Below are positions 1 through 58,872 of a stretch of 58,872 bases of DNA, one piece after another. Made by a program: the position numbers and the translations under genes. The DNA is from a virus. Numbering within the stretch: position 1 is the stretch's first letter; every line of letters starts with the position of its first letter. The stretch is taken from IMG/VR virus record IMGVR_UViG_3300032896_000005, positions 1 through 58,872 of that record; one strand, 5' to 3'. The notes below the pieces were generated by a model. That model saw only the letters and a program-made list of their open reading frames with translations, was not told the origin of the DNA and did no database searches.

Positions 1-500
1 ACGGCGTAGGTGGGCCATTCGGCGGCGAGGGCGGAGCGGCTCATCCGGTAGCTGCGCCAGGTGAGGAGCCCCCCTTGCCCTTTGTTTTCCCTGGCGACGT
101 TTTCCCACACGACGACTTTCCGGAGGAGTGATTCGACGGCGGAGCTGTTGCTGACGCCGGCGACGTGGAGGTCGTCGGAGAAACGCTGGTGCATGCTGTC
201 GTTCATGGTGGCGCGGGATTCGGGGGCGACCCCTCGGGTGACACGACAGCGGATGGCGGTCCCGGAGCGGATGCAGGCGGTGAGGGTGTGCTGCCCGGCG
301 GCGATGTTCCCGTTCCAGTCGAACGTGACGCCGCCTTCCCCGTTTTCGAGGTACCGGCCGGCTTTCATGTCGTCCATGAGGAGTTTGACGCGCCATTCGC
401 GGATGGGGCGGTTGAGTTTGTTGTCGTCGAGGTATTTCTGGGCGAGTTGGGGGGTGATCGTCTCGGTGATGTGAGTGACGAACGGTTGGGTTTCCGACAT
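1..500 (-). CDS. ParB-like phage protein (C-terminus beyond window)
   Basis: Leftward gene cut by the left edge; about 166 residues are visible from the ATG at 500. The N-terminal pattern (ITPQLA, YLDDNKLNRP, MKAGRYLENGEG, then GQHTLTA and a late D-x-x-MHQRFSDDL segment) resembles the ParB/sulfiredoxin-like fold proteins common in actinophages, where the central motif is usually GQHRLxA. Here the Arg is Thr (GQHT), so any nuclease or nucleotidase activity may be changed. It is transcribed away from the rest of the window from its own promoter, which ends only 7 bases before the ATG. The rightward frames open over this stretch are shadows. Family assignment is by eye. Confidence 0.75.
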   Translation of the reverse strand, partial: MSETQPFVTHITETITPQLAQKYLDDNKLNRPIREWRVKLLMDDMKAGRYLENGEGGVTFDWNGNIAAGQHTLTACIRSGTAIRCRVTRGVAPESRATMNDSMHQRFSDDLHVAGVSNSSAVESLLRKVVVWENVARENKGQGGLLTWRSYRMSRSALAAEWPTYA

Positions 501-507
501 GGGAGGG

Positions 508-536
508 AATCTAGACGAATGTCATGTTGATGTCAA
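508..536 (-). promoter_or_regulatory. Sigma-70-type promoter, probably for a leaderless mRNA
   Basis: On the minus strand TTGACA (536-531), a 17-base spacer and TAGATT (513-508). The ATG of the ParB-like gene follows 7 bases after the -10 box, so transcription would start at or next to the start codon and the mRNA would lack a normal SD site. Leaderless mRNAs are common in Actinobacteria. Confidence 0.7.
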
Positions 537-590
537 GTCGGTGTCGGTGTTGGGGGGTGGTTAGATGGGGGGGAAGGGTGGTGACGGCAG

Positions 591-905
591 GTGGGTGTGA
601 AGCTGACGCCGGCGGAGGCGCGGGAGATGCGGGTGCTGCGGGCGGCCGGGTTGTATTCGTTCGCGGCGCTGGCTGAGTTGTATGACGTCGCGGTGTCGAC
701 GGCGGAGCGGGTGGTGCACGGGCGGACGTTCCCGGAGGCGGGGGGGCCGGTGGAGCCGCCGGGGATGCGGGCGTGCTGGACGCGGCGGCGTCATCCTGAT
801 CATGGGGACGCGTCGATGTACGCGCGGGGGTGCCGGTGTGATAGGTGTTCGGAGGCGAACCGGGTGCGGTGCCGGGAGTGGAGGGCGCAGCGTGGATCTG
901 GGTGA
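591..905 (+). CDS. Small helix-turn-helix protein with Cys-rich tail
   Basis: 104 residues from GTG 591 (GTG 597 is also possible); a purine-rich SD (GGGGAAGGG) lies upstream. The N-terminal half reads as a resolvase-type helix-turn-helix (LTPAEAREMRVLRAAG, then ALAELYDVAVSTAERVVHG). The C-terminal half has the pattern ARGCRCDRCSEANRVR followed by basic residues, often seen in actinophage DNA-binding proteins and possibly metal-binding. It overlaps the next gene by 14 bases. The target DNA and role are unknown; a transcriptional regulator is a guess. Confidence 0.6.
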   Translation: MGVKLTPAEAREMRVLRAAGLYSFAALAELYDVAVSTAERVVHGRTFPEAGGPVEPPGMRACWTRRRHPDHGDASMYARGCRCDRCSEANRVRCREWRAQRGSG

Positions 906-1335
906 GGTCGCGGGGTTCACGGGGTCACGGGAAGGGCTGACTAGTTTCCAGCGGGGGAACCTGCTGGGGTTGCTGTCGGAGCTGCGTCCCCGGGTGCTGC
1001 ATCACGGTGATTGCGTCGGCGCGGATGTGGAGGCGCATCTGTTCTGTGTTGCGTTGCGGGTGCGGGTGCGGATCCACCCGCCGGCTGATGACCGGCTGCG
1101 GGCGTTCTGCTCGTTCATCGGGTCGGGGGTGGAGATGATTGAGGACGCGAAGCCGTATTTGGTGCGGAACCGGGACATTGTGGATGAGTGTGATTATCTG
1201 ATCGGCTGCCCGGGTGGGGTGGAGGTGCGTCGTTCGGGGTCGTGGGCGACGATCCGTTATGCGCGTGAGCTGGGGAAACCTGTTTTTGTTTTGTATCCGG
1301 ACGGGCGGGTTGACAGTCCGGGCGGGTGTCGCTAG
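892..1335 (+). CDS. SLOG-family nucleotide-binding protein
   Basis: 147 residues from GTG 892, overlapping the upstream gene. The sequence follows the SLOG/DprA-like Rossmann pattern: FTGSREGLT at the N-terminus, HHGDCVGAD with the acidic-Gly loop, IHPP, the YLVRNRDIVDECDYLIG segment, a Trp-x-Thr-Ile-Arg-Tyr-Ala helix and GKPVFVLYPDG. These proteins bind nucleotides or nucleotide-derived ligands; phage copies have no settled role. The open frame extends upstream to 682, but that part lies in another frame of the helix-turn-helix gene and is not protein-like. Confidence 0.75.
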   Translation: MDLGEVAGFTGSREGLTSFQRGNLLGLLSELRPRVLHHGDCVGADVEAHLFCVALRVRVRIHPPADDRLRAFCSFIGSGVEMIEDAKPYLVRNRDIVDECDYLIGCPGGVEVRRSGSWATIRYARELGKPVFVLYPDGRVDSPGGCR

Positions 1336-1338
1336 TGT
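1310..1338 (+). promoter_or_regulatory. Sigma-70-type promoter before the secreted protein gene
   Basis: TTGACA (1310-1315), a 17-base spacer and TAGTGT (1333-1338). It lies at the very end of the SLOG gene and would give a leader of about 110 bases before the GTG at 1455. With the terminator at 2470-2520 it makes the next gene a self-contained transcription unit. Confidence 0.6.
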
Positions 1339-1379
1339 TCTGGGCGTGGCCGGCGGGATGTGTTCCCTGGTTGCGAGAT

Positions 1380-1424
1380 AACCCCCCCGGGGATATTGAT
1401 GATCGTCTTTATCCTTGGGGGGTT
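1380..1424 (+). promoter_or_regulatory. Hairpin in the 5' leader of the secreted protein gene
   Basis: AACCCCCC (1380-1387) pairs with GGGGGGTT (1417-1424); inside it GGATA (1391-1395) pairs with TATCC (1410-1414). The structure ends about 20 bases before the SD (AAGAGGA). It could attenuate transcription or affect translation; neither is shown. Confidence 0.45.
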
Positions 1425-1454
1425 TCCCGTTCATCAAACGTGAAAGAGGAAACA

Positions 1455-2447
1455 GTGAGAATCAGCAGGAGAATCCTTACCGGCCTGGGTGCTTTCACCC
1501 TTGTCGTGGGGGCAGCCGGCGCGGTGTCGGGGACGGCGGATGCTGCTGTCTCGCATCCCGTCGTGAGGGTCACGGTGGCTCCGGCTCCGTTCACGAACGA
1601 CACCGCCGGCGAGGCGGGGATCCTCATCTCCCAGGATAATCACACGCATTACCGGTATGTGGGGTCGGGGACGGTCGCGGCGACGGTGCTGTCGTCGCTT
1701 AACGACGTGACGGGTTCAGGCGCGTCGACGGTGATCCTGGACGGCGCTGAGGGTCAGGAGCTGTGCGACCCGAACACGGGTCTGGTCGCGCAGGACGGGA
1801 TGTTCTACGACCAGTCCAACGGGAAGTGGTACGTCGCGTACGCGTACGGGGTGTTCAACTCGACTGCGGTGGACGACGACACGGATGTGTGCGCGTCCGG
1901 GGGGCTCCTCGCGACCATCACGGAGAACGGGTCGTCGGCTCCGACGCTGACGAACGCTACCCCGTCTGTCCCGGCTGGTGACAGCCCGGCGGGAGCTAAC
2001 CGGGTGTACTCGGATGGGATCATCCCGATCACGGTGTCCAACGGCAATAAGGTGGACACGAGTGTGTACTTCAACGCGAACTCCCGGGTGAAGGACAAGT
2101 CGATTCAGTTCGCGGTCGCGGACACGACGACCGGGTGGGCGCGCACTGACACTGTGCCGGTGAACCAGGGGCGCAGGTCGGTGTCTCCGGAGTTCTGGGA
2201 GACGGGCGCTGGGGCGTTCACGGATAACATCACGACGAACGCGTTCGACGCGATCTCCCCGATCAACCTGTCGGGGGTGACGGTGAACTACTACTCGTCG
2301 GACAAGCCGGCGTACCCGATTTACACGGCGACCCCGTACTACGGGACGGGCGGTCTCGTCGCGGTGTCGGCGACGAACGGCACGGCGACGCTCACCCCGG
2401 TGGAGGTTTCGACGAGTTCGTTCAATCTTACGGAGTCCGAAGGGTAA
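1455..2447 (+). CDS. Secreted protein of unknown function
   Basis: 330 residues from GTG 1455 (SD AAGAGGA nearby; GTG 1440 is also in frame). The N-terminus is a clear Sec signal peptide: basic RISRRIL, a hydrophobic core ILTGLGAFTLVVGAAGA and a likely cleavage after ADAA at about residue 30. The mature part is rich in Thr, Ser, Asn and Gly with two short Cys-containing stretches and no membrane segment, suggesting an extracellular beta-rich protein. I do not recognise the family. It has its own promoter and a strong terminator, typical of a phage moron gene expressed independently of the late operon. It might alter the host surface or exclude other phages; that is inference only. Confidence 0.7.
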   Translation: MRISRRILTGLGAFTLVVGAAGAVSGTADAAVSHPVVRVTVAPAPFTNDTAGEAGILISQDNHTHYRYVGSGTVAATVLSSLNDVTGSGASTVILDGAEGQELCDPNTGLVAQDGMFYDQSNGKWYVAYAYGVFNSTAVDDDTDVCASGGLLATITENGSSAPTLTNATPSVPAGDSPAGANRVYSDGIIPITVSNGNKVDTSVYFNANSRVKDKSIQFAVADTTTGWARTDTVPVNQGRRSVSPEFWETGAGAFTDNITTNAFDAISPINLSGVTVNYYSSDKPAYPIYTATPYYGTGGLVAVSATNGTATLTPVEVSTSSFNLTESEG

Positions 2448-2469
2448 GTTAAGCTCTTCGGTTCGGCTG

Positions 2470-2520
2470 GCCGCCCGGGAAAAAATGGTCCCCCCGTTTT
2501 TTCCCGGGCGGCTCTTTTCT
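2470..2520 (+). terminator. Rho-independent terminator
   Basis: A perfect 16-base-pair stem (2470-2485 with 2497-2512; GCCGCCCGGG then six A, and the complement) with an 11-base loop, followed by TCTTTTCT. It directly follows the secreted protein gene. The A and T runs inside the stem would also let it work on the opposite strand. Confidence 0.9.
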
Positions 2521-2534
2521 ATGAGAAGGAGACG

Positions 2535-2597
2535 ATGATGGTGTATGAGATGATCGTGAACGTGAAGAAGGATGAGGATGACAATGGTGAATGGTGA
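2535..2597 (+). CDS. Very short ORF (20 aa) after the terminator
   Basis: A 20-residue frame from ATG 2535 with a strong SD (GAAGGAG) just upstream, overlapping the start of the next gene by 14 bases. The peptide is acidic and lysine-rich (VKKDEDDNGEW at the end). It may be a real small protein or a leader that couples translation to the next gene. Confidence 0.35.
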   Translation: MMVYEMIVNVKKDEDDNGEW

Positions 2598-2751
2598 CAC
2601 CCCCCCGAACCCGGGGTCGGATGAGGCTTCCGCTCTCGGCTGCAAATGCGCGGTGATGGATAACAATCACGGGAAGTACCCTCCGTTCTCCCCGAACGGC
2701 TGGTGGATCACGGAGGGGTGCCCTGTCCACGCTCCGATGGAAGGAAAGTGA
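2584..2751 (+). CDS. Conserved 55-aa Cys/His protein
   Basis: 55 residues from ATG 2584. The pattern LGCKCAVMDNNHGK ... NGWWITEGCPVHAP is one I associate with a small actinophage family (G-C-x-C-P/A-x-x-D-N-x-H-G ... C-P-x-H). Two CxC/CxxH-like half-sites suggest metal binding. The stop codon overlaps the GTG start of the dehydrogenase. Function unknown. Confidence 0.6.
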   Translation: MVNGDTPPNPGSDEASALGCKCAVMDNNHGKYPPFSPNGWWITEGCPVHAPMEGK

Positions 2752-4031
2752 AATTGCGCGTCACAGTCACGGGTCTCGGCTACCTCGGCCTGGTCCACGC
2801 CGCTGCTTTGGCGGAGATGGGGAATCATGTGGTGGGGATGGACAACGATGAGGAGCGGATGCGTCTCATCGAGGGGGGGGTGACGCCGTTTCATGAGCCG
2901 GAGCTGGCGGAGCTGGTCGAGGATCATGTGCGGACGGGGCAGCTGCGGTTCACGTCGGATGTCGCGGAGGTCGGGAAGTACGCGAATGTGCATTTCCTCT
3001 GCGTGGGAACCCCGGTGAACGATGACGGGGAGGTGAACTTGGATTACCTGTTCGACGCGGTGCATGCTCTTGTCCCGCATCTGAAAGGGACGGGGAACCT
3101 TCTGGTGGGGAAGTCGACGACTCCGCCGGGGACCGCCGCGAAGCTGCGTGTGACAGCGCGGGCTGCCGCCCCGGCGGGGGTGGGGGTGGATGTGGCGTGG
3201 AACCCGGAGTTTCTCCGGGAGGGGACCGCCGTGCAGGATTCCCTGTACCCGTCACGTTTGGTTCTCGGGGTGGGCGGGAGGGACGCGGAGCGGGTCCTGC
3301 GGGAAGTCTACTCATATCTGATCGTCGCGCATACGCATGTGTCGGTGACGGACACCCGCACGGCGGAGCTGGCGAAACTTGCCAGCAACGCGTTCCTCGC
3401 AACGAAAATCTCGTTTATCAACGGGATCGCGCAGTACTGTGATGTGAACGGGGGGGATCCGCTGGGGGTCGCGGAGATCATGGGGTGGGATCATCGTATC
3501 GGCCGGCTGGGGATGCATCCAGGGTTGGGGTATGGGGGCGGGTGCCTCCCGAAGGATGTGGAGATGCTGACCCGCCTCGCGGATGATCATGGGGCGCGGC
3601 GGCTGGCGGGGTTGTTGAAGCAGGTGACGCGGATCAACGACTGGCGTCGGCAGCAGGTGCTTATCCTCGCTAAGAGTCTCCTCGGCGGGTTTGAGGGGAA
3701 GCGGGTGGCGGTGCTGGGGCTGGCGTTCAAGTCGGGGACGTCGGATATGCGAGAGTCGCCGGGGATGTACCTCGCTTACACTCTGATGTACGCCGGGGCG
3801 GAGGTGACCGTTTACGACCCTCATGCGGACAGCCCTGATTTCGTCAGCGGGAGGTCGGCGGAGGAGGCGATGGCGTGCACGGATCTGGTGATCGTCACGA
3901 CGAACGACCCGGCGTGGACGCAGATCAACCCGGCGGAGCTGGCCCCGGGGACGGTGATTGACTGCCGGTATGTGCTGGACCGGCGGAAGTGGGAGGCGGC
4001 GGAGTGGGATTACCATGAGGTGGGACGGTGA
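2748..4031 (+). CDS. UDP-glucose/GDP-mannose dehydrogenase family protein
   Basis: 427 residues, full length for the UDP-glucose 6-dehydrogenase family, which oxidises UDP-glucose to UDP-glucuronate with two NAD+. Seen: NAD-binding GLGYLG near residue 9, GKSTTPPGTA, NPEFLREGTA, the central-domain stretch LAKLASNAFLATKISFIN, the catalytic loop GYGGGCLPKD with Cys at about 266, and C-terminal LGLAFKSGTSDMRESP. The start is GTG 2748 (SD GGAAGGA), sharing bases with the previous stop. It lies far from the other sugar genes (28-32 kb) but would supply UDP-glucuronate to them. GDP-mannose or UDP-ManNAc dehydrogenase activity cannot be excluded by eye. Confidence 0.9.
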   Translation: MKLRVTVTGLGYLGLVHAAALAEMGNHVVGMDNDEERMRLIEGGVTPFHEPELAELVEDHVRTGQLRFTSDVAEVGKYANVHFLCVGTPVNDDGEVNLDYLFDAVHALVPHLKGTGNLLVGKSTTPPGTAAKLRVTARAAAPAGVGVDVAWNPEFLREGTAVQDSLYPSRLVLGVGGRDAERVLREVYSYLIVAHTHVSVTDTRTAELAKLASNAFLATKISFINGIAQYCDVNGGDPLGVAEIMGWDHRIGRLGMHPGLGYGGGCLPKDVEMLTRLADDHGARRLAGLLKQVTRINDWRRQQVLILAKSLLGGFEGKRVAVLGLAFKSGTSDMRESPGMYLAYTLMYAGAEVTVYDPHADSPDFVSGRSAEEAMACTDLVIVTTNDPAWTQINPAELAPGTVIDCRYVLDRRKWEAAEWDYHEVGR

Positions 4032-4222
4032 GCATGCCATGGGAGACGCCCCCGGGGGAGAGCGTGAAGTGGTTTATCGAGGAGATGGGAGCTGAGGTGA
4101 TCACGGAACTTGACGATGATGACGTCATCTCCTGCGACCCGTATGACCCGGAGGAGTGGGAGCGGGGTTACCCGCCCCGACGCCCGGAGATTACCGTCCC
4201 GGTGGACGGGAGGTACCTGTGA
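4028..4222 (+). CDS. Small acidic hypothetical protein
   Basis: 64 residues from GTG 4028, overlapping the dehydrogenase stop by 4 bases (GTGA); ATG 4034 is an alternative. It is strongly acidic (ELDDDDVISCDPYDPEEW), with no membrane segment or known motif. The tight overlaps on both sides indicate translational coupling. Function unknown. Confidence 0.55.
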   Translation: MSMPWETPPGESVKWFIEEMGAEVITELDDDDVISCDPYDPEEWERGYPPRRPEITVPVDGRYL

Positions 4223-4680
4223 GTAACTCGAAGAGGAGCATTTTCCCCTGCGACTGCCACGACTTCCACTTCCTGATCTTCGAATGGTTCCCCGAAGATA
4301 AGCACCTTGACCCTGAACTGTGGGTGCAGGCTTACCTTTCCGTCGGCGGGAAAGACTGGGATTCATGGAAGACCCGCCTCACAGCGATCTGGCGTGTCCT
4401 GCGGGGTCGGGAGACAAGCACCTATGAGGTTATCCTGCGGAGGGAACAAGTGATAAATCTCCGGAACGACCTCAACGACTATCTCACGACGGCGGGGGGA
4501 GGGTCGTGGCTTGACGATCTCGCGGGAGCAAGCGCTCACATCGGCTTGTCCGGTCCGAGTGTCTGCACTGCGCATATGCGGTTCATCCCCTGCGGGTCAT
4601 CGAAAACGGACTGTGTTATCTCCGACAAGCCGGAGGACGTTGAGCGTGTCAGGAAATTCCAGGGGGGAACGACGGTTTAA
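4219..4680 (+). CDS. Conserved phage hypothetical protein
   Basis: 153 residues from GTG 4219, sharing four bases with the previous stop. The N-terminal half (PCDCHDFHFLIFEWFPED, a Trp-rich WVQAYLSVGGKDWDSW segment, then VLRGRETSTYEVILRREQ) resembles a widespread small phage protein family of unknown function. Three Cys residues lie in the last 40 residues (VCTAHM, IPCGSS, TDCVIS). No catalytic motif recognised. Confidence 0.6.
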   Translation: MSNSKRSIFPCDCHDFHFLIFEWFPEDKHLDPELWVQAYLSVGGKDWDSWKTRLTAIWRVLRGRETSTYEVILRREQVINLRNDLNDYLTTAGGGSWLDDLAGASAHIGLSGPSVCTAHMRFIPCGSSKTDCVISDKPEDVERVRKFQGGTTV

Positions 4681-4885
4681 TCGTCGGGTGGCTCTGCTGT
4701 GGGTGCTTGTGATGGCGGCGATGGTCACGGTGTGGTTCGTCCCGCGCGGGGTGGGTGGGGGTGGGTGTGGTACGCGCTGGCGGCGGCGTTGTTCCTGTTC
4801 CTCAACTGGGTGTGGGATATCAGCTTTGACTGGGGGAAGATGTACCAGATGTCATTCGATTTCTCCGATCAGACCGCGAAGATGA
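4646..4885 (+). CDS. Possible N-terminal half of a frame-shifted membrane protein
   Basis: From GTG 4646 this frame encodes a basic N-terminus (GERRFNRR) and a good membrane segment (VALLWVLVMAAMVTVWFVP). It then runs through a G-rich stretch (about 4745-4775) into unlikely sequence rich in Cys and Arg, ending at 4885. The second membrane segment lies in the next frame, so one two-span protein would need a -1 shift within the G run. Either a frameshift or two overlapping genes. Confidence 0.4.
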   Translation: MSGNSRGERRFNRRVALLWVLVMAAMVTVWFVPRGVGGGGCGTRWRRRCSCSSTGCGISALTGGRCTRCHSISPIRPRR

Positions 4886-5073
4886 CCCCCCCGGATACCC
4901 GATGCTATTCAGTGGCGGTGATGAAACGCGGTTTCCCCCCGAGGCTGATCTGGGTGGTGGTCGTGAATGATCACGGGTCTCGGGTGTACATGGGCTGGTG
5001 TTTCTGGTCGCGGAGAACCCCGGATTTCCGGAAAGCGGTAACGCGGGGTATTCGACGCAGGCAAGTCGCCTGA
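4732..5073 (+). CDS. Membrane protein, one membrane segment plus soluble domain
   Basis: 113 residues from GTG 4732 (open from 4699). It has a strong membrane segment (GWVWYALAAALFLFLNWVW), then a polar part with SFDWGKMYQMSFDFSD and a basic C-terminus (RKAVTRGIRRRQVA). The start is poor; no clear SD precedes 4732, which supports reading it as the second half of the frame beginning at 4646. Function unknown. Confidence 0.5.
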   Translation: MVRPARGGWGWVWYALAAALFLFLNWVWDISFDWGKMYQMSFDFSDQTAKMTPPDTRCYSVAVMKRGFPPRLIWVVVVNDHGSRVYMGWCFWSRRTPDFRKAVTRGIRRRQVA

Positions 5074-5088
5074 TATATCATTGGTTTT

Positions 5089-5709
5089 ATGTCGGCGACT
5101 ATTCCCGCTCATGTGATTCTGCGCGCTGATTTCCGTGATACGGTCCGTGAGACCCTCGCGTTGAATGAGGTTCTCGAACGGATCATCACGATTAAATCAT
5201 GGATGCCCGCAGGGGGGGATTTCCACGGTAAAGTCAGCCATTCCCCCCCGCCGTGGAACAGCAGCGCGGCGAACGCGATCCTTGATCTGCATTCCTGGTC
5301 CCGCCGCACGGAGATGACCGTGCGGCGGGACCTCGGCTTGCCCGCACGCCCCCGGGGGGGGTCGTCGGCTAACACCGGCTGCGCGTTGGGGAGTTTGACG
5401 CGGATGGCGGAGGCTCTCCCGGACCCTCAGGTCGGCTACTGCAAAACGTGGCTGTCAGGGTGGTGCCGGAAAAGCCAGGTGATCCTGGGGACGCAGGAGG
5501 CCGCTAAACGACTCCCCAGGGAGCTGGGGCAGTCGGAACCCGCATGCCCGTGGTGTAAACGGAAAACTCTCCGGCAATTGGCTTTGGAGGGGGCTATCTT
5601 CTGCTGTGACCCGACATGCCATGATGATGATGGTAATCGGCCGAAAGCGCGGCTAGAATATTTCAGGGGCGAGTTGACGTTGCTTTGGCAGGATGGTGTG
5701 AGAACATAA
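5089..5709 (+). CDS. Conserved phage protein with zinc-ribbon-like C-terminus
   Basis: 206 residues from ATG 5089. The N-terminal part is mostly helical (ETLALNEVLERIITI). An Asn/Ala-rich helix (WNSSAANAILDLHSW) follows, then an Arg-rich loop with a run of Gly. The C-terminal 70 residues carry CKTWLSGWCRKS, CPWCKR and CCDPTCHDDDG, consistent with one or two zinc-binding sites. It resembles a family found upstream of actinophage terminases; function is unknown. It overlaps the next start (TAATG). Confidence 0.65.
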   Translation: MSATIPAHVILRADFRDTVRETLALNEVLERIITIKSWMPAGGDFHGKVSHSPPPWNSSAANAILDLHSWSRRTEMTVRRDLGLPARPRGGSSANTGCALGSLTRMAEALPDPQVGYCKTWLSGWCRKSQVILGTQEAAKRLPRELGQSEPACPWCKRKTLRQLALEGAIFCCDPTCHDDDGNRPKARLEYFRGELTLLWQDGVRT

Positions 5710-6287
5710 TGGTTCCGCAGTTGGGTGATATCGCCTGCTTGCAGATTTCCGGGCAGGTCGGGGAGCTTATCCGCGTCGGCCAGTGGCTGTGCGGGGACGG
5801 TTTCCGTAACTTTGAGCATTGCGAGATCTATGTGGGGCTCCCGGATGAGGAAGGCCCTCTTGGGTATACGCTGGGCGCTTATCCGGGGGGCGCTGCTCTC
5901 GTTCCGGTCCCTGAGGATCAGGGTGGGTGGCTGTGGTCCGCCGGCAGTGTTAAGCTGACGGATTCGCAGCGGGGGAAGATCGTCGAGACGGCTTTGTCGC
6001 TTAAAGGCACCCCGTACAGCGCCCTGGATTATTTCGCTATCGCGGCGCACCGGCTGCATATCCCTGATCCGGATGATGAGCTGCGGAAGTACATCGGGGA
6101 CAGCAAGCATATGATCTGCTCGCAGCTCGTCGATTACTGTTATCTGCAGGCGGGGGTGCATCTGTTCAATAACGGCCGGTGGCCGGGGTACGTCACCCCG
6201 GAGGACATCGCCAACGTGATCTCGCATCCGGGGAACATCATCTACGGGAAGGTGAAGAATGCCAGACCAGCGATGCGGATGCCGTAG
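5709..6287 (+). CDS. NlpC/P60-like (permuted) cysteine peptidase
   Basis: 192 residues from ATG 5709. Seen: GDIACLQ at the N-terminus, FEHCEIYVG (His about 37), KGTPYSALDYFAIAAHR and a helix with Cys in MICSQLVDYCY (about 137), followed by PGYVTPEDIANVI. His-before-Cys order matches the circularly permuted NlpC/P60 proteins (YiiX-like) rather than canonical ones, where Cys comes first. Family members hydrolyse amide bonds in peptidoglycan or lipids. A role in DNA entry or lysis is possible. No signal peptide. Confidence 0.65.
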   Translation: MVPQLGDIACLQISGQVGELIRVGQWLCGDGFRNFEHCEIYVGLPDEEGPLGYTLGAYPGGAALVPVPEDQGGWLWSAGSVKLTDSQRGKIVETALSLKGTPYSALDYFAIAAHRLHIPDPDDELRKYIGDSKHMICSQLVDYCYLQAGVHLFNNGRWPGYVTPEDIANVISHPGNIIYGKVKNARPAMRMP

Positions 6288-6549
6288 AGGCTGGGCGGGG
6301 GTTTCGGAGGTTCCCGTTGACGGGAAGAACTGGCCTCTTGAGTTCGCCGCCAGGACGTTGGGCATCCCGGAGCGGGACCTTAGAGATCTCGTTCGTATCA
6401 TGGGGTTGTCGCCGACGGGGACGATGCCGATGGCTCAGTACCGGCGCTCCGGGAGGAACCCGCGTGTTTATGATGCGGCTAAGCTGGTCCGCCTGTATCA
6501 GCTGACACGGGAGCTGTCAGCAGAGTTGGGTACTCCGGACGGGGGTTAA
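6259..6549 (+). CDS. MerR/excisionase-like DNA-binding protein
   Basis: 96 residues from ATG 6259, overlapping the peptidase gene by 29 bases. After an N-terminal Cys pair comes a winged-helix pattern: PLEFAARTLGIPERDLRDLV, GLSPTGTM and the wing end VYDAAKLVRLYQLTREL. This is the usual order of a MerR-type or small-terminase-like helix-turn-helix. Its position just before the large terminase makes a small-terminase role conceivable, but it is short for that. Confidence 0.6.
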   Translation: MPDQRCGCRRGWAGVSEVPVDGKNWPLEFAARTLGIPERDLRDLVRIMGLSPTGTMPMAQYRRSGRNPRVYDAAKLVRLYQLTRELSAELGTPDGG

Positions 6550-6766
6550 GCCCTTCCGTGTTATCCCAGACGACGATCATGACCCTGCGGGATGATGAAA
6601 ATGGCAGGGTGAGTTCATCATCAGGGTGATTCTCGCAGCCGCAGAGGTGATCAGGGAGAAGCTGGATCATCTGCCGGACGCAGTGCACGTCATCATGCTC
6701 GTCGTCTTGCCATCCCTCGGAGTCGAGGAATTCACGGAGCCATTCTTCGGGTGTGATAGTGGACAT
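6479..6766 (-). CDS. Leftward small acidic protein
   Basis: 95 residues from the ATG at 6766, with AAAGGAA directly before it. The N-terminal 60 residues read as a plausible protein (ITPEEWLREFLDSEGW, then an acidic HDDVHCVRQMIQLLPDHLCG). No rightward gene covers 6550-6790, and codon use fits the minus strand. The last 24 codons overlap the end of the rightward gene tail to tail. Function unknown. Confidence 0.5.
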   Translation of the reverse strand: MSTITPEEWLREFLDSEGWQDDEHDDVHCVRQMIQLLPDHLCGCENHPDDELTLPFSSSRRVMIVVWDNTEGLNPRPEYPTLLTAPVSADTGGPA

Positions 6767-6791
6767 TTCCTTTAAATTCCGCTATATCTGA

Positions 6792-6814
6792 CGTAAGGAC
6801 CATTGTGCCTTACG
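6792..6814. repeat. Inverted repeat between divergent genes
   Basis: CGTAAGG (6792-6798) and CCTTACG (6808-6814) form a perfect 7-base-pair inverted repeat with a 9-base centre, between the leftward 95-aa gene and the terminase. It could be an operator; no promoter boxes around it are convincing. Confidence 0.35.
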
Positions 6815-6941
6815 AAAATGTGGTGATGGTGTAGCGTACGATCTTCCAAGCGATTTCGATGACTGGCCCGACGCGGTTAAGAAGTACTTCATCGACGAGC
6901 TGCACAAGAAAATCCCTAAACCCCCCCGTCCATGGTACACC

Positions 6942-9900
6942 ATGGCCCGCCCGAAGCAGCTTCCCCCCGACCATCCCAGGCATCATCTCCCGGATAAGAA
7001 CGGGTACCGCTGCCGGTGGGTTGACAAGGAAGGGGTGACGCACCTCTGCCAAGGGCAGGCTGACTGGTTCATCTGGCTTTTCATGGCAGGTCGGGGTTGC
7101 GTCGCCGGGGAGACTAGGATTTACCTTCCGATGGAGGGGCGGCATGAGCGAATTGACGTGCTTGCCCGTGCGGGGAGGCCGATCACGGTACTGTCGCTAA
7201 CGGAGGACGGGGCTCGGGCTGTTCGGACGGATGGCGCTCCGTTCGTCCGGGGAGCGGACCAGCTTTACCGGGTCAGCCTGGCTGACGGCAGCGTTATCAC
7301 TGTGACGGGTCGTCATCGCTTCCTGACCCCGCAAGGATGGCGGCGATTCGCTGACGTGCGCGTCGGACAGCTTCTAGCCGGCGGCGCTCCCGTTCCTCCG
7401 GAGGGAGGTTCCTCTTCCCTATCAGGGTTTCCCGCAGATGCGCGGCGTTGGAAGAATACAGTCGCAGATTCTCGATCCGGTTATCCGAGGTATCACCGTT
7501 ACGGTGGTCAACCACCTCAGTCGGAAGTAGATAACGACCAAGAAAATGCTCCATCACCAGACGGTGCTGACGCACATATCCAGATGATGTCGCATGCGGA
7601 TGACCGGGTGCCTTCACGAGAATGTACCCATCTTCATCTACAGAATAGCCTCCGCGCCAGAAGTAATTACGCTCCGGGCGGGCTTTCGCTTCCAGCCGTG
7701 GCAGGTCTAGCTCTACTAGACGCTGGCGAACTGTTTCCTCGTCGCAGTCTAGTATCTCAGCCATTTCACGACACGTCAGCTGCTGCGAGTGGAAATAACG
7801 CAGGCGTTCCTCGTCGAGGTAGAATCGACGGGCCTCTGACATCCGTTTCCGGGTGGCGGGAGTTTTCCGGTGACCGCGCAGTCGGACTCCGGCTCTCTGG
7901 AGGGCACGACCTACCGTCTGGTAGGAAACACCGAGCTGTTCTGCTAGATCTTTCAGATTCTCACCTGCCTGATAGCGCTCTATCAGTTCCGGGAGCAGCT
8001 CAGGAGGAACACGGGAAGACCCTGGCGACGGCATGTGCGGATGCTATCACGTGGGCGCGGGTGGCGGCTATAACTCCTGCTGGGATGGGATTGTTCTATG
8101 ACATGACAGTTCCCGGGGCGGAGAATTACGCCGCTGAGGGGCTGTGGAATCACAACTGCGGGAAAACCCTCGCCGGCGCTAACTGGATTATCGAGCAGGC
8201 CCTCACCTACCCCGGCACAAGATGGGCTGTCGTCGCGCCCACCTACGATCAGGTGCAGAACGTCTGCTTCGCCGCCGTTGACTCAGGGATACGCGCGCAG
8301 GCGCAACCCGGGGAGCTGGTTGATTACAACAAGAACAACATGCTCCTCACCATGAGCAACGGGAGTGAGATCAAGGGGTTCTCCGCTGAGAACCCGGAAC
8401 GCGTGAGAGGGTACAACCTCGCCGGCGCGTGGCTTGATGAGGTCGGCTCCTACCGGTATCGGAGTATCTGGGATGAGGTTCTCCAGCCTGCTCTCCGTAA
8501 AGGGGACCCTAAGGTCATCGTCACGACCACCCCCAGCGCTTCCCCGCTTTTGAAGGAATGGTACGAACGGTGGCTGTCCCACGCCAAGAAAGGCGAAACC
8601 TGCGATATCCACCTGACGTCGGCTGTTTTCAAGGAGAATGACACGCTCCCCCCGAAAAGGGTTGAGGATCTTGAACGGCAGTACGGCGGCACTAGGATCG
8701 GCCGTCAGGAGCTTGAGGGGGAGATGCTGGAGGACTTCGAAGGCGCTTTGTGGCGTCGGGAGTTCATCGAAGCGCACCGGGTGAAAGAATCCGGGTTCTT
8801 CCATGAGAACGGGAAACTGAAAACAGAATTGTTCTCCCGGATCGTCGTCGCGGTGGACCCGTCGATGACGTCCGGGGAACGGTCGGATGAGTCGGGGATC
8901 ATCATCGCCGGGCAGGGCACCGACAATGAGGCGTACATCATCGCTGACTGGTCCGTGAACGGCACCCCTGAGATGGTGATGGGCAGGGCCGTCGCCGCCT
9001 ACTACGAGTTCTACGCGGACTGCGTGGTGATGGAGGCGAACCAGGGCGGGGATTACCTCACGAAGGCTCTCCGCACCGCCGATCCGAACGTCCCCCCTCG
9101 TATTGTGCGGGCGTCGAAGGGGAAGCTGATCCGCGCGCAGCCGGTGTCGATGCTCGCGGAGCAGGGTCGCCTGCATCATATCGGGACGTTTCAGAAGCTG
9201 GAGGATCAGCTCTGCTTGGCGGCGGGGACGCTGATCACGGTTCCTGCCGGTAAGATCCCTATTGAGTCTGTGATCGCCGGCGAAAAAGTTTTGACGCGGA
9301 AAGGATGGCGTTCCGTCACCTCTGTTTCCTGCACAGGCGTCCGGGGAACAGTGGAAATCGAGACTGGTATCGGGAATCTCGTGTGCACTCCGGACCATCC
9401 TGTATTCGTCGAAGAAATAGGGTGGGTAGAGGCTGGTTTTCTTCGTCCGGGTGATAAACTTGTTACGTGCCTAGAAAAATTGTCTGACCTTACGTCGAGT
9501 TCAACGGCGAGAAGTATTTCCTTGAGAACACCGGATATTACCGGGCAAGTCGTTCTAGAGGAAGACGGATCTTGCACCGTGATATCTGGGAAGACGCCTA
9601 CGGGCCTATCCCTGACGGATATCACATTCACCATAAAGACCATGATAAGGGTCACAACTGGCTCTCCAATCTCGTTGCGGTCACCCCTTCTGACCATGTT
9701 CGCGCCCACGGGGTACGCGGAGCATGGGCGTTCGCTGGATAATCACAGGCATCCCTCGCCCGGGGAATCTGGTAACGTCGAAAGTCCGTCGGGCCTCTTC
9801 CTACGGGCAGGGCGTGCGCAGCGTGTGGAAATGAAATCTTCACTTACCGAGCCGATATTGCAAAGTACTGTGGTAGAAAGTGTGCGAAACAAGCGCAATA

Positions 9901-10388
9901 TCGTAGAGCCTGTCTACGATCTGACAGTTGAAGACGCACACGAGTTCTTCGCCAACGGGGTGCTTGTGCATAACTGCATGATGACGCCGGAGCAGGACCG
10001 GCTGCGTCATGATGACCGCGCCGACGCGATGATCTGGGCTGTCAGCGAGTTGCGGGGGATCACGGACGGGTCATGGTCGGAGGCGTACGGGTGGGTGTAC
10101 TGCAATTCGTGCGGGCACGGGTTCGCGCGGTTGCACCGGAAATGCCCGAAATGCGGGCATAACATTGACCCTGCGGGGGATTCTTCGTCGCGGAGCCCGG
10201 GGAGCTGGGCGTCAGCGTACATGAACTATTGCAAGAAATGCGGGAGTAATTTCAGTTTCCGGGAGAAGGAATGCCCGAATTGCAGTCCGCCGCCGGGGGC
10301 GTCCCTGGCGTTGGTGGGGCAGTACACGGGGAAGCAGAACTGGCTGACGTTCAAGCAGAACAACTGGCTGACGGGACGAAAATTCTAG
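6942..10388 (+). CDS. terL: Large terminase subunit containing two inteins
   Basis: The precursor is 1148 residues from ATG 6942; removing two inteins leaves about 541. Extein features: Walker A re-formed as AGRG-C-GKT, ATPase strand VAPTYDQVQN, Walker B WLDEVG, VTTTPSAS coupling motif, nuclease-domain VVAVDPSMTSGE and a last Asp cluster HDDRADAMIWA. The C-terminus adds two zinc-ribbon half-site pairs (YCNSCGHG, KCPKCGH; YCKKCGS, ECPNCS). No SD precedes ATG 6942, and protein-like sequence (DLPSDFDDWPDAVKK, then KKYFIDELHKKIPKPP) continues in frame upstream to about 6831 without ATG, GTG or TTG, so the true start may be a non-standard GTA at 6831. The enzyme cuts and pumps DNA into proheads. 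Confidence 0.93.
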   Translation: MARPKQLPPDHPRHHLPDKNGYRCRWVDKEGVTHLCQGQADWFIWLFMAGRGCVAGETRIYLPMEGRHERIDVLARAGRPITVLSLTEDGARAVRTDGAPFVRGADQLYRVSLADGSVITVTGRHRFLTPQGWRRFADVRVGQLLAGGAPVPPEGGSSSLSGFPADARRWKNTVADSRSGYPRYHRYGGQPPQSEVDNDQENAPSPDGADAHIQMMSHADDRVPSRECTHLHLQNSLRARSNYAPGGLSLPAVAGLALLDAGELFPRRSLVSQPFHDTSAAASGNNAGVPRRGRIDGPLTSVSGWREFSGDRAVGLRLSGGHDLPSGRKHRAVLLDLSDSHLPDSALSVPGAAQEEHGKTLATACADAITWARVAAITPAGMGLFYDMTVPGAENYAAEGLWNHNCGKTLAGANWIIEQALTYPGTRWAVVAPTYDQVQNVCFAAVDSGIRAQAQPGELVDYNKNNMLLTMSNGSEIKGFSAENPERVRGYNLAGAWLDEVGSYRYRSIWDEVLQPALRKGDPKVIVTTTPSASPLLKEWYERWLSHAKKGETCDIHLTSAVFKENDTLPPKRVEDLERQYGGTRIGRQELEGEMLEDFEGALWRREFIEAHRVKESGFFHENGKLKTELFSRIVVAVDPSMTSGERSDESGIIIAGQGTDNEAYIIADWSVNGTPEMVMGRAVAAYYEFYADCVVMEANQGGDYLTKALRTADPNVPPRIVRASKGKLIRAQPVSMLAEQGRLHHIGTFQKLEDQLCLAAGTLITVPAGKIPIESVIAGEKVLTRKGWRSVTSVSCTGVRGTVEIETGIGNLVCTPDHPVFVEEIGWVEAGFLRPGDKLVTCLEKLSDLTSSSTARSISLRTPDITGQVVLEEDGSCTVISGKTPTGLSLTDITFTIKTMIRVTTGSPISLRSPLLTMFAPTGYAEHGRSLDNHRHPSPGESGNVESPSGLFLRAGRAQRVEMKSSLTEPILQSTVVESVRNKRNIVEPVYDLTVEDAHEFFANGVLVHNCMMTPEQDRLRHDDRADAMIWAVSELRGITDGSWSEAYGWVYCNSCGHGFARLHRKCPKCGHNIDPAGDSSSRSPGSWASAYMNYCKKCGSNFSFREKECPNCSPPPGASLALVGQYTGKQNWLTFKQNNWLTGRKF
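7098..8156 (+). other. Intein 1, in the terminase Walker A motif
   Basis: 353 codons between GRG and CGKT. N-terminal splicing block A: CVAGETRIYL (Cys1 at 7098). Block B: VITVTGRHRFLT with the Thr-x-x-His pair. C-terminal blocks F and G: FYDMTVPGAENYAAEG and LWNHN, ending in His-Asn before Cys+1. All residues needed for protein splicing are visible. The central part (about 7390-8060) reads as low-complexity sequence in the intein frame because it is the complement of an HNH endonuclease gene on the other strand. Confidence 0.92.
7297..8034 (-). CDS. HNH homing endonuclease encoded antisense inside intein 1
   Basis: 245 residues, entirely within intein 1 but on the opposite strand. Domains in order: helix-turn-helix 1 (ENLKDLAEQLGVSYQTVGRA, about 25-50), helix-turn-helix 2 (TCREMAEILDCDEETVRQRL, about 80-110), a strand region with NYFWRGGYSVDEDGYI, then the HNH core GYVRQHRLVMEHFLGR, VVDHRNGDTSDNRIENLRL (about 140-200) and a basic C-terminus. 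The core is of the HNH_3 type common in phage homing enzymes. The ATG at 8034 has no obvious SD. The gene is intact, so the nuclease could be made independently of the spliced terminase. Confidence 0.88.
   Translation of the reverse strand: MPSPGSSRVPPELLPELIERYQAGENLKDLAEQLGVSYQTVGRALQRAGVRLRGHRKTPATRKRMSEARRFYLDEERLRYFHSQQLTCREMAEILDCDEETVRQRLVELDLPRLEAKARPERNYFWRGGYSVDEDGYILVKAPGHPHATSSGYVRQHRLVMEHFLGRYLLPTEVVDHRNGDTSDNRIENLRLYSSNAAHLRETLIGKRNLPPEERERRRLEAVRRARQRIAAILAGSGSDDDPSQ
9213..9974 (+). other. Intein 2, in the terminase nuclease domain
   Basis: 254 codons between LEDQL and CMMTPEQDRL. Block A: CLAAGTLITVPAGKIPIESV. Block B: NLVCTPDHPVF with Thr-x-x-His. Block F/G: EPVYDLTVEDAHEFFANG and VLVHN before Cys+1. 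A splicing-competent Hint domain is apparent. It sits where the terminase sequence would otherwise read LEDQLCMMTP, just before the last metal-binding Asp region. The insert between blocks B and F (about 9480-9800) is not a recognisable endonuclease in the intein frame; an HNH domain lies in another frame there. Confidence 0.9.
9467..9742 (+). pseudogene. HNH endonuclease overprinted in another frame of intein 2, with in-frame TGA
   Basis: One base out of the intein frame, positions 9488-9742 encode a typical small phage HNH enzyme: VEFNGEKYF, TGYYRASRSRGRRILHRDIW, YGPIPDGYHIHHKDHDKGHN, then WLSNLVAVTPSDHVRAHG and a TAA stop at 9740. A fitting start exists at GTG 9467 (Met-Pro-Arg-Lys-Ile-Val), but codon 7 is TGA (9485-9487). 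No ATG or GTG occurs downstream before the core; a TTG falls just before LHRDIW. Either the nuclease is dead by one nonsense change, the TGA is read through, or a truncated form is made. Confidence 0.8.
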
Positions 10389-10429
10389 AGTGCGGCGCGG
10401 AGACGGTCATCATCGCTGACTGCGGGCGG

Positions 10430-10525
10430 ATGAAACTTCGCTGTACACTCAAAGGTAAGCACAAGATGCATTTTGACGGGGCTTTCTCCAAGGAATGGCA
10501 GGAATGGCCAGCCGACTTATACTGA
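10430..10525 (+). CDS. Very small Cys/His protein, start uncertain
   Basis: The frame (open from 10271) ends with DCGRMKLRCTLKGKHKMHFD and a Trp-rich tail. The pattern C-x5-C-x-L-x-x-x-H-x-x-H is familiar from tiny actinophage zinc-finger-like proteins. The first ATG in the conserved part is 10430, which would lose the first Cys. A longer protein would need a non-standard start just after the terminase stop (near ACGAAAATT at 10379-10387). It overlaps the next gene by 31 bases. Confidence 0.45.
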   Translation: MKLRCTLKGKHKMHFDGAFSKEWQEWPADLY

Positions 10526-10746
10526 TTCCTGATGAAGGATTGTCCGAGGATGACAAGAGGGCTCTCCGCGCCAGGTTCGAGGATGACGCTTGCCGGTGGT
10601 GCGGCGGTCTCCATCAGCGGGAATGCCCGAGGGTGAAAAGGATCATTTTCAACCCTGCTGATGAACGGTCGGTGCGGGAGGTGGAGTTCTGGAATGATCT
10701 TGAGTGGGATCGGTCCGCTGTTTTGTGGCCGGAGGATCTGATCTGA
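10495..10746 (+). CDS. Small CxxC...C protein
   Basis: 83 residues from ATG 10495 (ATG 10504 also possible). CRWCGGLHQRECPRVKRIIF followed by VREVEFWND is a recognisable small actinophage family with C-x-x-C-x(6)-C. It may bind a metal ion and nucleic acid; function unknown. Stop and next start overlap (TGATG). Confidence 0.65.
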   Translation: MAGMASRLILIPDEGLSEDDKRALRARFEDDACRWCGGLHQRECPRVKRIIFNPADERSVREVEFWNDLEWDRSAVLWPEDLI

Positions 10747-11003
10747 TGAAAACGCATGTCGGCCCTGCGGTTTCCCTCTCCGCGATCATCATCCGCGCCT
10801 GCTGGGTGTGCGGGGGGAAACGGGAGCTGGGGAAACCCTGCGGGGCCTGCGGATGCGCTGATCCTGCGGAGGTGACGGATCTTGGGGTGATCGCGTCTCA
10901 TCAGGGGTCCCGGTGGAAGCGGCTGAAATGGAATCTGTTCGGTTATCACGTCGCTCAGCGGCGGATAAGGAAAGCAAACAAGATGATGCTGAGGAAGGCG
11001 TGA
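10746..11003 (+). CDS. Small zinc-ribbon-like protein
   Basis: 85 residues from ATG 10746, overlapping the previous stop. The N-terminal half has CWVCGGKRELGKPCGACGC, a four-Cys zinc-ribbon pattern, then VTDLGVIASHQGSRWKRLKW and a basic C-terminus ending RRIRKANKMMLRKA. Likely nucleic-acid-binding; role unknown. Confidence 0.6.
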   Translation: MKTHVGPAVSLSAIIIRACWVCGGKRELGKPCGACGCADPAEVTDLGVIASHQGSRWKRLKWNLFGYHVAQRRIRKANKMMLRKA

Positions 11004-11019
11004 TTGTCTGGCGAACAAT

Positions 11020-11703
11020 GTGAACGTGGTCAACCGGGGTTTCGAGTACATCTGCCAGTGGATGTCCGGGACCGCGACCACCGCCGGGTGGACTTACCCG
11101 ACCTATGTGGGGTGGGGCGGCGCGAACGGATACAACTCTGTGTCCACGGCTCTCCCCGCTTCTCAGCCGTCCACGGTGATCACCACGGGGCAATGGTCTG
11201 ACATCGCCCCGTATCAGGAATTCTCCGAGGCGCGTGTGGTTGGCACCGCGACGGTCACCGGCAACACAGTCGCCGCCGGGTCCGTCACCACTCAGGTGAC
11301 CGCCACTCTCACTGCTTCCACGGGGGAGTCTGTCGGGGAGTCTTTCCTGGCGTTCACCTCGACTAAGCCGTCTGCTTATATCGTCAGCAGCACTGTCGCC
11401 AGCGGGTCCGGATCGTTGACGATCACCACGAGCGCGGGCGCTAACGGCTATTACCAGCTTAACAATGAGGTAATTCAGGTTACCAACGTCGCGACGAGCG
11501 TGTGGACTATCACCCGCGCTCAGAACGGGTCGGTGGCGGGGACTGCTAAGTCCGGTGATGTGGTGACGTTGGGGAACGTCCCCGGCGCTGGTCCGGGTAA
11601 CCCGAATCACGCTGATTTGTTCGCGCATGCGGGTTTCACGCAGCTCGCGCTGAACTCCGGTGATTCCATTGCTTTCACGTGGGCGATTAACGTCACCAGC
11701 TAA
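11020..11703 (+). CDS. Virion-associated protein candidate
   Basis: 227 residues from GTG 11020. The frame continues upstream to a CTG at 11008 that gives Leu/Met-Ala-Asn-Asn-Val-Asn, matches the usual beginning of this family (NVNVVNRGFEYICQW), and is better spaced from the SD (GAGGAAGG at 10991-10998). The protein is Thr/Ser/Gly-rich and beta-like, with FLAFTSTKPSAYIVSS and a late NHADLFAHAGF stretch. It resembles proteins near actinophage terminase and portal genes that are often called minor tail or capsid-associated. Function is not established. Confidence 0.6.
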   Translation: MNVVNRGFEYICQWMSGTATTAGWTYPTYVGWGGANGYNSVSTALPASQPSTVITTGQWSDIAPYQEFSEARVVGTATVTGNTVAAGSVTTQVTATLTASTGESVGESFLAFTSTKPSAYIVSSTVASGSGSLTITTSAGANGYYQLNNEVIQVTNVATSVWTITRAQNGSVAGTAKSGDVVTLGNVPGAGPGNPNHADLFAHAGFTQLALNSGDSIAFTWAINVTS

Positions 11704-11722
11704 AAGGAAGGGGGAGAGACCC

Positions 11723-12316
11723 TTGAGTTTCGTGTACGGCACCAACGTTGAGCTGCTTTACAGTATGCCCGCGATCGGCGCGACCCTCGCCGCGACGGCT
11801 GTCACCTGCGTCAGCGGCACGTCAGCGACCGCCGCTCCTTTCCTGATGCCTCCTCTGCAGAACATCTGGTCCCCTTCGCAGATGCAGGGGAAATCGTTGA
11901 TGGTCGTCGCGAACGGCGGTTATGACGTCAGCGCTAACACGGGTAATAAGATCAGTCTCATCTTGGATTCCGCGTTGGCGACGACCGCTGCGAGCAGCGT
12001 CACGGTCGCGAGCACGGGGTCTAACACTTTCCCGACGTCGACGACGGGGGCGTGGGAGATTCAGTTGTGGATGTCGTGTGTTTCGACGGGCACTGTCTCA
12101 ACATGGTATCCGGGGGGGACTATGACATGCGGGCCGGGGAGCAGCAACGTCACCGCGTCGTCGACGTTCGTGTGGGGTTCGACTATCACCGCCGGGATCC
12201 CTCAGGTGGTGACTATCCCGACCACCGTTTCGTATTATGTGGATTTGTATTCGCAGTGGGCGACCGCGCCGACCGCTTTCGTGGTGTCCACGTTCCAAGT
12301 TTACGCGATGAACTAA
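11723..12316 (+). CDS. Hypothetical beta-rich structural protein
   Basis: 197 residues from TTG 11723, behind AAGGAAGGGGGA; GTG 11732 is an alternative. It begins SFVYGTNVELLYSMPAIGAT and is rich in Thr, Ser, Ala and Val throughout, with YYVDLYSQWATAPTAFVVS near the end. No membrane segment. The composition and the neighbours (two other Thr/Ser-rich genes) suggest a small capsid-decoration or tail-associated protein. Family not recognised with certainty. Confidence 0.55.
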   Translation: MSFVYGTNVELLYSMPAIGATLAATAVTCVSGTSATAAPFLMPPLQNIWSPSQMQGKSLMVVANGGYDVSANTGNKISLILDSALATTAASSVTVASTGSNTFPTSTTGAWEIQLWMSCVSTGTVSTWYPGGTMTCGPGSSNVTASSTFVWGSTITAGIPQVVTIPTTVSYYVDLYSQWATAPTAFVVSTFQVYAMN

Positions 12317-12357
12317 ACGGGAATCCGGGGAACCGCGTAGTTTAACACGGAGGGTTT

Positions 12358-14574
12358 ATGGCTGTCGCCTTTGACGCTGTAGGCCCTTCCTCATCGGGAG
12401 CTGGCAACACCAGCTCCGCGTCGCTCACCTACACGCACACCGCTGTGGGCAGCGGCGTGGCTTTGGTCGCCGGCTGCGCGGTCGGCGTGATCGGCGACGG
12501 CGGTTATACGGTGACCGCCACCTGCGATGGCGTTTCGATGACGGCGCTGACCGCGATCATCCACGCGGACGGGGAGCCTGACGGGTTCATTCAGGTGTTC
12601 GGGTTGCCGGATATCGCTTCGGGTGCGCACACGATCGTTTTCACGGCGTCCGGGGGGACGCCCGTGTCGTTGTCGGGGGGGTCGGTGTCGTTCACCGGCG
12701 CGGACCTGGTTTCCCCATTCGGCACGTCGGCCACCGCCTTCGGCGACAGCGCTTCCGCTTCCGCTTCGATCACGGCTTCTTCTAGTTCAAGCCAGATTTT
12801 CGCGATGGTCGGCGACGGGTCCGGGTCAGCTTCCGGCTGGGGTGCCACCGCGACTTCCCGGTGGGTGAATAACGAGTCGACGGGATCCGGCTGCGGCAGC
12901 AGCGAGGGTGCGTCGGTCGCGGCGACGGGCGTCTCGCAGACGATCACCGATTCGATCACCTCTGATTTCTGGGCGCTTGCGCTGGTTGAGGTCAAAGCGC
13001 CGTCCGTTCCGTTTCCGAGCTGGCATGCGCGGTTCTCCCCGTCGCATCTGACCCGGTACCGTCACGGTCATTTCGGGTCTGCCCCCCGGCAGACCCCGTA
13101 TACGGCGTCTGTTGCCGGGTATGTTCCGCAGCAGTACGCGGAGACGCTCGCCGGGGAGATCGTCTCCGCCGCCGTCGTTCAGAACGGCATCAGCCGGACG
13201 GTGGTTTCCCTGCTGACTGCCGGGGGGGTTGTCACACGCAACCTCACCCGGGTCCTGGCTGCCGCGCTGACGGCGGCCGGGGTTGTCTCCCGGGGTGCTG
13301 TCAGGTTCTTTCCCGCGCAGCTCGCCGTGACGGCTTCCGCTGTCGTCCCCCGAATCCGGGTTGCGTCGCTGATCGCGCAGGCTGCTGTTTACCCGGCAGC
13401 CGCGAAGACGGCAGGCCGGGTTCTCGCGGGGGCCGTCGTGATGTATTCGACGGTGACCCGTGATGTTTCACGGGGCATCACGGGTGCGGCGGCGGTCTCG
13501 GGGTCTGCGGGGAGGTTCATCAGCAGAGTTTTGACTGCGGTCGTCGCGGTGCCTGTCATGGTGGTGTTGCAGAAGTTCAGGCGGCTGCTCCTAACCGCCC
13601 TGACGGCTGTTGAGGGCACTGTCATCCGTCAGACGGGGAAAACCCTGTCCGGTGCTGCGGCGGGCGCTGTGGGGGTTCTCCGGCAGGCTGGACGGGGGTG
13701 CTCAGCGTCATTGGCGGTTGGCGTGGGGTTTACCCGGGGGGTTCTGCGGGCTGTCGCCGGCGGGGTTGCTGTTGTCGCGGGGTTGCTGACGAGCAGCGCT
13801 GTCACGCATTATCTCACGGTGGCGGGGGAGCTGGTGGTTTCGGCTGTCACCCGGAATCTCATTTCCAAAGGCATCGCCGCTCAGATAGCGGCTGCTGCGG
13901 TCGCTATCAGGAATATCAGCAGGACAGTCGCGGCTGCCGCCGTCACCGCCCCGTACATTATCAGGAATGTCACTCGTTCTTTCACAGCGCCTATTGCAGC
14001 CGCCGCGTCGACGGGTGTCATTAAAGCTCACTTGATTGTTTTGCAGGCTATCGCCGCTGTTAACGGGGTCATGACTCGCAGGGTACTTCCTAATATGATC
14101 GCGGCGGTTATAATGGGTGGTGTAGTCACCCGGAGCGTGAGTCGTGCGATCCAGGGTACATTCGTAGCAGCTGGACAGACGCTGCGGCGAACGGGTCGGG
14201 TGCTACCAACGGCCGCCACGGTCGCGGTGACGTATTCGAAGTTGCCGGGGAAGCTTCTGAACGCCCCCGCCGTCACCACTGTCGTCGTCTCCCGCGCCCT
14301 CGGGGAATTCATCAGCGCATCCGCGACGGTCATCGTGTCGGCTGTTACGAGAGCCGCGCATTTCCTGCGTTTCACTACGCTGGCAGCGGTCCCGTCGGCT
14401 GTGACGACTGTCAGCGGGAAACTTTACCAGGTCGTTCTCACCACGATCATGAACGTCACCCCTTCCGTTATCACGTCGTTTTTCTCCGGCGGACGGGAAA
14501 TCATCATGAGATACGGGGTTCTGACCACCGGCTGGGTGACGGGTGGTATCCGCCGGAACTGGAAGAACGGCTGA
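12358..14574 (+). CDS. Structural protein: beta domain plus about twenty 20-residue repeats
   Basis: 738 residues from ATG 12358 (SD GGAGGG). Residues 1-215 form a beta-sandwich-like domain (similar in style to the N-terminus of the 46.6-kb tail protein, e.g. IFAMVGDGSGSASGWG). After a linker with Pro and His, residues about 260-700 consist of roughly twenty degenerate units of 18-21 residues with hydrophobic/Ala stretches followed by Val-x-Arg and a hydrophobic pair, e.g. LTAGGVVTRNLTRVLAAA, ITGAAAVSGSAGRFISRVL, TAVVAVPVMVVLQKFRRLL. The regular Arg every 20 residues suggests a beta-solenoid or fibrous rod rather than a membrane protein. Its place near the portal suggests a virion surface fibre. 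Confidence 0.65.
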   Translation: MAVAFDAVGPSSSGAGNTSSASLTYTHTAVGSGVALVAGCAVGVIGDGGYTVTATCDGVSMTALTAIIHADGEPDGFIQVFGLPDIASGAHTIVFTASGGTPVSLSGGSVSFTGADLVSPFGTSATAFGDSASASASITASSSSSQIFAMVGDGSGSASGWGATATSRWVNNESTGSGCGSSEGASVAATGVSQTITDSITSDFWALALVEVKAPSVPFPSWHARFSPSHLTRYRHGHFGSAPRQTPYTASVAGYVPQQYAETLAGEIVSAAVVQNGISRTVVSLLTAGGVVTRNLTRVLAAALTAAGVVSRGAVRFFPAQLAVTASAVVPRIRVASLIAQAAVYPAAAKTAGRVLAGAVVMYSTVTRDVSRGITGAAAVSGSAGRFISRVLTAVVAVPVMVVLQKFRRLLLTALTAVEGTVIRQTGKTLSGAAAGAVGVLRQAGRGCSASLAVGVGFTRGVLRAVAGGVAVVAGLLTSSAVTHYLTVAGELVVSAVTRNLISKGIAAQIAAAAVAIRNISRTVAAAAVTAPYIIRNVTRSFTAPIAAAASTGVIKAHLIVLQAIAAVNGVMTRRVLPNMIAAVIMGGVVTRSVSRAIQGTFVAAGQTLRRTGRVLPTAATVAVTYSKLPGKLLNAPAVTTVVVSRALGEFISASATVIVSAVTRAAHFLRFTTLAAVPSAVTTVSGKLYQVVLTTIMNVTPSVITSFFSGGREIIMRYGVLTTGWVTGGIRRNWKNG

Positions 14575-14711
14575 CGGATAGTATTCTTATAATCACAGCG
14601 GATATCCCCATGCCCGCTTGCTGATAGGGGACTGTGGCTGATTACGTTGGTTGGACCGCCGGCATGCTGGAAACCCGCTGGGAATCACTCCTACTTTACC
14701 TAAGGTGGACT

Positions 14712-15047
14712 ATGGGCTATTCGACTGTCACCATTTCCCATTTGTCGACGGAGTACGTCCTCGTCCCGGTCGCCGCGACGAAGGAAGGTTCCTCCTATAA
14801 CCCTACGGGGGATGTCGTGACGATGGCGTTCATGCCGAACGCGGTGCAGCAGCCCGGTGTTTCCGATTGGCAGACGGCATCATGGGACACCGACACGTCG
14901 GACATCCTTTACCCGTACAGCGTGAAATGTCTCGTCGGGCCGGCGGGGGTTATCACTTTGGTTCAGGGGAGTTACAGCATTTACGTGAAAATCGTGGATA
15001 ACCCGGAGACGCCTGTGCTGAGCTGCGGGCAGCTGGTTATAAGTTGA
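14712..15047 (+). CDS. Small conserved structural protein
   Basis: 111 residues from ATG 14712, which has an SD-like AAGGTGG upstream; the frame is open from GTG 14634. Reads STVTISHLSTEYVLVPVAAT, then GDVVTMAFMP and a C-terminal YSVKCLVGPAGVITL ... GSYSIYVKIVDNPETPVLS. This beta-rich type occurs just before portal genes in several actinophages. A TATAAT-like hexamer lies at about 14595 upstream but lacks a good -35. Function unknown. Confidence 0.6.
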   Translation: MGYSTVTISHLSTEYVLVPVAATKEGSSYNPTGDVVTMAFMPNAVQQPGVSDWQTASWDTDTSDILYPYSVKCLVGPAGVITLVQGSYSIYVKIVDNPETPVLSCGQLVIS

Positions 15048-15057
15048 GGGAGCGTTT

Positions 15058-18000
15058 ATGGTCACGAAAACCCGCGTCGCGTTGGCGTTGAAGGCTGTGC
15101 CGGGGACGAGGGGCAGCATCGCGCCGCAGGCGTCGGGGTACGGGCGGATCAGCCCGGTGCAGTCGGAGGCGTATTTCAACAATCCGTACCGGAACACTTA
15201 CGGGCCTTTCCTGCCGCGTAACCCTGCGGTGTTCTCGGATGGCGCGTTCGGGCCTATGCCGCCTATCCAGCCGGTGCCGGTGGATCAGCCGCCTTCGGGG
15301 GGGATGTTCCCGGATCCGCGTTGGTGGCAGTACACGCAAGGGTGGAACCTCCCGACCCCGCCTGGGACCGAGGGACTGAAACTGGCGTCGTTTGATCAGC
15401 TGAAAACATTGTCGGAGAAGTACTCGGTCGCGCGTGCGTGCATCACTTTGCGGATCGATGAGATCCTCGGCCTCGGCTGGGAGATCGGGCTCACCAAGGA
15501 GGCTGCGAAGGCGTATCAGGGGGATCATCACGCTAACCGGGACGCGGGGGAGCGGATCGGGCGGCTGACGAAATTTTTCCGTCGCCCTGACCCTAATTAT
15601 TTCACGTTCAACTCGTTCCTGTCAGCGTGCCTTGAGGAAATTTTCGTTTACGACGCTCTCGCGCTGATCATGCGGCCGAAATTCGGGGAGCAGTTCGGGA
15701 TGGGCGGCCGGGGTCTCCTCGGGAGCGCTTTCGACAGTCTCCGTCTGGTGTCGGGGCCTACCATCCGTCCGTTGCTTGATTTGCACGGCGGTCATCCCGC
15801 CCCTCCGAACCCTGCTTTCCAGCAGTTCCTGTACGGGGTGCCGAGGAGTGATTACCCGACGATCATCGGCGGATACGATATTGATGATTCGGGGTTGGCG
15901 GGGTCTGAGTATAACAGTTTCAATATTGACGTGATGCGGTACGAGCCGTTGTGGACGCGGCGGGAGACACCGTATGGGTTCCCGCCGATTGAGCGGGCGC
16001 TCCTGCCGATTATCTCGGGGTTGCAGAAGCAGGAGTACCAGCTGGACTACTTCACCGAAGGGAGCGTCCCGGCGGTGTATATTTCGCCGGGGGACGCGAA
16101 TATCACCGCGACGCAGGTGAAGGAACTTCAGGATGCGCTGAACGGCATCGCGGGGGACCCCGCGTTCCACATGAAAGTTGTTGTTCTTCCCCCGGGGTCG
16201 AAGGTTGAGCCGCAGCGGCCGGTGGATTTGTCGGACGGGTTCGATCAGCTGATCATGACGCAGGTGTGCATGGCTTTCGATGTGCAGCCGATTGAACTTG
16301 GGATCCTCCCGAATATCGGCTCTGGGGGGGCGCAGGGGGCGTCAGCTTCCGCGATCCGCCTGGGTTCGCAGGAGGCCCGGGAGGTTAAGTCGCGGAAGTC
16401 AACGAAGCCGCTGCTGCATTATCTGACGGACATTTTCAATCATATTATCCAGGACACCTGCCATTGTGATGATCTGCAGTTCCAGTTCGAGGGCTTGGCG
16501 GATGACGAGGATAAGCAGGCGATCACGGAGCTGGGGGTTCAGCAGGTTCAGAACGGCATCGCGAGTATCGATGAGGTGAGGGACCGTCTGGATTTGGCTC
16601 CGTGGGGGTTGTCGGAGACAAGCGAGCCGGTGGTGTTCACCGCGCAGGGTCCGATCCCGTTCAGTATGGCCCCGCAGCTCATCGCGGCGATGCAGGGAGC
16701 CCAGCAGGGAGGTGCAGGGGGTGGGAATAACCGCACGCAGAGCACGAATTCAGGGCAGCGGACTGCTTCTTCTCGTTCCACTTCCAAGCAGCCGACGGTC
16801 CGGCAAGGTGGTCAGACGAAACCTAACGGTTCTCATCCGGCTCCGCTGTCCCCGCATCGGGAGTCCCTCACCCCTGCTCATTCGGCGGCGGGTGGTGCGG
16901 TCCAGTCATCCACTCCAAGAACGGGCGGTACCACTTCTCGTTCAAGTGTTGCTGGCTCCCGGAAGAAAGCGGTCGAGGCGGAGCTTTCCTCTCTAGGCAG
17001 GCATCTGCGTAAGGGCCGGGATATCAGCACATGGGAGCCGGCGCATATCACCCAGGGGACACTGGAGAATGTCACGGGGTTCCTCGCTGACGGGTATCTG
17101 ACGGACGTCGCCCTGCGTAAGGCGGGGGAACTGCACCTCGCCCAATTCGACGAAGAGGATCCTGTCATCAAAATTGAGCAGGACCCCCCGATGTGGCCCG
17201 GGTGGGCTCATGACCTCGCCATCGTCGACACCTACAAGGGGCTTGTCGCGGATGCGTTCAAGGCAGCGGACGTGACCGCATCTGAGTTGCGTCAGAAGGC
17301 CGCCAGCGGGCGCATGTTCGTGAGCGGGCCTACTTTGCGGGGTTTGATCTCCGATGGTGTCCGTGACACGTTCATGGAGGTTCTGAAGCCCCTGTGGGCG
17401 GAAGCCTACTCAGCCGGGTATGCGTCGGCGAAGTTCCTGGTGACGGGGGAGGAACCTGATTTCGGGACGATCAAGCGCGGCCCTAACCTGCAGAGCTTCT
17501 GTGAGACGGAAGGCGCGCATTGGCTGGATCAGATCAGCCGGACGGGGTTGAAGGACGTATCCGCCCGGATACCCGCCATCGCGCGGACTGAGGTTGCCCG
17601 TGCTATGAACGCAGGCGCGATTCAGGCGTACCGGGATAATAATGTTCAGTATAAGCATCTTCTGGTCGCGCCGGATGACACCTGTGATATTTGCAAGTCG
17701 GCTGAGGAGGAGGGGGATATCCCTCTTGACGCTATCTTCCCGTCCGGTGGTCTCGGCGGGCCTTTCCACCCGAATTGTCGTTGCGTCCCGGCTCCTGCGG
17801 GGGTCGATTTGATCCCTCCGCAGGCCGCTAAAGCTGAATGGGCTGATCTTCAGCCTGTTATGATGGGATTCCAGGGACCGATCCCTTTCGAAATGGAACC
17901 TCAGGTAATCAAAGTTCAGGAAGATGAACACACTCTCTGCTGGTTGCTCCTGAGAGCCCGTGATGAGGACGGGAAATACCGTTTCCTTCTTCAGCAGAGA

Positions 18001-19341
18001 GATGAGGGGACGTGGGGGATGCCCGGCGGGAAAGCGCATGTGGGGGAGAATCCGTGGCATGCGGCTGTGCGGGAAGCATCGGAGGAAGTCGGGGATCTCC
18101 CCGGGATGACACTCATCCGGAACTTCAACCATGTTGAGGATGACGGGATCACCAGGGCGTACGTGTATCTGTGCGAGACAACTTACTTCCGGCCGGAGCT
18201 GAACGGGGGGACCCCGGAGGAGACCCGGGGGACAGGCTGGTTCCGGCGTAAGGAAATTGATGATCTGAAACTCGCCGCTCCGTTCCATGAGGATTGGTTT
18301 GAAAGTGTTAAACTTAGGGATCATGTCACCAAACATCAGATTGTGACGGAAAATGGCGAACAACTCACTGTTTCTGACCCTGGCGAGCGGCTTTATCCTG
18401 CTGGTGCTCGGTGGCCTTACCCTCATCGGTCTGATGGCGCTGAAGAACCTCATTACGGCACTAATTACGTACCGGAACCCCCCGTCCAGGAGCCTTTGCG
18501 AGAATATGACGGGGGGGAGGACCCGGGGGAGTTCCCAGGGCGTCGCAGGCGTAATCAGGGACCAAAAACTCAGGTGGAGCAGCGCGGTGAACTCCCATCC
18601 GATACTGACGGCGGAGCTGAGTCTGGTCTCTCTAGCCCTGGGAGTTCAACTGGGGTGCCGCCGGCTCCTGGTGGCGCACGGAAAGCATCGCCTGTCCCGG
18701 TAGTCGGGATGAAACCGCCGATGGCCCCTAAGCCGGGTAACCCGAGGTCGGTGCCCCCGGTGGTGAATGATCCGGGGGACGCTGTTGAACGGTGGTCGGA
18801 TGACGATGAGTCGGATGTCATCGTCCCGGTGAAGACTAAGGGCGTCTCGGATTTCAATGATCCGAACCCGGTGGACGCTGAGCATGTGTATTTGCAGATG
18901 GCGAAGAATTTCCCTGCGGATGCTATTGAGTGGGTGCGCCGCGCGAGGTGGGTCGGCCCGGTGTGGGTGCCGTGGGATCGCGTTGACACCGATGACCGGG
19001 ATGAATGGGCGGCGTCGCATCAGCCGGAGAAGGTCAATGAGTTCGCCAGGTCGATAGAGGATCATGCAGGGCATGTCTCCCCGTCGATCATGGTGCAGGA
19101 GCCGAACAGCAACCGCGCTTTCATCGTGGACGGGCATCATCGTGCGCTGGCCCGGGAGAAACTCGGCCAGAAGGTGCTGGCTTATGTCGGTAATATTGAT
19201 CCTAAGGATCGTATGGCTGCGATGGAGGCTCACAGTAAGCAGATCCATCAGGGTTCAAACCCGGAGAACAAGGGTGAGAAATCGACTTCCACGGGTATTT
19301 TCTACACTGACGCGCAGCGTGAGGCTGCCAGCGGAGTGTAA
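15058..19341 (+). CDS. Portal - MuF - NUDIX - ParB multidomain fusion
   Basis: 1427 residues in one frame from ATG 15058. Domains: portal (about 90-545; TPYGFPPIERALLPI, a SASAIRLGSQEAREVKS helix); Pro/Ser/Arg linker; MuF head-morphogenesis domain (about 640-918; IARTEVARAMNAGAIQAY, DDTCDICK, GPFHPNCRC); NUDIX hydrolase (about 955-1080; box GGKAHVGENPWHAAVREASE then EVGD, matching G-x5-E-x7-RE-x2-EE-x-G); Pro-rich linker; ParB-like nuclease domain (about 1275-1400; IVDGHHRALAREKLG). Portal and MuF are normally separate genes. The motif QGPIPF-x-M-x-PQ-x-I occurs at both the portal/MuF and MuF/NUDIX borders. It may be a polyprotein or carry effector domains into the host. Confidence 0.92.
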   Translation: MVTKTRVALALKAVPGTRGSIAPQASGYGRISPVQSEAYFNNPYRNTYGPFLPRNPAVFSDGAFGPMPPIQPVPVDQPPSGGMFPDPRWWQYTQGWNLPTPPGTEGLKLASFDQLKTLSEKYSVARACITLRIDEILGLGWEIGLTKEAAKAYQGDHHANRDAGERIGRLTKFFRRPDPNYFTFNSFLSACLEEIFVYDALALIMRPKFGEQFGMGGRGLLGSAFDSLRLVSGPTIRPLLDLHGGHPAPPNPAFQQFLYGVPRSDYPTIIGGYDIDDSGLAGSEYNSFNIDVMRYEPLWTRRETPYGFPPIERALLPIISGLQKQEYQLDYFTEGSVPAVYISPGDANITATQVKELQDALNGIAGDPAFHMKVVVLPPGSKVEPQRPVDLSDGFDQLIMTQVCMAFDVQPIELGILPNIGSGGAQGASASAIRLGSQEAREVKSRKSTKPLLHYLTDIFNHIIQDTCHCDDLQFQFEGLADDEDKQAITELGVQQVQNGIASIDEVRDRLDLAPWGLSETSEPVVFTAQGPIPFSMAPQLIAAMQGAQQGGAGGGNNRTQSTNSGQRTASSRSTSKQPTVRQGGQTKPNGSHPAPLSPHRESLTPAHSAAGGAVQSSTPRTGGTTSRSSVAGSRKKAVEAELSSLGRHLRKGRDISTWEPAHITQGTLENVTGFLADGYLTDVALRKAGELHLAQFDEEDPVIKIEQDPPMWPGWAHDLAIVDTYKGLVADAFKAADVTASELRQKAASGRMFVSGPTLRGLISDGVRDTFMEVLKPLWAEAYSAGYASAKFLVTGEEPDFGTIKRGPNLQSFCETEGAHWLDQISRTGLKDVSARIPAIARTEVARAMNAGAIQAYRDNNVQYKHLLVAPDDTCDICKSAEEEGDIPLDAIFPSGGLGGPFHPNCRCVPAPAGVDLIPPQAAKAEWADLQPVMMGFQGPIPFEMEPQVIKVQEDEHTLCWLLLRARDEDGKYRFLLQQRDEGTWGMPGGKAHVGENPWHAAVREASEEVGDLPGMTLIRNFNHVEDDGITRAYVYLCETTYFRPELNGGTPEETRGTGWFRRKEIDDLKLAAPFHEDWFESVKLRDHVTKHQIVTENGEQLTVSDPGERLYPAGARWPYPHRSDGAEEPHYGTNYVPEPPVQEPLREYDGGEDPGEFPGRRRRNQGPKTQVEQRGELPSDTDGGAESGLSSPGSSTGVPPAPGGARKASPVPVVGMKPPMAPKPGNPRSVPPVVNDPGDAVERWSDDDESDVIVPVKTKGVSDFNDPNPVDAEHVYLQMAKNFPADAIEWVRRARWVGPVWVPWDRVDTDDRDEWAASHQPEKVNEFARSIEDHAGHVSPSIMVQEPNSNRAFIVDGHHRALAREKLGQKVLAYVGNIDPKDRMAAMEAHSKQIHQGSNPENKGEKSTSTGIFYTDAQREAASGV

Positions 19342-20169
19342 ATGATCTGGGACACGTTCCTGTTCTTCAACGAACTCGACATGCTCGAATGCAGACTCAC
19401 CGAACTGCAAGACGTCGTGGACAAATTTGTGATCGTGGAAGCCCCCCTCACCTTCCAGGGCAGGCCGAAACCCCTGTATTACGCTGACAACAGGGAACGT
19501 TTCACCCCGTGGGAAGACAAGATCGTCCATGTTATCGCGGATGACCTTGACGACTGCGGGGTGGGAGACCGTGATGCTTCATTCCTCCGTGAGGCCGCCC
19601 AACGGGAAAATATCTCCCGGGGACTGCGGGACGCCGACCCTCGCGACATCATCCTGCTCGGGGATGTGGACGAGATCCCTATCCCGCAGGTGATCACCCC
19701 CAATATGTGGACGGGGGTCGCTTTGGGGATGTCCATGCACATGTTCGCGGTTGACTGGCTGCACCCTGAGGTGTGGCCGGCGACTGTCGTTCAGGTGATG
19801 TGCGGGATCACGAGTTTCCAGACGCTCAGGAACATGAAAACAGGGTGGCCGAGGATAGCGGATGCCGGGCATCATTTCACGTTCCTCGGCGGCCCGGATG
19901 CTATCCGCGTCAAAGTGGACGCTTACAGTCATGTTGAGTTGAGGCAGGGGATGCTGCGTCATCTGGATGAGGGGCATCTTTATGAGCAGGGGCTTGCTTT
20001 CGGGGTTTGGAGTGCGGATAAGATTGAGGTGCAGCAAACCCCGATTGATGTGGATGCCTCGTTTCCCCGGTGGGTGAGGGAACGTGAATGCCCGGAAAGC
20101 TGGTTTCGTCCTAGGACTTCAACCCGAGGGACAGGTAATGAGCACTCGAACTTACACGGCGTTCATTGA
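19342..20169 (+). CDS. Glycosyltransferase family 17-like protein
   Basis: 275 residues from ATG 19342, directly after the portal fusion. Diagnostic stretches: DTFLFFNELDMLECRLTELQ, VDKFVIVEAPLTFQGRPKP, AAQRENISRGL and IILLGDVDEIPIP, the order and spacing of GT17 enzymes (beta-1,4-N-acetylglucosaminyltransferase type); DVDEIP carries the DxD-like acidic cluster. It is one of several sugar-transfer genes among structural genes and probably modifies a virion protein. Donor and acceptor unknown. Confidence 0.85.
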   Translation: MIWDTFLFFNELDMLECRLTELQDVVDKFVIVEAPLTFQGRPKPLYYADNRERFTPWEDKIVHVIADDLDDCGVGDRDASFLREAAQRENISRGLRDADPRDIILLGDVDEIPIPQVITPNMWTGVALGMSMHMFAVDWLHPEVWPATVVQVMCGITSFQTLRNMKTGWPRIADAGHHFTFLGGPDAIRVKVDAYSHVELRQGMLRHLDEGHLYEQGLAFGVWSADKIEVQQTPIDVDASFPRWVRERECPESWFRPRTSTRGTGNEHSNLHGVH

Positions 20170-20257
20170 CGTCAAAGACCGCAGCCACCGTGATTCCAAG
20201 GCGGTGACGTTTAAGGTTAGGCGTCCGCGTCGATGGTGGTTTCTCTGGCTGTTTTAA
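20138..20257 (+). CDS. Very small basic protein
   Basis: 39 residues from ATG 20138 (SD GAGGGACAG), overlapping the end of the GT17 gene. Begins STRTYTAFIDVKDRSHRDSK and ends VRRPRRWWFLWLF. Basic with an aromatic tail; could be membrane-associated. Real gene status uncertain. Confidence 0.35.
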   Translation: MSTRTYTAFIDVKDRSHRDSKAVTFKVRRPRRWWFLWLF

Positions 20258-20268
20258 CGTACGATTTG

Positions 20269-20282
20269 GTTGAGATCTCAAC
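20269..20282. repeat. Perfect 14-base palindrome before the 20.3-kb gene
   Basis: GTTGAGATCTCAAC reads the same on both strands and ends 13 bases before the ATG at 20296. It could be an operator or a small hairpin. No promoter boxes are evident beside it. Confidence 0.35.
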
Positions 20283-20295
20283 TTTGAGGAGCAGT

Positions 20296-20640
20296 ATGGC
20301 TTTGACTATCACAAGCTGGGTTTTCGACCAGCCTGTTTACAACCCGGGTGCGACGATCACTTTGACTGTTAACTACACGTCAACGGACGGCACCAGCGCT
20401 AATGTTTCAAGTGGGGTTATGGTGACCGTGACGGACTCCGCTGGCTCCGCTACGGAGACGTCGGACGGGAGTGTCAACTTCCCTGATTTCGCGACTGCGG
20501 GAGCTGTTACTGCGGACCCGACGACTGTTTCGGTTTCGGATAACCGCACTCCTGCGGGTGCGTGGACTCAGGTTTCCAACACCTTGTCGGGGAGCGCGGC
20601 TCCGTTCACTGGGGTTGCTGTTTTCACTTCGGTAGCTTAA
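20296..20640 (+). CDS. Small beta-rich structural protein
   Basis: 114 residues from ATG 20296 (SD GAGGAG; the frame is open from 20233). Reads LTITSWVFDQPVYNPGATIT, LTVNYTS, VMVTVTDSAGSA, and ends APFTGVAVFTSVA. It looks like a single immunoglobulin-like or decoration-type beta domain. Its position between portal and protease suggests a capsid accessory protein. No catalytic motif. Confidence 0.55.
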   Translation: MALTITSWVFDQPVYNPGATITLTVNYTSTDGTSANVSSGVMVTVTDSAGSATETSDGSVNFPDFATAGAVTADPTTVSVSDNRTPAGAWTQVSNTLSGSAAPFTGVAVFTSVA

Positions 20641-20650
20641 CGGGAGGTGT

Positions 20651-20941
20651 GTGGAGAGCATCAAGTCAGCGGAGACCCCTGAACTCTCCACACATCACTC
20701 TCCTATCGGCCATGAAGGCGTCTGGCATTCCAGGCATCCGCCTAAGCAGCTCCCAGCTTATTTGCAGAACGTGCGCAACGCCCTCATGAGAGCCGGGCAT
20801 GATGAAGGATCGGCTCATGCCATGGCCCTGTCCGCCCTCCGCAGATGGGCGGAGGGCGGCGGGCATGTCACTCCTGAGGTGCAGGCTGCTTCCCGGAACG
20901 CTCTTGAGGAATTCGAGAAACTGCAGGCGCACCATGAGTAA
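20651..20941 (+). CDS. Conserved small head-region protein
   Basis: 96 residues from GTG 20651 behind GGGAGGTGT. The pattern LPAYLQNVRNALMRAGHDEG followed by AHAMALSALRRWAEGGGHVT and PEVQAASRNALEEFEKL is a family I know from actinophage head regions, near the protease. Helical and soluble. Function unknown. Its stop overlaps the next start. Confidence 0.65.
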   Translation: MESIKSAETPELSTHHSPIGHEGVWHSRHPPKQLPAYLQNVRNALMRAGHDEGSAHAMALSALRRWAEGGGHVTPEVQAASRNALEEFEKLQAHHE

Positions 20942-21167
20942 AAAGAAGAAACTTTCCAAAAAATTCCGCAAAAAGCATGAGCGAGCCCAGATTCTTCTCA
21001 CAAAACTCGCAGGAGTACTTGACCAACTCGATTCCGATAAGATATCAATAGAACTAACGTCAGGCGTAGTCTGCTCAAAATACGGTTACGTGCTCCCGTT
21101 CAGGACCGGCTGGGCTGTTCGGATGATGATTGATCCCGGGTATGAGCTGGATGATGACGAGTTCTGA
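20934..21167 (+). CDS. Small lysine-rich hypothetical protein
   Basis: 77 residues from ATG 20934, overlapping the upstream stop. Very basic N-terminus (SKKKKLSKKFRKKHERAQ) and an acidic end (MMIDPGYELDDDEF). Lower GC than its neighbours. The last 82 bases overlap, tail to tail, with the leftward endonuclease. Function unknown. Confidence 0.5.
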   Translation: MSKKKKLSKKFRKKHERAQILLTKLAGVLDQLDSDKISIELTSGVVCSKYGYVLPFRTGWAVRMMIDPGYELDDDEF

Positions 21168-21841
21168 AGGTACCCGATAGCCGCTTGCAAGAACTGCGTG
21201 TTGTCCTTAAACAAGCCTAGCGCGACGTTACATTGGTGACAGAGCAGCCCCCGAGGGTGGCCGTCATCGTGGTTGTGGTCCAGACGAAGCTTTTTCCCGG
21301 TCGACTCTTCTTCAGTGGTACCGCAGATAGCGCAACGATTGCGTTGTTTATCTCCGAACACTGCACGAAAATGTCGATAGTGTTTCCAGCAAACGCCTGA
21401 TTTAGCGCTTCGTCGTTCGCAATCGACCACCGCACATGACGCTACTGGCAGTAGGATCATTTTGATGTTCGGGTCCCCGTGGATTTTCCAGCGCTGGTAG
21501 TGCATATGGCACATTCCCCGACATTCGATTGGATTGCGACAATAGCCGCTCTCGCCAAGTCGTACCGAGCATAGTTTACGAGAGCGTGGTTGTCGAGGCG
21601 GCAGTTCCAGGCTTTCGTACTTGCACCAGCGAGAGTAGTGCGCAGGGCAAAGTCCGAGGCTCCTTACTGGTTTCTCGCATCCATCCGCCCGGCAAGTCGT
21701 GTTTATGTAACCCGCCGGTGGTCGACGGGTAATTTTCAGCGGATCGCCATGCCGTCGCCAACGCTGATAATGCTTCTCGCACCAGCCTTTAATCTTAGCC
21801 AATTTGTCGCAGTCTACAACACTGCAAAACTCGCTTGTCAT
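21086..21841 (-). CDS. Endonuclease VII-like homing nuclease with Cys/His modules
   Basis: 251 residues on the minus strand inside a rightward operon. The C-terminal domain (about 170-225) is endonuclease VII-like: RCAICGTTEEES, KLRLDHNHDDGHPRGLLCHQ, CNVALGLFKD, with the catalytic His-Asn and Cys pairs. The N-terminal 150 residues contain four modules of the form C-x(4)-C ... G-x-C-x2-HYxRW (e.g. GWCEKHYQRW, GLCPAHYSRW, GMCHMHYQRW, GVCWKHYRHF), probably zinc-binding DNA-recognition units. The region is less GC-rich than its neighbours, a sign of recent insertion. It has its own leaderless-type promoter. A homing endonuclease is the best reading; an intact repair or resolvase role is less likely. 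Confidence 0.85.
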   Translation of the reverse strand: MTSEFCSVVDCDKLAKIKGWCEKHYQRWRRHGDPLKITRRPPAGYINTTCRADGCEKPVRSLGLCPAHYSRWCKYESLELPPRQPRSRKLCSVRLGESGYCRNPIECRGMCHMHYQRWKIHGDPNIKMILLPVASCAVVDCERRSAKSGVCWKHYRHFRAVFGDKQRNRCAICGTTEEESTGKKLRLDHNHDDGHPRGLLCHQCNVALGLFKDNTQFLQAAIGYLQNSSSSSSYPGSIIIRTAQPVLNGST

Positions 21842-21847
21842 AGTCTA

Positions 21848-21876
21848 ATTATATTAGAGGAGTCATGTGGCCGCAA
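21848..21876 (-). promoter_or_regulatory. Promoter for the endonuclease VII-like gene
   Basis: On the minus strand TTGCGG (21876-21871), a 17-base spacer and a perfect TATAAT (21853-21848). The ATG at 21841 begins 6 bases after the -10 box, so the mRNA would be leaderless. The same DNA carries the SD and GTG start of the rightward protease gene, so the two signals overlap. Confidence 0.65.
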
Positions 21877-24638
21877 CCCTAACAGACGCCGGGGAGCTGA
21901 CTTACGTCGCCTTCAATATCGAGAAGGTGGAAAGTACAGACGATGGCGATCTAATCGTCGTAGGGAAAGCCAGCGACGGCGGCTTGGACAGCGACCAGCA
22001 AATCGTAGACCCGACTTGGATGGCCAAGGCTGTTCAGGAATGGCTTACCACCGGCGGCAACATCAGGGAAAGTCATAACCCCCAGCGGCCTGTCGGCAAG
22101 GGCATCGAGGCGAACACTGACGATTCCGGGGCTACCTGGGTGCGGTCGTTGGTCGTCGATCCCCTCTCCCAGAAGCTTGTCTCCAAAGGTGTGCTTACAG
22201 CTTACTCCGTGGGTATTGCTCGCCCCACTATCGTCCGTGACGGCACCGCCCCCGGCGGCCGAATCACGGCCGGTGAGTTGGTTGAAATTTCACTCGTCGA
22301 TCGGCCGGCTAATAAGCGTTGTGGTATTCAGCTGGTGAAGTCGGTTGATGGTGTCGCGGAGTTCTCCGGTGAGGTTTTCGGGGCTGAGGAAGATATCGCT
22401 AAGGCTTTGGGTGTTGACATCTCTAAGTCCGCGATCACGCCGTCTTCCAGCGCGGATGCGGTTACGTGGACTGATGTGATCATGTCAAGTCCTGATATGA
22501 GCGTCACTTTCACACCTAATGATCTGATGAAGATCATGCAGAACAAGTTTGTTGAGAAGCATTACGATGAGCTGGCTTTCCAGGCTGTCGCCGACGCTGA
22601 AGTTGAGACGTTGAAGTCGGCGGGTGTTGAGAAGGATCATCGGGAGTTCAGCGCCGAGCAGCGTCGCCATGAGGCAAGCGCCGGCCACAGCTTGCCGGAC
22701 GGGTCGTATCCGATTCCGGATAAAGACGCCCTTCGTCGCGCGGCGATTCTTGCGCGTAGCGGGCATGGGAATGTATCCGCTGCGCGGGCACTAATTGCGA
22801 GGAGAGCGAGGGAACTCGGTGTGGCGAACCCACTCGACAGTAACGATTCCGAGAAGACAGTTGATGTTATCGAGACGGTTAAGGAAGCCGACCCGGTTGT
22901 CACTAAGGACCCGGCTGACGGTGACGGACCCGGCCCGGTTGATCAGAAGATGCCGAAGAAGAAGAAGGGGAAGAAGCTTCCTCCGTGGCTGAACCAGAAC
23001 AAGGCTGATACGCCTGATGCGCCTGTTAAGGGTGATGACGCGGATGGTGACGCTCCCGCTGAGGGTGATGAGGTGGCGGAGAAGTGCATGCCGTCCGGCA
23101 CCCCGCAGTCCACGTCTGGGGCTAAGGACGCCGCTCCGATGAAGGAGATCCCGAACACGGGCATGGCTCCTGAGTCGCCGATGCCGGCTGGGCGGAAGAC
23201 CCCGGACACGAAGACTTACGGGGGGAATCCGGAGACTGCGGCGATGCTGCGGTTCAAGACGATCGGGATTGACGCTGACCTGGGGCGGCTGCATGATCTG
23301 ACGTGCCCGGCGTATCACCCGGATGATGTCGCTAAGTATCATCCGTACGCTGATTTCCAGTCTGTTGTGGATACGGGGGTGTGGCAGCGGAAGGCGATTG
23401 ACGCTGCGTGCGGGCCTTTGCAGAAGGCTATGCAGATGACGGAGATCTGGCAGGCCGCTGAGACTCTGAAGGGTGCCAGTGAGGGTGAGCTGAATGATTT
23501 CCGTTTGGAGATGCATAAGGCTTTCCGGGACGCTAACCCCGGCCCTACCAGTTACCCGTCTCCGGGGTGCATCACCCCGAATGGGTATAACCGCCCGTTG
23601 ATCACGGATGGGCATGCTGCTTCGTCTCCCGGTCACAGCGGTCCTAATTCGAGTGCGGACGTCGCTTCGGGGCCGGTGATGGGCGCGAGTGGTTTTGATC
23701 GTCCGCCGTTGTCTGCGGGGCATCAGACGCCTTCCCCTTCGTTCATGAAGGGTGGGTTCGAGTACCCGAAGACGCCGGGGGTTCCGACGTCTATCCCGTA
23801 TGCGTATTTGGAGAAGGAGAAGGCTCGTCGGGCTTTGAGCATGATGCATGATCATCTCGCGCATGCTTTCCCGCTCGCTTGCCCGATGCTCGCGCAGGAT
23901 GCGTATCGTCCGGAGGGGACCCCGGTGTTGCCTTCGACTGAGGGGATCGGGAAGAGCGAGGATGTCGCCGTGATTCCCGTTGAGGCGACGGTGAAGGTTG
24001 AGGATGTTTCCGGGGACTTCCTGGAGAAGGCTAAGAAGAAGATGCGGAAGAAGCTCGGGAAGAAAGTCCTGTCCGGGAAGATGACGGTTGACGAGGCTCG
24101 CAGTCGGCTGGGCCGGAATGTTTCGCAGAAGGCGGCGGAGCTGGAGCAGCGGGCGCAGATAGACGCTGTTTCGGAGCGGGTCGCGAAGGGGCTTATGAGT
24201 GTTGATGATGCTCGCGCTCAGTTCGGGTTGCCGCCGTTGGTTAAGTCGGATGAGCCGGAGGTTGTTAAGGCCGCGACTGTTCATGAGGGTGTCGTTGTCA
24301 GTAGTGACGCGGAGATCATGAAGTCGGCTGTCACTGAGGCGCTGACCCCGCTTATCGCGAGGATGCAGGAGCTTGAGGCTTTCAAGGCGCAGTCGGATGA
24401 GCGTTTCGAGAAGCTCGCCAACATCGCCGACCCCACCACAGACGCTTTCACCGGGATCGCTTTGAACCCGGTGAAGAAGGCTGCACGCCCGGCGGGTGTG
24501 CCGTCGCAGGCTGAGATCGCGGAGCGTACTCAGCAGATGATGATCAGGCAGCTTCAGCGGACTGCTTCGATCAGCGATAATCCCGCTGAAAGAGAAGCGG
24601 CTTGGGCTGCTTTGCAGAAGTATCAGACTATTGACTAG
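21867..24638 (+). CDS. Prohead protease (S78-like) with long scaffold-like extension
   Basis: 923 residues from GTG 21867 (SD AGAGGAG). Residues 1-155 are an HK97-type S78 protease domain: GNIRESHNPQRPVGKG (catalytic His about 68), SKGVLTAYSVGIARP (Ser about 114), LVEISLVDRPANKR. Around 255-310 is a helical module (LRRAAILARSGHGNVSAARA) seen in other phage protease C-termini. A Pro/Lys/Asp-rich region follows, then a helical C-terminus with EALTPLIARMQELEAFKAQS. The extension probably acts as the internal scaffold, so protease and scaffold are fused. It cleaves head proteins during maturation. Confidence 0.85.
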   Translation: MAATLTDAGELTYVAFNIEKVESTDDGDLIVVGKASDGGLDSDQQIVDPTWMAKAVQEWLTTGGNIRESHNPQRPVGKGIEANTDDSGATWVRSLVVDPLSQKLVSKGVLTAYSVGIARPTIVRDGTAPGGRITAGELVEISLVDRPANKRCGIQLVKSVDGVAEFSGEVFGAEEDIAKALGVDISKSAITPSSSADAVTWTDVIMSSPDMSVTFTPNDLMKIMQNKFVEKHYDELAFQAVADAEVETLKSAGVEKDHREFSAEQRRHEASAGHSLPDGSYPIPDKDALRRAAILARSGHGNVSAARALIARRARELGVANPLDSNDSEKTVDVIETVKEADPVVTKDPADGDGPGPVDQKMPKKKKGKKLPPWLNQNKADTPDAPVKGDDADGDAPAEGDEVAEKCMPSGTPQSTSGAKDAAPMKEIPNTGMAPESPMPAGRKTPDTKTYGGNPETAAMLRFKTIGIDADLGRLHDLTCPAYHPDDVAKYHPYADFQSVVDTGVWQRKAIDAACGPLQKAMQMTEIWQAAETLKGASEGELNDFRLEMHKAFRDANPGPTSYPSPGCITPNGYNRPLITDGHAASSPGHSGPNSSADVASGPVMGASGFDRPPLSAGHQTPSPSFMKGGFEYPKTPGVPTSIPYAYLEKEKARRALSMMHDHLAHAFPLACPMLAQDAYRPEGTPVLPSTEGIGKSEDVAVIPVEATVKVEDVSGDFLEKAKKKMRKKLGKKVLSGKMTVDEARSRLGRNVSQKAAELEQRAQIDAVSERVAKGLMSVDDARAQFGLPPLVKSDEPEVVKAATVHEGVVVSSDAEIMKSAVTEALTPLIARMQELEAFKAQSDERFEKLANIADPTTDAFTGIALNPVKKAARPAGVPSQAEIAERTQQMMIRQLQRTASISDNPAEREAAWAALQKYQTID

Positions 24639-24668
24639 TACGCTCCTATTTTTTTGATTGGAGGCTGT

Positions 24669-26561
24669 GTGGCGGATATTCTATCTGCTGAAGAGGCTGC
24701 ACCCCAGATGGGGAATGCTGGTCTCGGTGGTGTCCAGGCAGCCAACGCTGCGACCGCTCGCCGGTCGTCTTATGAGGGTATGTTCACCAGTAAGGCGAAG
24801 ACTCTCGTTAAGGGCGCTGGGCATGTTTCGAATGGCGGTGTCCCGCTGAATGATGTTGATCATTCTGGTCAGATTTTGACGAAGGCGCATCAGGCGATCT
24901 TGAATACCCGCACTTCGACGGTGCAGGGTACGTGGGACACTGAGAATGTTGTTAACGGGATCGCGCCGGAGTTCTGGGCGCAGCGTGGTGCGCCGTTGAA
25001 GTCGCAGGCGATCACGGACGCTAACATCCGTAAGAGCTTCACCGCCGGCAACCTCGGGTATTCCGGCGTCCCGTACGGTCTTGTTCCCTATGATCTTCTG
25101 GCCCCGTCCCGGCTGATCTACCCGGTTTACACTCTTTTCCGTAATAAGTTCCCTCGTCCTGCGGGTCAGGGCGCTGCGCGTGAAGTTCGTGGTCTGCTGG
25201 GTATCAGCGGGTCTCAGACTGGCGGGCAGGGGATTCTGGACATTTCCACGACTGAGCTGGTTGGTTCTAACAAGAACTTCACCGCTCAGGGGAACTGGCC
25301 GTTGAACATCCCCCAGTCGGGAAGCCAGACTGAGTACAAGCTGACCGTCCCTTACCGGTTCTTCGGGTTGAGTGAGTCTCTCACCTGGTTGGCTCAGTTT
25401 GAGTCGCAGGGGTTCGAGGATATTTCCGCTCTGGCTAATCTTGTGCTTTTGCAGGAGATGATGCTGGGTGAGGAGTACCAGATGATCGCGGGTTCCTCGC
25501 AGAACCTCGCCGCTCCCGCCGCTCCCACTCTGACTGCCCGTACTGCGGGCGCTAACGAAACCGCTTTGACCGGGTACACCAGCTCCGTCGCCGTTAAGGT
25601 GACCGCGTTGAACTACTTCGGGGAAAGCCTCGTCAGCGCGGCCAGTTCTAACACGACTGTCTCTGCGGGGCAGGTTGTCGACGTTACGATTTCCCCGGTT
25701 GCGGGTGCGCAGCAGTACAACTTTTACGTTCAGAACAACAACACCGGCAGCTACTACCTTCAGGCGGGGACTTCCGTTCAGGCCGGGGTTTCCTATGCGG
25801 GTAACCAGACAGCGAACAGCGTCGGCGGTCTGCGGTTCACTCTTCAGGGTGCAATCGCCCTCTCGACGAACAGCGTCGCCGCTCCGACCGTTGACTCCGG
25901 CACCGGCGGGAGCAACCGTATGGAAGGTCTCATCCCGACCCTGACCGGTCTTTCCGCGACCGGCTCCGGCCCTTACAGCAATGTCGGGTTCGAGTCGAGC
26001 AACGTGTGGAAGGGCGGGTACGTCAACCAGTCCGTTGGGACTCACCTGTCCACTAACGCTATCTTCACCGCGTTGGACGCCCTGTGGGAGAACAACGGGA
26101 TGAACAACGTTTCCCCGGGTGTGTACAAGGCTGACCCGTCCGAGATCGTCGCTGACGGTGGCGATTTGATGCGGCTGGCTAACGACATGCTTTTGCAGGG
26201 GAACGCTCTTAACTATCTGCTTAACATCAGCCAGGACCAGATCTCTGGTATTAGGGCTGGCGCTGCGGTTGCTGAGTTCGTGAACCCGGTGACCCGCAGC
26301 ACGGTTAAGCTGACTGTCCACCCGTGGTTGTCTCAGGGCACCGCTTTGCTGATGAGCTACCAGCTCCCGCAGACGTGGAGTCATGTTGACAATGCGTGGG
26401 AAATGACCGTCGTGCAGGATTACGTCAGTGTCGCATGGCCGGTTATTGACGCCACCTTCCGCTATTCCATCTTTTTGCTCGGCACTCTCATCGCGCACGC
26501 TCCGTTCTACTCGGGGATTCTGCAGGGTCTTCAGGTATCGGACGTGACCCCATATTCTTAG
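24669..26561 (+). CDS. Major capsid protein with inserted beta domain
   Basis: 630 residues from GTG 24669, behind a T-rich stretch and GATTGGAGG. N-terminal helices (AATARRSSYEGMF), FLRN-like LFRNKFPRP, a long E-loop/P-domain region with FESQGFEDISALANLVLLQE, and a C-terminal DLMRLANDMLLQGNALNY ... HPWLSQGTALLMSYQ are consistent with an HK97-fold capsid protein of the large actinophage type. Between about 280 and 390 sits an extra fibronectin/Ig-like stretch (APAAPTLTARTAG, VKVTALNYFGESLVSAAS, AQQYNFYVQNNNTGSYYL) that could project from the capsid surface. Assignment rests on position after the protease and size. Confidence 0.85.
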   Translation: MADILSAEEAAPQMGNAGLGGVQAANAATARRSSYEGMFTSKAKTLVKGAGHVSNGGVPLNDVDHSGQILTKAHQAILNTRTSTVQGTWDTENVVNGIAPEFWAQRGAPLKSQAITDANIRKSFTAGNLGYSGVPYGLVPYDLLAPSRLIYPVYTLFRNKFPRPAGQGAAREVRGLLGISGSQTGGQGILDISTTELVGSNKNFTAQGNWPLNIPQSGSQTEYKLTVPYRFFGLSESLTWLAQFESQGFEDISALANLVLLQEMMLGEEYQMIAGSSQNLAAPAAPTLTARTAGANETALTGYTSSVAVKVTALNYFGESLVSAASSNTTVSAGQVVDVTISPVAGAQQYNFYVQNNNTGSYYLQAGTSVQAGVSYAGNQTANSVGGLRFTLQGAIALSTNSVAAPTVDSGTGGSNRMEGLIPTLTGLSATGSGPYSNVGFESSNVWKGGYVNQSVGTHLSTNAIFTALDALWENNGMNNVSPGVYKADPSEIVADGGDLMRLANDMLLQGNALNYLLNISQDQISGIRAGAAVAEFVNPVTRSTVKLTVHPWLSQGTALLMSYQLPQTWSHVDNAWEMTVVQDYVSVAWPVIDATFRYSIFLLGTLIAHAPFYSGILQGLQVSDVTPYS

Positions 26562-26627
26562 TCTGTGAGCTGCGGAAACGCGGTTTTGGCACGGAATTGC
26601 TTCATAGACTTGGAAGCGGTAGACTTT

Positions 26628-26660
26628 CTCTCGGGGTGAGGAAACACCTTGCCCCGAGAG
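26628..26660 (+). promoter_or_regulatory. Hairpin overlapping the SD of the Vsr-like nuclease gene
   Basis: CTCTCGGGG (26628-26636) pairs perfectly with CCCCGAGAG (26652-26660) across a 15-base loop. The 3' arm contains part of GAGAGGAG, the SD for GTG 26670, so folding would hide the ribosome site. No U-tract follows, so it is a poor terminator. T4 I-TevI is known to be controlled by a ribosome-site-sequestering hairpin. Confidence 0.6.
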
Positions 26661-26669
26661 GAGTCACCA

Positions 26670-27428
26670 GTGGGAACTAGCGAAGGTGCCCGCAAGGGCC
26701 ACACCCCGGAGTCTGACGCTAAGCGTCGTGAGGCTATGCGGCGTAAGTGGGCGGACCCGGAGTACCGGGCTAAGCGGGCGGCTCTGGAGCAAACACCAGA
26801 GATGAAGGCTGCGCGTTCAAATGCGATGCGGGTCACGAATAATGATCCCGAAAAACGTGCACATCATTCCGCAGTGATGAAGAAAAAGTTCGCTTCCGAT
26901 GAAGAATATCGGGAGAAACACGCGGAGGGGCTTCGCAAGAGCTGGCAAAATACGGCCAATGCGGAGTTGCGCGCAGAAATCATGCGTCAGGCTTGGATAG
27001 ATAATCCAGACGCATTCGAGGGTAGTCTGCAAGCACTGCGAGATGAGGCACGATCGGAAACTGGTCGTGAGCGTCGGCGTAATTTGAGTGCATTGAGGGC
27101 CGCCACGAACCCGGTGACGCCTCATGAACATGCTGTAGCTCTAGTGCTGAATGAGTTGGAATTGCCATATTTCCTACATAAAGTGCTAGAAGGCAAAGAG
27201 ATGGACATCTACATCCCTTCCCATTGTCTTGATATTGAGATAGATGGCTCTAACCATACCGGTAAGGGCAGGGAACAGGATACTGCTCGTGATGCCTATC
27301 TTAAGGCGCGAGGCTATGATGTTCTGCGCCTACGGCACGGGATGATCGATAATGGCTCGTTTATTTCTAAGCTTCAGGATATTCTGAAGTTACACGCGGC
27401 GTGGCCGCATCAATCTCAAGGAAAATAA
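26670..27428 (+). CDS. Vsr/DUF559-like (EDxHD-type) homing endonuclease
   Basis: 252 residues from GTG 26670 (the frame is open from 26649). The N-terminal 130 residues are basic helical repeats of the kind seen in NUMOD3-type DNA-binding regions (AKRREAMRRKWADPEYRAKR, MKKKFASDEEYREKHAEG). The C-terminal domain matches Vsr/DUF559 nucleases: TPHEHAVALVLNEL, KEMDIYIPSHCLDIEIDGSN, then H, RDAYLKARGYDVLRLRHG. It lies between the capsid and decoration genes and its GC content falls below theirs. A free-standing homing endonuclease is likely. Confidence 0.8.
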   Translation: MGTSEGARKGHTPESDAKRREAMRRKWADPEYRAKRAALEQTPEMKAARSNAMRVTNNDPEKRAHHSAVMKKKFASDEEYREKHAEGLRKSWQNTANAELRAEIMRQAWIDNPDAFEGSLQALRDEARSETGRERRRNLSALRAATNPVTPHEHAVALVLNELELPYFLHKVLEGKEMDIYIPSHCLDIEIDGSNHTGKGREQDTARDAYLKARGYDVLRLRHGMIDNGSFISKLQDILKLHAAWPHQSQGK

Positions 27429-27442
27429 GATAAGGAGAAAGT

Positions 27443-27766
27443 GTGGCCATCTCTGTCGCATGGCAGACTGTCGCAACAGGTATCACTACGAGTGCGGCTA
27501 CTGTTTACACCACCGCTGCGTCGACGGCGACGACCTATGGTTATTCCAGGGACCTCGTTGTGAATAACAGTGGTACCGCTACTGTTTTCATCGGCATCGG
27601 CGCTTCGAACGTCGCTACGTCGGTGGCGTCGTTCCAGGTTCCCTCTGGCGGGTCTTTGATCTTGACTCAGTGCCAGGTGCCGAATGGTGTTCCCGTCACC
27701 GCCATCGCGGGGGCTGGGACTACTTCCGTTTCTGTTGGTTACGCGACCAACGTCAACTTCTTCTAA
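27443..27766 (+). CDS. Small capsid-associated protein, decoration-like
   Basis: 107 residues from GTG 27443 (SD AAGGAGAAAG). It is a single beta-rich domain (VYTTAASTATTYGYSRDLVV, NNSGTATVFIGIGASN, VPSGGSLILTQCQVP) resembling small phage proteins that sit between capsid and connector genes and often decorate capsids. Before the homing nuclease was inserted it would have followed the capsid gene directly. Function inferred from position. Confidence 0.6.
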   Translation: MAISVAWQTVATGITTSAATVYTTAASTATTYGYSRDLVVNNSGTATVFIGIGASNVATSVASFQVPSGGSLILTQCQVPNGVPVTAIAGAGTTSVSVGYATNVNFF

Positions 27767-27775
27767 GGAGCCGTC

Positions 27776-28291
27776 GTGCCGAGTTTGGGAGCCGGTGTTG
27801 ACCAGCATGTCAACACCTCGCCGACCCCCACATGGGTGTTCACGCCCAATCCGGTCGGCGGTGCGTCTGTCAGATTGTACAATGAGGGGTCGCAGGTCGT
27901 TTATATCGGGGGCGCTAACGTGTCCCCGTATAACGGGGTGCCTCTTTACCCGGGGTGTCGTCCTGTTGAGTTCCAGAATGCGAACGGGACTATTTACACC
28001 TGTTCTAATGTGACGGGGCTTACCAGCGTCGCGACGTTGAGCGGGGCGTTGAACGCCGGGGTTACCGCTTTCACCACGTCTAGCTCCATCGCGACTATCA
28101 CGGCGGGGACGACGGTTGTCCTCGGCGGGACGAGCGGCGGTGAGGTTGTCTCGGTGACTGCCACCGGCGGCGCTACGACTACCACGTTCACTATCTCGAC
28201 GTCCACACTTTATGATCATAAGAATGCTGCTGTCGTGTATACGGCGTCGAGCACCCCGGGGCAGCTGCGGGTTACTGCTGGCGTCGTTTAA
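27776..28291 (+). CDS. Beta-rich structural protein
   Basis: 171 residues from GTG 27776. The first 85 residues resemble the preceding protein in style (GGASVRLYNEGSQVVYIGGA, NVSPYNGVPLYPG). The rest is a Thr/Gly-rich beta segment (SIATITAGTTVVLGGTSGGE, ATTTTFTISTSTLYDHKN) like those found in head and tail fibre proteins. Probably a capsid decoration protein; not proven. Confidence 0.55.
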   Translation: MPSLGAGVDQHVNTSPTPTWVFTPNPVGGASVRLYNEGSQVVYIGGANVSPYNGVPLYPGCRPVEFQNANGTIYTCSNVTGLTSVATLSGALNAGVTAFTTSSSIATITAGTTVVLGGTSGGEVVSVTATGGATTTTFTISTSTLYDHKNAAVVYTASSTPGQLRVTAGVV

Positions 28292-28313
28292 TTCTGCTAG
28301 GATTGTATGCATC

Positions 28314-29327
28314 GTGAAAATCTTTGTTACAGGCGTAGCGGGGTTCCTCGGCGCGCATATCGCCCGTGAGGGGATAGCACGCGGCTGGGTGGTCGCGGGT
28401 GTTGACTCTATGCTCGGGGGGGACGCTTCAAATGTCCCCCCCGAGGTTCACTGGCGTATCGCGGATTGCAATGACACGGAGAATTATGATTATCTTCTCC
28501 GGGATGTTGATGTGGTTTATCATTGCGCGGCGGCTCCTTATGAGGGACTGTCGGTTTTTTCTCCTCAGATGGTGTTCTCGAATACTTTGATGAGCACCGT
28601 CGCGTTGCTGCGCGCTGCGATCAACGCTAAAGTCAAACGGTTCGTTTTCTGTTCGTCGATGTCGCGGTACGGTGATCAGCAGGCTCCGTTCACTGAGGAT
28701 ATGCCGGCGAAGCCGGTGGATCCGTATGCTATCGCGAAGGTCGCGTCGGAGAACGTCACCCGGAATCTCTGTGAACTCCACGGGATGGAGTGGATCATCG
28801 TGATTCCGCATAACATTTACGGTCCAGGTCAAAGATATTATGATCCGTATCGTAATGTTGCGGGGATCATGATTAATCGTGTTCTGCTTGGGAAGCCCCC
28901 GATTGTTTACGGGACGGGCCAGCAGGTTCGGTCATTGTCATATATCGATGATGTGACAGGCCCGTTGCTTCAGCTTGCTACGGCTGATGTGGCGGGCGAG
29001 ATTTTCAATTTGGGGCCTGACTCGGAAGCTGAGGAGACCACGATCGTCAATCTCGCGCATCGGGTCAGATCGATTCTTGGGTGCGGGAGGGGGGAGTTGG
29101 AGCCGTTGTTCTTCCCGCCTCGCCCCGCTGAGGTGTTCGAGGCGCATTGCTCTGCGGTTAAGGCCCGTAAGGTTCTGGGGTATGAGCCGACGTGGACGTT
29201 GGACGCCGGGTTGGCTGCTTATGTGAATTGGGTTAAGCTCAGGGGCGCTCGCCCGTTCGAGTATCATCTCCCGCTTGAGATCATCACTGATAAGACCCCG
29301 AGAACGTGGTCAGAGAGACTTATGTGA
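28314..29327 (+). CDS. SDR-family nucleotide-sugar epimerase/decarboxylase
   Basis: 337 residues from GTG 28314. Extended-SDR hallmarks: VTGVAGFLGAHI (GxxGxxG), VVYHCAAAP, FVFCSSMSRYG and the catalytic Tyr-x-x-x-Lys in DPYAIAKVASENV, then NIYGPGQ and IDDVTGPLLQLA. Such enzymes act on UDP- or dTDP-sugars with bound NAD+. Given the UDP-glucose dehydrogenase at 2.7 kb and the mutase-like gene at 30.5 kb, UDP-glucuronate 4-epimerase or decarboxylase activity is attractive, but the motif alone does not fix the substrate. First of five tightly linked sugar genes. Confidence 0.85.
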   Translation: MKIFVTGVAGFLGAHIAREGIARGWVVAGVDSMLGGDASNVPPEVHWRIADCNDTENYDYLLRDVDVVYHCAAAPYEGLSVFSPQMVFSNTLMSTVALLRAAINAKVKRFVFCSSMSRYGDQQAPFTEDMPAKPVDPYAIAKVASENVTRNLCELHGMEWIIVIPHNIYGPGQRYYDPYRNVAGIMINRVLLGKPPIVYGTGQQVRSLSYIDDVTGPLLQLATADVAGEIFNLGPDSEAEETTIVNLAHRVRSILGCGRGELEPLFFPPRPAEVFEAHCSAVKARKVLGYEPTWTLDAGLAAYVNWVKLRGARPFEYHLPLEIITDKTPRTWSERLM

Positions 29328-29328
29328 C

Positions 29329-29904
29329 GTGTCATCTTCTGATAAATCGAGTTATTTCGACACTGACAAGGTAGAACCTCACGGGTACTTCCGGGAGTAC
29401 CTGAAACTCGCCGGGGAGATCGGCCCTCGGGGTCGGGTGTGCGAGGTGGGGGTGCAGAACGGGGAGTCGCTGCGGATGTGGCAGTCCCTGTTCCCCCTGG
29501 GTGAGGTGACCGGGATTGACTGCGATAAGAACGCGGTGTGGCCTGACGGCACCGTGAAGCTTATTATGGAGCAGAACGACCCGGACCTCATCGATGAGGT
29601 CGAGGGATTGTACGATCTCATCGTTGATGACGCCTCTCATGACGGCGGGCTGACGCAGCAGACGTGGTTCCTGCTGTGGCGGAAAGTGAAGCCGGGGGGG
29701 TATTACATCATCGAGGATTGGGTGGTCGCCCTGCGGTCGGATGAGCACTGGGGTGCCTGTTATGGGCCGTCGATGCTGAAGACAGCTGAGTCTTTCCTTA
29801 TGATGTTGGATTCGAGGACCGGTCAGATTGATGAGATCCGGTATCGGTACGGGCTGATTATCATCAGGAAGAACCCTGATTACATTGGGCGGGTTGATGT
29901 CTGA
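29329..29904 (+). CDS. Class I SAM methyltransferase-like / cephalosporin-hydroxylase-like protein
   Basis: 191 residues from GTG 29329, one base after the previous stop. GRVCEVGVQNGESLRMW is a glycine-rich SAM-binding motif, followed by VTGIDCDKNAV, DLIVDDASHDGGLTQQTW and VKPGGYYIIEDW. The whole pattern matches the Methyltransf_24 / MycE-type sugar O-methyltransferase and cephalosporin hydroxylase group. In this cluster a sugar O-methyltransferase would fit. Catalytic acidic residues Asp-Asp-x-x-His are present. Confidence 0.75.
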   Translation: MSSSDKSSYFDTDKVEPHGYFREYLKLAGEIGPRGRVCEVGVQNGESLRMWQSLFPLGEVTGIDCDKNAVWPDGTVKLIMEQNDPDLIDEVEGLYDLIVDDASHDGGLTQQTWFLLWRKVKPGGYYIIEDWVVALRSDEHWGACYGPSMLKTAESFLMMLDSRTGQIDEIRYRYGLIIIRKNPDYIGRVDV

Positions 29905-30529
29905 GCTGGTGTCGGTGGTGACGGCGACGTGGGGGCGTCCTAACGCGCTGCTGAATCATTGCATCCCGAGTGTTTTGCGGCAGTCGCACCGGCCGGTTGA
30001 GCATCTTATCGTGACGGACGGGTTTGACCCGGATTTGAGGGATGTGCTGATCGCGACGGGGTACACCGCTGACGGCACGGAAACGGCGGATGACGGGATC
30101 TATCGGCGGCTGGTGATGCTGGGGCGGAACTGGACCAGTAAAATCAGTGATCCTGGTATCGGGAGCGTCCCCCGGGCGGTCGGCGCTTGGATGGCGGCGG
30201 GGGAGTTCATCTGCTATTTCGATGATGATAATGATTTCCGCGCGGATCATATCGAGAAGCTTCTCGGGGTGATCCGTAATCAGGGTGTGGATATCGCGTT
30301 GTGCCCGTGGGCGGATCATCCGAACCCGGCTTCGTGCGTCGCTGACACGAACACTTTCCTGCACCGGGCGGATGTCCTGAAGTATGGGACGTGGCCGTTG
30401 TCGCCGTATAACGCGGATTACTGCCTGGTGCGGTCGTGGACTGATGATCATCATGTCCCGTGGGGTTTCCATGAGGAGCAGACGGTGGTTTTGAACCGTT
30501 TGAACGGCGGGAGGGGGGCTCGGGAATGA
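29897..30529 (+). CDS. Family 2-like glycosyltransferase
   Basis: 210 residues from ATG 29897, overlapping the previous gene. Begins SELVSVVTATWGRPNALLNH, followed by VLRQSHRPVEHLIVTDGFD and the acidic metal-binding cluster ICYFDDDNDFRADHIEKL; a further WGFHEEQTVVLNRL lies near the end. This is the GT-A fold of inverting GT2 enzymes. It is shorter than many and may have no membrane attachment. Likely transfers a sugar to a virion protein or to another sugar. Confidence 0.8.
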   Translation: MSELVSVVTATWGRPNALLNHCIPSVLRQSHRPVEHLIVTDGFDPDLRDVLIATGYTADGTETADDGIYRRLVMLGRNWTSKISDPGIGSVPRAVGAWMAAGEFICYFDDDNDFRADHIEKLLGVIRNQGVDIALCPWADHPNPASCVADTNTFLHRADVLKYGTWPLSPYNADYCLVRSWTDDHHVPWGFHEEQTVVLNRLNGGRGARE

Positions 30530-31530
30530 TCACGGTTGTCGTCCCGACGATCCGTGAGGACTGCATCAAACGGTGGCTCACGGAATGGGAAGAAGACCTT
30601 CACGACACCCGCGTCATCATCGTGGAGGACAACCCGACGAAGACGTTCCAGATTTCAGGGGTTGAGCATTACGCGTGGGAGGACATCGACAGGGACCTCA
30701 GGGGGGATTCCTGGGTGATCCCGAGGAGAAGCTCCGCGTGCCGCTCGTACGGGTTCCTGAAGGCCCTGGAAGGCCCTTGTGAGGCGATCTGGACGCTTGA
30801 CGACGACTGCTACCCGGAAACCGGCGTTCGAGGGCGGTACCTGGGCGCTTACACGGCCCAGCTGGGTTACAGCACCCCGGATGACCGGTGGTTCAACACG
30901 ATCCATCACAGCGGCCTGCATCCGAGGGGGTACCCGTACGGGATCCGGGGGCAGGTTAAGCCGGTGATGGTTCATCATGGGCTGTGGTCGAACATCCCTG
31001 ACCTTGACGGGGTGACGCAGCTCGCCAACCCTGATTTCCGGCTCCCCCCGACGACAGCCCCTGAGGTTGTCCCCTATGGGAAGTTCCTTCCGTTCTGCAT
31101 CATGAACGTCGGGTTCCGGAGGGAATTCACCCCCGCCTTGTACATGCTCCTGATGGGGAAGGATAAGGGTCTGGTCCCGTGGGGGTTCGACCGGTTCGAT
31201 GATATCTGGGCGGGGTTGTTCGTGAAGAAAATCGCGGATCACCTCGGGATGACGGTGACTTCCGGGTATCCGGGTATTCATCATTCGAAGGCGAGCGACC
31301 CGCATCGGAACGTTGAATTGGAAGCTGCGGGGATGAGCGCGCATGAGGGGTTCTGGGAGTACATTTCCGGGGTGCGGCTGACGGGTGACAGTGTGAGTGA
31401 ATGCTATGCTGAGCTTGCGCACGCGGTTTGGGGATCGCCTGTCCCCCCGCCTGCGGGGCGTAGTGATTACTGGTTTAAATTGAGTGATGCCATGCGTATT
31501 TGGAATCGTCTTGTCAAGGAACGCCTGTGA
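30526..31530 (+). CDS. Reversibly glycosylated polypeptide / UDP-arabinopyranose mutase-like protein
   Basis: 334 residues from ATG 30526 (ATGA overlap). The sequence follows the RGP (GT75) pattern: VVVPTIREDCIKRWL, PRRSSACRSYGFLKAL, AIWTLDDDCYPE (DxD), FNTIHHSGLHPRGYPYGIRG, VMVHHGLWSNIPDLDGVTQL and LPFCIMNVGFRREFTPALY. Plant members interconvert UDP-arabinopyranose and UDP-arabinofuranose and are reversibly glycosylated on an Arg. The Arg-containing SACRSYG segment is present. This suggests an arabinofuranose-type donor is made, but a plain transferase is possible. Confidence 0.8.
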   Translation: MITVVVPTIREDCIKRWLTEWEEDLHDTRVIIVEDNPTKTFQISGVEHYAWEDIDRDLRGDSWVIPRRSSACRSYGFLKALEGPCEAIWTLDDDCYPETGVRGRYLGAYTAQLGYSTPDDRWFNTIHHSGLHPRGYPYGIRGQVKPVMVHHGLWSNIPDLDGVTQLANPDFRLPPTTAPEVVPYGKFLPFCIMNVGFRREFTPALYMLLMGKDKGLVPWGFDRFDDIWAGLFVKKIADHLGMTVTSGYPGIHHSKASDPHRNVELEAAGMSAHEGFWEYISGVRLTGDSVSECYAELAHAVWGSPVPPPAGRSDYWFKLSDAMRIWNRLVKERL

Positions 31531-32228
31531 ATATGATCGTCATTGTCCCTACCAGGTCCCGTCCGGAGCAGTGCGCCCGGCTTATCAAATCGTTCGAGGA
31601 GACGACGGACACCGCGAGTTTGCTGTTCGTCATCGACGGGGATGATGAATCGTATGAGGGGTTCGACTGGCATGGGCATCGTTGCGCGGAGCTGAACCCG
31701 CGTGGGTCATTGACGCAGAAGCTGAACAACACGGTGAAGAACATCATTGATGATTATGATGAGATAATGTGGCAGGGTGATGATAACGAGTTCATCACCC
31801 CTCATTGGGATACGAGGCTTCTCGAAGCCCGGGAGGAATGGGGTTCCGGGTGGTTGTACCCGAATAACGGGCGACGTTCGGATGTCCCGGAGTCCTGGAC
31901 GGTCAGCAGTGACGTTGTGGAGGCTGTCGGCTGGTACGCGAACCCTGTCCTCGGGCATTATTACATTGATAACTCGGTGGCGGAGATCGGGAAGAGAGCC
32001 GGGTTGATCCGGTGGGTTCCTGATGTGCAGATCAGGCATCATCATTACTCGGTGGACCCGGACGCGGAATATGATGATTTGTACCGGGAGACGGAGAAAC
32101 GTTTCGGGGGGTCTGATCTGCAGATTTATCAGCAGTGGCAGAAGTCGCCGCAGGTGACCGGGATTGTGTCGTCGCTGCGCCGGAAGTTCAACCCCGATGT
32201 GAACTGGATCCTTTCCCGGGTAAGATGA
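31527..32228 (+). CDS. Glycosyltransferase-like protein (GT-A fold)
   Basis: 233 residues from GTG 31527, overlapping the previous stop; ATG 31533 is an alternative. Features: MIVIVPTRSRPEQCARLIKS, LLFVIDGDDESYEGF, LTQKLNNTV and the DxD-like IMWQGDDNEF, then DVVEAVGWYANPVLGHYYID, a typical GT2 acceptor-side motif, and HHHYSVDPDAEYDDLY. Last of the contiguous sugar genes. Substrate unknown. Confidence 0.75.
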   Translation: MNMIVIVPTRSRPEQCARLIKSFEETTDTASLLFVIDGDDESYEGFDWHGHRCAELNPRGSLTQKLNNTVKNIIDDYDEIMWQGDDNEFITPHWDTRLLEAREEWGSGWLYPNNGRRSDVPESWTVSSDVVEAVGWYANPVLGHYYIDNSVAEIGKRAGLIRWVPDVQIRHHHYSVDPDAEYDDLYRETEKRFGGSDLQIYQQWQKSPQVTGIVSSLRRKFNPDVNWILSRVR

Positions 32229-32268
32229 AAATTAGAATTTGCGATCCTTCCGGAGGGAGGTTCAATAT

Positions 32269-32577
32269 ATGGGTCTCAACATGGGTCAGTGGCAGATAGC
32301 GGGGACCGTCGCGACCACCGTTTGCACTTTGAATATCCCCCCGGGGCCGTACAATATAGCGATGTACAATGTTAACACCGCTGTGACGTTTTACATGGGG
32401 GTGGGTACGTCGTCGACGACCGCCCCGCCTGGGTTGAGCACGAACAGCGGGATGGTGATGCATTCCATCCCGACGTACTGGAATGGGTATCAGGGGGCGT
32501 CGGGGGGTTTTTTGTGGGTGATCGCGAGTACCGCCCCGTCGTCGTTCAATTATATTTTGGATACGCAGCAGAGGTGA
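32269..32577 (+). CDS. Small beta-rich structural protein
   Basis: 102 residues from ATG 32269 with a strong SD (GGAGGGAGG). GTVATTVCTLNIPPGPYNIA, MYNVNTAVTFYMGVGTSS and FLWVIASTAPSSFNYI suggest one beta domain similar in style to the decoration protein at 27.4 kb (VNNSGTATVFIGIG). It may be a second capsid decoration protein. Confidence 0.55.
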   Translation: MGLNMGQWQIAGTVATTVCTLNIPPGPYNIAMYNVNTAVTFYMGVGTSSTTAPPGLSTNSGMVMHSIPTYWNGYQGASGGFLWVIASTAPSSFNYILDTQQR

Positions 32578-32578
32578 T

Positions 32579-32926
32579 ATGCCTAGGATTAACCTGCCCC
32601 CCGGCTGCGCCGGCTTCGCAGATGGTGATAAGAAGTATTATGCTGACAAGCCGGGCGGGTTCGTGAATCTTGACGAGGTTAAGGACGCGAACGCACTGCG
32701 GAAGTTGAAGAATCAGGATTACGCCAGCGCCGGTCTTGTCGACGCCGGACCGGAGAAGCTGTTCGTTCATAAGGCCCGCAAGCCGGGTATGTGGTGTCGA
32801 CGGTGCAATCGGATTTGGCATGCCTGGGCGCGTACCTGTAATAAATGCGGCGACGAAACGATTTCCGAGCTAGAATTGGAAGCGCCACCTTTCCCGAAGG
32901 ACATACACGGGGGTATGATTCCTTGA
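32579..32926 (+). CDS. Small protein with C-terminal zinc ribbon
   Basis: 115 residues from ATG 32579 (SD GAGGTG). N-terminus INLPPGCAGFADGDKKYYAD, then LDEVKDANALRKLKNQDYAS; the C-terminal part has MWCRRCNRIWHAWARTCNKC, a CxxC-x(12)-CxxC zinc ribbon. Position near the connector genes and the N-terminal pattern resemble small head-tail region proteins of actinophages. Function unknown. Confidence 0.6.
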   Translation: MPRINLPPGCAGFADGDKKYYADKPGGFVNLDEVKDANALRKLKNQDYASAGLVDAGPEKLFVHKARKPGMWCRRCNRIWHAWARTCNKCGDETISELELEAPPFPKDIHGGMIP

Positions 32927-33126
32927 CAGAGGCCGGGGAGTTCGAGTTCGACTGCACGATCACCAAAGCGGTCAACCCGGTTTCCTATCAGGAAGTCGAG
33001 TTGACACCCCCGGTCAGGATCTCCACCTGGGAGCAATACGATCTGTTCTACGACAGGTGGGAGCGGTTCTGCCGGGATGCCGCTGACCGGGGTGTGGACC
33101 TTCGGATGGCGCGGTTTACCCTGTAA
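32923..33126 (+). CDS. Small hypothetical protein
   Basis: 67 residues from TTG 32923, overlapping the previous stop (TTGA); the frame is open from ATG 32845. Reads LTEAGEFEFDCTITKAVNPV, ELTPPVRISTWEQYDLFYDR and WERFCRDAADRGVDLRMARF. Acidic, soluble, two Cys. Followed at once by a strong hairpin. Function unknown. Confidence 0.5.
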   Translation: MTEAGEFEFDCTITKAVNPVSYQEVELTPPVRISTWEQYDLFYDRWERFCRDAADRGVDLRMARFTL

Positions 33127-33131
33127 ATGGG

Positions 33132-33164
33132 AGCAGCCCCGCAGTTGCGAAATGCGGGGCTGCT
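33132..33164 (+). terminator. Strong hairpin after the 33.1-kb gene
   Basis: AGCAGCCCCGCA (33132-33143) pairs perfectly with TGCGGGGCTGCT (33153-33164) over a 9-base loop. It starts 6 bases after a stop codon, so it may terminate transcription, although no U-tract follows. It is also the first of a chain of hairpins. Confidence 0.55.
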
Positions 33165-33600
33165 GCCAGGGGAAGGGATGGCTGTCATTTCCGTGGGTGT
33201 ACTCGACCCACCTGCAGCATGACAGCCGTACGGGCGGAAGGGCCGCATCCGCTCCCTCCGGCTCCGGGAGGGTCCCGACTGCTGGTGAAACCGGGACGTC
33301 TGTGACCTATGTCTATCACGGACGGGGGATTCCCGGTGTCAGCTAGTCAGGCACGTTTGACAGGGTGACCCCGCCTGGCAGGTGCGCCCTCCCCGTAAAT
33401 GACTCGGATCATGGGGCGTCCTTCCGGCGGGTCAAGCGTCCGGTGGGGACCAGGCGGGGTCGGGGGTTCCTGCCGGTGGCAGGAGATGGTGGGGTCGTCC
33501 GCACGACAGGATCATCCTCCCCCAACAACCAAGGAAAACAGGGATCATGGGATGCCCTTAACGCACATAATCAAAGCGATTTGATCGTGCGGACGACAGC
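33165..33600. other. Gene-free stretch packed with inverted repeats; candidate structured RNA
   Basis: No protein-like frame was found in either direction except a 14-codon ORF (ATG 33178, SD GGGGAAGGG). Pairs seen: GGCTGTCAT 33180-33188 with 33219-33227, with an inner GTGGGT/ACCCAC; CCCTCC 33254-33259 with 33267-33272; GTCCCG 33272-33277 with 33292-33297; GTCTGTGA 33298-33305 with TCACGGAC 33316-33323 (one G-U); TGTCA 33337-33341 with 33358-33362; GACCCCGCCTGG 33367-33378 with 33450-33461; CCTGCC 33469-33474 with 33478-33483; GTCGTCCGCACGA 33494-33506 with 33585-33597; ATCAAA-GCGA-TTTGAT 33570-33585 with a GNRA loop. Function unknown. Confidence 0.6.
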
Positions 33601-33774
33601 TTATTCAAAATCTATGCGGAGTTCCACTTCACCGTCATAACACTGCGCTGCGACGACGGTCGCGTGGATGATGGTCCGGAGAAGGTCCGTGTCGGGGGAG
33701 GTGTTCCCGAGGATCGCCTTGGCGAGGCGTAGTTCCTCGTCACGACGGATGGGGTACCGGTCGGGGGCTCCCAT
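33601..33774 (-). CDS. Leftward small protein, second gene of a two-gene cassette
   Basis: 57 residues from the ATG at 33774, overlapping the stop of the gene before it (ATGA). Reads GAPDRYPIRRDEELRLAKAI, then LLRTIIHATVVAAQCYD and an acidic end EVELRIDFE. Codon use fits the minus strand and no rightward frame here looks real. Function unknown. Confidence 0.6.
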   Translation of the reverse strand: MGAPDRYPIRRDEELRLAKAILGNTSPDTDLLRTIIHATVVAAQCYDGEVELRIDFE

Positions 33775-33962
33775 CACTGTTCGATTTCCGTCGTGTCGAA
33801 CGCGACGTACCCGTGATTCCCGTCGCTGTCGTCGTGGTCCGAGACGTAGAAGCGGGTGAGGATCTCCTCCCCGTACTCGTCGCGGATCTCATGGTTTTGC
33901 GGGAGCTGAAGAAGCTCCGCGACTGCCTCTCGAACCAGCATGTGTCCCGTCCCTTTTCCCAT
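33774..33962 (-). CDS. Leftward small acidic protein, first gene of a two-gene cassette
   Basis: 62 residues from the ATG at 33962, with SD GGAGGG and a promoter just upstream. Reads GKGTGHMLVREAVAELLQLP, EIRDEYGEEILTRFYVSDHD and ends GYVAFDTTEIEQ. Together with the next gene it forms a promoter-driven cassette opposite to the late operon. Possibly a moron or a regulator/defence pair; no homology recognised. Confidence 0.6.
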   Translation of the reverse strand: MGKGTGHMLVREAVAELLQLPQNHEIRDEYGEEILTRFYVSDHDDSDGNHGYVAFDTTEIEQ

Positions 33963-33973
33963 TTGACCCTCCG

Positions 33974-34003
33974 ACCCTACCCGTGGGCCGGTACCCCTGT
34001 CAA
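33974..34003 (-). promoter_or_regulatory. Promoter of the leftward cassette
   Basis: On the minus strand TTGACA (34003-33998), an 18-base spacer and TAGGGT (33979-33974). The SD GGAGGG (33972-33967) and ATG (33962) follow. The spacing is one base longer than ideal. Confidence 0.6.
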
Positions 34004-34043
34004 ACACATCCGGCGGGGGTTGTATTCCCAGGAAGGAAAGCAG

Positions 34044-34613
34044 ATGACATTGTACGGCCGCTCAGATCTTATGAGCGTATCAGTTCCCGTTTCGTCCGGA
34101 GGGTGCGGCAAAACCCACACTCGACCCGTCCGCAACGGAGCCCCAGCCCGTGACTTCCGTCTCGACTGCCCAGGCTGCGAGGCGTTCCTCAAAGGCGGCG
34201 GGCGGACTGTCCTGACCACTGTACCAGGAGACAAGGAGAACGGCATCCCGTCGTCGCAGAAACGGGTCGCGGACATGGACCCCTGCTGGGGCGGCAGCCC
34301 GGAGTCGGTGCCGGAGACACCTGATGAGAAGCAGTACACGAGCAGGCGGAACAAGCTCGGCGCGGAGCAGCTGGAGTGGGTTCGGGCGTTGGCGGCTGCG
34401 AAGCAGGCGGGGATCGAGATCCCTGAGATGGCGATGGAGATGCTGTCACGTCGGCTTCCGGGGGTTGTGGCGGGTGAGGTTGTCCGTAATGAGCTGAGCG
34501 TCCCGGAGTACTCCCTTGATGATCTCTCGACGGAGAAGCTGAAGCAGATGTGCAAGGAGCAGGGTTTGCCGTCGAACGGGACCCGCGCGAAGCTTATCGA
34601 GCGTTTGAGTTAA
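34044..34613 (+). CDS. SAP-domain protein with Cys/His N-terminus
   Basis: 189 residues from ATG 34044 (SD AGGAAGGAAAG; the frame is open from 33813). The N-terminal part has GGCGKTHTRPVRNGAPARDF and RLDCPGCEAFLKGG, a possible zinc site. The middle is helical (EQLEWVRALAAAKQAGIEIP). The last 35 residues, SLDDLSTEKLKQMCKEQGLP then NGTRAKLIERL, are a SAP (helix-extension-helix) DNA-binding motif. Proteins of this build occur beside actinophage connector genes. Role unknown. Confidence 0.7.
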   Translation: MTLYGRSDLMSVSVPVSSGGCGKTHTRPVRNGAPARDFRLDCPGCEAFLKGGGRTVLTTVPGDKENGIPSSQKRVADMDPCWGGSPESVPETPDEKQYTSRRNKLGAEQLEWVRALAAAKQAGIEIPEMAMEMLSRRLPGVVAGEVVRNELSVPEYSLDDLSTEKLKQMCKEQGLPSNGTRAKLIERLS

Positions 34614-34621
34614 AGAGGCAT

Positions 34622-34825
34622 GTGAGCAGAGCCGCCGGTTTGTGCAGGAGATGCGGGGGGCCGAAGAGAGGCCGGGCGGCGAGGGTCGCCGCGCCTATAG
34701 CTCAATGCAACAAATGTGGAGACGATATCTGTGCCCGTCATGCTTGCTGGGTCGGAGATTTCTATATTTGCACGAAGTGTAATCGTGCGATGGGTAGACG
34801 CGTTCCCGATTCTTACAGAGACTGA
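34622..34825 (+). CDS. Small Cys-rich zinc-binding protein
   Basis: 67 residues from GTG 34622 (SD AAAGAGG). Contains LCRRCGGPKRG, QCNKCGDDICARH and YICTKCNRAM: three CxxC units plus Cys/His pairs, enough for two zinc sites. Its 3' end overlaps the end of the leftward GIY-YIG gene. Function unknown. Confidence 0.6.
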   Translation: MSRAAGLCRRCGGPKRGRAARVAAPIAQCNKCGDDICARHACWVGDFYICTKCNRAMGRRVPDSYRD

Positions 34826-35445
34826 GCAAACTCGTAGGTATCCTCCACTTGTGTTAGAACTGTATTGAGATCTGGACAGTTGATCCATTCACTTACACGC
34901 CAGCCGCCGTGATAGTAGGGAAATGTCGCTGCTCCGTAAATTTTGTTGCATATGCCTTGGATGATAGCTTCATCTGCTACTGTGCCTGGTTGATGCCATA
35001 CCATCTGACCTTGGATTTCCTTACCTGTGTATTTGAAAAACCGAATGTTGCTGTAATGGATGTTCATGCCAGGGCGACTCGTGCTGTAGCCGATTTTTAG
35101 TACGTCGCCGTAAGTCGTTGCGTAAAGGTAACCGTCACCTTTACGGTGCCAGGGATGTTTATCGCGTCGCATGGCTAGAAATTCTGCGGTCTCAGCCATG
35201 CGCGTTGCTGCTGCTGCTTGACGACAAGTATCACATTGTGTGGAGGTACCTGCCTTCAAGCTTTCCCAGCGAACATTCAACGGGTTATCACATAGTTCAC
35301 AGTTGCACGGGACCCACCAACTGCTATAGATCACAGGGGTCCCGTCTGCTTTGTGTCGTTTTCGATCGGGTACGCGAAATGGCGGCCCTGTCACACGAAG
35401 ATGCCCGTAGTTTGGTTGCGGCGCAGGTACTTTCAACGCTCTCAC
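34813..35445 (-). CDS. GIY-YIG-like homing endonuclease
   Basis: About 211 residues from GTG 35445 (the frame is open from 35547, but that part is antisense to the adaptor gene; TTG 35436 is also possible). The N-terminal domain has YGHLRVTGPPFR, WWVPCNCELCDNP and STQCDTCRQ, a Cys-rich DNA-recognition module. The C-terminal domain resembles GIY-YIG nucleases of the T5orf172/MUG113 kind: GDGYLYATTYGDVLKIGYST, then R and an Ile-rich ADEAIIQGICNKIYG containing the Glu. GC is clearly below the neighbours. It sits between two rightward genes, the usual site for a homing endonuclease. Confidence 0.75.
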   Translation of the reverse strand: MRALKVPAPQPNYGHLRVTGPPFRVPDRKRHKADGTPVIYSSWWVPCNCELCDNPLNVRWESLKAGTSTQCDTCRQAAAATRMAETAEFLAMRRDKHPWHRKGDGYLYATTYGDVLKIGYSTSRPGMNIHYSNIRFFKYTGKEIQGQMVWHQPGTVADEAIIQGICNKIYGAATFPYYHGGWRVSEWINCPDLNTVLTQVEDTYEFAQSL

Positions 35446-35480
35446 GCGAGTGAGCTTACCCGGATTGGAGGTGATGTCAA

Positions 35481-36483
35481 ATGACCACACCTGTGGTTCC
35501 TGTCGGATTGAGTCCGTATATCTCCCCTTTGACTCTGCAGCAAGCACCGACAGGTATATTAAATAGATTTCACGACGATCCCCGCGACGAGTTCCATCTC
35601 GTTCGACCCTGCGGCGAATAACGCCGAGTTGTGGAACATGTGCGGCCGGGCGACGTCCATGGTCGATCAGTTCTGCAATCAGCTGCTCCGCGCGACGATT
35701 GACGTTGAGGTGATGCGGGGACCTGATTTCCGGGTGACGGTCGGCCCGCAGGCTGGGGGGCAGTCGCAGACTCCCTATTGGGGGAACGCGGGGTCGAACG
35801 CCCGGCTGATCATGTCCCGGTGGCCGGTGCTGGCGGTGAACAGCGTCGCGGTGTGCCCTAACAACCTGTGGCCGAGGTCATGGTCGACGATCCCCACGGG
35901 TTACGCGGAGCCGGAGCTGCCCCCCTACGGGATTTACAATTCGGTGGCCCCCGCTGATGACGCGTACGGGGGGCAGGCGGTTATCGTCGCGCCGGGGTAC
36001 ATTAACCGGAATTACGGGCGTAACGGGTATGTCATTCAAGTGACTTACATGAATGGGTGGCCGCATACGACGTTGACGGAGCCGGCGACGGCGGGGACGA
36101 CCACGTTGAGTGTGACGGACACGACGGGGTGGGCTCTGACTGATTACGCGGGGGTGATCACGGGGGCTACGGGGACGATCCGGGATGCGGGGCAGCAGGA
36201 GGTCGCGCATTGCAGCAGCGCGTCGACTACCTCCGGCCCGGGGACGCTCACGTTGAGTTCCCCCACGACGTATCAGCATGAGACCGGGACGGTTTTCACT
36301 ACTTTGCCGGCGGCGGTGGAGCAGGCGTGTATTTTGTTCTGCTGCGCGCAGGCTCTGGTGCGTGGCGCGACTTCAACGACGATTCATTCGATTGGGGGTC
36401 ATGCGGCTTCGTCGGGGATGGACATTGTTGATCTGAACACTGAAGCCGAGGTGCTTTTGCATCCCTTTAAACGGACTATCTGA
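35481..36483 (+). CDS. Head-tail adaptor, frame interrupted near codon 27
   Basis: ATG 35481 follows GATTGGAGG and encodes TTPVVPVGLSPYISPLTLQQ then APTGI, the usual start of actinophage adaptor proteins. The rest of the family pattern (DFTTIPATSSISFDPAANNA, LWNMCGRATSMVDQFCNQ, LLRATIDVEVMRGPDFRV, RWPVLAVNSVAVCP) lies one frame over, open from 35563 to 36483. The break is at TATATTAAATAGA: deleting TTAA (35559-35562) joins the two frames exactly. No good start exists in the second frame before TTG 35629. Either a +1 frameshift or bypass is used, or the gene is damaged. The gene is essential in siphoviruses, which favours recoding. Confidence 0.8.
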
Positions 36484-36992
36484 TGGCGAAGAAGAAGCAT
36501 CATGAGTCGGCTGCGCATATCGCGGCCCGGAAACGACGGGAGGCGCAGCGGCGTGCTTTGCGTGAGGCGGAGCGTAAGAAGCTCCGGGCGGCGCGTGAGG
36601 CGGCCAGGAGACGACGGGATGCTATCCGGAGAGCGGACCGTGAGGCGGCTCGTCGTCGTCGCCGGGCGATTGAGAAGGTGCTGCGGGAGGAAGCGCGTCT
36701 GCGGCGGGATGAGCTGCGTCGGCTGGCGCGTGAATTGGCGCGGGAGAAACGGGACGCGGAACGGAGATTGCTCCGGGCTCAGGCGCGTGCTCTGCTGCGG
36801 CAGAAATATCTGACCCGGATGGTTTTGTCTGCGAACGGCACGTGGGTGTGGACGCGGGTTTCGGGGCCTTCTTATAACCAGCTGTCGCGGGCGGTGGCTG
36901 GGCAGAAGGCTTATTATCCGAGTTACGCGCGGAGGAATCTGAGTAGTTCCAAGGCGCAGAAGGCGTGGCCTTCCTGGTCGTCTTCGTCCTAA
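36483..36992 (+). CDS. Arg/Ala-rich basic coiled-coil protein
   Basis: 169 residues from ATG 36483, overlapping the adaptor stop. Residues 5-115 are almost pure Arg, Ala, Glu and Lys with heptad-like spacing (KRREAQRRALREAERKKLRA, EAARRRRRAIEKVLREEARL), a long charged helix. The C-terminus is different (VLSANGTWVWTRVSGPSYNQ). It occupies the place where a head-tail stopper is normally coded. It may bind DNA in the connector or head; function unknown. Confidence 0.65.
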   Translation: MAKKKHHESAAHIAARKRREAQRRALREAERKKLRAAREAARRRRDAIRRADREAARRRRRAIEKVLREEARLRRDELRRLARELAREKRDAERRLLRAQARALLRQKYLTRMVLSANGTWVWTRVSGPSYNQLSRAVAGQKAYYPSYARRNLSSSKAQKAWPSWSSSS

Positions 36993-37039
36993 TGGACTTT
37001 CCCCCGTAAAAATGATATAAATCTGAGGAGAGTATTTTC

Positions 37040-37558
37040 ATGCCGATTGTGACTGTGCAGTCGTATCTTCTCAGTCTCCTCGATCAGCTTCCCCTCCCTT
37101 ACGGGATGCCGAACGCGAACGCTTTCATCACCCCCCCCGACCCGTATGTGCAAGCCCGTGTCCCGGCTATTTACATTTGGCCGTCGGACGGTGAGGAGAA
37201 CCGGTCGTCGGAGCTGGGGGGGACTGTCCCGAGGAACTCCGGGGTGGGTACCCCTTCGGGGACGAAGGGGATGCTGCACCGGGTTGATATTTACATTACG
37301 TGGACAGGCGCGGTGAATTCAGGGTCGCAGCAGGACCCTTATTTCCCTGCGGTTGTTGATGCGGTGATGTTCGCTTTGCGGTTCGCTCAGCCGAACCCGG
37401 CGTATTTGACGGACCCTAACACTAATTTGACTTCGACGGTTTACAATACCGGCGAGACGCAGCGCTATCGTCTGGGTGTGGAAGCTTTGGATGATGAGCG
37501 GTTTTTGCGGTATGACACGCTCCTGACTGTGAGCGTGTGGGAAATTATGAACGCGTAA
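37040..37558 (+). CDS. Tail terminator / connector-like protein
   Basis: 172 residues from ATG 37040 (SD GAGGAG). Begins IVTVQSYLLSLLDQLPLPYG, with QARVPAIYIWPSDGEENRSS, a beta segment KGMLHRVDIYITWTG, then YFPAVVDAVMFALRFA and a C-terminal strand RYDTLLTVSVWEIMNA. The layout and the position just before the tail tube gene fit a tail terminator or neck protein that stops tail-tube growth. No sequence motif is decisive. Confidence 0.6.
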   Translation: MPIVTVQSYLLSLLDQLPLPYGMPNANAFITPPDPYVQARVPAIYIWPSDGEENRSSELGGTVPRNSGVGTPSGTKGMLHRVDIYITWTGAVNSGSQQDPYFPAVVDAVMFALRFAQPNPAYLTDPNTNLTSTVYNTGETQRYRLGVEALDDERFLRYDTLLTVSVWEIMNA

Positions 37559-37567
37559 AGGAGATGT

Positions 37568-38923
37568 GTGGCGCTTGGCGGGCCTAACATTTATCCGAGC
37601 GTACTCAGCTGGCTGGGTATCGCTCGGGAACTGACGGGTGGCGTCCCGGTTCTCCCGACGTACACTCAGCCTTTGGATCAGGGTTCCTTTGAGCCTGAGG
37701 ACACCCCTAAGTTCCTTCAGGACAAGGCTATCCGTGGTGCGATGACGGACTTGTTCTACGAGACGCTCGGGGTTGAGTCCGCGACGTTCTCGTTCGGCGG
37801 CCCTAACTTCCTCGACACTCACGGGTATTTCTTCGATAACGTCTTCGGGGACCTTTCAACGACGTCGGCGTCTCTGGCGACTCCGGGTACGGCGGCTTCC
37901 GCGCTGGCGGTGGGGGCTATCGCGGCGACGCTCGCGAGCGCTATCCCCGTCGGGTGGACGGTCGGGACTGCGTTGCAGCTCGGCACCGCCGCTACAAGCA
38001 ACACCCCGGGCTGCTATTCGAATGAGGTTGTGATCGTCAGCAGCACCACCCCGGCGTCTGTCGTCACGTTCGCTAACACTCCTTTGCGGTTCACCCACTC
38101 GACCAGCCTTGTCGCCGGGTCGCAGGTGTTCAATATCGCGACCGGCCCTTACACGCATCGTTTCGCGGCTTTGAACTCGCAGCTGGGGTACGGGGGGGCG
38201 TTCGGCGCTCAGCCGCCTACGCATACGTTCACTGATGTCACGAACATTGTTAACACGTTCACGAACAGCACTTACGGGACGTCCCCGACTAACACGTACG
38301 GCGCTCGGTACTATCCGTTCTCCTGCTTGAAGAACATTGATTTCGCGGGGAACGCTGAGCAGCTCCTCGGGATCAAGATGGCGGGGGATTCGTGGTTGTC
38401 GGTGCCGTGGCCGTCTGGGTCTTCCCCGACGTTGAACGTCACGGGAGCACGGCCGATTCCTAACTGGAACTCGACGGTTACAACGGTCGGCCCTTCAGGG
38501 CAGACGATCGCGACGGACGTCGGGGAGTTCTCCGTCAGCTTTAAGCGGCAGACGCAGGTGTACTGGACGGTTCAGGGCAGCCAGACTCCGTTCGTCATCG
38601 CCCGTGGTCCTTTGACGATGGACGGGACTATCCAGTATGACCCGACGAATAATGAGTTCCCTCTGGATTACATGCTGTTGAACGCGCAGGCTCCGATGAC
38701 GATCACCTGCTCGAACACGGGGATCCCGAACTCCGGGTCTGCTTTCACGTTGACGTTCACTGGGTCTCAGGTTGCGAACATTAAGTCGAAGATTATGCGG
38801 TCGAAGGCTCTCATCGGGTACGGGAACACGTTCGAAGGTGTAGCGAACAGTGTTGACATCGGCGGCTCCGGTGGTCTCGGCCCGGGGACTATCACTTTGG
38901 TCAACGGGATCCCCACCTATTAA
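37568..38923 (+). CDS. Major tail protein (tail tube)
   Basis: 451 residues from GTG 37568 (SD AAAGGAGATG). Position between the terminator-like gene and the frameshifted tail chaperones is the standard place for the tail tube subunit. Sequence: QPLDQGSFEPEDTPKFLQDK, YETLGVESATFSFGGPNFLD, a Thr/Ala-rich middle that may be an extra domain, then GEFSVSFKRQTQVYWTVQGS and a C-terminal LTFTGSQVANIKSKIM. Larger than simple tube proteins, so extra surface loops are likely. Confidence 0.75.
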   Translation: MALGGPNIYPSVLSWLGIARELTGGVPVLPTYTQPLDQGSFEPEDTPKFLQDKAIRGAMTDLFYETLGVESATFSFGGPNFLDTHGYFFDNVFGDLSTTSASLATPGTAASALAVGAIAATLASAIPVGWTVGTALQLGTAATSNTPGCYSNEVVIVSSTTPASVVTFANTPLRFTHSTSLVAGSQVFNIATGPYTHRFAALNSQLGYGGAFGAQPPTHTFTDVTNIVNTFTNSTYGTSPTNTYGARYYPFSCLKNIDFAGNAEQLLGIKMAGDSWLSVPWPSGSSPTLNVTGARPIPNWNSTVTTVGPSGQTIATDVGEFSVSFKRQTQVYWTVQGSQTPFVIARGPLTMDGTIQYDPTNNEFPLDYMLLNAQAPMTITCSNTGIPNSGSAFTLTFTGSQVANIKSKIMRSKALIGYGNTFEGVANSVDIGGSGGLGPGTITLVNGIPTY

Positions 38924-38937
38924 GGCGGGTTTACGTT

Positions 38938-39336
38938 TTGTCGAATACCAGGAAGGCTAAAGGGAAGCTAATGGCTCGTGTTGAGCTGCCGTCAGGCGGC
39001 TGGGTTGAATACCGGGATCAGTTGAAGGCGATTGACCGGTTCGCTGTTCAGGATGCGGTGTTCCTTGAAGTGAAGGATGGTGTTAACCGGGCGGCGTTGG
39101 GGTTCGCGAATGATATCCGGAACGCCCTCCTGGGGCGGATCATCACCAGCTGGTCGTTCGGGACCCCGACGCCGGCTGACGCGAAGGACGTCGCGGCTGC
39201 TGATGTGGTTATCGGGAACGCTATGGACCTTGATGATTACAATGCTCTCGCGGATGCGGTTCAGCCGCTGGTGGATAAGGTTTCCGGGACGGTTAAGAAG
39301 GATAAAGCAGACCCAAAAAAGCTTTCCGGCAGCTGA
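38938..39336 (+). CDS. Tail assembly chaperone (short form)
   Basis: 132 residues from TTG 38938 (ATG 38971 with SD AAAGGGA is an alternative). Acidic/basic helical protein with GGWVEYRDQLKAIDRFAVQD and DLDDYNALADAVQPLVDKV, ending in KKDKADPKKLSGS. It corresponds to the lambda gpG type chaperone that coats the tape measure during tail assembly. A slippery sequence near its end allows the longer fusion. Confidence 0.8.
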   Translation: MSNTRKAKGKLMARVELPSGGWVEYRDQLKAIDRFAVQDAVFLEVKDGVNRAALGFANDIRNALLGRIITSWSFGTPTPADAKDVAAADVVIGNAMDLDDYNALADAVQPLVDKVSGTVKKDKADPKKLSGS

Positions 39337-39611
39337 GGGATGTTTTCATCTGGAAGCATATGATCAGCTCATCGGCGTGGGCTGATCATATTCAGGATGA
39401 CCCTGAGTTCAGGCAGCCTCCGTTCCCTGACGGGTTCCCGATGAAGATTCTTGTGTACGGGTATTTTGAGCGGAACTGGAATTGGCATCCACGTCAGGTG
39501 GATGAGCTTACACTGGAAGAGTTGGAGTGGCTTCCTGTTTATGATGATGCGGTTGGTGAGGCTGCTGAGTTCGTGCGGAAGCAGAGCCGGTTTCAGGACA
39601 GAAGAGAGTAG
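38938..39611 (+). CDS. Tail assembly chaperone, -1 frameshift fusion
   Basis: A ribosome slipping back one base at A-AAA-AAG (39315-39321) leaves the short frame and continues as AFRQLRDVFIWKHMISSSAW, HIQDDPEFRQPPFPDG, FERNWNWHPRQVDELTLEEL and ends QSRFQDRRE at 39611. This is the gpGT-type arrangement conserved in siphoviruses. The second part has no separate good start except ATG 39360 without SD, which supports the shift. Confidence 0.85.
39315..39321 (+). promoter_or_regulatory. Slippery site for -1 ribosomal frameshift
   Basis: A-AAA-AAG read in the zero frame as CCA AAA AAG; this is the same heptamer used by E. coli dnaX. It lies 15 bases before the zero-frame TGA (39334-39336). A weak downstream pairing GCTTTCC/GGAAGC (39321 onward) may help. 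Confidence 0.85.
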
Positions 39612-39624
39612 CGTGATCGTGTAA

Positions 39625-40785
39625 ATGGCAAGGATCCTTTTTCATAGCTGCGCGCCTTGGGCTTGCTCGGGGTACGGGGTTGAGACTGCGATTTGGACGC
39701 AGGAACTTCAAAGGCTGGGGCATGAGGTTATCATCTCCACCTACTGGGGTATCCAGGGTGGCGCGACGATGTGGAACGGGATGACGATCCTCCCGGGGTA
39801 CGGCCCTAACTATTGTTCCACTTCCCTGTATCAGCATGCTAAGGCGTACAACCCGGATTTGATCATCACGTTGGGTGATGTGTGGGTGATGAACGCGGAT
39901 CTCCTGCGGGAGCTGCCGGTTGCGCATTGGCTTCCGTCTGATTGCCGGCCGATGTCTTTGGCGGACCGGGGGGTGGTTGACAGTTCGGGTGCTCAGCTGA
40001 TCGCGATGAGCGAGTTCGGGTTGGAGCGGTTCAAACGGGCTGGTTTTGATCCGGTGTATGTTCCTCATGCGATCGACACGGATGTGTTCCGGCCGTTGCC
40101 GAATCGGGGGGAGCTGCGTGAGGCGGCGGGGTTGCCGGAGGGCATGTTCGTGGTGGGGGTCAACCAGGCGAATAATGATGCGATCCGGAAGGCTTTGCCT
40201 GAGCAGATGCTGGCGTTCGCGAAGTTCGCTGAACAGCATCCTGGTGAGGTGATGCTGACGTTGCACACGGGGGTGCATCAGGAGGGCGGGCAGGATCTGG
40301 AGGCCGTCGCGGAGAACCTCGGGATTGTTGATTTGATCCGGATTGTGGATCAGTACCGGTACACGGCGGGGATGATCAGCCAGCCGGATTTGAATGAATG
40401 GTACAACGTTATTGATGTTTTGTCGCAGACGGTGTACGCGGAGGGTTTCGGGTTGCCGGTGATGGAGGCGCAGGCGGCGGGGACCCCGGTTATCACCACG
40501 GATGCGTCGTCGATGACGGAGATTAACCCTCATGGTATCCGGGTGGGGGGGCAGCCTTTCTGGAACGGGGTGCATAAGGGCTGGTGGGTTTCCCCGTCTG
40601 TGAGTGAGATCGCGGATGCTTATGAGCGGGCGTTCCAGGAGCGCGGGAATGTTGATTCCGGGAAACTCCGCAGGTTCGCTCGGGAATACTCGATTGACAG
40701 GGTTTCGGTGGAGTTCATGCAGCCGGCGGTTGAAACTCTCATCAAGAGGGTTGCGCATAAGGTGTCCAGGCCGTCGGAAGGTTAA
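39625..40785 (+). CDS. Family 4-like glycosyltransferase
   Basis: 386 residues from ATG 39625. GT-B fold: N-terminal MARILFHSCAPWACSGYGVE, DLIITLGDVWVMN, LIAMSEFGLERFKRAGF and VYVPHAIDTDVFRPLP; C-terminal domain with MFVVGVNQANNDAIRKALPE and the retaining-enzyme motif YAEGFGLPVMEAQAAGTPVI (Glu about 273 and 281). It lies between the tail chaperones and the neck-like protein, so it may glycosylate tail proteins. Full length for GT4. Confidence 0.85.
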   Translation: MARILFHSCAPWACSGYGVETAIWTQELQRLGHEVIISTYWGIQGGATMWNGMTILPGYGPNYCSTSLYQHAKAYNPDLIITLGDVWVMNADLLRELPVAHWLPSDCRPMSLADRGVVDSSGAQLIAMSEFGLERFKRAGFDPVYVPHAIDTDVFRPLPNRGELREAAGLPEGMFVVGVNQANNDAIRKALPEQMLAFAKFAEQHPGEVMLTLHTGVHQEGGQDLEAVAENLGIVDLIRIVDQYRYTAGMISQPDLNEWYNVIDVLSQTVYAEGFGLPVMEAQAAGTPVITTDASSMTEINPHGIRVGGQPFWNGVHKGWWVSPSVSEIADAYERAFQERGNVDSGKLRRFAREYSIDRVSVEFMQPAVETLIKRVAHKVSRPSEG

Positions 40786-40804
40786 CTGGTGAGGGGTGCG
40801 CGGG

Positions 40805-41290
40805 ATGGATTTGGGTGATCTCCCCGCGTATCTGAAGGCGTTGCAGGACGCCGCCGCGTCGGCGGTTGTCCCCGCTGCGAACGCGATGGCGGGGCAGGTG
40901 CAGGATCGGGTTCAGGCGCTTCTGCGGGAAACGTCGCATCCTCCGTTCACGTTCTTCAAGGCGGTCGCGGGTCGTCCCCCCGCTTATGCGTCGGGGAACC
41001 TTTCCCGGTCGGTTACGTTGACGCCTGCGTACGGGGCGGTGCGGGCGACTGCGGGTGTGGGGTCGCATTTGCGGTACAGCGCGTTGCAGGAGTTCGGCGG
41101 GTCCACTTGGCCGAATAACAGCCCTTGGATGCATTGGCGTAACCCGCATCCGTGGTGGAAGAGACGGGTGACTGTGCCTGAGCACCCGTATATGCGTCCT
41201 GCTGTGGAGCAGTGCATTTCCGATGGCAGTTTGACGCGTGTGAGTATGGATGCTTTTTATGACCGTATCCGTCCGTTCCTTAACAGGTGA
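40805..41290 (+). CDS. HK97 gp10-like neck/tail-completion protein
   Basis: 161 residues from ATG 40805 (SD GAGGGG; GTG 40796 also in frame). LPAYLKALQDAAASAVVPAA and MAGQVQDRVQALLRE form the N-terminal helix, then PPAYASGNLSRSVTLTPAYG and VGSHLRYSALQEFGGSTWPN, the usual gp10 pattern, and VPEHPYMRPAVEQCI. In most phages this gene precedes the tail terminator and tube genes; here it follows the tail chaperones and a glycosyltransferase. Confidence 0.7.
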   Translation: MDLGDLPAYLKALQDAAASAVVPAANAMAGQVQDRVQALLRETSHPPFTFFKAVAGRPPAYASGNLSRSVTLTPAYGAVRATAGVGSHLRYSALQEFGGSTWPNNSPWMHWRNPHPWWKRRVTVPEHPYMRPAVEQCISDGSLTRVSMDAFYDRIRPFLNR

Positions 41291-41337
41291 CGGACGGTAC
41301 GGTCATTTTTCTTTTTCTTTGATTGGAGGTGGTCAGC

Positions 41338-44300
41338 GTGCCTGAGCTTCCCGGCGTATCAGAGGATTTCACCGCTGACGCCTCCGGTTACCTGGCAGCC
41401 ATTCAGCTGATGATTGATCGGACGAAAGATCTGATCGATGAGGTGAACCTGCTTCACGCTGCGATTGACGCTCTCCCTGATGTGAAGCAGGTTGAGATTG
41501 ACATCGCGGGTACCGCGATGGAGAGCATCGCGGCGATTAAGGAGGAGCTGGACTCTCTTGATAACCGCACGCTTGTCGTTAATGTCATCTACCGGAATAT
41601 CGGGGGGCCGGATAACGTCGCGGCTCGTGAGACCATCGATGAGACTGTTGATCTCACGGGGGGTGGGTCTGATCAGATCAGGGAGGACATTGACAGTCTT
41701 GACGAGATGACGCAGGCGGCGGATGAGAACGCTTCCGCGACTGATCTGATGTCGGCGGCGCAGGAGATCCTCGGGAATGTTCTGCGGGATAACTCTTTGA
41801 ATGCGCAGCAGCAGGCTGCTGCTTTGAAGAACGTCACGGCTGCGATGCGGGAAGCTCGCCTTGAAACAGCTGATGCTGTCGCTGCCGAGCAGAGTTTGAC
41901 TGCCTCCGCTGAGGAAGAGGCGACGGCGTTTTACGATAACCTCGCGTCGATCCACGGGCAGATCGAGGCGTTGGGGGAGCAGTCTGACGTTTCGGAGTTG
42001 AGCGCCGCCGCGATGGAAAGGGAGGCTCTCGCCGCTTACAACATGGAGCAGGCTCTCCGGTCGGCGCGGGCTGAGATCACGGATATCATCACGGCGGAGA
42101 ATGCGTACCGTGATTCTCTCGGGGAAGTGAATGAGGCGGAGGAGCAGGCTGCTGTTGATCAGATTGAGATGGCGAATTATCAGGAGCAGATAATTCAGAA
42201 GGCTGACAGCGCGACGGCTGCCATTCGGGAGCAGGCGGCTGCGCTGGAAGCGCTTGAAGCTGATTTGGGTGATGCTTCGGGGGCCGCCGAACGGTCTGCG
42301 GGGATCACCTTGTCCATGGTTAACGCTGACAAGCTTCTCGCGGCGACTGATCTTCTTCTCTCGCAGGCGAGTGACGCGTTGGCGTTGAAAGCTGGGGATG
42401 TCACTAATAACACGGATTTGATGGCTGACGCGGTTGTGAGAGCCGCCGGGGCTGTTATGGGGGGGCATGACGCTCTTGCTGTGATGACGTCGACGGCGGA
42501 GCAGGCGGCGACGGACACCGGCAACACGGGTCTCGCGATGCTGGCGTTGGCGTCCGCCGCGAAGAAGATGGGTGACAACGTAGGCGGTGTCACGATCCCG
42601 TTGGGTGCCGCCGCGTTCGGGATCACCGGCCTTGGCACTGCTATCCATCTGATCGTGATGGGGGTTTTCGAGTTCTCAGCTGTTTTCATCCCCGCGATGT
42701 TCGCTGCTGCAGCCGCCGCCTCCGTTCTGAATCAGGGGGCGATGGATGTTTACGATGGCCTGAAGGGGATGGAGATCGCGGGGGAGGCCCTCGGTCCTGT
42801 TTTCGGGAAAACTCAGGGTGACATGCTCGGCCTTGGGCATTCTCTGCAGGTCGCGCAGAACGCCGCTGACCCGGATGCTTATGAGCTGCTGGGTGAGGCG
42901 ATCATCGGGGTGAATGACGCGACCGGGAATCTTAATGATCAGCTGGGTGCCGTCACGCACACCTCCGGGACCGCCTCGGGTGGTATCAGCTCGTTCGGGC
43001 AGATGGGGTTGGCTGTCGGTAATATTCTTGAGAAGTTCGCCGCTGATATTGACATTGACTTGTCGACGGGGATGAAGCAGTTCACCGGGTTGCTTTCTGA
43101 TGGTGTTCAGGATCTAGTTGAGTTCGGGCAGATCCTCGGGAACATCGGCCATGCGATCTTGAATCTCGCGTCGGCGATGCCGGGGCTCGCTGAGATCATC
43201 CTGAAGCTGATCGACGGGTTCAGTGACCTGATCAAGATCATCTCTGAGCTGCCGCCGATGTTCCTCACTGTCATTTTCGGCATTGAGGAGGCGTACCGGT
43301 GGTCCGGTTTGCTGGTGGGTATTTTCGGTTTGGTCGGGCGGGCTATCGCTCTCGTCGGGACGCTCGGTATTCCCGTGTTCGCGAAGATCGGGATGAACTT
43401 CGGGGCGATGGTCGCGAATATCATCACCGGCGTCGCGGATATGGTTATCAATTTCGTCGCGATGGGGGAGAGGATCGGGGTTTTCGACGCGGACGTCGAC
43501 AGGGTGGCGACTGGTTTCGTCGGCGCTCTTGGGAATGCCGCTAGCTTCATGTCGGGGCCGTGGGGTGCGGCTGTCGGGTTGGGGGTGCTCGGGTTCGCCG
43601 CTCTTGCTGTGTGGGCGTTGCGGTCTACTGACGCGACGCAGCAGTTCATCGCGTCGACGCAGAAGGCTGTGCAGGCTGCGACGAACTTGGAGGCGTTGAA
43701 CGTCATCGGGCAGCAGCTTTCTGAGAACACCGCGAAGATCTCGCAGGCGCAGACTCAGCTTAATCAGGCTCTTACTTTCACGGTGGGCAGCAGCGCCGGG
43801 GTGGAGTCCCGTTATGTGGGGCAGAGTCAGGCTGTCACCCAGCTGCGGGGGAACATTCAGATCCTGACGGATAACCAGCAGCAGCTTTACCAGCAGTCCA
43901 CGAATGTTATTTCCGGGGCGGAGCAGATCAGTAAGGCGTACGGGGTTAGTTTCGTCGCGGCGTTGGGGATGGCTGACGCAGCGAACGTGAAGCTGGTTAA
44001 CGGGATCAGCGGGAATTCGAAGGCTGCGGAGGAAGCGCGGATTCAGATTCAGGGGCTTGTGCAGGGTTACGAGTCGATGAACCAGTCGGGGAGCGCCTTG
44101 TCGAACAGCATGGAAGCTGTTTCCGTGGAGGCGCAGATTCAGGGGTCGAAGGTTTCCCAGTTGAATTCTGCGTGGGATTCGTTCATGAGCATGGCGACGA
44201 GCCTTACGGGGTCTTTCAGCCAGATTAACCTTGATTTGACGCAGATGGGGAATATCGCCCCTGCTGTCGGGGACAAGATTCAGGCGTTCAAAGGCGCGAC

Positions 44301-46200
44301 TGGGTTGAGTGTCTCCCAGATCGCGGAGTCCCTGAAGTCGTTCTCGGGGACTTCAGCTCAGGTGTGGCAGGCGTACAACCAGTCTTTGAGTGAGGCGGAG
44401 ACATTCACCGATAACCTTCGTACCGCGTCGACGACGGGGGTTGTGTCCGCGCAGCAGTACACGCAGGCTATCAGCGGTGTCGTTAACATGCTGTTGCCGT
44501 ACGCGAAAGATTCGTCGGCGGCGGCGGAGGAGCTTAGCGTTCTCGCGCAGGAAGCCGGGTACACCGGGAGTGAAAGCTTCTCCAGCTTGAAAAGCTGGGT
44601 GGATCAGACCGGCGGCTCCACAGTGAATTTGACCGGGCTGATTAACAATCTTACGGGGTCGCTGTCGAATGTTACGCAGGTCGCGAAGAACTTCGCGGGG
44701 ACCTTGCAGTCTGATGTGCTGTCGGCTATCGCGAATGCGGCTGTGGGGACGTCGGGGATCACGGGTTTGACGCAGAAGTACACGCAGTCGTTGCAGCAGA
44801 ACGGCGCTCAGGCTCCGCAGACGATGCAGGCTCAGCAGGCGTTGCAGAGCGCGATGGAGAAGCTCGGGTTCACGCAGACGGAAGCGCAGCAGACCACGAA
44901 TGAGCTTTCTGAGGCGTATGACCAGGACACCGGCGCGTCGAATAAGAACGCCGGGCAGACGAATCAGACGTCTCAGGCTCTGAAAGACATGAAAGAGGCT
45001 CTCGGGGTAACGGGTTCGCAGGCGGTTCAGGCGGCCGGGCAGACGAATCAGACGACGCAAGCTCAGAAAGACCTCAAGGAAGCTCTCGGGCAGGCTGGTT
45101 CGCAGGCGCAGGCGACGACGAACGGCCCGTTGAATTCGCTGAACCAGATGACTCAGAACATTCACCAGTGGACGATTCAGCTGGAGAACGCGATGAAGCA
45201 GTGGCCGGTGAATGAGTCGACGAAGGTGACGGTGACGGGCACCGGCGGCGCTAACATCCATTCGAGTATCCCCGGCGTCCCCAGCGGGAGCGTGTCCATC
45301 ACCAGCGGCGGGTATGTGTTCGCCGCCGGCGGGGTCGTCCCGGGTTATTCTCCGGGGCATGACACTATCCCCGCGATGCTGTCCCCGGGTGAGGGGATTT
45401 TGACTCCTGACGCTGTGCGGGCGATCGGCGGCGCGCAGACGATTCATAGTTTGAACGCGCAGCATTTCGCAGGCGGCGGGATCGCGTTGCCGAACGCTTC
45501 CGGGATGGCGTTCGGGATCCTCGGGGCGGGGGAGACGAGCATCACGGATGCTTTCAAGTCGGAGCTTACCTCGGTTATGAGCGTGATGCAGAATGATTAC
45601 AACAAGTACGCGCAGACAGCGTTCTCGGGGGTTTCCGGGACGGTCACAGGGTGGCTGACAGCGGCGTTGAAAGCGGACGGCGCTCCTATCTCCTGGCTTC
45701 CCGCTCTGGCGTGGCTGACGAACGCTGAATCATCAGGGAACCCGAACGCGGTTGACCCTATCTCGGTGGAAGGGGAGCATGCTGAGGGGCTTTTGCAGAC
45801 TTTGCCGTCGACGTTCTGGGCGTATGAGAACCCGAGTGTCCCGGGGGGTATTTTCAACCCTATCGCGAATGCTGCCGCTGCTATCCGGTACATCGAATCA
45901 ATGTACGGGTCCCCGTTCAACATCCCGGGGATTTTCGTTCATGACAAAGGCTACGACTCCGGGGGGTGGCTGATGCCTGGTTTGACGCTCGCGCATAACA
46001 ACACCGGGCAGCCGGAGCGGGTCATCGGCCCTAATGACACGGGGGATGGGGGGATCAATCATGTGCACGTGTATTTGGACGGGAAGCAGATTTGGGATAA
46101 TCAGCAGCGTCGCACCCTGCAGTATAACGCGCGGAATAACGGGGCGGGGAACATCACGGGGGCGTGGGCTCCTAACCGTCTGGGGAATAACACAAGGTGA
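41338..46200 (+). CDS. Tape measure protein with lysozyme-like domain
   Basis: 1620 residues from GTG 41338, behind T-rich DNA and GATTGGAGG. Long helical Ala/Gln/Glu/Ser-rich coiled coils (about 60-420), hydrophobic patches (AAFGITGLGTAIHLIVMG, SGLLVGIFGLVGRAIALVG), Gln/Asn-rich repeats (GQTNQTSQALKDMKEALG, GQTNQTTQAQKDLKEALG), a Gly-rich SPGEGILTPDAVRAIGG knob, then about 1440-1525 a lytic-transglycosylase-like domain (LTNAESSGNPNAVDP with Glu, EGLLQTLPSTFWAY, NPIANAAAAIRYIESMYG). It sets tail length and probably opens the cell wall. At about 0.15 nm per residue the tail would be near 240 nm. Confidence 0.92.
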   Translation: MPELPGVSEDFTADASGYLAAIQLMIDRTKDLIDEVNLLHAAIDALPDVKQVEIDIAGTAMESIAAIKEELDSLDNRTLVVNVIYRNIGGPDNVAARETIDETVDLTGGGSDQIREDIDSLDEMTQAADENASATDLMSAAQEILGNVLRDNSLNAQQQAAALKNVTAAMREARLETADAVAAEQSLTASAEEEATAFYDNLASIHGQIEALGEQSDVSELSAAAMEREALAAYNMEQALRSARAEITDIITAENAYRDSLGEVNEAEEQAAVDQIEMANYQEQIIQKADSATAAIREQAAALEALEADLGDASGAAERSAGITLSMVNADKLLAATDLLLSQASDALALKAGDVTNNTDLMADAVVRAAGAVMGGHDALAVMTSTAEQAATDTGNTGLAMLALASAAKKMGDNVGGVTIPLGAAAFGITGLGTAIHLIVMGVFEFSAVFIPAMFAAAAAASVLNQGAMDVYDGLKGMEIAGEALGPVFGKTQGDMLGLGHSLQVAQNAADPDAYELLGEAIIGVNDATGNLNDQLGAVTHTSGTASGGISSFGQMGLAVGNILEKFAADIDIDLSTGMKQFTGLLSDGVQDLVEFGQILGNIGHAILNLASAMPGLAEIILKLIDGFSDLIKIISELPPMFLTVIFGIEEAYRWSGLLVGIFGLVGRAIALVGTLGIPVFAKIGMNFGAMVANIITGVADMVINFVAMGERIGVFDADVDRVATGFVGALGNAASFMSGPWGAAVGLGVLGFAALAVWALRSTDATQQFIASTQKAVQAATNLEALNVIGQQLSENTAKISQAQTQLNQALTFTVGSSAGVESRYVGQSQAVTQLRGNIQILTDNQQQLYQQSTNVISGAEQISKAYGVSFVAALGMADAANVKLVNGISGNSKAAEEARIQIQGLVQGYESMNQSGSALSNSMEAVSVEAQIQGSKVSQLNSAWDSFMSMATSLTGSFSQINLDLTQMGNIAPAVGDKIQAFKGATGLSVSQIAESLKSFSGTSAQVWQAYNQSLSEAETFTDNLRTASTTGVVSAQQYTQAISGVVNMLLPYAKDSSAAAEELSVLAQEAGYTGSESFSSLKSWVDQTGGSTVNLTGLINNLTGSLSNVTQVAKNFAGTLQSDVLSAIANAAVGTSGITGLTQKYTQSLQQNGAQAPQTMQAQQALQSAMEKLGFTQTEAQQTTNELSEAYDQDTGASNKNAGQTNQTSQALKDMKEALGVTGSQAVQAAGQTNQTTQAQKDLKEALGQAGSQAQATTNGPLNSLNQMTQNIHQWTIQLENAMKQWPVNESTKVTVTGTGGANIHSSIPGVPSGSVSITSGGYVFAAGGVVPGYSPGHDTIPAMLSPGEGILTPDAVRAIGGAQTIHSLNAQHFAGGGIALPNASGMAFGILGAGETSITDAFKSELTSVMSVMQNDYNKYAQTAFSGVSGTVTGWLTAALKADGAPISWLPALAWLTNAESSGNPNAVDPISVEGEHAEGLLQTLPSTFWAYENPSVPGGIFNPIANAAAAIRYIESMYGSPFNIPGIFVHDKGYDSGGWLMPGLTLAHNNTGQPERVIGPNDTGDGGINHVHVYLDGKQIWDNQQRRTLQYNARNNGAGNITGAWAPNRLGNNTR

Positions 46201-46243
46201 ACGGGTTACGGATGATGTTCGGTTTCGGATTTAAGGGGTAATC

Positions 46244-46624
46244 ATGAGCATGCTCTGGTATGACGCGGCGGTCAACGCGGTCACCGGCAATGCGTCAGTG
46301 TCGCTGAACTCCGGGTTCATTAAGATTTACACGGGGTCCCAGCCAGCTTTGGACGGTTCCATCACGGGGACGCTGCTCGCCACGCTGACGTTGAACGCCA
46401 CCGCGTTCGGCGCGTCGTCAGGCGGCACCGCGACAGCTAACTCGATCACGTCGGGGACGGCGGGGAACACCGGCACCGCCGGGTATTTCGCGTTGGAAAC
46501 ATCCGGGGGGACCGTCGTCGGGACGGGAGTGTGCGGGACTTCCGGGCAGGATCTGAACCTTAACACCCTGTCGATTGTGTCCGGGGCGACTGTCTCCTGC
46601 TCCAGCCTCACGATCACAGGTTAA
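46244..46624 (+). CDS. Minor tail protein, small conserved type
   Basis: 126 residues from ATG 46244. It begins SMLWYDAAVNAVTGNASVSL, then FIKIYTGSQPALDGSITGTL and the closing pattern GYFALETSGGTVVGTGVCGT, GQDLNLNTLSIVSGATVSC, a family common downstream of actinophage tape measure genes. All-beta. Its exact role in the baseplate is not known. Confidence 0.7.
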   Translation: MSMLWYDAAVNAVTGNASVSLNSGFIKIYTGSQPALDGSITGTLLATLTLNATAFGASSGGTATANSITSGTAGNTGTAGYFALETSGGTVVGTGVCGTSGQDLNLNTLSIVSGATVSCSSLTITG

Positions 46625-46640
46625 CCGGTAAGGCACGCCG

Positions 46641-49600
46641 ATGACCACGCACACCGGGGACGGCACCGCGCAGGACGGCACCGGCTCGTCGTTCACCGTC
46701 CCGGTCACCAGCAGCGCCGGGGAAACGCTGGTGGTGTGGGCGACGCAGTGGGTCACTTCCGACACGGCGATCCACCTTGAATCCATCACCGACACCGCCT
46801 CCAACACGTGGACGTACAGCACCGCGACGGCTAATCAGAACCCGCCGGCGAACGGCAGCTACGACAGCGGCGACACCCAGTACGGGTTCACCGCGATCGG
46901 GGTGTGCATCGGCGCGTCGGCTGTCACGTCCGTCACCGTCACCTTCTCCGGCTCCGGGGATTACGCTGAAGTTCAGGTGTCACGGTTCGCCAGCCTCCCC
47001 GCCGGGTCGGTGGTGCTGGGAGCCGCGTCGACGGGGACGCTAGCCCACGCGGTCACCAGCTACACCACGCCGTCGGTGACTGTCTCGTCCGGGTCGTCTG
47101 TGCTCGTGCTGGTGAACACCAGTTTCCTCAACGGGGAGTGGACGGGGGCGTCCTCCGGCTACACGATCATCAGCTACACCGATTCCCTCGGCGCTTACAA
47201 TGTGGCGGCGACAGCGGGGACTATCTCGTGCACGCTCACCGCCGGCACAGCCGAGGACGTGCCCAGTTCCGCGATCATGGTCATCGGGTCTCCCGCTGTC
47301 ACATCCACAGGCGCGGTGAGCCTTGACCTTACCTTGTCCGGGACGGGTACCGTCGCTGACCCGGTGACGTCCACGGGAAGCCTGACGTTGAACGCCGCGT
47401 TGTCCGGGTCGGGGCTTGTCGCTGACCCGGTGACGTCCACGGGGGCTGTCACCCTCGGGTTGGCGGTGAGCGGATCCGCCAGCGTGCCGGTCCTTTCGCT
47501 CAATAACCTGGTCGCCGGGTCTGTCGTCAACGATTACGGTCTTGACAGCATCCCCTACACGGTCGGGACGACGGGTCTCACCACCGCGCTGGTCGCGTAC
47601 ATCGGGTGGGATGTCGCGCAGCAGGCGTACCAGTCGTCCGGGCACGCCCCCGCTGTGAACGTGACTGATTCCGCCGGGAATCTGTGGCGGCAGATCGGGA
47701 TCAGCACTCAGGCGACCGCCTCCCGGGGCGCGGTGTGGATCGCGGATAACCCCCGGCAGGTGAGCTGGGTGTCGGTCGCGGTGACAGGGTGGGCGAATTC
47801 AACCTCTTACATCCTCGCGGAGATGGATGACGTCCCGTCGTCGATGCAGGCGGTTTCCCTTGACTTCGTAAAGACGGTCAACTCGACTGCGTTCACAACA
47901 TCCCTGTCTCTTTCAGGGACGGCTTCCACCGCTGACATCATGTTCGGCCTGGTGACGACCGGGGGGGCGGGCGGCTCGCTGACAGTCCCCACTGGGTGGA
48001 CGGGTTTGACGGCGGTCACCTCAGGGATCCCCACGGGGGCGTCCACGTACGCGATGTGGATCCCGGGGACGACGGGGACGATCCCGGTGTTCAACCCGTC
48101 ATGGGCGAACAGCGTCCCGTCTGCGGGGATCATTGTGGGGTTGAAGGAAACATCATCCGCGCCGGCGCAGACGAACCCGAATATGCCGAATGTGACGATC
48201 GAGGCGGCGTTCGGGGCGTCCCCGGGGGATTTCACCCAGTCCGTTGATTACACCTGGTCGGTGGAGGGGGTCACGTGGACGGATATTTCCTCGCGGGGGT
48301 TCGGGAAAGGCGATGATTCCAACATCACGGTGAAGCGGGGTCGTCAGTATGAGCTTTCCCAGGAGGAAACCGGGGAGATCAACGTTCTCCTTGACAATCA
48401 TGATGGTGTGTTCACTTACGGGAACGCCTTGTCGCCTTATTACCCGGATATCACCCCGAACACCCCGTTGAGGGTCACAGCATGGTGGGATGGGGTGCAG
48501 TACCCGATCGCTTTCGGGTATGTGGAACGGTGGCCGTATGAGTGGCCGGAGTTGCCGCAGTGGGGGTTCGTTAACGTCGTCGCGGTGGACGCCTACGGCC
48601 CTTTGGCGAATACCAGTTTGCCGTCGTCGGTGATCGGGGAGGTCAGGCAGGCTTTCCCTTACTCGTATTTCACGACGGAGGAGCAGTATGAGTTCACGTC
48701 GCAGTCGCTGACACCCACGGAATCCCCGATCGACGCGAACGGTTTGATCGCGGTTAACTATGCGTTCGGGAATAACCGGTACGGCGCTTACCGGGATGGT
48801 TATGATCAGCCGGTGACGACGGGGCAGGCGTTGAATTTGCTGGGTGATGAGAACACCTGCCTCGGCGCGACGACGTACGGGGGGCAGGAAATTGAGGATA
48901 ACGGCCCGGGGATGTTCTATTTTGATCCGAACATCCCGACGAATTACAATAGCGGGGCTTTCTCGGCGGAGTTCTGGTTCGTGTGGGGGAACACGAACAC
49001 GTATTCCTGCCAGTTGATGTCAGCGTTCGGCGGGCCGTCGTCTTTCACCGCTTCCGCCCCGGAGACGAACGCGACGGTCGGGGGGGTTTTGTCGGTGGGG
49101 GTGAACACGGGGCTGGAGAACGCGGGGACTGTCCTCTCCGGGTTTTACTGCAATGGGGTGGAGTTGACGGATCAGACGTTCAACCAGACGACTTTCGCGC
49201 CGCAGCATTTCGTTCTGACAACCGGGCCGGGGGGGACGACGACGTATCTGAACGGGCAGACGACGGCGACGTTCCCGGTGTTGGGGACGATCCCGCAGAT
49301 CCGCGCGGTCTGCCTCGGCCCCGCCCGGTTCTCTTATGATGTTTCCGCCCTGGTTGTTTACAATGGATATAATTATATTGCGGGGCATTTCGCGTGGTAT
49401 GACTATGCGGTGACTGCGCAGCAGGTCGCGAATCATTATGAGGCGGGCATCGCGGGGTGGGCGGGGGTTGTCGCGCCGGGCCGGTACGCGCAGGCTCTCA
49501 CGTGGGGGAATCTGGGGTTGAAACGGGGCGGGACAGCGTGGTTCGGGGCGCATGGGACGGTGGAGGGAACGTATGTTTCCGAGGCGTACCAGTATGACGG

Positions 49601-50390
49601 GTCGTCCGCCGCTGATGTGATGAACCAGCTGGTGCAGACGGAAGGGGGACGGTGTTACACGCAGGGGAACGGCAGTGTCATTTACGTGTACCGGTGGTAT
49701 CTGTATAATCAGCCGGCGGTCGCGGTGTTCGGGGATAACGGGACGACGGAGATACCGTTCGAGCAGGATGAGTCGTTCTCGGTGGATAACCAGTTCCTTT
49801 TCAATGTGGTGTCCGCGACGCAGAACCGGGGTCCTAATCAGGATTTGAGTGTTCAGAACACGAATTATGAAAGTCAGCTTCAGTTTTTCCAGCGGTCCGG
49901 GTTGTCGTATCAGTCGTATGCGCTGCTGCCGTTTGATGTTTTCGATGCGGTGAACTGGGCGACGAAGAAGTACTGCGAGCCGCAGCAGCGTGTCGTGACG
50001 GTTGAGATTGATCTGTCGAAGGTCGCGTCGAAGTTCCCGGGTGCTTTCACGACGGTGCTGGGGTTGGAGTTGAATCAGACGGTGACGGTGAACCGCCGGC
50101 CGGTGGGGGGGCAGCCGTTCAGTGTGACGGGGGCGGTTCAGTCGATCGCGCATGACATCGGCCCGACGTACTGGCATACGACGCTGCAGATCGCTCCTTT
50201 GTTCCCGGAGAATCAGACGTTGTTCACGGACACGGCGGGGCAGAATTCCCCCAACACCCAGTATCTCAGCTGGTTATCGTTTCTTTCTTACCGGGCGGTA
50301 TGTCGTCATACATACCACGATAGCATTTCGGAAGGAGGTGGTAAAGTATGCCAATCCCACCGTCCACCTGGGCTTTCGCCGCACCGCTGA
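46641..50390 (+). CDS. Large minor tail / baseplate protein with lectin-like domain
   Basis: 1249 residues from ATG 46641. The N-terminal 220 residues are a beta-sandwich. Next, near 220-280, three tandem units of about 22 residues (VADPVTSTGSLTLNAALSGS and similar). A second beta-sandwich follows (290-510). From about 520 comes a baseplate-hub-like region (YELSQEETGEINVLLDNHDG, TPNTPLRVTAWWDGVQYPIA, GYVERWPYEWP), with a concanavalin/LamG-like insert about 760-900 (FSAEFWFVWGNTNTYSC, TFAPQHFVLTTGPGGTTTYL), and a C-terminal hub part (VTVNRRPVGGQPFSVTG). The order suits a Dit/Tal-type hub carrying sugar-binding domains. It overlaps the next gene. Confidence 0.8.
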   Translation: MTTHTGDGTAQDGTGSSFTVPVTSSAGETLVVWATQWVTSDTAIHLESITDTASNTWTYSTATANQNPPANGSYDSGDTQYGFTAIGVCIGASAVTSVTVTFSGSGDYAEVQVSRFASLPAGSVVLGAASTGTLAHAVTSYTTPSVTVSSGSSVLVLVNTSFLNGEWTGASSGYTIISYTDSLGAYNVAATAGTISCTLTAGTAEDVPSSAIMVIGSPAVTSTGAVSLDLTLSGTGTVADPVTSTGSLTLNAALSGSGLVADPVTSTGAVTLGLAVSGSASVPVLSLNNLVAGSVVNDYGLDSIPYTVGTTGLTTALVAYIGWDVAQQAYQSSGHAPAVNVTDSAGNLWRQIGISTQATASRGAVWIADNPRQVSWVSVAVTGWANSTSYILAEMDDVPSSMQAVSLDFVKTVNSTAFTTSLSLSGTASTADIMFGLVTTGGAGGSLTVPTGWTGLTAVTSGIPTGASTYAMWIPGTTGTIPVFNPSWANSVPSAGIIVGLKETSSAPAQTNPNMPNVTIEAAFGASPGDFTQSVDYTWSVEGVTWTDISSRGFGKGDDSNITVKRGRQYELSQEETGEINVLLDNHDGVFTYGNALSPYYPDITPNTPLRVTAWWDGVQYPIAFGYVERWPYEWPELPQWGFVNVVAVDAYGPLANTSLPSSVIGEVRQAFPYSYFTTEEQYEFTSQSLTPTESPIDANGLIAVNYAFGNNRYGAYRDGYDQPVTTGQALNLLGDENTCLGATTYGGQEIEDNGPGMFYFDPNIPTNYNSGAFSAEFWFVWGNTNTYSCQLMSAFGGPSSFTASAPETNATVGGVLSVGVNTGLENAGTVLSGFYCNGVELTDQTFNQTTFAPQHFVLTTGPGGTTTYLNGQTTATFPVLGTIPQIRAVCLGPARFSYDVSALVVYNGYNYIAGHFAWYDYAVTAQQVANHYEAGIAGWAGVVAPGRYAQALTWGNLGLKRGGTAWFGAHGTVEGTYVSEAYQYDGSSAADVMNQLVQTEGGRCYTQGNGSVIYVYRWYLYNQPAVAVFGDNGTTEIPFEQDESFSVDNQFLFNVVSATQNRGPNQDLSVQNTNYESQLQFFQRSGLSYQSYALLPFDVFDAVNWATKKYCEPQQRVVTVEIDLSKVASKFPGAFTTVLGLELNQTVTVNRRPVGGQPFSVTGAVQSIAHDIGPTYWHTTLQIAPLFPENQTLFTDTAGQNSPNTQYLSWLSFLSYRAVCRHTYHDSISEGGGKVCQSHRPPGLSPHR
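47332..47476 (+). repeat. Tandem coding repeat in the minor tail gene
   Basis: Two to three imperfect copies of a unit of about 69 bases (GCTGACCCGGTGACGTCCAC recurs at 47353 and 47431), coding for ADPVTSTG followed by an alternating hydrophobic strand and LSGSG. Probably a spacer of beta strands between two sandwich domains. Confidence 0.6.
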
Positions 50391-52211
50391 CTGCGCATCA
50401 AATAAATCAGGATTTGTATACGTATTTAAGACGGCTCGTATTTCGGGGCGAACGGGGTGATGTTCCACTCCAACCGCCCCCTCATGTGCGAAACCTACCA
50501 GGGCACCGCCGACACCGCCCCCGCGTCGAAAGCAGGGTCGTTCACCCTGCTGGGCGGGACGGACGGCGATGGCATCTCCATCATCGACACCGCCGCCTTG
50601 TACGGGGCCGGGTCGGACGGGCCGGGGCGGTTCGCCCGGTTCCGGTCGTCAGGGGCTATCGCCCCCGGCTCTGCGGGGGTCGCGGGGGAGCTGGGGGGAT
50701 GGCAGCTGATTTTCGCGAGCATGCCGTTCGGGACGTTCTCCGGCACCTCAAGCACCTACGGGGTGATGTGGAGTCTCGCCGCTGACGAGAACGCGACAGC
50801 GGTCGCCCTGACGGATATCGGGTGCATGCAGCCGGGGTCGACGGTGTACAACTGCTGCGGGTTCGCCGTTGACCTGATTCAGCGTACCCCGTCCGCGCCC
50901 AGCCAGATTTACTCCCCGGGTGTTTTCCTCGTCGACCCGAACAGCGACGCGAACACCATCACGGTGAACACGGCGTCGACGACGGGGGCGACCCCGAGGT
51001 TCTCCGAGATCTGGATGGCGGTGTGCAACGGGAACGGCGCGACGGCTTCCACGATCCCCGTCCCGATCAGCTCGGTGGGGACCGCGACGACGCTGACGTC
51101 CGCGACGCTTAACACGAGCATCGCGGGGACGTTCACCCTGCTGAACAACCCGCCGCTGCTGAACGTGCAGATTCAGTCGACCGGCGCGATCACCGCGAAC
51201 ACGATCACCCCGGTGCCGTTCACGGCGACGCCGCTGGTGGATAACTACTCGAAGTTCAATGTGAGCGCAAGCCAGTACACGGTGCCGTTGCCGGGGAATT
51301 ATCTTCTCCACGCGAATGTGATTTACGCGACGGACTGGGATGTCGGGCAGGGGGTGGTGGGGTTCTCCGTCGCGTCGAATGTTTACTGGGGCGGATCGTA
51401 TAATGCGACGCCGCCGGGGGCGCAGAACACGGGGATTTCCGTTACGAAGATCCTTGATCTGCATGCGGGGGATGTTGTTGAGGTGGTCACGGAGACGTCC
51501 ACGGCATCTCAGTTCGGGAACGCGAACGTTTCGCATTTCATCATGAGCTGGCTCACCCCGATTAACAGCGGCACGCAGGCGTGGACGCCGCCGGATGTGA
51601 CGGGTTTCCAGTTCATGGCGGGGAACCCGCCGGGGGTTAACCCTCCGGGGCAGACGGGGTTGGTCACGTTGTTCAATTCGAAGTTGGCGAATGACGTTAA
51701 TTTCCTGTTGAACCGCCCGTATTGCACGGTGCATCAGACGACTGCGCAGTCGGGGTTGTCGGTGGGGGCGTGGCATCCGGTGACGATGGGTTCGACGGTC
51801 GGGTTGGTGCACGGGGGTGTCGGGGATAATTACGCGGGATGGTCAACGGCGGGTAATCATTATGTTGCGCCGGTGAACGGCTGGTATCTCGCGGTCGCGG
51901 AGTATAACGCGGCGACGATCACGACGACGAATTCTTATAATATGATGATCGCGGGGTTTTCCGTGCCGACTTCCGGTGGGGTGACATCCCCGACGACGGG
52001 GGACGCCCCCCCGGATTGGTTTCAGCATATGCTCGTCGCGAACGGGTGGACCTACCCGACTGGGGTGACCGCGATGAATGTTTACTATCTGCTGGCGGGG
52101 GAGACGATCGCGCCGGTTGCGCAGTATCAGTCGGGGACCGCTTCGACGTGGGCGACGGATGTGTCGCATGGATTCGACAGTCATTTCAACGTCGTGTGGC
52201 TTTCAAATTAA
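50348..52211 (+). CDS. Minor tail protein with C1q-like domains, frame interrupted at codon 27
   Basis: ATG 50348 has one of the best SDs in the window (GGAAGGAGGTGG) and encodes PIPPSTWAFAAPLTAHQINQ then DLYTY, the standard start of this tail family. The continuation (DGSYFGANGVMFHSNRPLMC and onward) is one frame over, open to 52211. The junction is TATTTAAGAC: removing TTAA (50426-50429) restores LYTYDG. The body has a beta domain (IDTAALYGAGSDGPGRFARF), a C1q/TNF-like domain (NYSKFNVSASQYTVPLPGNY, LDLHAGDVVEVVTETS) and a second one (HYVAPVNGWYLAVAEYN). The internal starts 50457/50460 lack an SD. A +1 recoding event or a mutation is needed. Confidence 0.8.
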
Positions 52212-52265
52212 GGGGCTGGTTGTGTAACGACGCCTTACGACCCGTACGCGAGTCCCACGTCCGCG

Positions 52266-54623
52266 TTGCCGTCCGCGACGCAGAATCAGATCCCCGGGCA
52301 GATCGTCGGGATCAACTCCTCCACGATCAACACCTCCGACATGAACATCGTGTCCGGGCAGGGGGCGGTTTACGGGTATTCGGGGCAGCCGGCGACGGGG
52401 AACCTTTACCTGGCGATCTCCGCGTCGGGGGGGGAGGACCAGTACGGGAACACGGTCTCGACCGGGCTGACGGCGTTGTCAGGGTCGGTGCAGGGGTTCA
52501 CGTTGGTCGGGTCGACGTTGGATGCGACGTCGACGTTGAACGGGACGCAGGTTCAGCAGGCGCAGATCCTCGCGCCGGGGATCAGCGGCGGCACTGCGGT
52601 GTCGATGACGTCGACGCTGACGAACACCGGCGGGCAGATCCTCGGGTACACGTCAGGGTCGTCGACGGCGACGTTCTCCACAGCGGGGACTTACTCGTGG
52701 ACGTGCCCGACTGGGATCACGTCGATTCAGGTGCAGTGCTGGGGGGCTGGCGCAGGCGGCGGCGGGGGTAACGAGACGTCGGGGGGGGAGTCCGGCGGCG
52801 GGGGGGAGTACGCGGCTGAGCCGTCGTTCGCGGTGACGCCGGGGAACGTTTACACGATCGTCGTCGGCGCTGCGGGCACCGGCGGCGCGACGGGGGTGCC
52901 GGGGACGAACGGCGGCGCGTCGAGTTTCTCCAACACGAACGGGCAGGGTCAGGGTGTCACCGCGAACGGGGGGGTCGCGGGGTTGTACGGCACTGCGGGG
53001 CAGGGGGGCAGCGGGTCGACTAACACGATTCATTTCGATGGCGGGAACGGCGTCGCGGTGACGGGGGATGAGGGGGGCTGCGGCGGCGGGGGGTCCGCGT
53101 CGCCTGCCGGTGAGGGGAACGCGGGGTTCGGGTCGACGGGTAACACGGGCGCTAACGGAGGCGCGGCGCTCGCCGGCGGGGGCGCTGGGGGCGCTGGGGG
53201 GAACACGTCGTCGAACGGGGTGTCGGGGACCGCGCCGGGCGGCGGCGGGGGTGGTGCGGGTAATGACGGGACGGAGACGTTCTCGGTTATCTACCAGACG
53301 AGCAGCACGTACTCGTATTACGGGAGCAACGCGAACGGGGACACCCCGAACGGGCTTGCTAATCATGATGGGCTTATGTATCAGGGGCAGCCTGGGACTA
53401 ACTCCGCGCAGGGGTATCAGTATTCGGTGTTCATCCTGCCGTATACGCAGATCCAGTCGGATTTGTCGGGGAAGTCGGTTTCGTCGGTGGCGTTGGGGGT
53501 GCGGGTCCTTCATGGTTATTATTCGACGTTGACTGTTCAGGTTTCGTATACGTCGCAGGGGTCTTTCGGGAACTCTCTTTCCTATCCTCCGCCGGGGTTC
53601 ACGTCGGTGACGACTTTCAACGCGAGTTCGATCCCGAATACGTATATCACGAATGTGGGGTTGGGGGGTGGTATCGGGGTTGCGTTGCAGAACGGGAACT
53701 GCAAGGCGATCGTTTTCGGGGATGGCGCTGTCAGCCCGTGGCAGGATTATTACGGGTATCTTGATTCGGGGGCGAACGGCGGGTATATCCCTCAGATTGA
53801 GGTGTATTACAGTGACGGGGGTGTCGCCTATGCGGGTAACGGCGCTGCGGGTCAGGTCACCCTGACTTATAATGCGGGGTCGTCTCCTGTGTACACGTTG
53901 TCGGTGTCGGCGGCGGCTAACACTGATTCGTACGGGAATCCTTATAATCCGGGTGTGACGAGCCCGCAGGTTACGGTGTCGGGGTCGCAGACGGCGTCGA
54001 CTACCCCGTCGACGGTGAGTAACACTCTGGCGACGTCGGCGGCGGTCGCGGCGAACAGCGCGGGGACGTTGATCGCGACGAACGCGCAGGGGTTCACTGG
54101 GCATATCCCGTTGGCGTTGTCGGATGTGACGTTGAACGCGCAGACGGGGACGGTCGCGTCGGCGTTGTCGAAGTCTTACACGATCCCGGCTAATGATCCT
54201 CAGTTGGGGACTATGTACCGGTTGACGGCGTGGGGGGATTTCCATTCTGCGACGTCGGGGAACGGGCAGCTGCGGTGGCAGGTGAATGTGGGGTCGACGA
54301 GCGTCGCGTCGATTACCCTCGCCGGCGCTGGGATGCTGTCCGCCACGTTCTATGAGTGGTTCGCGATTTCCGTTATCCAGTGGAACACGGTGGGGTCCGG
54401 CGGGAATGTGGTGTGCGGGCTGCAGGTGAACGCGAGCGAGTTCAACTCGCTGTTGTCGCAGGGTAATACTTACACAACATATGGCATGGCCGGAGGGTCG
54501 AGTCTTAACGCTGTGAGTTCTGCGGGTGCTAATACTTATCAGCTTTTGGGTGGGTGGAGTAACACGTCGTCGGGGCAGACGGTGCGCTGTTTCGGAAGCA
54601 CGCTCGAAAGAATCGGGCCTTAG
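52266..54623 (+). CDS. Tail fibre protein with Gly-rich domain
   Basis: 785 residues from TTG 52266, but the frame is protein-like upstream (TTPYDPYASPTSALPSATQN) to a GTA at 52224. There an SD (AAGGGG) leads to GTG TAA, so the natural start is unclear. Residues about 130-345 form a glycine-rich domain of the phage-fibre type (YSWTCPTGITSIQVQCWGAG, GGGGGNETSGGESGGGG, NVYTIVVGAAGTGG). The next part is a lectin-like or jelly-roll region (YQYSVFILPYTQIQSDLSGK), and the C-terminal 200 residues are a beta domain (YRLTAWGDFHSATSGNGQLR) typical of fibre tips. Probably a receptor-binding protein. Confidence 0.8.
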   Translation: MPSATQNQIPGQIVGINSSTINTSDMNIVSGQGAVYGYSGQPATGNLYLAISASGGEDQYGNTVSTGLTALSGSVQGFTLVGSTLDATSTLNGTQVQQAQILAPGISGGTAVSMTSTLTNTGGQILGYTSGSSTATFSTAGTYSWTCPTGITSIQVQCWGAGAGGGGGNETSGGESGGGGEYAAEPSFAVTPGNVYTIVVGAAGTGGATGVPGTNGGASSFSNTNGQGQGVTANGGVAGLYGTAGQGGSGSTNTIHFDGGNGVAVTGDEGGCGGGGSASPAGEGNAGFGSTGNTGANGGAALAGGGAGGAGGNTSSNGVSGTAPGGGGGGAGNDGTETFSVIYQTSSTYSYYGSNANGDTPNGLANHDGLMYQGQPGTNSAQGYQYSVFILPYTQIQSDLSGKSVSSVALGVRVLHGYYSTLTVQVSYTSQGSFGNSLSYPPPGFTSVTTFNASSIPNTYITNVGLGGGIGVALQNGNCKAIVFGDGAVSPWQDYYGYLDSGANGGYIPQIEVYYSDGGVAYAGNGAAGQVTLTYNAGSSPVYTLSVSAAANTDSYGNPYNPGVTSPQVTVSGSQTASTTPSTVSNTLATSAAVAANSAGTLIATNAQGFTGHIPLALSDVTLNAQTGTVASALSKSYTIPANDPQLGTMYRLTAWGDFHSATSGNGQLRWQVNVGSTSVASITLAGAGMLSATFYEWFAISVIQWNTVGSGGNVVCGLQVNASEFNSLLSQGNTYTTYGMAGGSSLNAVSSAGANTYQLLGGWSNTSSGQTVRCFGSTLERIGP

Positions 54624-54639
54624 TTAAAGGAGAAAGATC

Positions 54640-54966
54640 ATGTCGACTATAGATGCTGTAATAGCACAGAATACAGCGAGCTATTCGGGGGATTTGCAGG
54701 TTTTGGTGACTTCACCCACGCAGACTGCCGGCACTTTCGCGCGTATCTCAATCTGGATGGACGGCGATTACAATGATGCTTATGGCGGAGGAACGTACCT
54801 TCTCGCAGGAGATGGATTGGACGGCAGCACTGTCGCCACTTTCAACTGGGGAAACGCCTATTGTTACGATTTGAGTCCGTCAACACAATACACGACCACT
54901 ATGTGGGGTGCTCCCGGGGCGGGTAACAATGTTACCGGCACTATTCTTGTAGAGCAATTTTCGTAG
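54640..54966 (+). CDS. Small beta protein after the fibre gene
   Basis: 108 residues from ATG 54640 (SD AAAGGAG). Lower GC and different codon use than the fibre gene. Reads STIDAVIAQNTASYSGDLQV, FARISIWMDGDYNDAYGGGT, YLLAGDGLDGSTVATFNWGN, with one or two beta sheets. May be a fibre cap or chaperone or a recently acquired protein. Not recognised. Confidence 0.5.
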   Translation: MSTIDAVIAQNTASYSGDLQVLVTSPTQTAGTFARISIWMDGDYNDAYGGGTYLLAGDGLDGSTVATFNWGNAYCYDLSPSTQYTTTMWGAPGAGNNVTGTILVEQFS

Positions 54967-54978
54967 GGAGTTTTTATT

Positions 54979-55323
54979 ATGGCTGTTGGGCAGGCGTCTA
55001 ACTCAGGTCAGGTCGACATCAACCTTATCAACTATTCCGTCGCGCTGCGTGACCTGATGCAGAACATCGTCAACTTGTCCACGTGGATTAACGGGCAGGG
55101 GAACGGCCTCGCGTTCCTTGAGCAGCTCGGGTACTCCAGCGCGGCGGATGATGAGAACCCGGGGAGCGTCTCGGATGCGCAGATGGCGTTGAACTACATC
55201 GCGTATTTGAACACGGTCGCGGGATGCTATTACGGCACCGTGCAGCAGGGCGGCTCCGGCGGGACCGCCGCGACGTTCTTCAACTTCAACCAGGAACTTT
55301 CAGTTTTGTGGAATGGCCGTTAA
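54979..55323 (+). CDS. Small conserved tail-region protein
   Basis: 114 residues from ATG 54979. Helical, no membrane segment: VDINLINYSVALRDLMQNIV, NLSTWINGQGNGLAFLEQLG, DAQMALNYIAYLNTVAGCYY and FFNFNQELSVLWNGR. This type is regularly found between minor tail and lysis genes of actinophages. Function unknown. Confidence 0.65.
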   Translation: MAVGQASNSGQVDINLINYSVALRDLMQNIVNLSTWINGQGNGLAFLEQLGYSSAADDENPGSVSDAQMALNYIAYLNTVAGCYYGTVQQGGSGGTAATFFNFNQELSVLWNGR

Positions 55324-55359
55324 AACCTGATCCCTTCTAAGCCGGCGAGAGCGGGGAGT

Positions 55360-55617
55360 GTGCGTGATCTCAAGGAGAACACCTGGGAGAACATCAAATG
55401 GGTATCCCTCATCCTGTTCATCATCATCACGTTCGTGTTCATCATCTTCCTCACCCGATGGGATGTGAGTTCCTCCCAGCATGTGTGGTGCCAGGTGATC
55501 GACACCCTGAATAAAGCCCCAGCCCCGTCCGGGAACCCCGAGTCGAACCCGAGTCGCGCGTATGAGCAGGAACTCGCCCGGGAGTTCCTCGCGCTCAAGG
55601 GGCAGCTGGGATGCTAG
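55360..55617 (+). CDS. Single-span membrane protein in the lysis region
   Basis: 85 residues from GTG 55360. A polar N-terminus (RDLKENTWENIKW), one strong membrane segment (VSLILFIIITFVFIIFLT), then a periplasm/wall-facing polar tail ending in an Ala/Glu/Leu-rich helix (RAYEQELAREFLALKGQLG). It may be a spanin-like or auxiliary lysis protein. Overlaps the next gene. Confidence 0.6.
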   Translation: MRDLKENTWENIKWVSLILFIIITFVFIIFLTRWDVSSSQHVWCQVIDTLNKAPAPSGNPESNPSRAYEQELAREFLALKGQLGC

Positions 55618-55988
55618 AAACACTGATGTTCCATGTGTACCTGGCGCAGGCGTCCGCCCCGGGTGGGGGGTCCGGCGGTATCGTCACGATCGTGTACGTC
55701 CTGACCGGGATCAGTTTGATCATCGGGTTCGCGGTGGGGACTTATAAGTATATTCAGCGGCAGAAGCAGAAATGGACGGATGAGGGGATCACGCGGGAAC
55801 GTCAGGCGCAGGCGATGGCGGAGAACACCGCGCAGATGATGAGGAACACGGAGGCTATCGATAAGCTCACGTCGGAGTTCGGGAAGTTCGCGATGAGCGT
55901 CCGTGAGGAGATGAACGGCCTCGGCGCTCGGCTGGGGCGGCTGGAGAACTGGCGGCAGAAGCAAACCCCGGATCATTCAAGAGAGTAA
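55611..55988 (+). CDS. Holin-like protein with coiled-coil tail
   Basis: 125 residues from ATG 55611. N-terminal hydrophobic start (LETLMFHVYLAQ), a Gly-rich turn, one clear membrane segment (IVTIVYVLTGISLIIGFAVG), a basic stretch (YKYIQRQKQKW) and a long amphipathic helix (EAIDKLTSEFGKFAMSVREE). A one-span protein with charged C-terminus next to endolysin genes fits a class III-like holin or a partner. Confidence 0.6.
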   Translation: MLETLMFHVYLAQASAPGGGSGGIVTIVYVLTGISLIIGFAVGTYKYIQRQKQKWTDEGITRERQAQAMAENTAQMMRNTEAIDKLTSEFGKFAMSVREEMNGLGARLGRLENWRQKQTPDHSRE

Positions 55989-55997
55989 GGGAGTTGT

Positions 55998-56420
55998 GTG
56001 ACTGATGCGCATCAGCAGAAGGTAACCCACTCGTATATTTTGTATTACCCGGAGCATCCCGCCCGGGAAGACGACCCGCATTACCGTGACTTCGAAGAAT
56101 ACCGCAGGCGCACCAAAGATACGGCGAAATGCGCGGTGGGAGCGCATCGGGATGATTTCAGTGAATGCCACGGCGGGTTGGAGTTGCATCACGCGCATGT
56201 GGAGTTCAGCATGCAGAACGGGGTGGACCTGAAATGGCTGGAGAAAGACTACCCTGGGATCAGTGACCCTGATGAGGTGGGGGCGTGGGTGGAATCCGCT
56301 GTTAACCTCCAGTATCTGTGCGAATGGCATCATCGCGGTCAGGACGGGGTGCACGTCGCGACTCACAGTGATTTCGAGGCGTCCCGTTACGTGCGGGGCC
56401 TGATGAAGGGAAACCAGTGA
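55998..56420 (+). CDS. HNH-like endonuclease
   Basis: 140 residues from GTG 55998. AKCAVGAHRDDFSECHGGLE followed by LHHAHVEFSMQNGVDL, then WVESAVNLQYLCEWHHRG and QDGVHVATHSDFEASRYV match the Cys-Cys-HH...N...H pattern of HNH nucleases with a structural zinc. The family is frequent in actinophage lysis and DNA-processing regions. It may be a homing enzyme or assist packaging. Confidence 0.75.
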   Translation: MTDAHQQKVTHSYILYYPEHPAREDDPHYRDFEEYRRRTKDTAKCAVGAHRDDFSECHGGLELHHAHVEFSMQNGVDLKWLEKDYPGISDPDEVGAWVESAVNLQYLCEWHHRGQDGVHVATHSDFEASRYVRGLMKGNQ

Positions 56421-56887
56421 AGCATCCTCATTTCGGTCACACCCTGACCGGGAAACCCGTCCATCTGCGCACCCATGATTTCCATCCGGCGGACACAGCC
56501 TACAGTAAATTCAATAAGCTGATCGCGTTGTGGATGTTTAAGAACGTGGGGACGATGACCGCGTTCTGGGTGACGTTGTTCCTGTGCCTCTGCGCTCTCC
56601 CGGCGGTGCTGTTCCAGATGCACATCATCGGCATCACGATAGTGTTCACCGGGTACGGGTTCTATCTGCTGCTGACGTGGGGTATCTCCACCACCTTCCA
56701 GGCGGTTATGCTCCCCGGCCTGATGGTGGGGCAGAATCTGCAGAATGAGGCGGCGGACGCCCGTGCGGAGAAGCAGTTCAATGACACTGAGGTGATTGTT
56801 GATAGACTGGATTTGAACACGCAAGGCGGCCTTCAGGTCATCGAGGATCATCTGAAGAAAATTGAGGCTCTCGTTAAAGGGGGTTAA
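56417..56887 (+). CDS. Two-span membrane protein
   Basis: 156 residues from ATG 56417, overlapping the previous stop. N-terminal soluble part (HLRTHDFHPADTAYSKFNKL), NVGTMTAFWVTLFLCLCALP and IIGITIVFTGYGFYLLLTWG as two membrane segments, then a coiled C-terminus (LQNEAADARAEKQFNDTEVI, VIEDHLKKIEALVKGG). Resembles DUF1003-type membrane proteins found in actinophages. Possible holin partner. Confidence 0.6.
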   Translation: MKHPHFGHTLTGKPVHLRTHDFHPADTAYSKFNKLIALWMFKNVGTMTAFWVTLFLCLCALPAVLFQMHIIGITIVFTGYGFYLLLTWGISTTFQAVMLPGLMVGQNLQNEAADARAEKQFNDTEVIVDRLDLNTQGGLQVIEDHLKKIEALVKGG

Positions 56888-56890
56888 TTG

Positions 56891-57049
56891 ATGCTGGCGA
56901 CGCGGACGGTTGAGGATATTGACAGGGATCTGGGTAATCTGCGGAACATCATCGCTGATTCGCTGCGCGGCGGCGACAAATGGAATGTTGCGTGGGAGCG
57001 TATCGATGAGCTGCTTGAGGAACGACAGAGAATCATCGGATTGAACTGA
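56891..57049 (+). CDS. Small helical hypothetical protein
   Basis: 52 residues from ATG 56891 (SD AAAGGGGG). Reads LATRTVEDIDRDLGNLRNII, ADSLRGGDKWNVAWERIDEL, LEERQRIIGLN. It resembles small helical proteins lying between membrane and endolysin genes. Four bases separate it from the endolysin start. Function unknown. Confidence 0.6.
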   Translation: MLATRTVEDIDRDLGNLRNIIADSLRGGDKWNVAWERIDELLEERQRIIGLN

Positions 57050-57052
57050 GGC

Positions 57053-57937
57053 ATGATGAGCAACATCGTGATGTACGACAGTGTTTACAATGATCAGCTT
57101 CCCCCGGACGCGGAAGCGTACGCCGCCTATGCTGACGGGGGAGTCGGGGACCAGCCGAATTACAGTTGGGTGACGAAAACCTACCCGCACGCTGATGTCC
57201 TGTCAATCGCTGTTTTCCCCTCCGACGACGCGGACTGCCTTGACATCGAGCCGGGGGCGGCGGACCCGTCTGATGCGGAGGGCTGGTATCAGCGGCAGCT
57301 CACCCGGGGGGTGTACCGGCCGTGTTTCTACGCCAGCGCGTCGACGATGGAGTCAAGTCTGGTCCCGATCGTGCGGGCGATGGGGTTCCCGAGGGATCAG
57401 ATCCGCTTGTGGTCCGCGCATTACGGGGAGGGTCAGCATATCTGCGGGCCGGCGACGTGCAAGCTGACGTCAATCCCGATGGACGGCACCCAGTGGACGG
57501 ACGTCGCCTTGGGCCGGAGCGTGGACCAGTCGTTGCTCCTCCCTGATTTTTTCGCCCCCCGCCCGTCCCCGGACCCCCGTTACGGGCCTCCGCTGGGCCT
57601 GAGGGTGTTCGGGGGGCATACCACGGTGAAACTGTGGTGGGAGCCGCCTGCGCCCGTCTCAGGGCTCCCTGCGGCGTCGTGGTATCAGGTGTTCGTGTAT
57701 GAGGGGGACGTCGCTGAGGCAGCGACGCTGGTGAAATCCTATCCGAGGAAAGTCGGGAACGTCCTGGTGTACCAGGGGGGGTCGTTGACGCCGGGGAAAT
57801 TCTATATTGCGCATGTCATCGCCGGCGGCCCTAACGGGTCGAATCTGAAACCGTACACGTACGCGTCGGTTAACTTCGAGACGACCATCAAAGGCGCTGC
57901 GGGTGAACCATGGATACGACCTTCAAGGAGCGTGTGA
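57053..57937 (+). CDS. Endolysin, GH25-like/DUF1906 hydrolase with Fn3 domain
   Basis: 294 residues from ATG 57053 (ATG 57056 also possible). The N-terminal domain (1-165) is a TIM-barrel hydrolase of the GH25-like type: VMYDSVYNDQLPPDAEAYAA, DADCLDIEPGAADPSDAEGW (acidic pair about 64-66), GVYRPCFYASASTMESSLVP, RLWSAHYGEGQHICGP and TQWTDVALGRSVDQSLL. The C-terminal domain (185-285) is fibronectin type III-like (GLRVFGGHTTVKLWWEPPAP, KFYIAHVIAGGPNGS). It would cut peptidoglycan glycan strands at lysis. Confidence 0.8.
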   Translation: MMSNIVMYDSVYNDQLPPDAEAYAAYADGGVGDQPNYSWVTKTYPHADVLSIAVFPSDDADCLDIEPGAADPSDAEGWYQRQLTRGVYRPCFYASASTMESSLVPIVRAMGFPRDQIRLWSAHYGEGQHICGPATCKLTSIPMDGTQWTDVALGRSVDQSLLLPDFFAPRPSPDPRYGPPLGLRVFGGHTTVKLWWEPPAPVSGLPAASWYQVFVYEGDVAEAATLVKSYPRKVGNVLVYQGGSLTPGKFYIAHVIAGGPNGSNLKPYTYASVNFETTIKGAAGEPWIRPSRSV

Positions 57938-58674
57938 CAGATTACAAGTTCGGATGTAACCCGGGGTATATCCCGGTCGGGTTGAAAGATCTCACCTGGT
58001 ATGTCGCGGGGGACCTCCCCCGCCCCCCCGTGTCCGTCGCGGTTCCCACGGTCCCTGCGGCTGCGGACGGCACCGCGTGGGGGATGGACGGGAATAACAC
58101 GTTCGGCGACTGCGGGGTGGCTGCGGTTAATCATGTGTTCATGGCGGCTGCGGCTGTCACGCAGGATGCCGGCAAGGAGGAATGGCCGTCTGATCAGGAT
58201 ATCGTTGATTATTACCTGACGTACACCGGCGGGCAGGACACGGGGGTGGTCCTCGCTGATTTCCTCGCCTACGTGAAGAAAACCGGGTTCTTCTCCCACA
58301 TTGTTCAGGGGTACGCGCCTGTCGCGGTGCATGACATCCCCACGTTGCAGTTCGTCGTGGACGCGTACACCGCCGCGTACACGGGGATTAAAGTCACCCA
58401 GGCGATGCAGGAGGCGTTTCAGGGTAAGCGCCCGTGGACGCTCCCTGATTTGTTCTCCCCCGTCGTCGGGGGGCATTGCATTCCGCTGGTCGGGTATGAT
58501 GATTCGTATTTGTACGCGGTCACCTGGGGGGCGGTGCAGCCGATCTCCTATGCGGCGTGGCATCACATCAGCGATGAGGCGTGGGCGGTCATCCCGGGGG
58601 AACTCGCCGGGGGTGACGGGCGGGGTGTCGATTTGACGGCTTTGCAGGCGGACCTTGCGAAGCTGAGCCGGTGA
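57910..58674 (+). CDS. C39-like cysteine peptidase, second lysis enzyme
   Basis: 254 residues from ATG 57910, overlapping the endolysin. Papain-like order: NNTFGDCGVAAVNHVFMAA (Cys about 67), VVGGHCIPLVGYDDSYLYAV (His about 188) and VTWGAVQPISYAAWHHISDE (the third polar site). This family is common beside actinophage endolysins and is thought to cleave peptide cross-links of the wall. No signal peptide, so it depends on a holin for export. Confidence 0.75.
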   Translation: MDTTFKERVTDYKFGCNPGYIPVGLKDLTWYVAGDLPRPPVSVAVPTVPAAADGTAWGMDGNNTFGDCGVAAVNHVFMAAAAVTQDAGKEEWPSDQDIVDYYLTYTGGQDTGVVLADFLAYVKKTGFFSHIVQGYAPVAVHDIPTLQFVVDAYTAAYTGIKVTQAMQEAFQGKRPWTLPDLFSPVVGGHCIPLVGYDDSYLYAVTWGAVQPISYAAWHHISDEAWAVIPGELAGGDGRGVDLTALQADLAKLSR

Positions 58675-58722
58675 ATGATAACGTCCGGAGTGTTTACCCT
58701 TTGGATGTTAGGAGCAAATTTT

Positions 58723-58872
58723 ATGTCCGGTATCATCGTTGAGATTAAAGATTACGAGCCCGGTCATCGTCGCATGGGCTCTTAGTGGGGGGCTGGCTGT
58801 TCTCCTCGGCGACGTGGTTCATATCAGCAGTGTGCAGGAGGCGGCGGTCACGACGATCCTCACCCGGCCTGG
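58723..58872 (+). CDS. Holin, frame interrupted at codon 8, right end cut
   Basis: ATG 58723 has a well-placed SD (AGGAG) but its frame ends after 20 residues (SGIIVEIKDYEPGHRRMGS). One frame over from about 58748 the sequence is holin-like: KITSPVIVAWALSGGLAVLL, GDVVHISSVQEAAVTTILT, open to the window edge. The two join if TTAA (58745-58748) is removed. An alternative without shift is TTG 58739, which has no SD. One membrane segment is visible so far. Confidence 0.6.

Follow-up and report, generated by a model that had tools for sequence, protein, structure and literature searches.

Intein 1 of the terminase large subunit gene (terL) in the viral DNA analysed here is very probably a mobile intein composed of two genes, one on each strand. 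The sequences show its anatomy, its conservation and selection, its sporadic spread and its start signals; splicing, DNA cutting, homing and separate expression we infer. Its sense strand would encode a Hint splicing domain and, where ordinary inteins have their endonuclease domain, a long and probably unstructured linker; this linker would be the reverse complement of an independent nuclease gene with helix-turn-helix (HTH) and HNH domains. Transcribed from its own signals lying inside the C-splicing coding region, the nuclease would be made apart from the late terL message and would bind, then cut, the conserved Walker A coding sequence of an intein-free terL. Repair from the occupied copy would then transfer intein and nuclease jointly, as one segment. 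The precursor of terL would become active by splicing out the intein, and selection would maintain three things: the nuclease protein, both splicing segments and an intein frame free of stops across the nuclease gene. Several lines of evidence support the presence of an antisense nuclease gene within a bona fide intein: family profiles, strand- and phase-specific purifying selection, recurrence in many independent contigs and in cultured phages, and upstream start signals. The window, that is the whole stretch of DNA analysed, is a complete IMG/VR virus record of 58,872 bp, and the features discussed are collected in Table 1.

Table 1. Coordinates of terL, its two inteins and the associated nuclease features in the window.
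Feature	Position	Strand	Remarks
terL, terminase large subunit, with two inteins	6942-10388	+	one open frame, 1148 aa
Intein 1, 353 aa, C53-N405 of terL	7098-8156	+	Walker A, GRG^C...HN^CGKT
Intein 1, N-terminal splicing segment, blocks A and B, TGRHRFLTPQGW	7098-7380	+	
Intein 1, C-terminal splicing segment, blocks F and G, FYDMTVPGAENYAAEGLWNHN	8035-8156	+	dN/dS 0.08, invariant HN end
HTH and HNH_3 homing-type nuclease gene, intact, 245 aa	7297-8034	-	inside intein 1
Overlap of block B and nuclease C-tail coding	7300-7380	both	synonymous change low in both frames
Putative -10 element TAGCAT	8041-8046	-	6 nt before nuclease ATG, leaderless spacing
Intein 2 of terL, 254 aa, different intein class	9213-9974	+	Intein_splicing 8.9e-12 on 9219-9974
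Decayed HNH_3 in another sense frame of intein 2	9488-9739	+	HNH_3 4.5e-14

The host gene is not fractured into two ORFs, as it would be around a split intein: the terL frame is uninterrupted throughout and gives Pfam matches to Terminase_6N (5.6e-18) and Terminase_6C (2.8e-14) plus two to Intein_splicing. The terL homologues of two related loci, L004 and L005, align 5' of the ATG at 6942 (window about 6830-6941), so that the true start of terL is probably earlier. The space separating terL from the gene before it is filled by a minus-strand ORF of 95 aa (6479-6766), which may be a real small gene. Over intein 1 the sole Pfam match of the sense frame is Intein_splicing (2.6e-11), and Pfam detects no in-frame nuclease domain of the kind found in canonical endonuclease inteins. 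An earlier note on this DNA had described the splicing blocks as complete at both ends, and they are: the nucleophile Cys at residue 1 (C53 of terL, at 7098), T70 and H73 of the block B TxxH motif and the string RFLTPQGW are invariant across eight aligned relatives, the intein ends in WNHN before CGKT, and a Hint fold is predicted. In the wider class described below, H-N-[C/S/T] is present in 65 of 67 members and C1 in 63 of 66. The insertion is exact and in frame, and L004 and L005 terL are empty at the site. On all the features tested intein 1 thus belongs to the intein family, splicing itself being predicted, but its nuclease arrangement lacks the trait that defines canonical endonuclease inteins.

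On the opposite strand, the nuclease ORF matches HNH_3 (4.1e-12) and HTH_28 (2.8e-8) and carries tandem HTH DNA-binding domains; in all eight aligned members the ORF is intact and residues H177, N185, N189 and H199 are invariant. The intact 245-residue HNH endonuclease of the earlier note is confirmed with its coordinates, and the objection that the minus-strand frame might lack any HNH match does not hold, since profile searches of both strands find the intein on the plus strand and HNH_3 on the minus strand. When the nuclease model was compared with known structures (Foldseek), no confident match was obtained, I-HmuI being matched weakly (E 0.30).

The substitution pattern was read mainly from one reference pair, the window and L002, a divergent phage with a 353-aa intein at the same site and no indels between the two. 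The phase is such that nuclease position 1 lies opposite intein position 1, and the nuclease wobble position opposite intein position 2. Differences at intein codon positions 1/2/3 number 7/10/37 in 7098-7296, 18/89/17 in 7381-8031 and 9/5/20 in 8035-8156, so that 89 of the 124 differences in the middle fall at the nuclease wobble position. At either end of the nuclease gene the variable position thus changes strand, from the intein wobble in the splicing segments to the nuclease wobble between them, which shows both frames to be real. Against L002, dN/dS of the nuclease frame is 0.086-0.105 (0.086 in 7381-8034), and that of the splicing segments is 0.11 (7098-7296) and 0.08 (8035-8156); the nuclease protein is 85% identical, and the intein frame over the same stretch 57%. 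By this pattern the middle of the intein is selected mainly as nuclease, its intein frame being merely kept stop-free. Both proteins appear to be constrained only in a short overlap at about 7300-7380, where pS falls to 0.21 in the intein frame and 0.17 in the nuclease frame, compared with 0.63 in the neighbouring N-splicing segment. The proposal that selection acts on both strands of one DNA segment was therefore overstated for the segment as a whole. The other pairs tested agree, although many are saturated at synonymous sites: nuclease dN/dS is 0.07 for L056/L072, 0.09 for L084/L090 and 0.15 for L014/L046, and their splicing halves are also under purifying selection.

A stop-free intein frame across the nuclease gene is improbable by chance. 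When synonymous codons of the nuclease gene were shuffled and stops counted in the intein frame, 3.5 stops arose on average, and the probability of none was 0.012 for the window, 0.017 for L002 and near zero for most relatives. All members together give 417 expected stops and none seen, a count made on members that were initially chosen as single ORFs. The observation that the intein frame stays open across the entire nuclease stretch, within a single terL ORF, is upheld. AlphaFold predicts the Hint domain confidently (residues 1-99 and 315-353, pLDDT mostly 80-94), and gives the antisense-coded middle of 215 residues a pLDDT of about 32, a prediction of disorder. In structure comparison the Hint model is matched by the splicing domain of Mtu RecA (2imz, E 7.4e-8, rmsd 1.9) and also by the Ssp DnaB mini-intein. 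As modelled, the middle of intein 1 is probably a linker without structure, of which selection demands little beyond an open frame.

Upstream signals point to separate expression of the nuclease. A Shine-Dalgarno sequence of at least 4 nt precedes 39 of 67 nuclease ATGs, compared with 56 of 525 out-of-frame control ATGs, and an exact TATAAT lies within 60 nt upstream of the ATG in 12 of 67 members (3.2% expected). The arrangement seen in the window, TANNNT-N6-ATG, is conserved in L002 (TAGTAT), L009, L010, L013 and relatives. This spacing fits leaderless starts in the window subfamily and presumes a host that uses them. A generic sigma-70 scan of the window returned no minus-strand promoter, so that the nuclease promoter marked in Table 1 is a proposal only.

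The arrangement is not a single curiosity: on sequence comparison, antisense-HNH inteins are a widespread class. A viral scan with eight nucleases as query left 80 loci, and in 66 of these the nuclease lies antisense inside an intein; among the remaining 14, L076 is open too, L078 has one stop, L064 is split, L028 and L055 are cut by contig ends, and nine have no intein. Where both halves of the intein are visible, its frame is open in 67 of 69 loci, L078 and L064 being the exceptions. The 67 distinct members come from many metagenomes and share one orientation and phase; they are not 67 independent tests, because of common ancestry, and phase, being constant within each class, is not counted as evidence per member. 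Most host genes are terL of the Terminase_6N and Terminase_3 families; others are SNF2/ResIII-type helicases and one AAA_24 gene, with insertion at Walker A, and for several Pfam returned nothing. The arrangement is present in the complete genomes of Pectobacterium phages Ymer and Sabo, Dickeya phage Setonix and Pseudoalteromonas phage PHS3. A scan of genome contigs with the inteins added Polaromonas sp. CG9_12, which has the same architecture; cyanobacterial inteins from the same scan are not of this class.

Other searches returned less. Genome contigs scanned with the HNH pair alignment and a phage collection searched at nucleotide level with terL gave no match, a plasmid collection yielded none, and when phage records were queried with three more inteins, nothing closer than distant N-splicing matches came up. 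Nuclease matches in KashFlow, MW202481, SirSheldon, BILI, phiH, Pan2, GAL1 and Neville were set aside as not antisense, their annotated strand being that of the neighbouring genes or of the host gene; PG-2021_4, a record without annotation, also contains a match. L015 and L016 seem to be inteins that contain long in-frame insertions, with no large antisense ORF in either. In L064 (3352-4422) the antisense HNH is kept, whereas six stops break the intein frame and the C-half has an ATG of its own from which it restarts; this locus is likely a split intein, that is a fractured gene, of the antisense-HNH class. Among the annotated genomes, PHS3 terL is annotated too short and cut at the intein, because the antisense HNH was called as the gene. 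Ymer terL is labelled a hypothetical protein and its HNH is unannotated. The GenBank record of Setonix (MN812689.1) is UNVERIFIED and without annotation, and in it both the terL frame and the antisense HNH are intact. A distant terL (IMGVR_UViG_3300012929_000038) has two inteins, with an antisense HNH in the first and a sense, out-of-frame HNH in the second.

The nuclease also bears a signature of horizontal mobility that would fit homing, given the conflict between terL and nuclease trees and the empty sister terL genes. Over the 260 residues after the P-loop (C-extein), the window and L002 are 52% identical and L002 and L010 83%, whereas the nucleases are 85% and 65% identical, respectively. 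In AU tests a clade of window and L002 is rejected for the extein (p=1.8e-6, in a tree with long branches), and a clade of L002 and L010 is rejected for the nuclease at a moderate p=0.0145. The closest terL genes found, L004 (73% identical) and L005 (69%), lack the intein.

Two further classes of nuclease-carrying inteins were met. One has an antisense HTH and Vsr-like (MTES_1575/DUF559) nuclease in inteins of phage head proteins (Phage_min_cap2, Phage_Mu_F); first met in L020 and L021, it comprises these and L153-L189. Its intein frame is open across the nuclease in all 29 loci checked, its phase differs from that of the HNH class in that the codons are mutually reverse-complementary, and it has no TTA, CTA or TCA codons, compared with 158.7 expected from host-gene usage. 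The other is represented by intein 2, which by its reading frames is a third class with the nuclease on the sense strand and out of frame. In the window this HNH is reduced to 84 codons; relatives, among them L127, L128, L129, L136, L142 and L150, keep an intact HNH ORF of 170-260 aa in the same frame, with the intein frame open. Phage inteins in which the nuclease has an overlapping gene of its own are likely to constitute a widespread and undescribed group, with at least two antisense origins (HNH_3 at Walker A, phase 1, and Vsr-like in head proteins, phase 3) and one sense, out-of-frame origin. The nucleases of this group would have their own expression signals, uncoupling their production from the host gene, and the spliced-out peptide would read the nuclease gene in a frame that is open and otherwise carries no meaning.

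Could the minus-strand ORF be a chance antisense frame of a GC-rich gene, its HNH likeness spurious? Length alone proves little, since the terL extein contains a chance stop-free antisense frame of 311 codons. However, the nuclease gene is taken to be real on homology and on its substitution pattern against L002: the HNH_3 score, the concentration of differences at nuclease wobble, which by itself already refutes a chance frame, and the far better conservation of the nuclease than of the intein frame leave this idea with practically no credibility. The idea that assembly inverted an in-frame endonuclease domain in a single contig, a doubt raised by the earlier note and favoured by nothing in the data, can be put aside just as firmly: comparison with related phages finds the 67 distinct members in one orientation and phase, and cultured phages with complete genomes show the same arrangement.

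It is improbable, too, that the nuclease is a co-opted packaging factor rather than a homing enzyme. Most members do reside in terL, and HNH proteins adjoining terminases can serve packaging (Kala 2014, as cited in PMC12613952), but the same class also occupies helicase and AAA_24 genes, always at Walker A, and the sporadic distribution with empty sister genes, the conflict between extein and nuclease trees and the tandem HTH domains argue against such a role. A tolerated, unspliced loop hiding a nuclease has been proposed for the ShiLan domain, whose insertions have no detectable splicing domain and leave the host frame open (PMC11855218); for intein 1 it is very unlikely, because the splicing motifs are kept, both splicing segments are under purifying selection, the Hint fold is predicted and the insert breaks a Walker A motif that must be restored. 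We give equally little credence to a nuclease relic, formerly active and now merely carried. Inteins do decay, and the HNH of intein 2 in the same gene is broken, but the intein 1 nuclease has a dN/dS of about 0.09 and retains its ORF and active-site residues in every aligned member.

If the two-gene reading is correct, inteins can be mobile in a manner of which we found no description, with the nuclease written backwards as a separate opposite-strand gene within an essential gene. This would bear on how nucleases invade inteins, on how one DNA stretch keeps two messages and on the origin of split inteins, for which L064 looks like a broken intermediate. Annotation pipelines treat such loci badly, as in Ymer and PHS3 terL, and the many related locus pairs are a natural data set for antisense overlapping coding.

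In textbook mobile inteins the nuclease and the splicing domain are one protein, which ties the nuclease to host-gene expression. Such maxi inteins (LAGLIDADG/HNH) share with intein 1 the Hint domain, a nuclease between blocks B and F, insertion at a conserved motif and sporadic spread, but their nuclease forms an in-frame part of the protein that is spliced out, whereas that of intein 1 has its own gene on the opposite strand. A conventional in-frame intein of this kind, judged by eye to be of LAGLIDADG type, occurs in the P-loop region of terL in Bacillus phage KLEB27-3. Dassa (NAR, 2009) reportedly described genes fractured by split inteins, mainly in phages, in which free-standing Vsr-like nucleases lie between the halves. 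These systems resemble intein 1 in having a nuclease gene between intein halves, and one of our classes in its Vsr-like nucleases; the host gene is broken in two in them, whereas that of intein 1 is a single open frame throughout, L064 being the broken member.

The statement that no such case has been described stands to the extent that the full-text literature searched contained no antisense HEG in an intein (some key intein papers lie outside it, and priority is uncertain); it does not stand as regards analogues, which exist (PMC9548176; PMC11855218). The ShiLan insertion, like intein 1, is a sporadic phage element that hides an HNH in another frame of an open host gene, but it lies on the same strand, in the third frame, with no splicing domain (PMC11855218). 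Intein 2 is closer to it than intein 1 is, but within a true intein. Antisense His-Cys HEGs occur in nuclear group I introns of rDNA (PMC9548176), and these too are HEGs antisense within a self-splicing element; unlike intein 1, group I introns splice as RNA and have no protein frame to keep open, and an Rfam search of the intein 1 region returned no intron family at E up to 1. The antisense nuclease itself shares HNH_3 and a DNA-binding helix-turn-helix with the I-HmuI-type homing nucleases, which are intron-encoded or free-standing genes, whereas that of intein 1 lies antisense in an intein.

Follow-up and report, generated by a model that had tools for sequence, protein, structure and literature searches.

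A decayed HNH gene nested out of frame in a phage terminase intein, and the intein family to which it very probably belongs

Our analysis indicates that the second of two inteins in the terminase large subunit gene (terL) of a virus is very probably a late-stage member of a widespread phage intein family, in which a separate HNH_3 and zinc-finger gene is nested in the -1 frame of the intein. In the usual description, an intein either combines a splicing domain with an endonuclease in the same frame or is a mini-intein that lacks the endonuclease. We consider it likely that a nested, independently translated nuclease is instead the prevailing architecture of a large phage intein clade, reached separately by several nuclease lineages (HNH_3 with zinc fingers, sense -1; HNH with zinc fingers, sense +1; EDxHD/Vsr-like, sense +1; HTH-HNH, antisense; DUF559-type, antisense), with the intein frame as a blank page on which no demand is made except freedom from stops.

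The anatomy, conservation, frame bias, selection pattern and decay of the nested loci were observed directly. In working members, the ribosome would make TerL and the intein in one frame and the intein would splice itself out; where the intein overlaps the nuclease gene, its sequence would be an unconstrained linker that has only to remain free of stops. The nuclease would be translated by internal initiation from its own start just past intein block B and would end within block F. Its cleavage of intein-free terL would be followed by repair, in which intein and nuclease would be copied as one. The same principle would apply to intein 1, with an intact antisense HNH gene.

Two terL inteins and their overlapping HNH genes

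The window, meaning the whole stretch of DNA that was analysed, is a virus record of 58,872 bases, in which terL is a single open reading frame (6942-10388, plus strand, 1148 aa with both inteins inside, Pfam matches to Terminase_6N and Terminase_6C) rather than a fractured gene with a split intein. Intein 1 (7098-8156, plus strand) lies in the Walker A P-loop (GRG/CGKT, with slashes marking insertion points throughout), and intein 2 (9213-9974, plus strand, 254 aa from Cys1 to Asn, +1 residue Cys at 9975-9977) lies near the TerL nuclease motif (LEDQL/CMM). Two viral relatives, L002 and L003, with TerL 70-75% identical, have neither intein and align across both sites, which represent empty sites. 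Exactly two HNH_3 domains are found in the whole record, one hidden in each intein, and both HNH genes overlap the intein instead of being fused to it, as the preliminary description of this DNA had proposed. A double zinc-ribbon is seen at the TerL C-terminus (10090-10330), also in L002 and L003, and in both of these relatives other, unrelated-looking HNH-type genes adjoin terL (2600-3900 in L002, 5400-6100 in L003).

The frame of intein 2 (position mod 3 = 0, the terL frame) is open across 9213-9974 and gives an above-cut-off match to Intein_splicing (PF14890, E=9e-12), together with Hint families and TIGR01443. Blocks A, B, F and G are all present, as C1, TPDH and VYDLTVEDAHEFFANGVLVHN followed by the +1 Cys (that is, Cys1, TxxH, the terminal His-Asn and Cys+1). 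AlphaFold models residues 1-87 and 212-254 as a Hint fold, mostly with pLDDT >94, and the best PDB match of the model in Foldseek is the Mtu RecA mini-intein (2imz). Between these parts lies a linker (9471-9842, plus strand) that is the intein-frame reading of the overlapped nuclease gene and has no predicted fold, residues 90-206 being mostly below pLDDT 50, which suggests that it is disordered. One way in which the preliminary description could have failed was for the intein frame itself to encode a nuclease domain, the HNH match being chance; in Pfam the intein 2 frame matches intein and hint families alone, with no nuclease family, and HNH_3 (PF13392) is found in the other frame (E=4.5e-14, 52.2 bits against a curated cut-off of 24.8). 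The HNH is thus not an in-frame homing-endonuclease domain: its core, RRILHRDIW...DGYHIHHKDHDKGHN...SNLVAVTPSDHVRAHG, sits in frame 2, which is -1 to intein 2, one frame over as had been noticed.

The hidden gene, as delimited by family alignment and profiles, runs from a GTG to a TGA at 9467-9931 (plus strand). The GTG is followed, after five sense codons, by the in-frame TGA (9485-9487) seen earlier. The HNH_3 core (9572-9703, E=2.3e-15) comes next, then a TAA at 9740-9742, which is where the preliminary description had ended the gene, and a further TAA at 9773-9775. Read past the first of these TAAs, frame 2 continues into the remnant of a C-terminal CxxC...CxxxC zinc finger (9806-9925) and a TGA at 9929-9931, an end that had been overlooked. 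A profile of 68 relatives, built with the window left out, finds the core with i-E 2e-24 and the zinc finger weakly, with i-E 5e-6. Both ends sit where the family would place them: GTG 9467 is 254 nt after Cys1, an offset identical in seven of the 68 relatives, and TGA 9929-9931, 46 nt before the end of the element, is one of the two commonest stop positions. Most relatives have a linker and a first zinc finger that are absent from the window gene; an uninterrupted short version in the Rhodobacteraceae phage LS06 lacks them as well.

The window copy is a pseudogene, because TAA 9740 and TAA 9773 break the frame besides TGA 9485, so that no uninterrupted HNH_3 reading frame with a start is left. 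A single sequencing error as the cause of the broken frame, which the preliminary description had raised as a way in which the TGA might mislead, is unlikely, since two stops exist beyond it; the TGA moreover leaves the intein frame intact. A short product started at a TTG (9572-9742) may still be made, with the HNH core alone. No close relatives of intein 2 were found from which the stops might be dated, the nearest HNH being 53% identical. Intein 2 should still splice but should not home by itself: its autonomous homing is probably lost because the HNH gene has three nonsense codons. The window would then offer a snapshot of decay, in which a nuclease dies by nonsense changes and the intein that overlaps it survives.

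Intein 1 carries an intact gene for an HTH and HNH_3 endonuclease of 245 aa on the opposite strand (7297-8034, minus strand; HNH_3 E=4.1e-12). A search by the intein frame gave no close relatives of intein 1; they were found instead through the antisense HNH, in L099 and L100, where the protein is 85-87% identical and nested at the same P-loop site (the whole element is visible in L099, and a contig end cuts it in L100). Compared with L099, dN/dS is 0.11 for the antisense HNH and 2.08 for the overlapped intein frame, with 0.11 and 0.09 for the intein parts flanking the overlap. The antisense HNH is under purifying selection, and intein 1 can probably still home.

The nested -1 HNH family

Matches in terL were found by tblastn in Tetrasphaera phage TJE1, phage LS06, a gut phage scaffold and Acinetobacter phage Highwayman. 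The layout of the window recurs in TJE1, LS06, MT838676 and Highwayman, where the HNH genes are uninterrupted and likewise in the -1 frame; in the annotated records of TJE1, LS06 and Highwayman, all three that were checked, the nested nuclease has no annotation. An alignment-based scan of IMG/VR gave 80 loci, and further scans and GTDB genomes added more, the loci being classed by profiles for the intein N part, the intein C part and the HNH. These HNH-seeded scans yielded 96 nested loci (94 distinct ones, including the window, after removal of two duplicates), along with 9 broken or split, 32 without an intein and 7 partial; some contigs are redundant, and related copies do not stand for independent events. 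All nested loci have the HNH in one and the same frame and a stop-free intein frame, and no in-frame HNH was found among the loci of these scans.

Of the 94 distinct nested copies, 85 have an uninterrupted HNH with a start. Two lack a start, the window being one of them, and seven were flagged for stops; several of these flags may reflect a profile match running past the natural stop. Among the 68 loci analysed in detail, the HNH starts 236-299 nt after Cys1 in nearly all and stops within or adjoining block F. The insertion site is mostly a DNH/xDALRY motif, and the flanks of ten diverse nested loci, read by eye, are TerL. The element of L135 (from an Armatimonadota MAG) lies at the window's own site; its HNH frame is uninterrupted, and its GTG is at 269, an offset usual for the family. 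The HNH is modelled by AlphaFold with pLDDT 94, its best PDB match being a weak one to I-HmuI (E 0.06, probability 0.90).

The reading frames of these genes bear the mark of the overlap. In the 68 nested HNH genes, the intein frame contains no stops where synonymous shuffles predict 160 (the loci are related, so that the test does not amount to 68 independent trials), while the other sense frame of the same genes has 1271 stops against 1365 expected, and in seven non-nested relatives the equivalent frame has 3-13 stops, in line with expectation. Both for the nested HNH family and for the antisense HNH of intein 1, the frame that the intein uses is, of the five alternatives, the one least prone to stops; this may be why these frames were viable. 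Across the 25 closest pairs, dN/dS of the HNH, where computable, is 0.09-0.49 and mostly <0.3, and that of the overlapped intein frame is 0.6-2, with one pair at 6.9, and mostly about 1 or higher. With HNH starts picked as the candidate nearest the usual offset, disregarding any Shine-Dalgarno match, 60% of starts have a Shine-Dalgarno match of at least 4 bases against 23% of background windows, and 29% have one of at least 5 bases against 6%.

These observations bear on other ways of explaining the window. It is very improbable that the HNH began as a normal domain in the frame of the intein and was displaced by paired indels in this phage. An in-frame endonuclease domain is the classical intein layout and the window copy is decayed, as that history would have it, but the related nested loci are all out of frame and, as counted above, mostly uninterrupted, no in-frame relative was found, and the HNH genes have their own start codons with Shine-Dalgarno enrichment. 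The same enrichment, at starts in a fixed place, argues against production of the HNH from the intein frame by programmed -1 frameshifting or TGA readthrough, which we consider highly improbable. The -1 frame of the HNH and an A-rich run (GAAAAAT) ahead of the TGA would suit a frameshift, but a -1 shift there would run into TGA 9485; in most relatives, stops ahead of the nuclease start close the nuclease frame, and other nuclease families (see below) are +1 or antisense, beyond the reach of -1 frameshifting. As for readthrough, the window copy has three in-frame stops of two kinds, and readthrough is not needed.

HNH genes are common in phage introns, and the element might on that general ground be taken for a group I or group II intron with an HNH reading frame and incidental intein similarity. 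No tool result favours an intron here, and we give this reading very little credence: intein blocks A, B, F and G and a confident hint fold are present, the frame is open in all members, dN/dS is about 0.1 outside the intein 1 overlap, and Rfam finds no intron family at E<=1. A match to sR42 at 8881-8945 was below the Rfam gathering threshold and is taken as chance. Long alternate frames are common at 60% GC, but that the HNH reading is a chance similarity in such a frame is next to inconceivable given the Pfam E-value, the conserved zinc finger and about 94 homologous loci under purifying selection, AT-rich phages included.

Nested nucleases of other types

A separate survey was blind to nucleases: it searched viral contigs for a DNA pattern of the intein end FANG[VIM]LVHNC, and is a sample of a single C-terminal consensus rather than a census. 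Among the matches listed, 69 of 80 loci held both the N part and the C part of an intein in one open frame (L159 and L208, among the 69, were settled by reading the ORF), and 62 of these 69 inteins carried an out-of-frame nuclease, one a nuclease in frame (a LAGLIDADG) and six none. Clustering of the matches listed at 85% gave 63 groups, 56 of them out of frame.

Pfam was run on representatives of each new nuclease type, other members being assigned by sequence reading. The matches listed comprise 45 inteins with HNH_3 in the -1 frame (one a 136-residue intein with a short HNH match), four with a different HNH (PF01844) in the +1 frame, ten with a DUF559 gene in the +1 frame, which we take to be of the EDxHD/Vsr-like family (L178, L184, L186, L188, L204, L207, L226, L227, L159 and L208), and three with an antisense gene of DUF559/MTES_1575 type, where the nuclease comes with an HTH or zinc fingers (L230, L165 and L203). 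Two antisense survey matches taken for HNH were reclassified as zinc fingers of DUF559-type nucleases. The +1 nuclease genes have no stops in the intein frame against 6-16 expected for each, and for the EDxHD genes the intein frame used is not the least stop-prone of the alternatives. Comparison of the EDxHD inteins L159 and L208 gives a dN/dS of 0.14 for the nuclease and 1.22 for the overlapped intein frame, with a third value of 0.19. Of the antisense cases in the survey, L203 alone departs clearly from chance.

The preliminary description had suggested that free-standing HNH genes repeatedly invade mini-inteins in any orientation, provided that the intein frame stays open. This agrees with the many phage inteins that carry nuclease genes in several sense frames and antisense, always with the intein frame open, but repeated invasion in any orientation is not supported for the HNH_3 and zinc-finger family, which keeps one frame in all the nested copies found.

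History of the association and known systems

The same HNH family also occurs free-standing, beside terL in PAE1 and EauM-23 and beside terS in BP10, and between the halves of split inteins, as in L085 and Lactobacillus phage CL2 (L151). Fractured genes with split inteins are found in L085, L083, L076 and L151. Over about 200 residues, an HNH tree has 11 changes of the nested or non-nested label against a shuffled mean of 18.6, with some free-standing copies placed among nested ones, and the tree gives no direction of change. Some conversions between nested and free-standing forms therefore occurred, but in the HNH_3 and zinc-finger family the distances between inteins correlate with those between HNHs (Mantel r=0.37, against a maximum of 0.14 in 2000 permutations). 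This correlation points to intein and HNH being an old unit, mostly moving together, and the one frame kept by the HNH family implies co-inheritance. A free-standing origin of the nested HNH is plausible, because the family also exists free-standing and between split-intein halves, and would fit a scheme resembling collaborative homing, where a stand-alone nuclease with terL as its target joined an intein at its cutting site.

Two kinds of arrangement were known already, the out-of-frame HNH insert of ShiLan and fractured genes with split inteins, and the strongest new point is the general survey. The ShiLan insert has an out-of-frame HNH with zinc fingers and no splicing domains (PMC11855218). 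It resembles the loci described here in that the HNH gene lies in another frame of an insertion, likewise -1 to the host, with the host frame left open, and in a disjunct distribution that suggests homing. It differs in the missing splicing domain and in that the insert is believed to stay in the protein, and its HNH is only weakly similar to the family in the window. In intein 2, unlike ShiLan, an intein domain is present and would remove the translation of the hidden gene, so that the essential terL could be invaded. Pacc40 gp60, which came up through an intein BLAST match and the same paper, was set aside as having, by eye, an ordinary in-frame LAGLIDADG-like motif (GYLSGDGHY).

Classical large inteins, with in-frame LAGLIDADG or HNH domains, share the Hint fold and a homing nuclease between blocks B and F; the nested nuclease differs from theirs in lying in another frame or strand with its own start and stop, and the intein-frame linker in having no domain. 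The phrog_15471 HNH endonuclease and the free-standing HNHs beside terL in PAE1 and EauM-23 belong to the same HNH_3 and zinc-finger protein family but are not nested. Fractured genes, in which a homing endonuclease is interposed in a split intein, were reportedly described by Dassa et al. in 2009. They too involve genes of terL type, inteins and a separate nuclease gene, and L085, L083, L076 and CL2 look alike in this respect; the nested form differs in that the host frame is uninterrupted, the intein acts in cis and the nuclease overlaps the intein rather than parting its halves. In the literature searched we found no other reports of nested out-of-frame intein nucleases. A 2025 preprint by Gosselin et al. 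on non-canonical actinobacteriophage inteins, cited in PMC11855218, may overlap with these results, as its title suggests unusual architectures, possibly including overlapping nuclease frames.

Intein annotation would change if, as the surveyed loci suggest, many inteins that pass for mini-inteins, with what looks like a junk linker, hold a complete nuclease in a different frame, under selection. The arrangement also bears on the origin of mobile inteins, by the union of a free-standing gene with an intein as in collaborative homing, and on that of split inteins, since the same HNH family sits between their halves. Should nesting indeed prevail, loss of the nuclease by indel would be tied to loss of an essential gene. 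The loci moreover amount to a large natural collection of gene pairs that overlap, one frame of each pair having only to be stop-free, and this is useful for measuring selection on overlapping genes.

In L085, L086, L088, L083 and L076, terL is split at an intein, and between the two halves stands a free-standing gene of the HNH family described here. In both CL2 and Brochothrix phage BL3 (L148), the end of the annotated large-terminase CDS appears to fall inside a split intein. CL2 has the C half downstream of its HNH gene, BL3 has an HNH remnant, and the annotations of these two phages seem to omit the C-terminal part of the terminase.

Follow-up and report, generated by a model that had tools for sequence, protein, structure and literature searches.

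Tandem copies of an uncatalogued phage RNA with a predicted kink-turn

A cassette insertion site in the structural operon

The window analyzed here is the whole stretch of 58,872 nucleotides from a 58.9-kb IMG/VR virus record. None of the GenBank phages is similar to it at the DNA level. Two rightward genes, A (32579–32926) and B (approximately 34044–34613, with a SAP domain), enclose the region of interest. The first search with neighboring proteins returned no relatives; 77 related IMG/VR loci were gathered through a conserved 635-residue protein encoded at 24654–26561. Genes A and B adjoin in 57 of the 77. The distance between them runs from overlap or approximately 15 bp up to 5 kb, with 15–50 bp in many relatives, and this spread marks the site as a place where cassettes insert within the structural operon. 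The insertion site spans 32927–34043 in the window, and the same gap is found in loci L003–L079. The first-pass annotation had placed the stretch 33132–33600 between the late operon and a leftward cassette; it lies inside an insertion between two rightward genes and not at an operon edge. The structural operon of the window also contains sugar-nucleotide and glycosylation genes (2703–4031, 28212–29327, 30526–31530, 31500–32228 and 39625–40785), which encode UDP-glucose dehydrogenase, nucleotide-sugar epimerase, an RGP-family protein (PF03214) and glycosyltransferases.

The A–B gap is often filled by leftward genes behind a conserved promoter, and the inserts often end in hairpins that face the rightward operon. 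A consensus match to a leftward sigma-70-like promoter (TTGACA-N18-TAGGGT) is located at 33974–34003 on the minus strand of the window. The pattern TTGACA-N17/18-TAnnnT occurs at the same place in L005, L007, L011 and L029, and is the predicted leftward promoter at which the insert starts in these loci and in the window. Two small minus-strand genes follow. The first is listed as an open reading frame at 33774–34007 and has no family match; the listed start overlaps the promoter, so translation probably begins at the ATG near 33941 instead. The second (33601–33777) has its stop codon 3 nucleotides before the RNA described below as copy 2.

The region 33127–33602 (476 nucleotides) is rich in inverted repeats. 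Inspection of the sequence confirmed these at the positions first given, including the perfect 12-bp stem that closes the 95-nucleotide domain at 33367–33461 and the perfect 13-bp stem that closes the 104-nucleotide domain at 33494–33597. Other stems lie at 33128–33168, 33180–33227, approximately 33252–33272, 33277–33348 and approximately 33468–33484. On either strand, the predicted fold of the region is better than that of every one of its 100 dinucleotide-shuffled versions (z of −4.5 for the plus strand and −5.0 for the minus strand), as expected of the structured RNA that the first-pass annotation had proposed. Its remark that no tRNA or recognizable riboswitch is present also holds. ARAGORN called no tRNA in the window, no Rfam 15 family, GOLLD and ROOL included, matched the window at its gathering score, and an Rfam search of 33000–33700 with E values up to 10 gave no credible match.

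The chain of about nine hairpins seen at first is made of parts that differ in conservation. The two long-stem domains are tandem copies of one unit of approximately 100 nucleotides, separated by a linker on the minus strand (33462–33493) with a small CCTGCC/GGCAGG hairpin. The remaining stems are present, but the sequences in hand held no homologues of 33277–33348, approximately 33252–33272, 33180–33227 or 33128–33168. The unit at 33277–33348 is unclassified and known from its inverted repeats; it is placed on the minus strand, with the strand uncertain. It holds the G–U pair (stem 33298–33323) that had been taken as a sign of selection on RNA. That pair requires the plus strand, is a single pair and lies in a part with no homologues. 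The hairpin at 33180–33227 has the arms GGCTGTCAT/ATGACAGCC, and the one at 33128–33168 is strong and symmetric; neither is assigned to a strand. The latter sits between the end of a rightward gene (33126) and the leftward transcript, and hairpins occur at the matching place in L005, L007 and L011. It is not followed by the U tract of a standard intrinsic terminator. Terminators of G+C-rich actinobacteria often have no U tract. This hairpin is probably a two-way terminator between convergent transcripts, and the chain outside the two conserved units (33128–33350) is probably terminator and spacer structure.

An RNA family of seven copies in five phages

A motif around GGATCATG, located between the stem arms, is common to L011, L029 and both long-stem domains of the window. 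A pattern scan of IMG/VR added L092 and L100. The family rests on seven sequences from five metagenomic phages: two copies in the window, one each in L011, L029 and L092, and two in L100. L091 is a near-duplicate of L029 that gives identical matches, and the pair was counted once. The copies are approximately 90–113 nucleotides long. Covariance models R1, R2 and R3 were built in turn. R3, which was built from the same seven copies that it scores, gives them E values of 1e-9 to 3e-15, including 2.8e-15 for copy 1 of the window (33367–33461, minus strand) and 2.5e-15 for copy 2 (33494–33597, minus strand). The second copy of L100 (L100b) had no part in building R1 or R2 and was nevertheless found by both, with an E value of 0.006 in 1.4 Mb and one of 0.011 in the L100b record; its value is 1.2e-9 once it is included in R3. 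Together with the covariation described below, these matches identify the two domains of the window as tandem copies of one RNA. The family is absent from Rfam and was previously uncatalogued.

Searches of 49 whole records with R1–R3 gave no convincing copy beyond the seven. Further IMG/VR patterns and a pattern scan of genome contigs yielded no further true copies; the other matches had no outer stem or a weak score. No copy was found in 296 genomes of the class Actinomycetes or in 14 GenBank phages, two sets that had no positive control and carry little weight as negatives. Three look-alikes were rejected. L011:17141–17265 (stem CCTGTCCACAAGG) shares the flanking P1-UUAAA...CUG-P1′ pattern with the family, but it has no internal loop, and its GAUGAUCUCC is able to form a simple helix. 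L005:14412–14539 and window 33277–33348 have a similar look and no family match. The L011 and L005 elements have perfect 13-bp closing stems at the same insertion site; they are possibly other structured RNAs, outside the kink-turn family.

The carriers are not all phages of one kind. The terminase type of the window was found in record G006 (which holds L011) and not in G047 (L092), G048 (L100) or G018 (L029); of these records, G047 and G018 are short fragments, whereas G048, at 97 kb, probably belongs to another type of phage. The stretch had been suggested to act as a signal for packaging or replication. Most relatives lack the element at this site, its settings in L092 and L100 are different, and the 14 GenBank phages gave no copy, all of which speaks against such a signal. 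The terminase gene of the window (6942–10388) encodes 1148 residues, of which only residues 1–53, 406–759 and 1012–1147 match the 577-residue terminase of G006. It seems to hold two long in-frame inserts that are intein-like.

A three-way junction with a predicted kink-turn

The family alignment describes each unit as a three-way junction of a P1 stem, a short P2 hairpin and a P3 arm. P1 (8–13 bp) joins the two ends of the RNA and finishes in an invariant U·G pair, and the first junction is usually UCAA or UUAA. The P3 arm consists of P3a (AGG/CCU), the five-pair P3b, an internal loop and P3c, in that order. On the minus strand, copy 2 has P1 at 33597–33585/33506–33494, P2 at 33580–33576/33564–33560, P3a at 33558–33556/33510–33508, P3b at 33554–33550/33517–33513, the loop at 33549–33544/33520–33518 and P3c at 33543–33541/33523–33521. 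The corresponding elements of copy 1 are P1 at 33461–33450/33378–33367, P2 at 33443–33440/33427–33424, P3a at 33422–33420/33382–33380, P3b at 33418–33414/33389–33385, the loop at 33413–33408/33392–33390 and P3c at 33407–33406/33394–33393.

Covariation was assessed on alignment A6 (7 sequences, 28 pairs), which is hand-anchored with loops trimmed and padded and thereby favors the structure. Of its cells, 95.9% are paired, compared with 37–46% in slid controls. Double-sided compensatory changes occur in 22 of the 28 base pairs, and 54 cells carry them against a shuffle mean of 17. Pairing is conserved throughout P3a and P3b (100%), with as many as five types of pair in P3b. The family and its fold are thus legible in the alignment itself, and this strong covariation in homologues upholds the first-pass proposal. 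We regard it as near certain that the conserved units are structured RNA.

An earlier structure, with a local AGG..CCU hairpin and a pseudoknot to its loop, was also 96% paired. It was replaced because RNAalifold nests both helices, even on an alignment that had been fitted to a different structure, and because nesting accounts for the invariant loop. L029 and L100b form the nested P3 arm unaided when each is folded alone to minimum energy. Folded in the same way, the two window copies (w1 and w2), L092 and L100a depart from this structure inside P1, and the folding of L100a is no better than that of its shuffles (z of −0.9).

In every one of the seven copies, the internal loop of P3 reads CAU-GA-U opposite G-(G/U)-A. 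It comprises a three-nucleotide bulge, a G·A pair at 1b·1n, A·G (five copies) or A·U (two copies) at 2b·2n and U·G at 3b·3n, after which P3c begins. The loop is flanked by the covarying P3b and P3c. The outer helix of L100b is CUCC/GGAG, a compensatory change across which the loop is kept. This arrangement fits the standard k-turn definition (PMC5061560), and Kt-23 k-turns usually have U at 2n (PMC3985660). The P3 loop thus fits the kink-turn consensus, and we infer that it kinks. It resembles the L7Ae-binding kink-turns Kt-7 and Kt-23 in having a three-nucleotide bulge, G·A and A·G (or A·U, as in Kt-23) between two helices. Here, however, the motif is set in a new three-way-junction RNA, and both its kink and its binding of protein are predicted. 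The presence of a kink-turn would point to a bound protein or a tertiary contact.

The same features weigh on two other explanations of the units. Strong symmetric hairpins end the cassette between convergent genes in the window, L005, L007 and L011, and the whole chain could be a terminator or a structure that protects 3′ ends, with no sequence-specific role. Termination alone may account for 33128–33168 and perhaps for 33180–33350. For the two conserved units it is disfavored, and as an account of the RNA we consider it very improbable: it leaves unexplained why the internal loop is invariant, why P3b carries compensatory changes and why copies occur in L092 and amid the L100 tRNAs. A compact fold with invariant unpaired bases, placed beside tRNAs and at transcript ends, would also suit a new self-cleaving ribozyme that trims transcripts. 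This is quite unlikely, given that a kink-turn already accounts for the invariant loop and that no Rfam ribozyme matches. The twister-sister ribozyme has a loop of some likeness but a different topology, and was set aside.

Strand, genomic settings and proposed role

The strand can be read from four kinds of evidence. The copies of L100 (record G048) are set within a tRNA array, with 24 tRNA genes called in 6.3 kb, and are on the tRNA strand, which corresponds to the minus-strand reading of the window. The neighboring small genes in the window, L011, L029 and L092 run the same way as the RNA. The leftward promoter points in this direction as well. Within the conserved units, 11 wobble cells favor the minus strand and 1 the opposite, and C–A mismatches become G–U pairs when read on the minus strand. 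A plus-strand reading goes against all four and was rejected. An idea that the element mimics the 16S 3′ end (GGAUCA, plus strand) was dropped along with it, since the RNA is assigned to the minus strand. The conserved units are very probably a real working RNA encoded on the minus strand of the window.

The settings of the copies differ. In the window, L011 and L029, the RNA is in the 3′ part of the leftward transcript, after the leftward genes and before the hairpins, with no convincing gene downstream. (The stretch L029:15965–16255 next to the RNA is filled by imperfect short repeats of the CCGCACC/CCTGCC type.) One L100 copy begins approximately 2 nucleotides from the end of a tRNA-Leu, and each of the two is followed immediately by a tRNA-like sequence that is absent from the ARAGORN calls; the L100 units themselves were not called as tRNAs either. 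In L092, 30 nucleotides separate the end of the RNA from the start codon of the leftward gene that follows. This last position counts against a free RNA, as it would also suit a riboswitch-like leader in which the kink-turn junction recognizes a small molecule or protein and regulates the adjacent gene. Some riboswitches are known as tandem copies. We consider such a cis-acting element rather unlikely. The copies of the window, L011 and L029 follow the leftward genes, those of L100 lie between tRNAs, and across the five phages the RNA does not lead a consistent gene set; there is no shared downstream gene and no expression platform was seen. Such mixed settings (three phages with the RNA in the 3′ part of a transcript, one with it between tRNAs and one with it ahead of a gene) point to a free RNA and away from a single common role in cis.

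A phage Y RNA that binds a phage Ro60/TROVE protein was also considered. Two of the carrier phages (G048 and G006) encode TROVE, the long end-to-end stem is like that of Y RNAs, and TROVE-bearing relatives have YrlA-like matches near the TROVE gene. TROVE/Ro60 genes above the cut-off are, however, present in 14 of the 49 related records, so their presence in two carriers is not above background, and the window fragment has none. YrlA (RF02553) is not matched in the window, nor above the 69-bit cut-off in 31 records. A tRNA-like T arm of the GGUUCGA type is absent from all seven sequences. Y RNAs keep a Ro-binding sequence, whereas the sequence of P1 varies freely. The conserved RNA shares with YrlA and other bacterial Y RNAs, partners of Ro60/TROVE, the long stem pairing its ends and a phage group with TROVE genes; it differs in having no tRNA-like module, no above-cut-off match and no fixed Ro-binding stem sequence. 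It is not a YrlA, and a Y RNA in the wider sense is unlikely. Separately, a TROVE/Ro60-like gene lies at G048:C1 approximately 47244–48896 (L251:4245–5897, plus strand), and others occur in G006, G007, G021, G023, G025, G030, G036, G039 and G040. Sub-threshold YrlA-like matches often lie 1–2.5 kb from TROVE genes, and the YrlA model also weakly matches control genomes. The TROVE genes and these nearby matches are probably phage Ro–Y RNA modules.

Small non-tRNA RNAs among phage tRNA genes have a precedent in the stable RNAs C and D, which are encoded in the tRNA cluster of T4. Those belong to another phage group; the parallel is in the type and setting of the genes. GOLLD and ROOL are phage and prophage RNAs that are often near tRNA islands (PMC12286853). 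They too are structured, carried by phages and of unknown function. They differ in their length of several hundred nucleotides, in their much larger number of helices and in forming nanocages; the new RNA is approximately 100 nucleotides long and has no Rfam match.

On balance, we favor a small, free-standing minus-strand kink-turn RNA, carried by large phages, that would be cut from a longer transcript, bound by protein and active in trans. In the window, L011 and L029, it would be transcribed within the 3′ part of the longer leftward cassette transcript; in L100, the enzymes that mature the flanking tRNAs could free it from the array. The released, presumably stable RNA would most likely work in trans during infection, where it may affect the host. 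A protein would grip the compact RNA at the kink-turn, and candidates for this partner are an L7Ae-type protein of the host or an RNA-binding protein of the phage, for example the Ro60/TROVE protein of the L011 and L100 phages. More tentatively, the copies may represent a class of trans-acting kink-turn RNAs that form an RNA–protein particle, or act as a decoy for a host RNA-binding or defense protein, and have moved from one unrelated phage to another by way of tRNA arrays and cassette insertion sites. An uncatalogued RNA family with a defined fold would thus join the few phage RNAs linked to tRNA arrays, and its predicted kink-turn, with an L7Ae-type or TROVE protein as the possible partner, would offer a concrete handle on what such RNAs do in infection.
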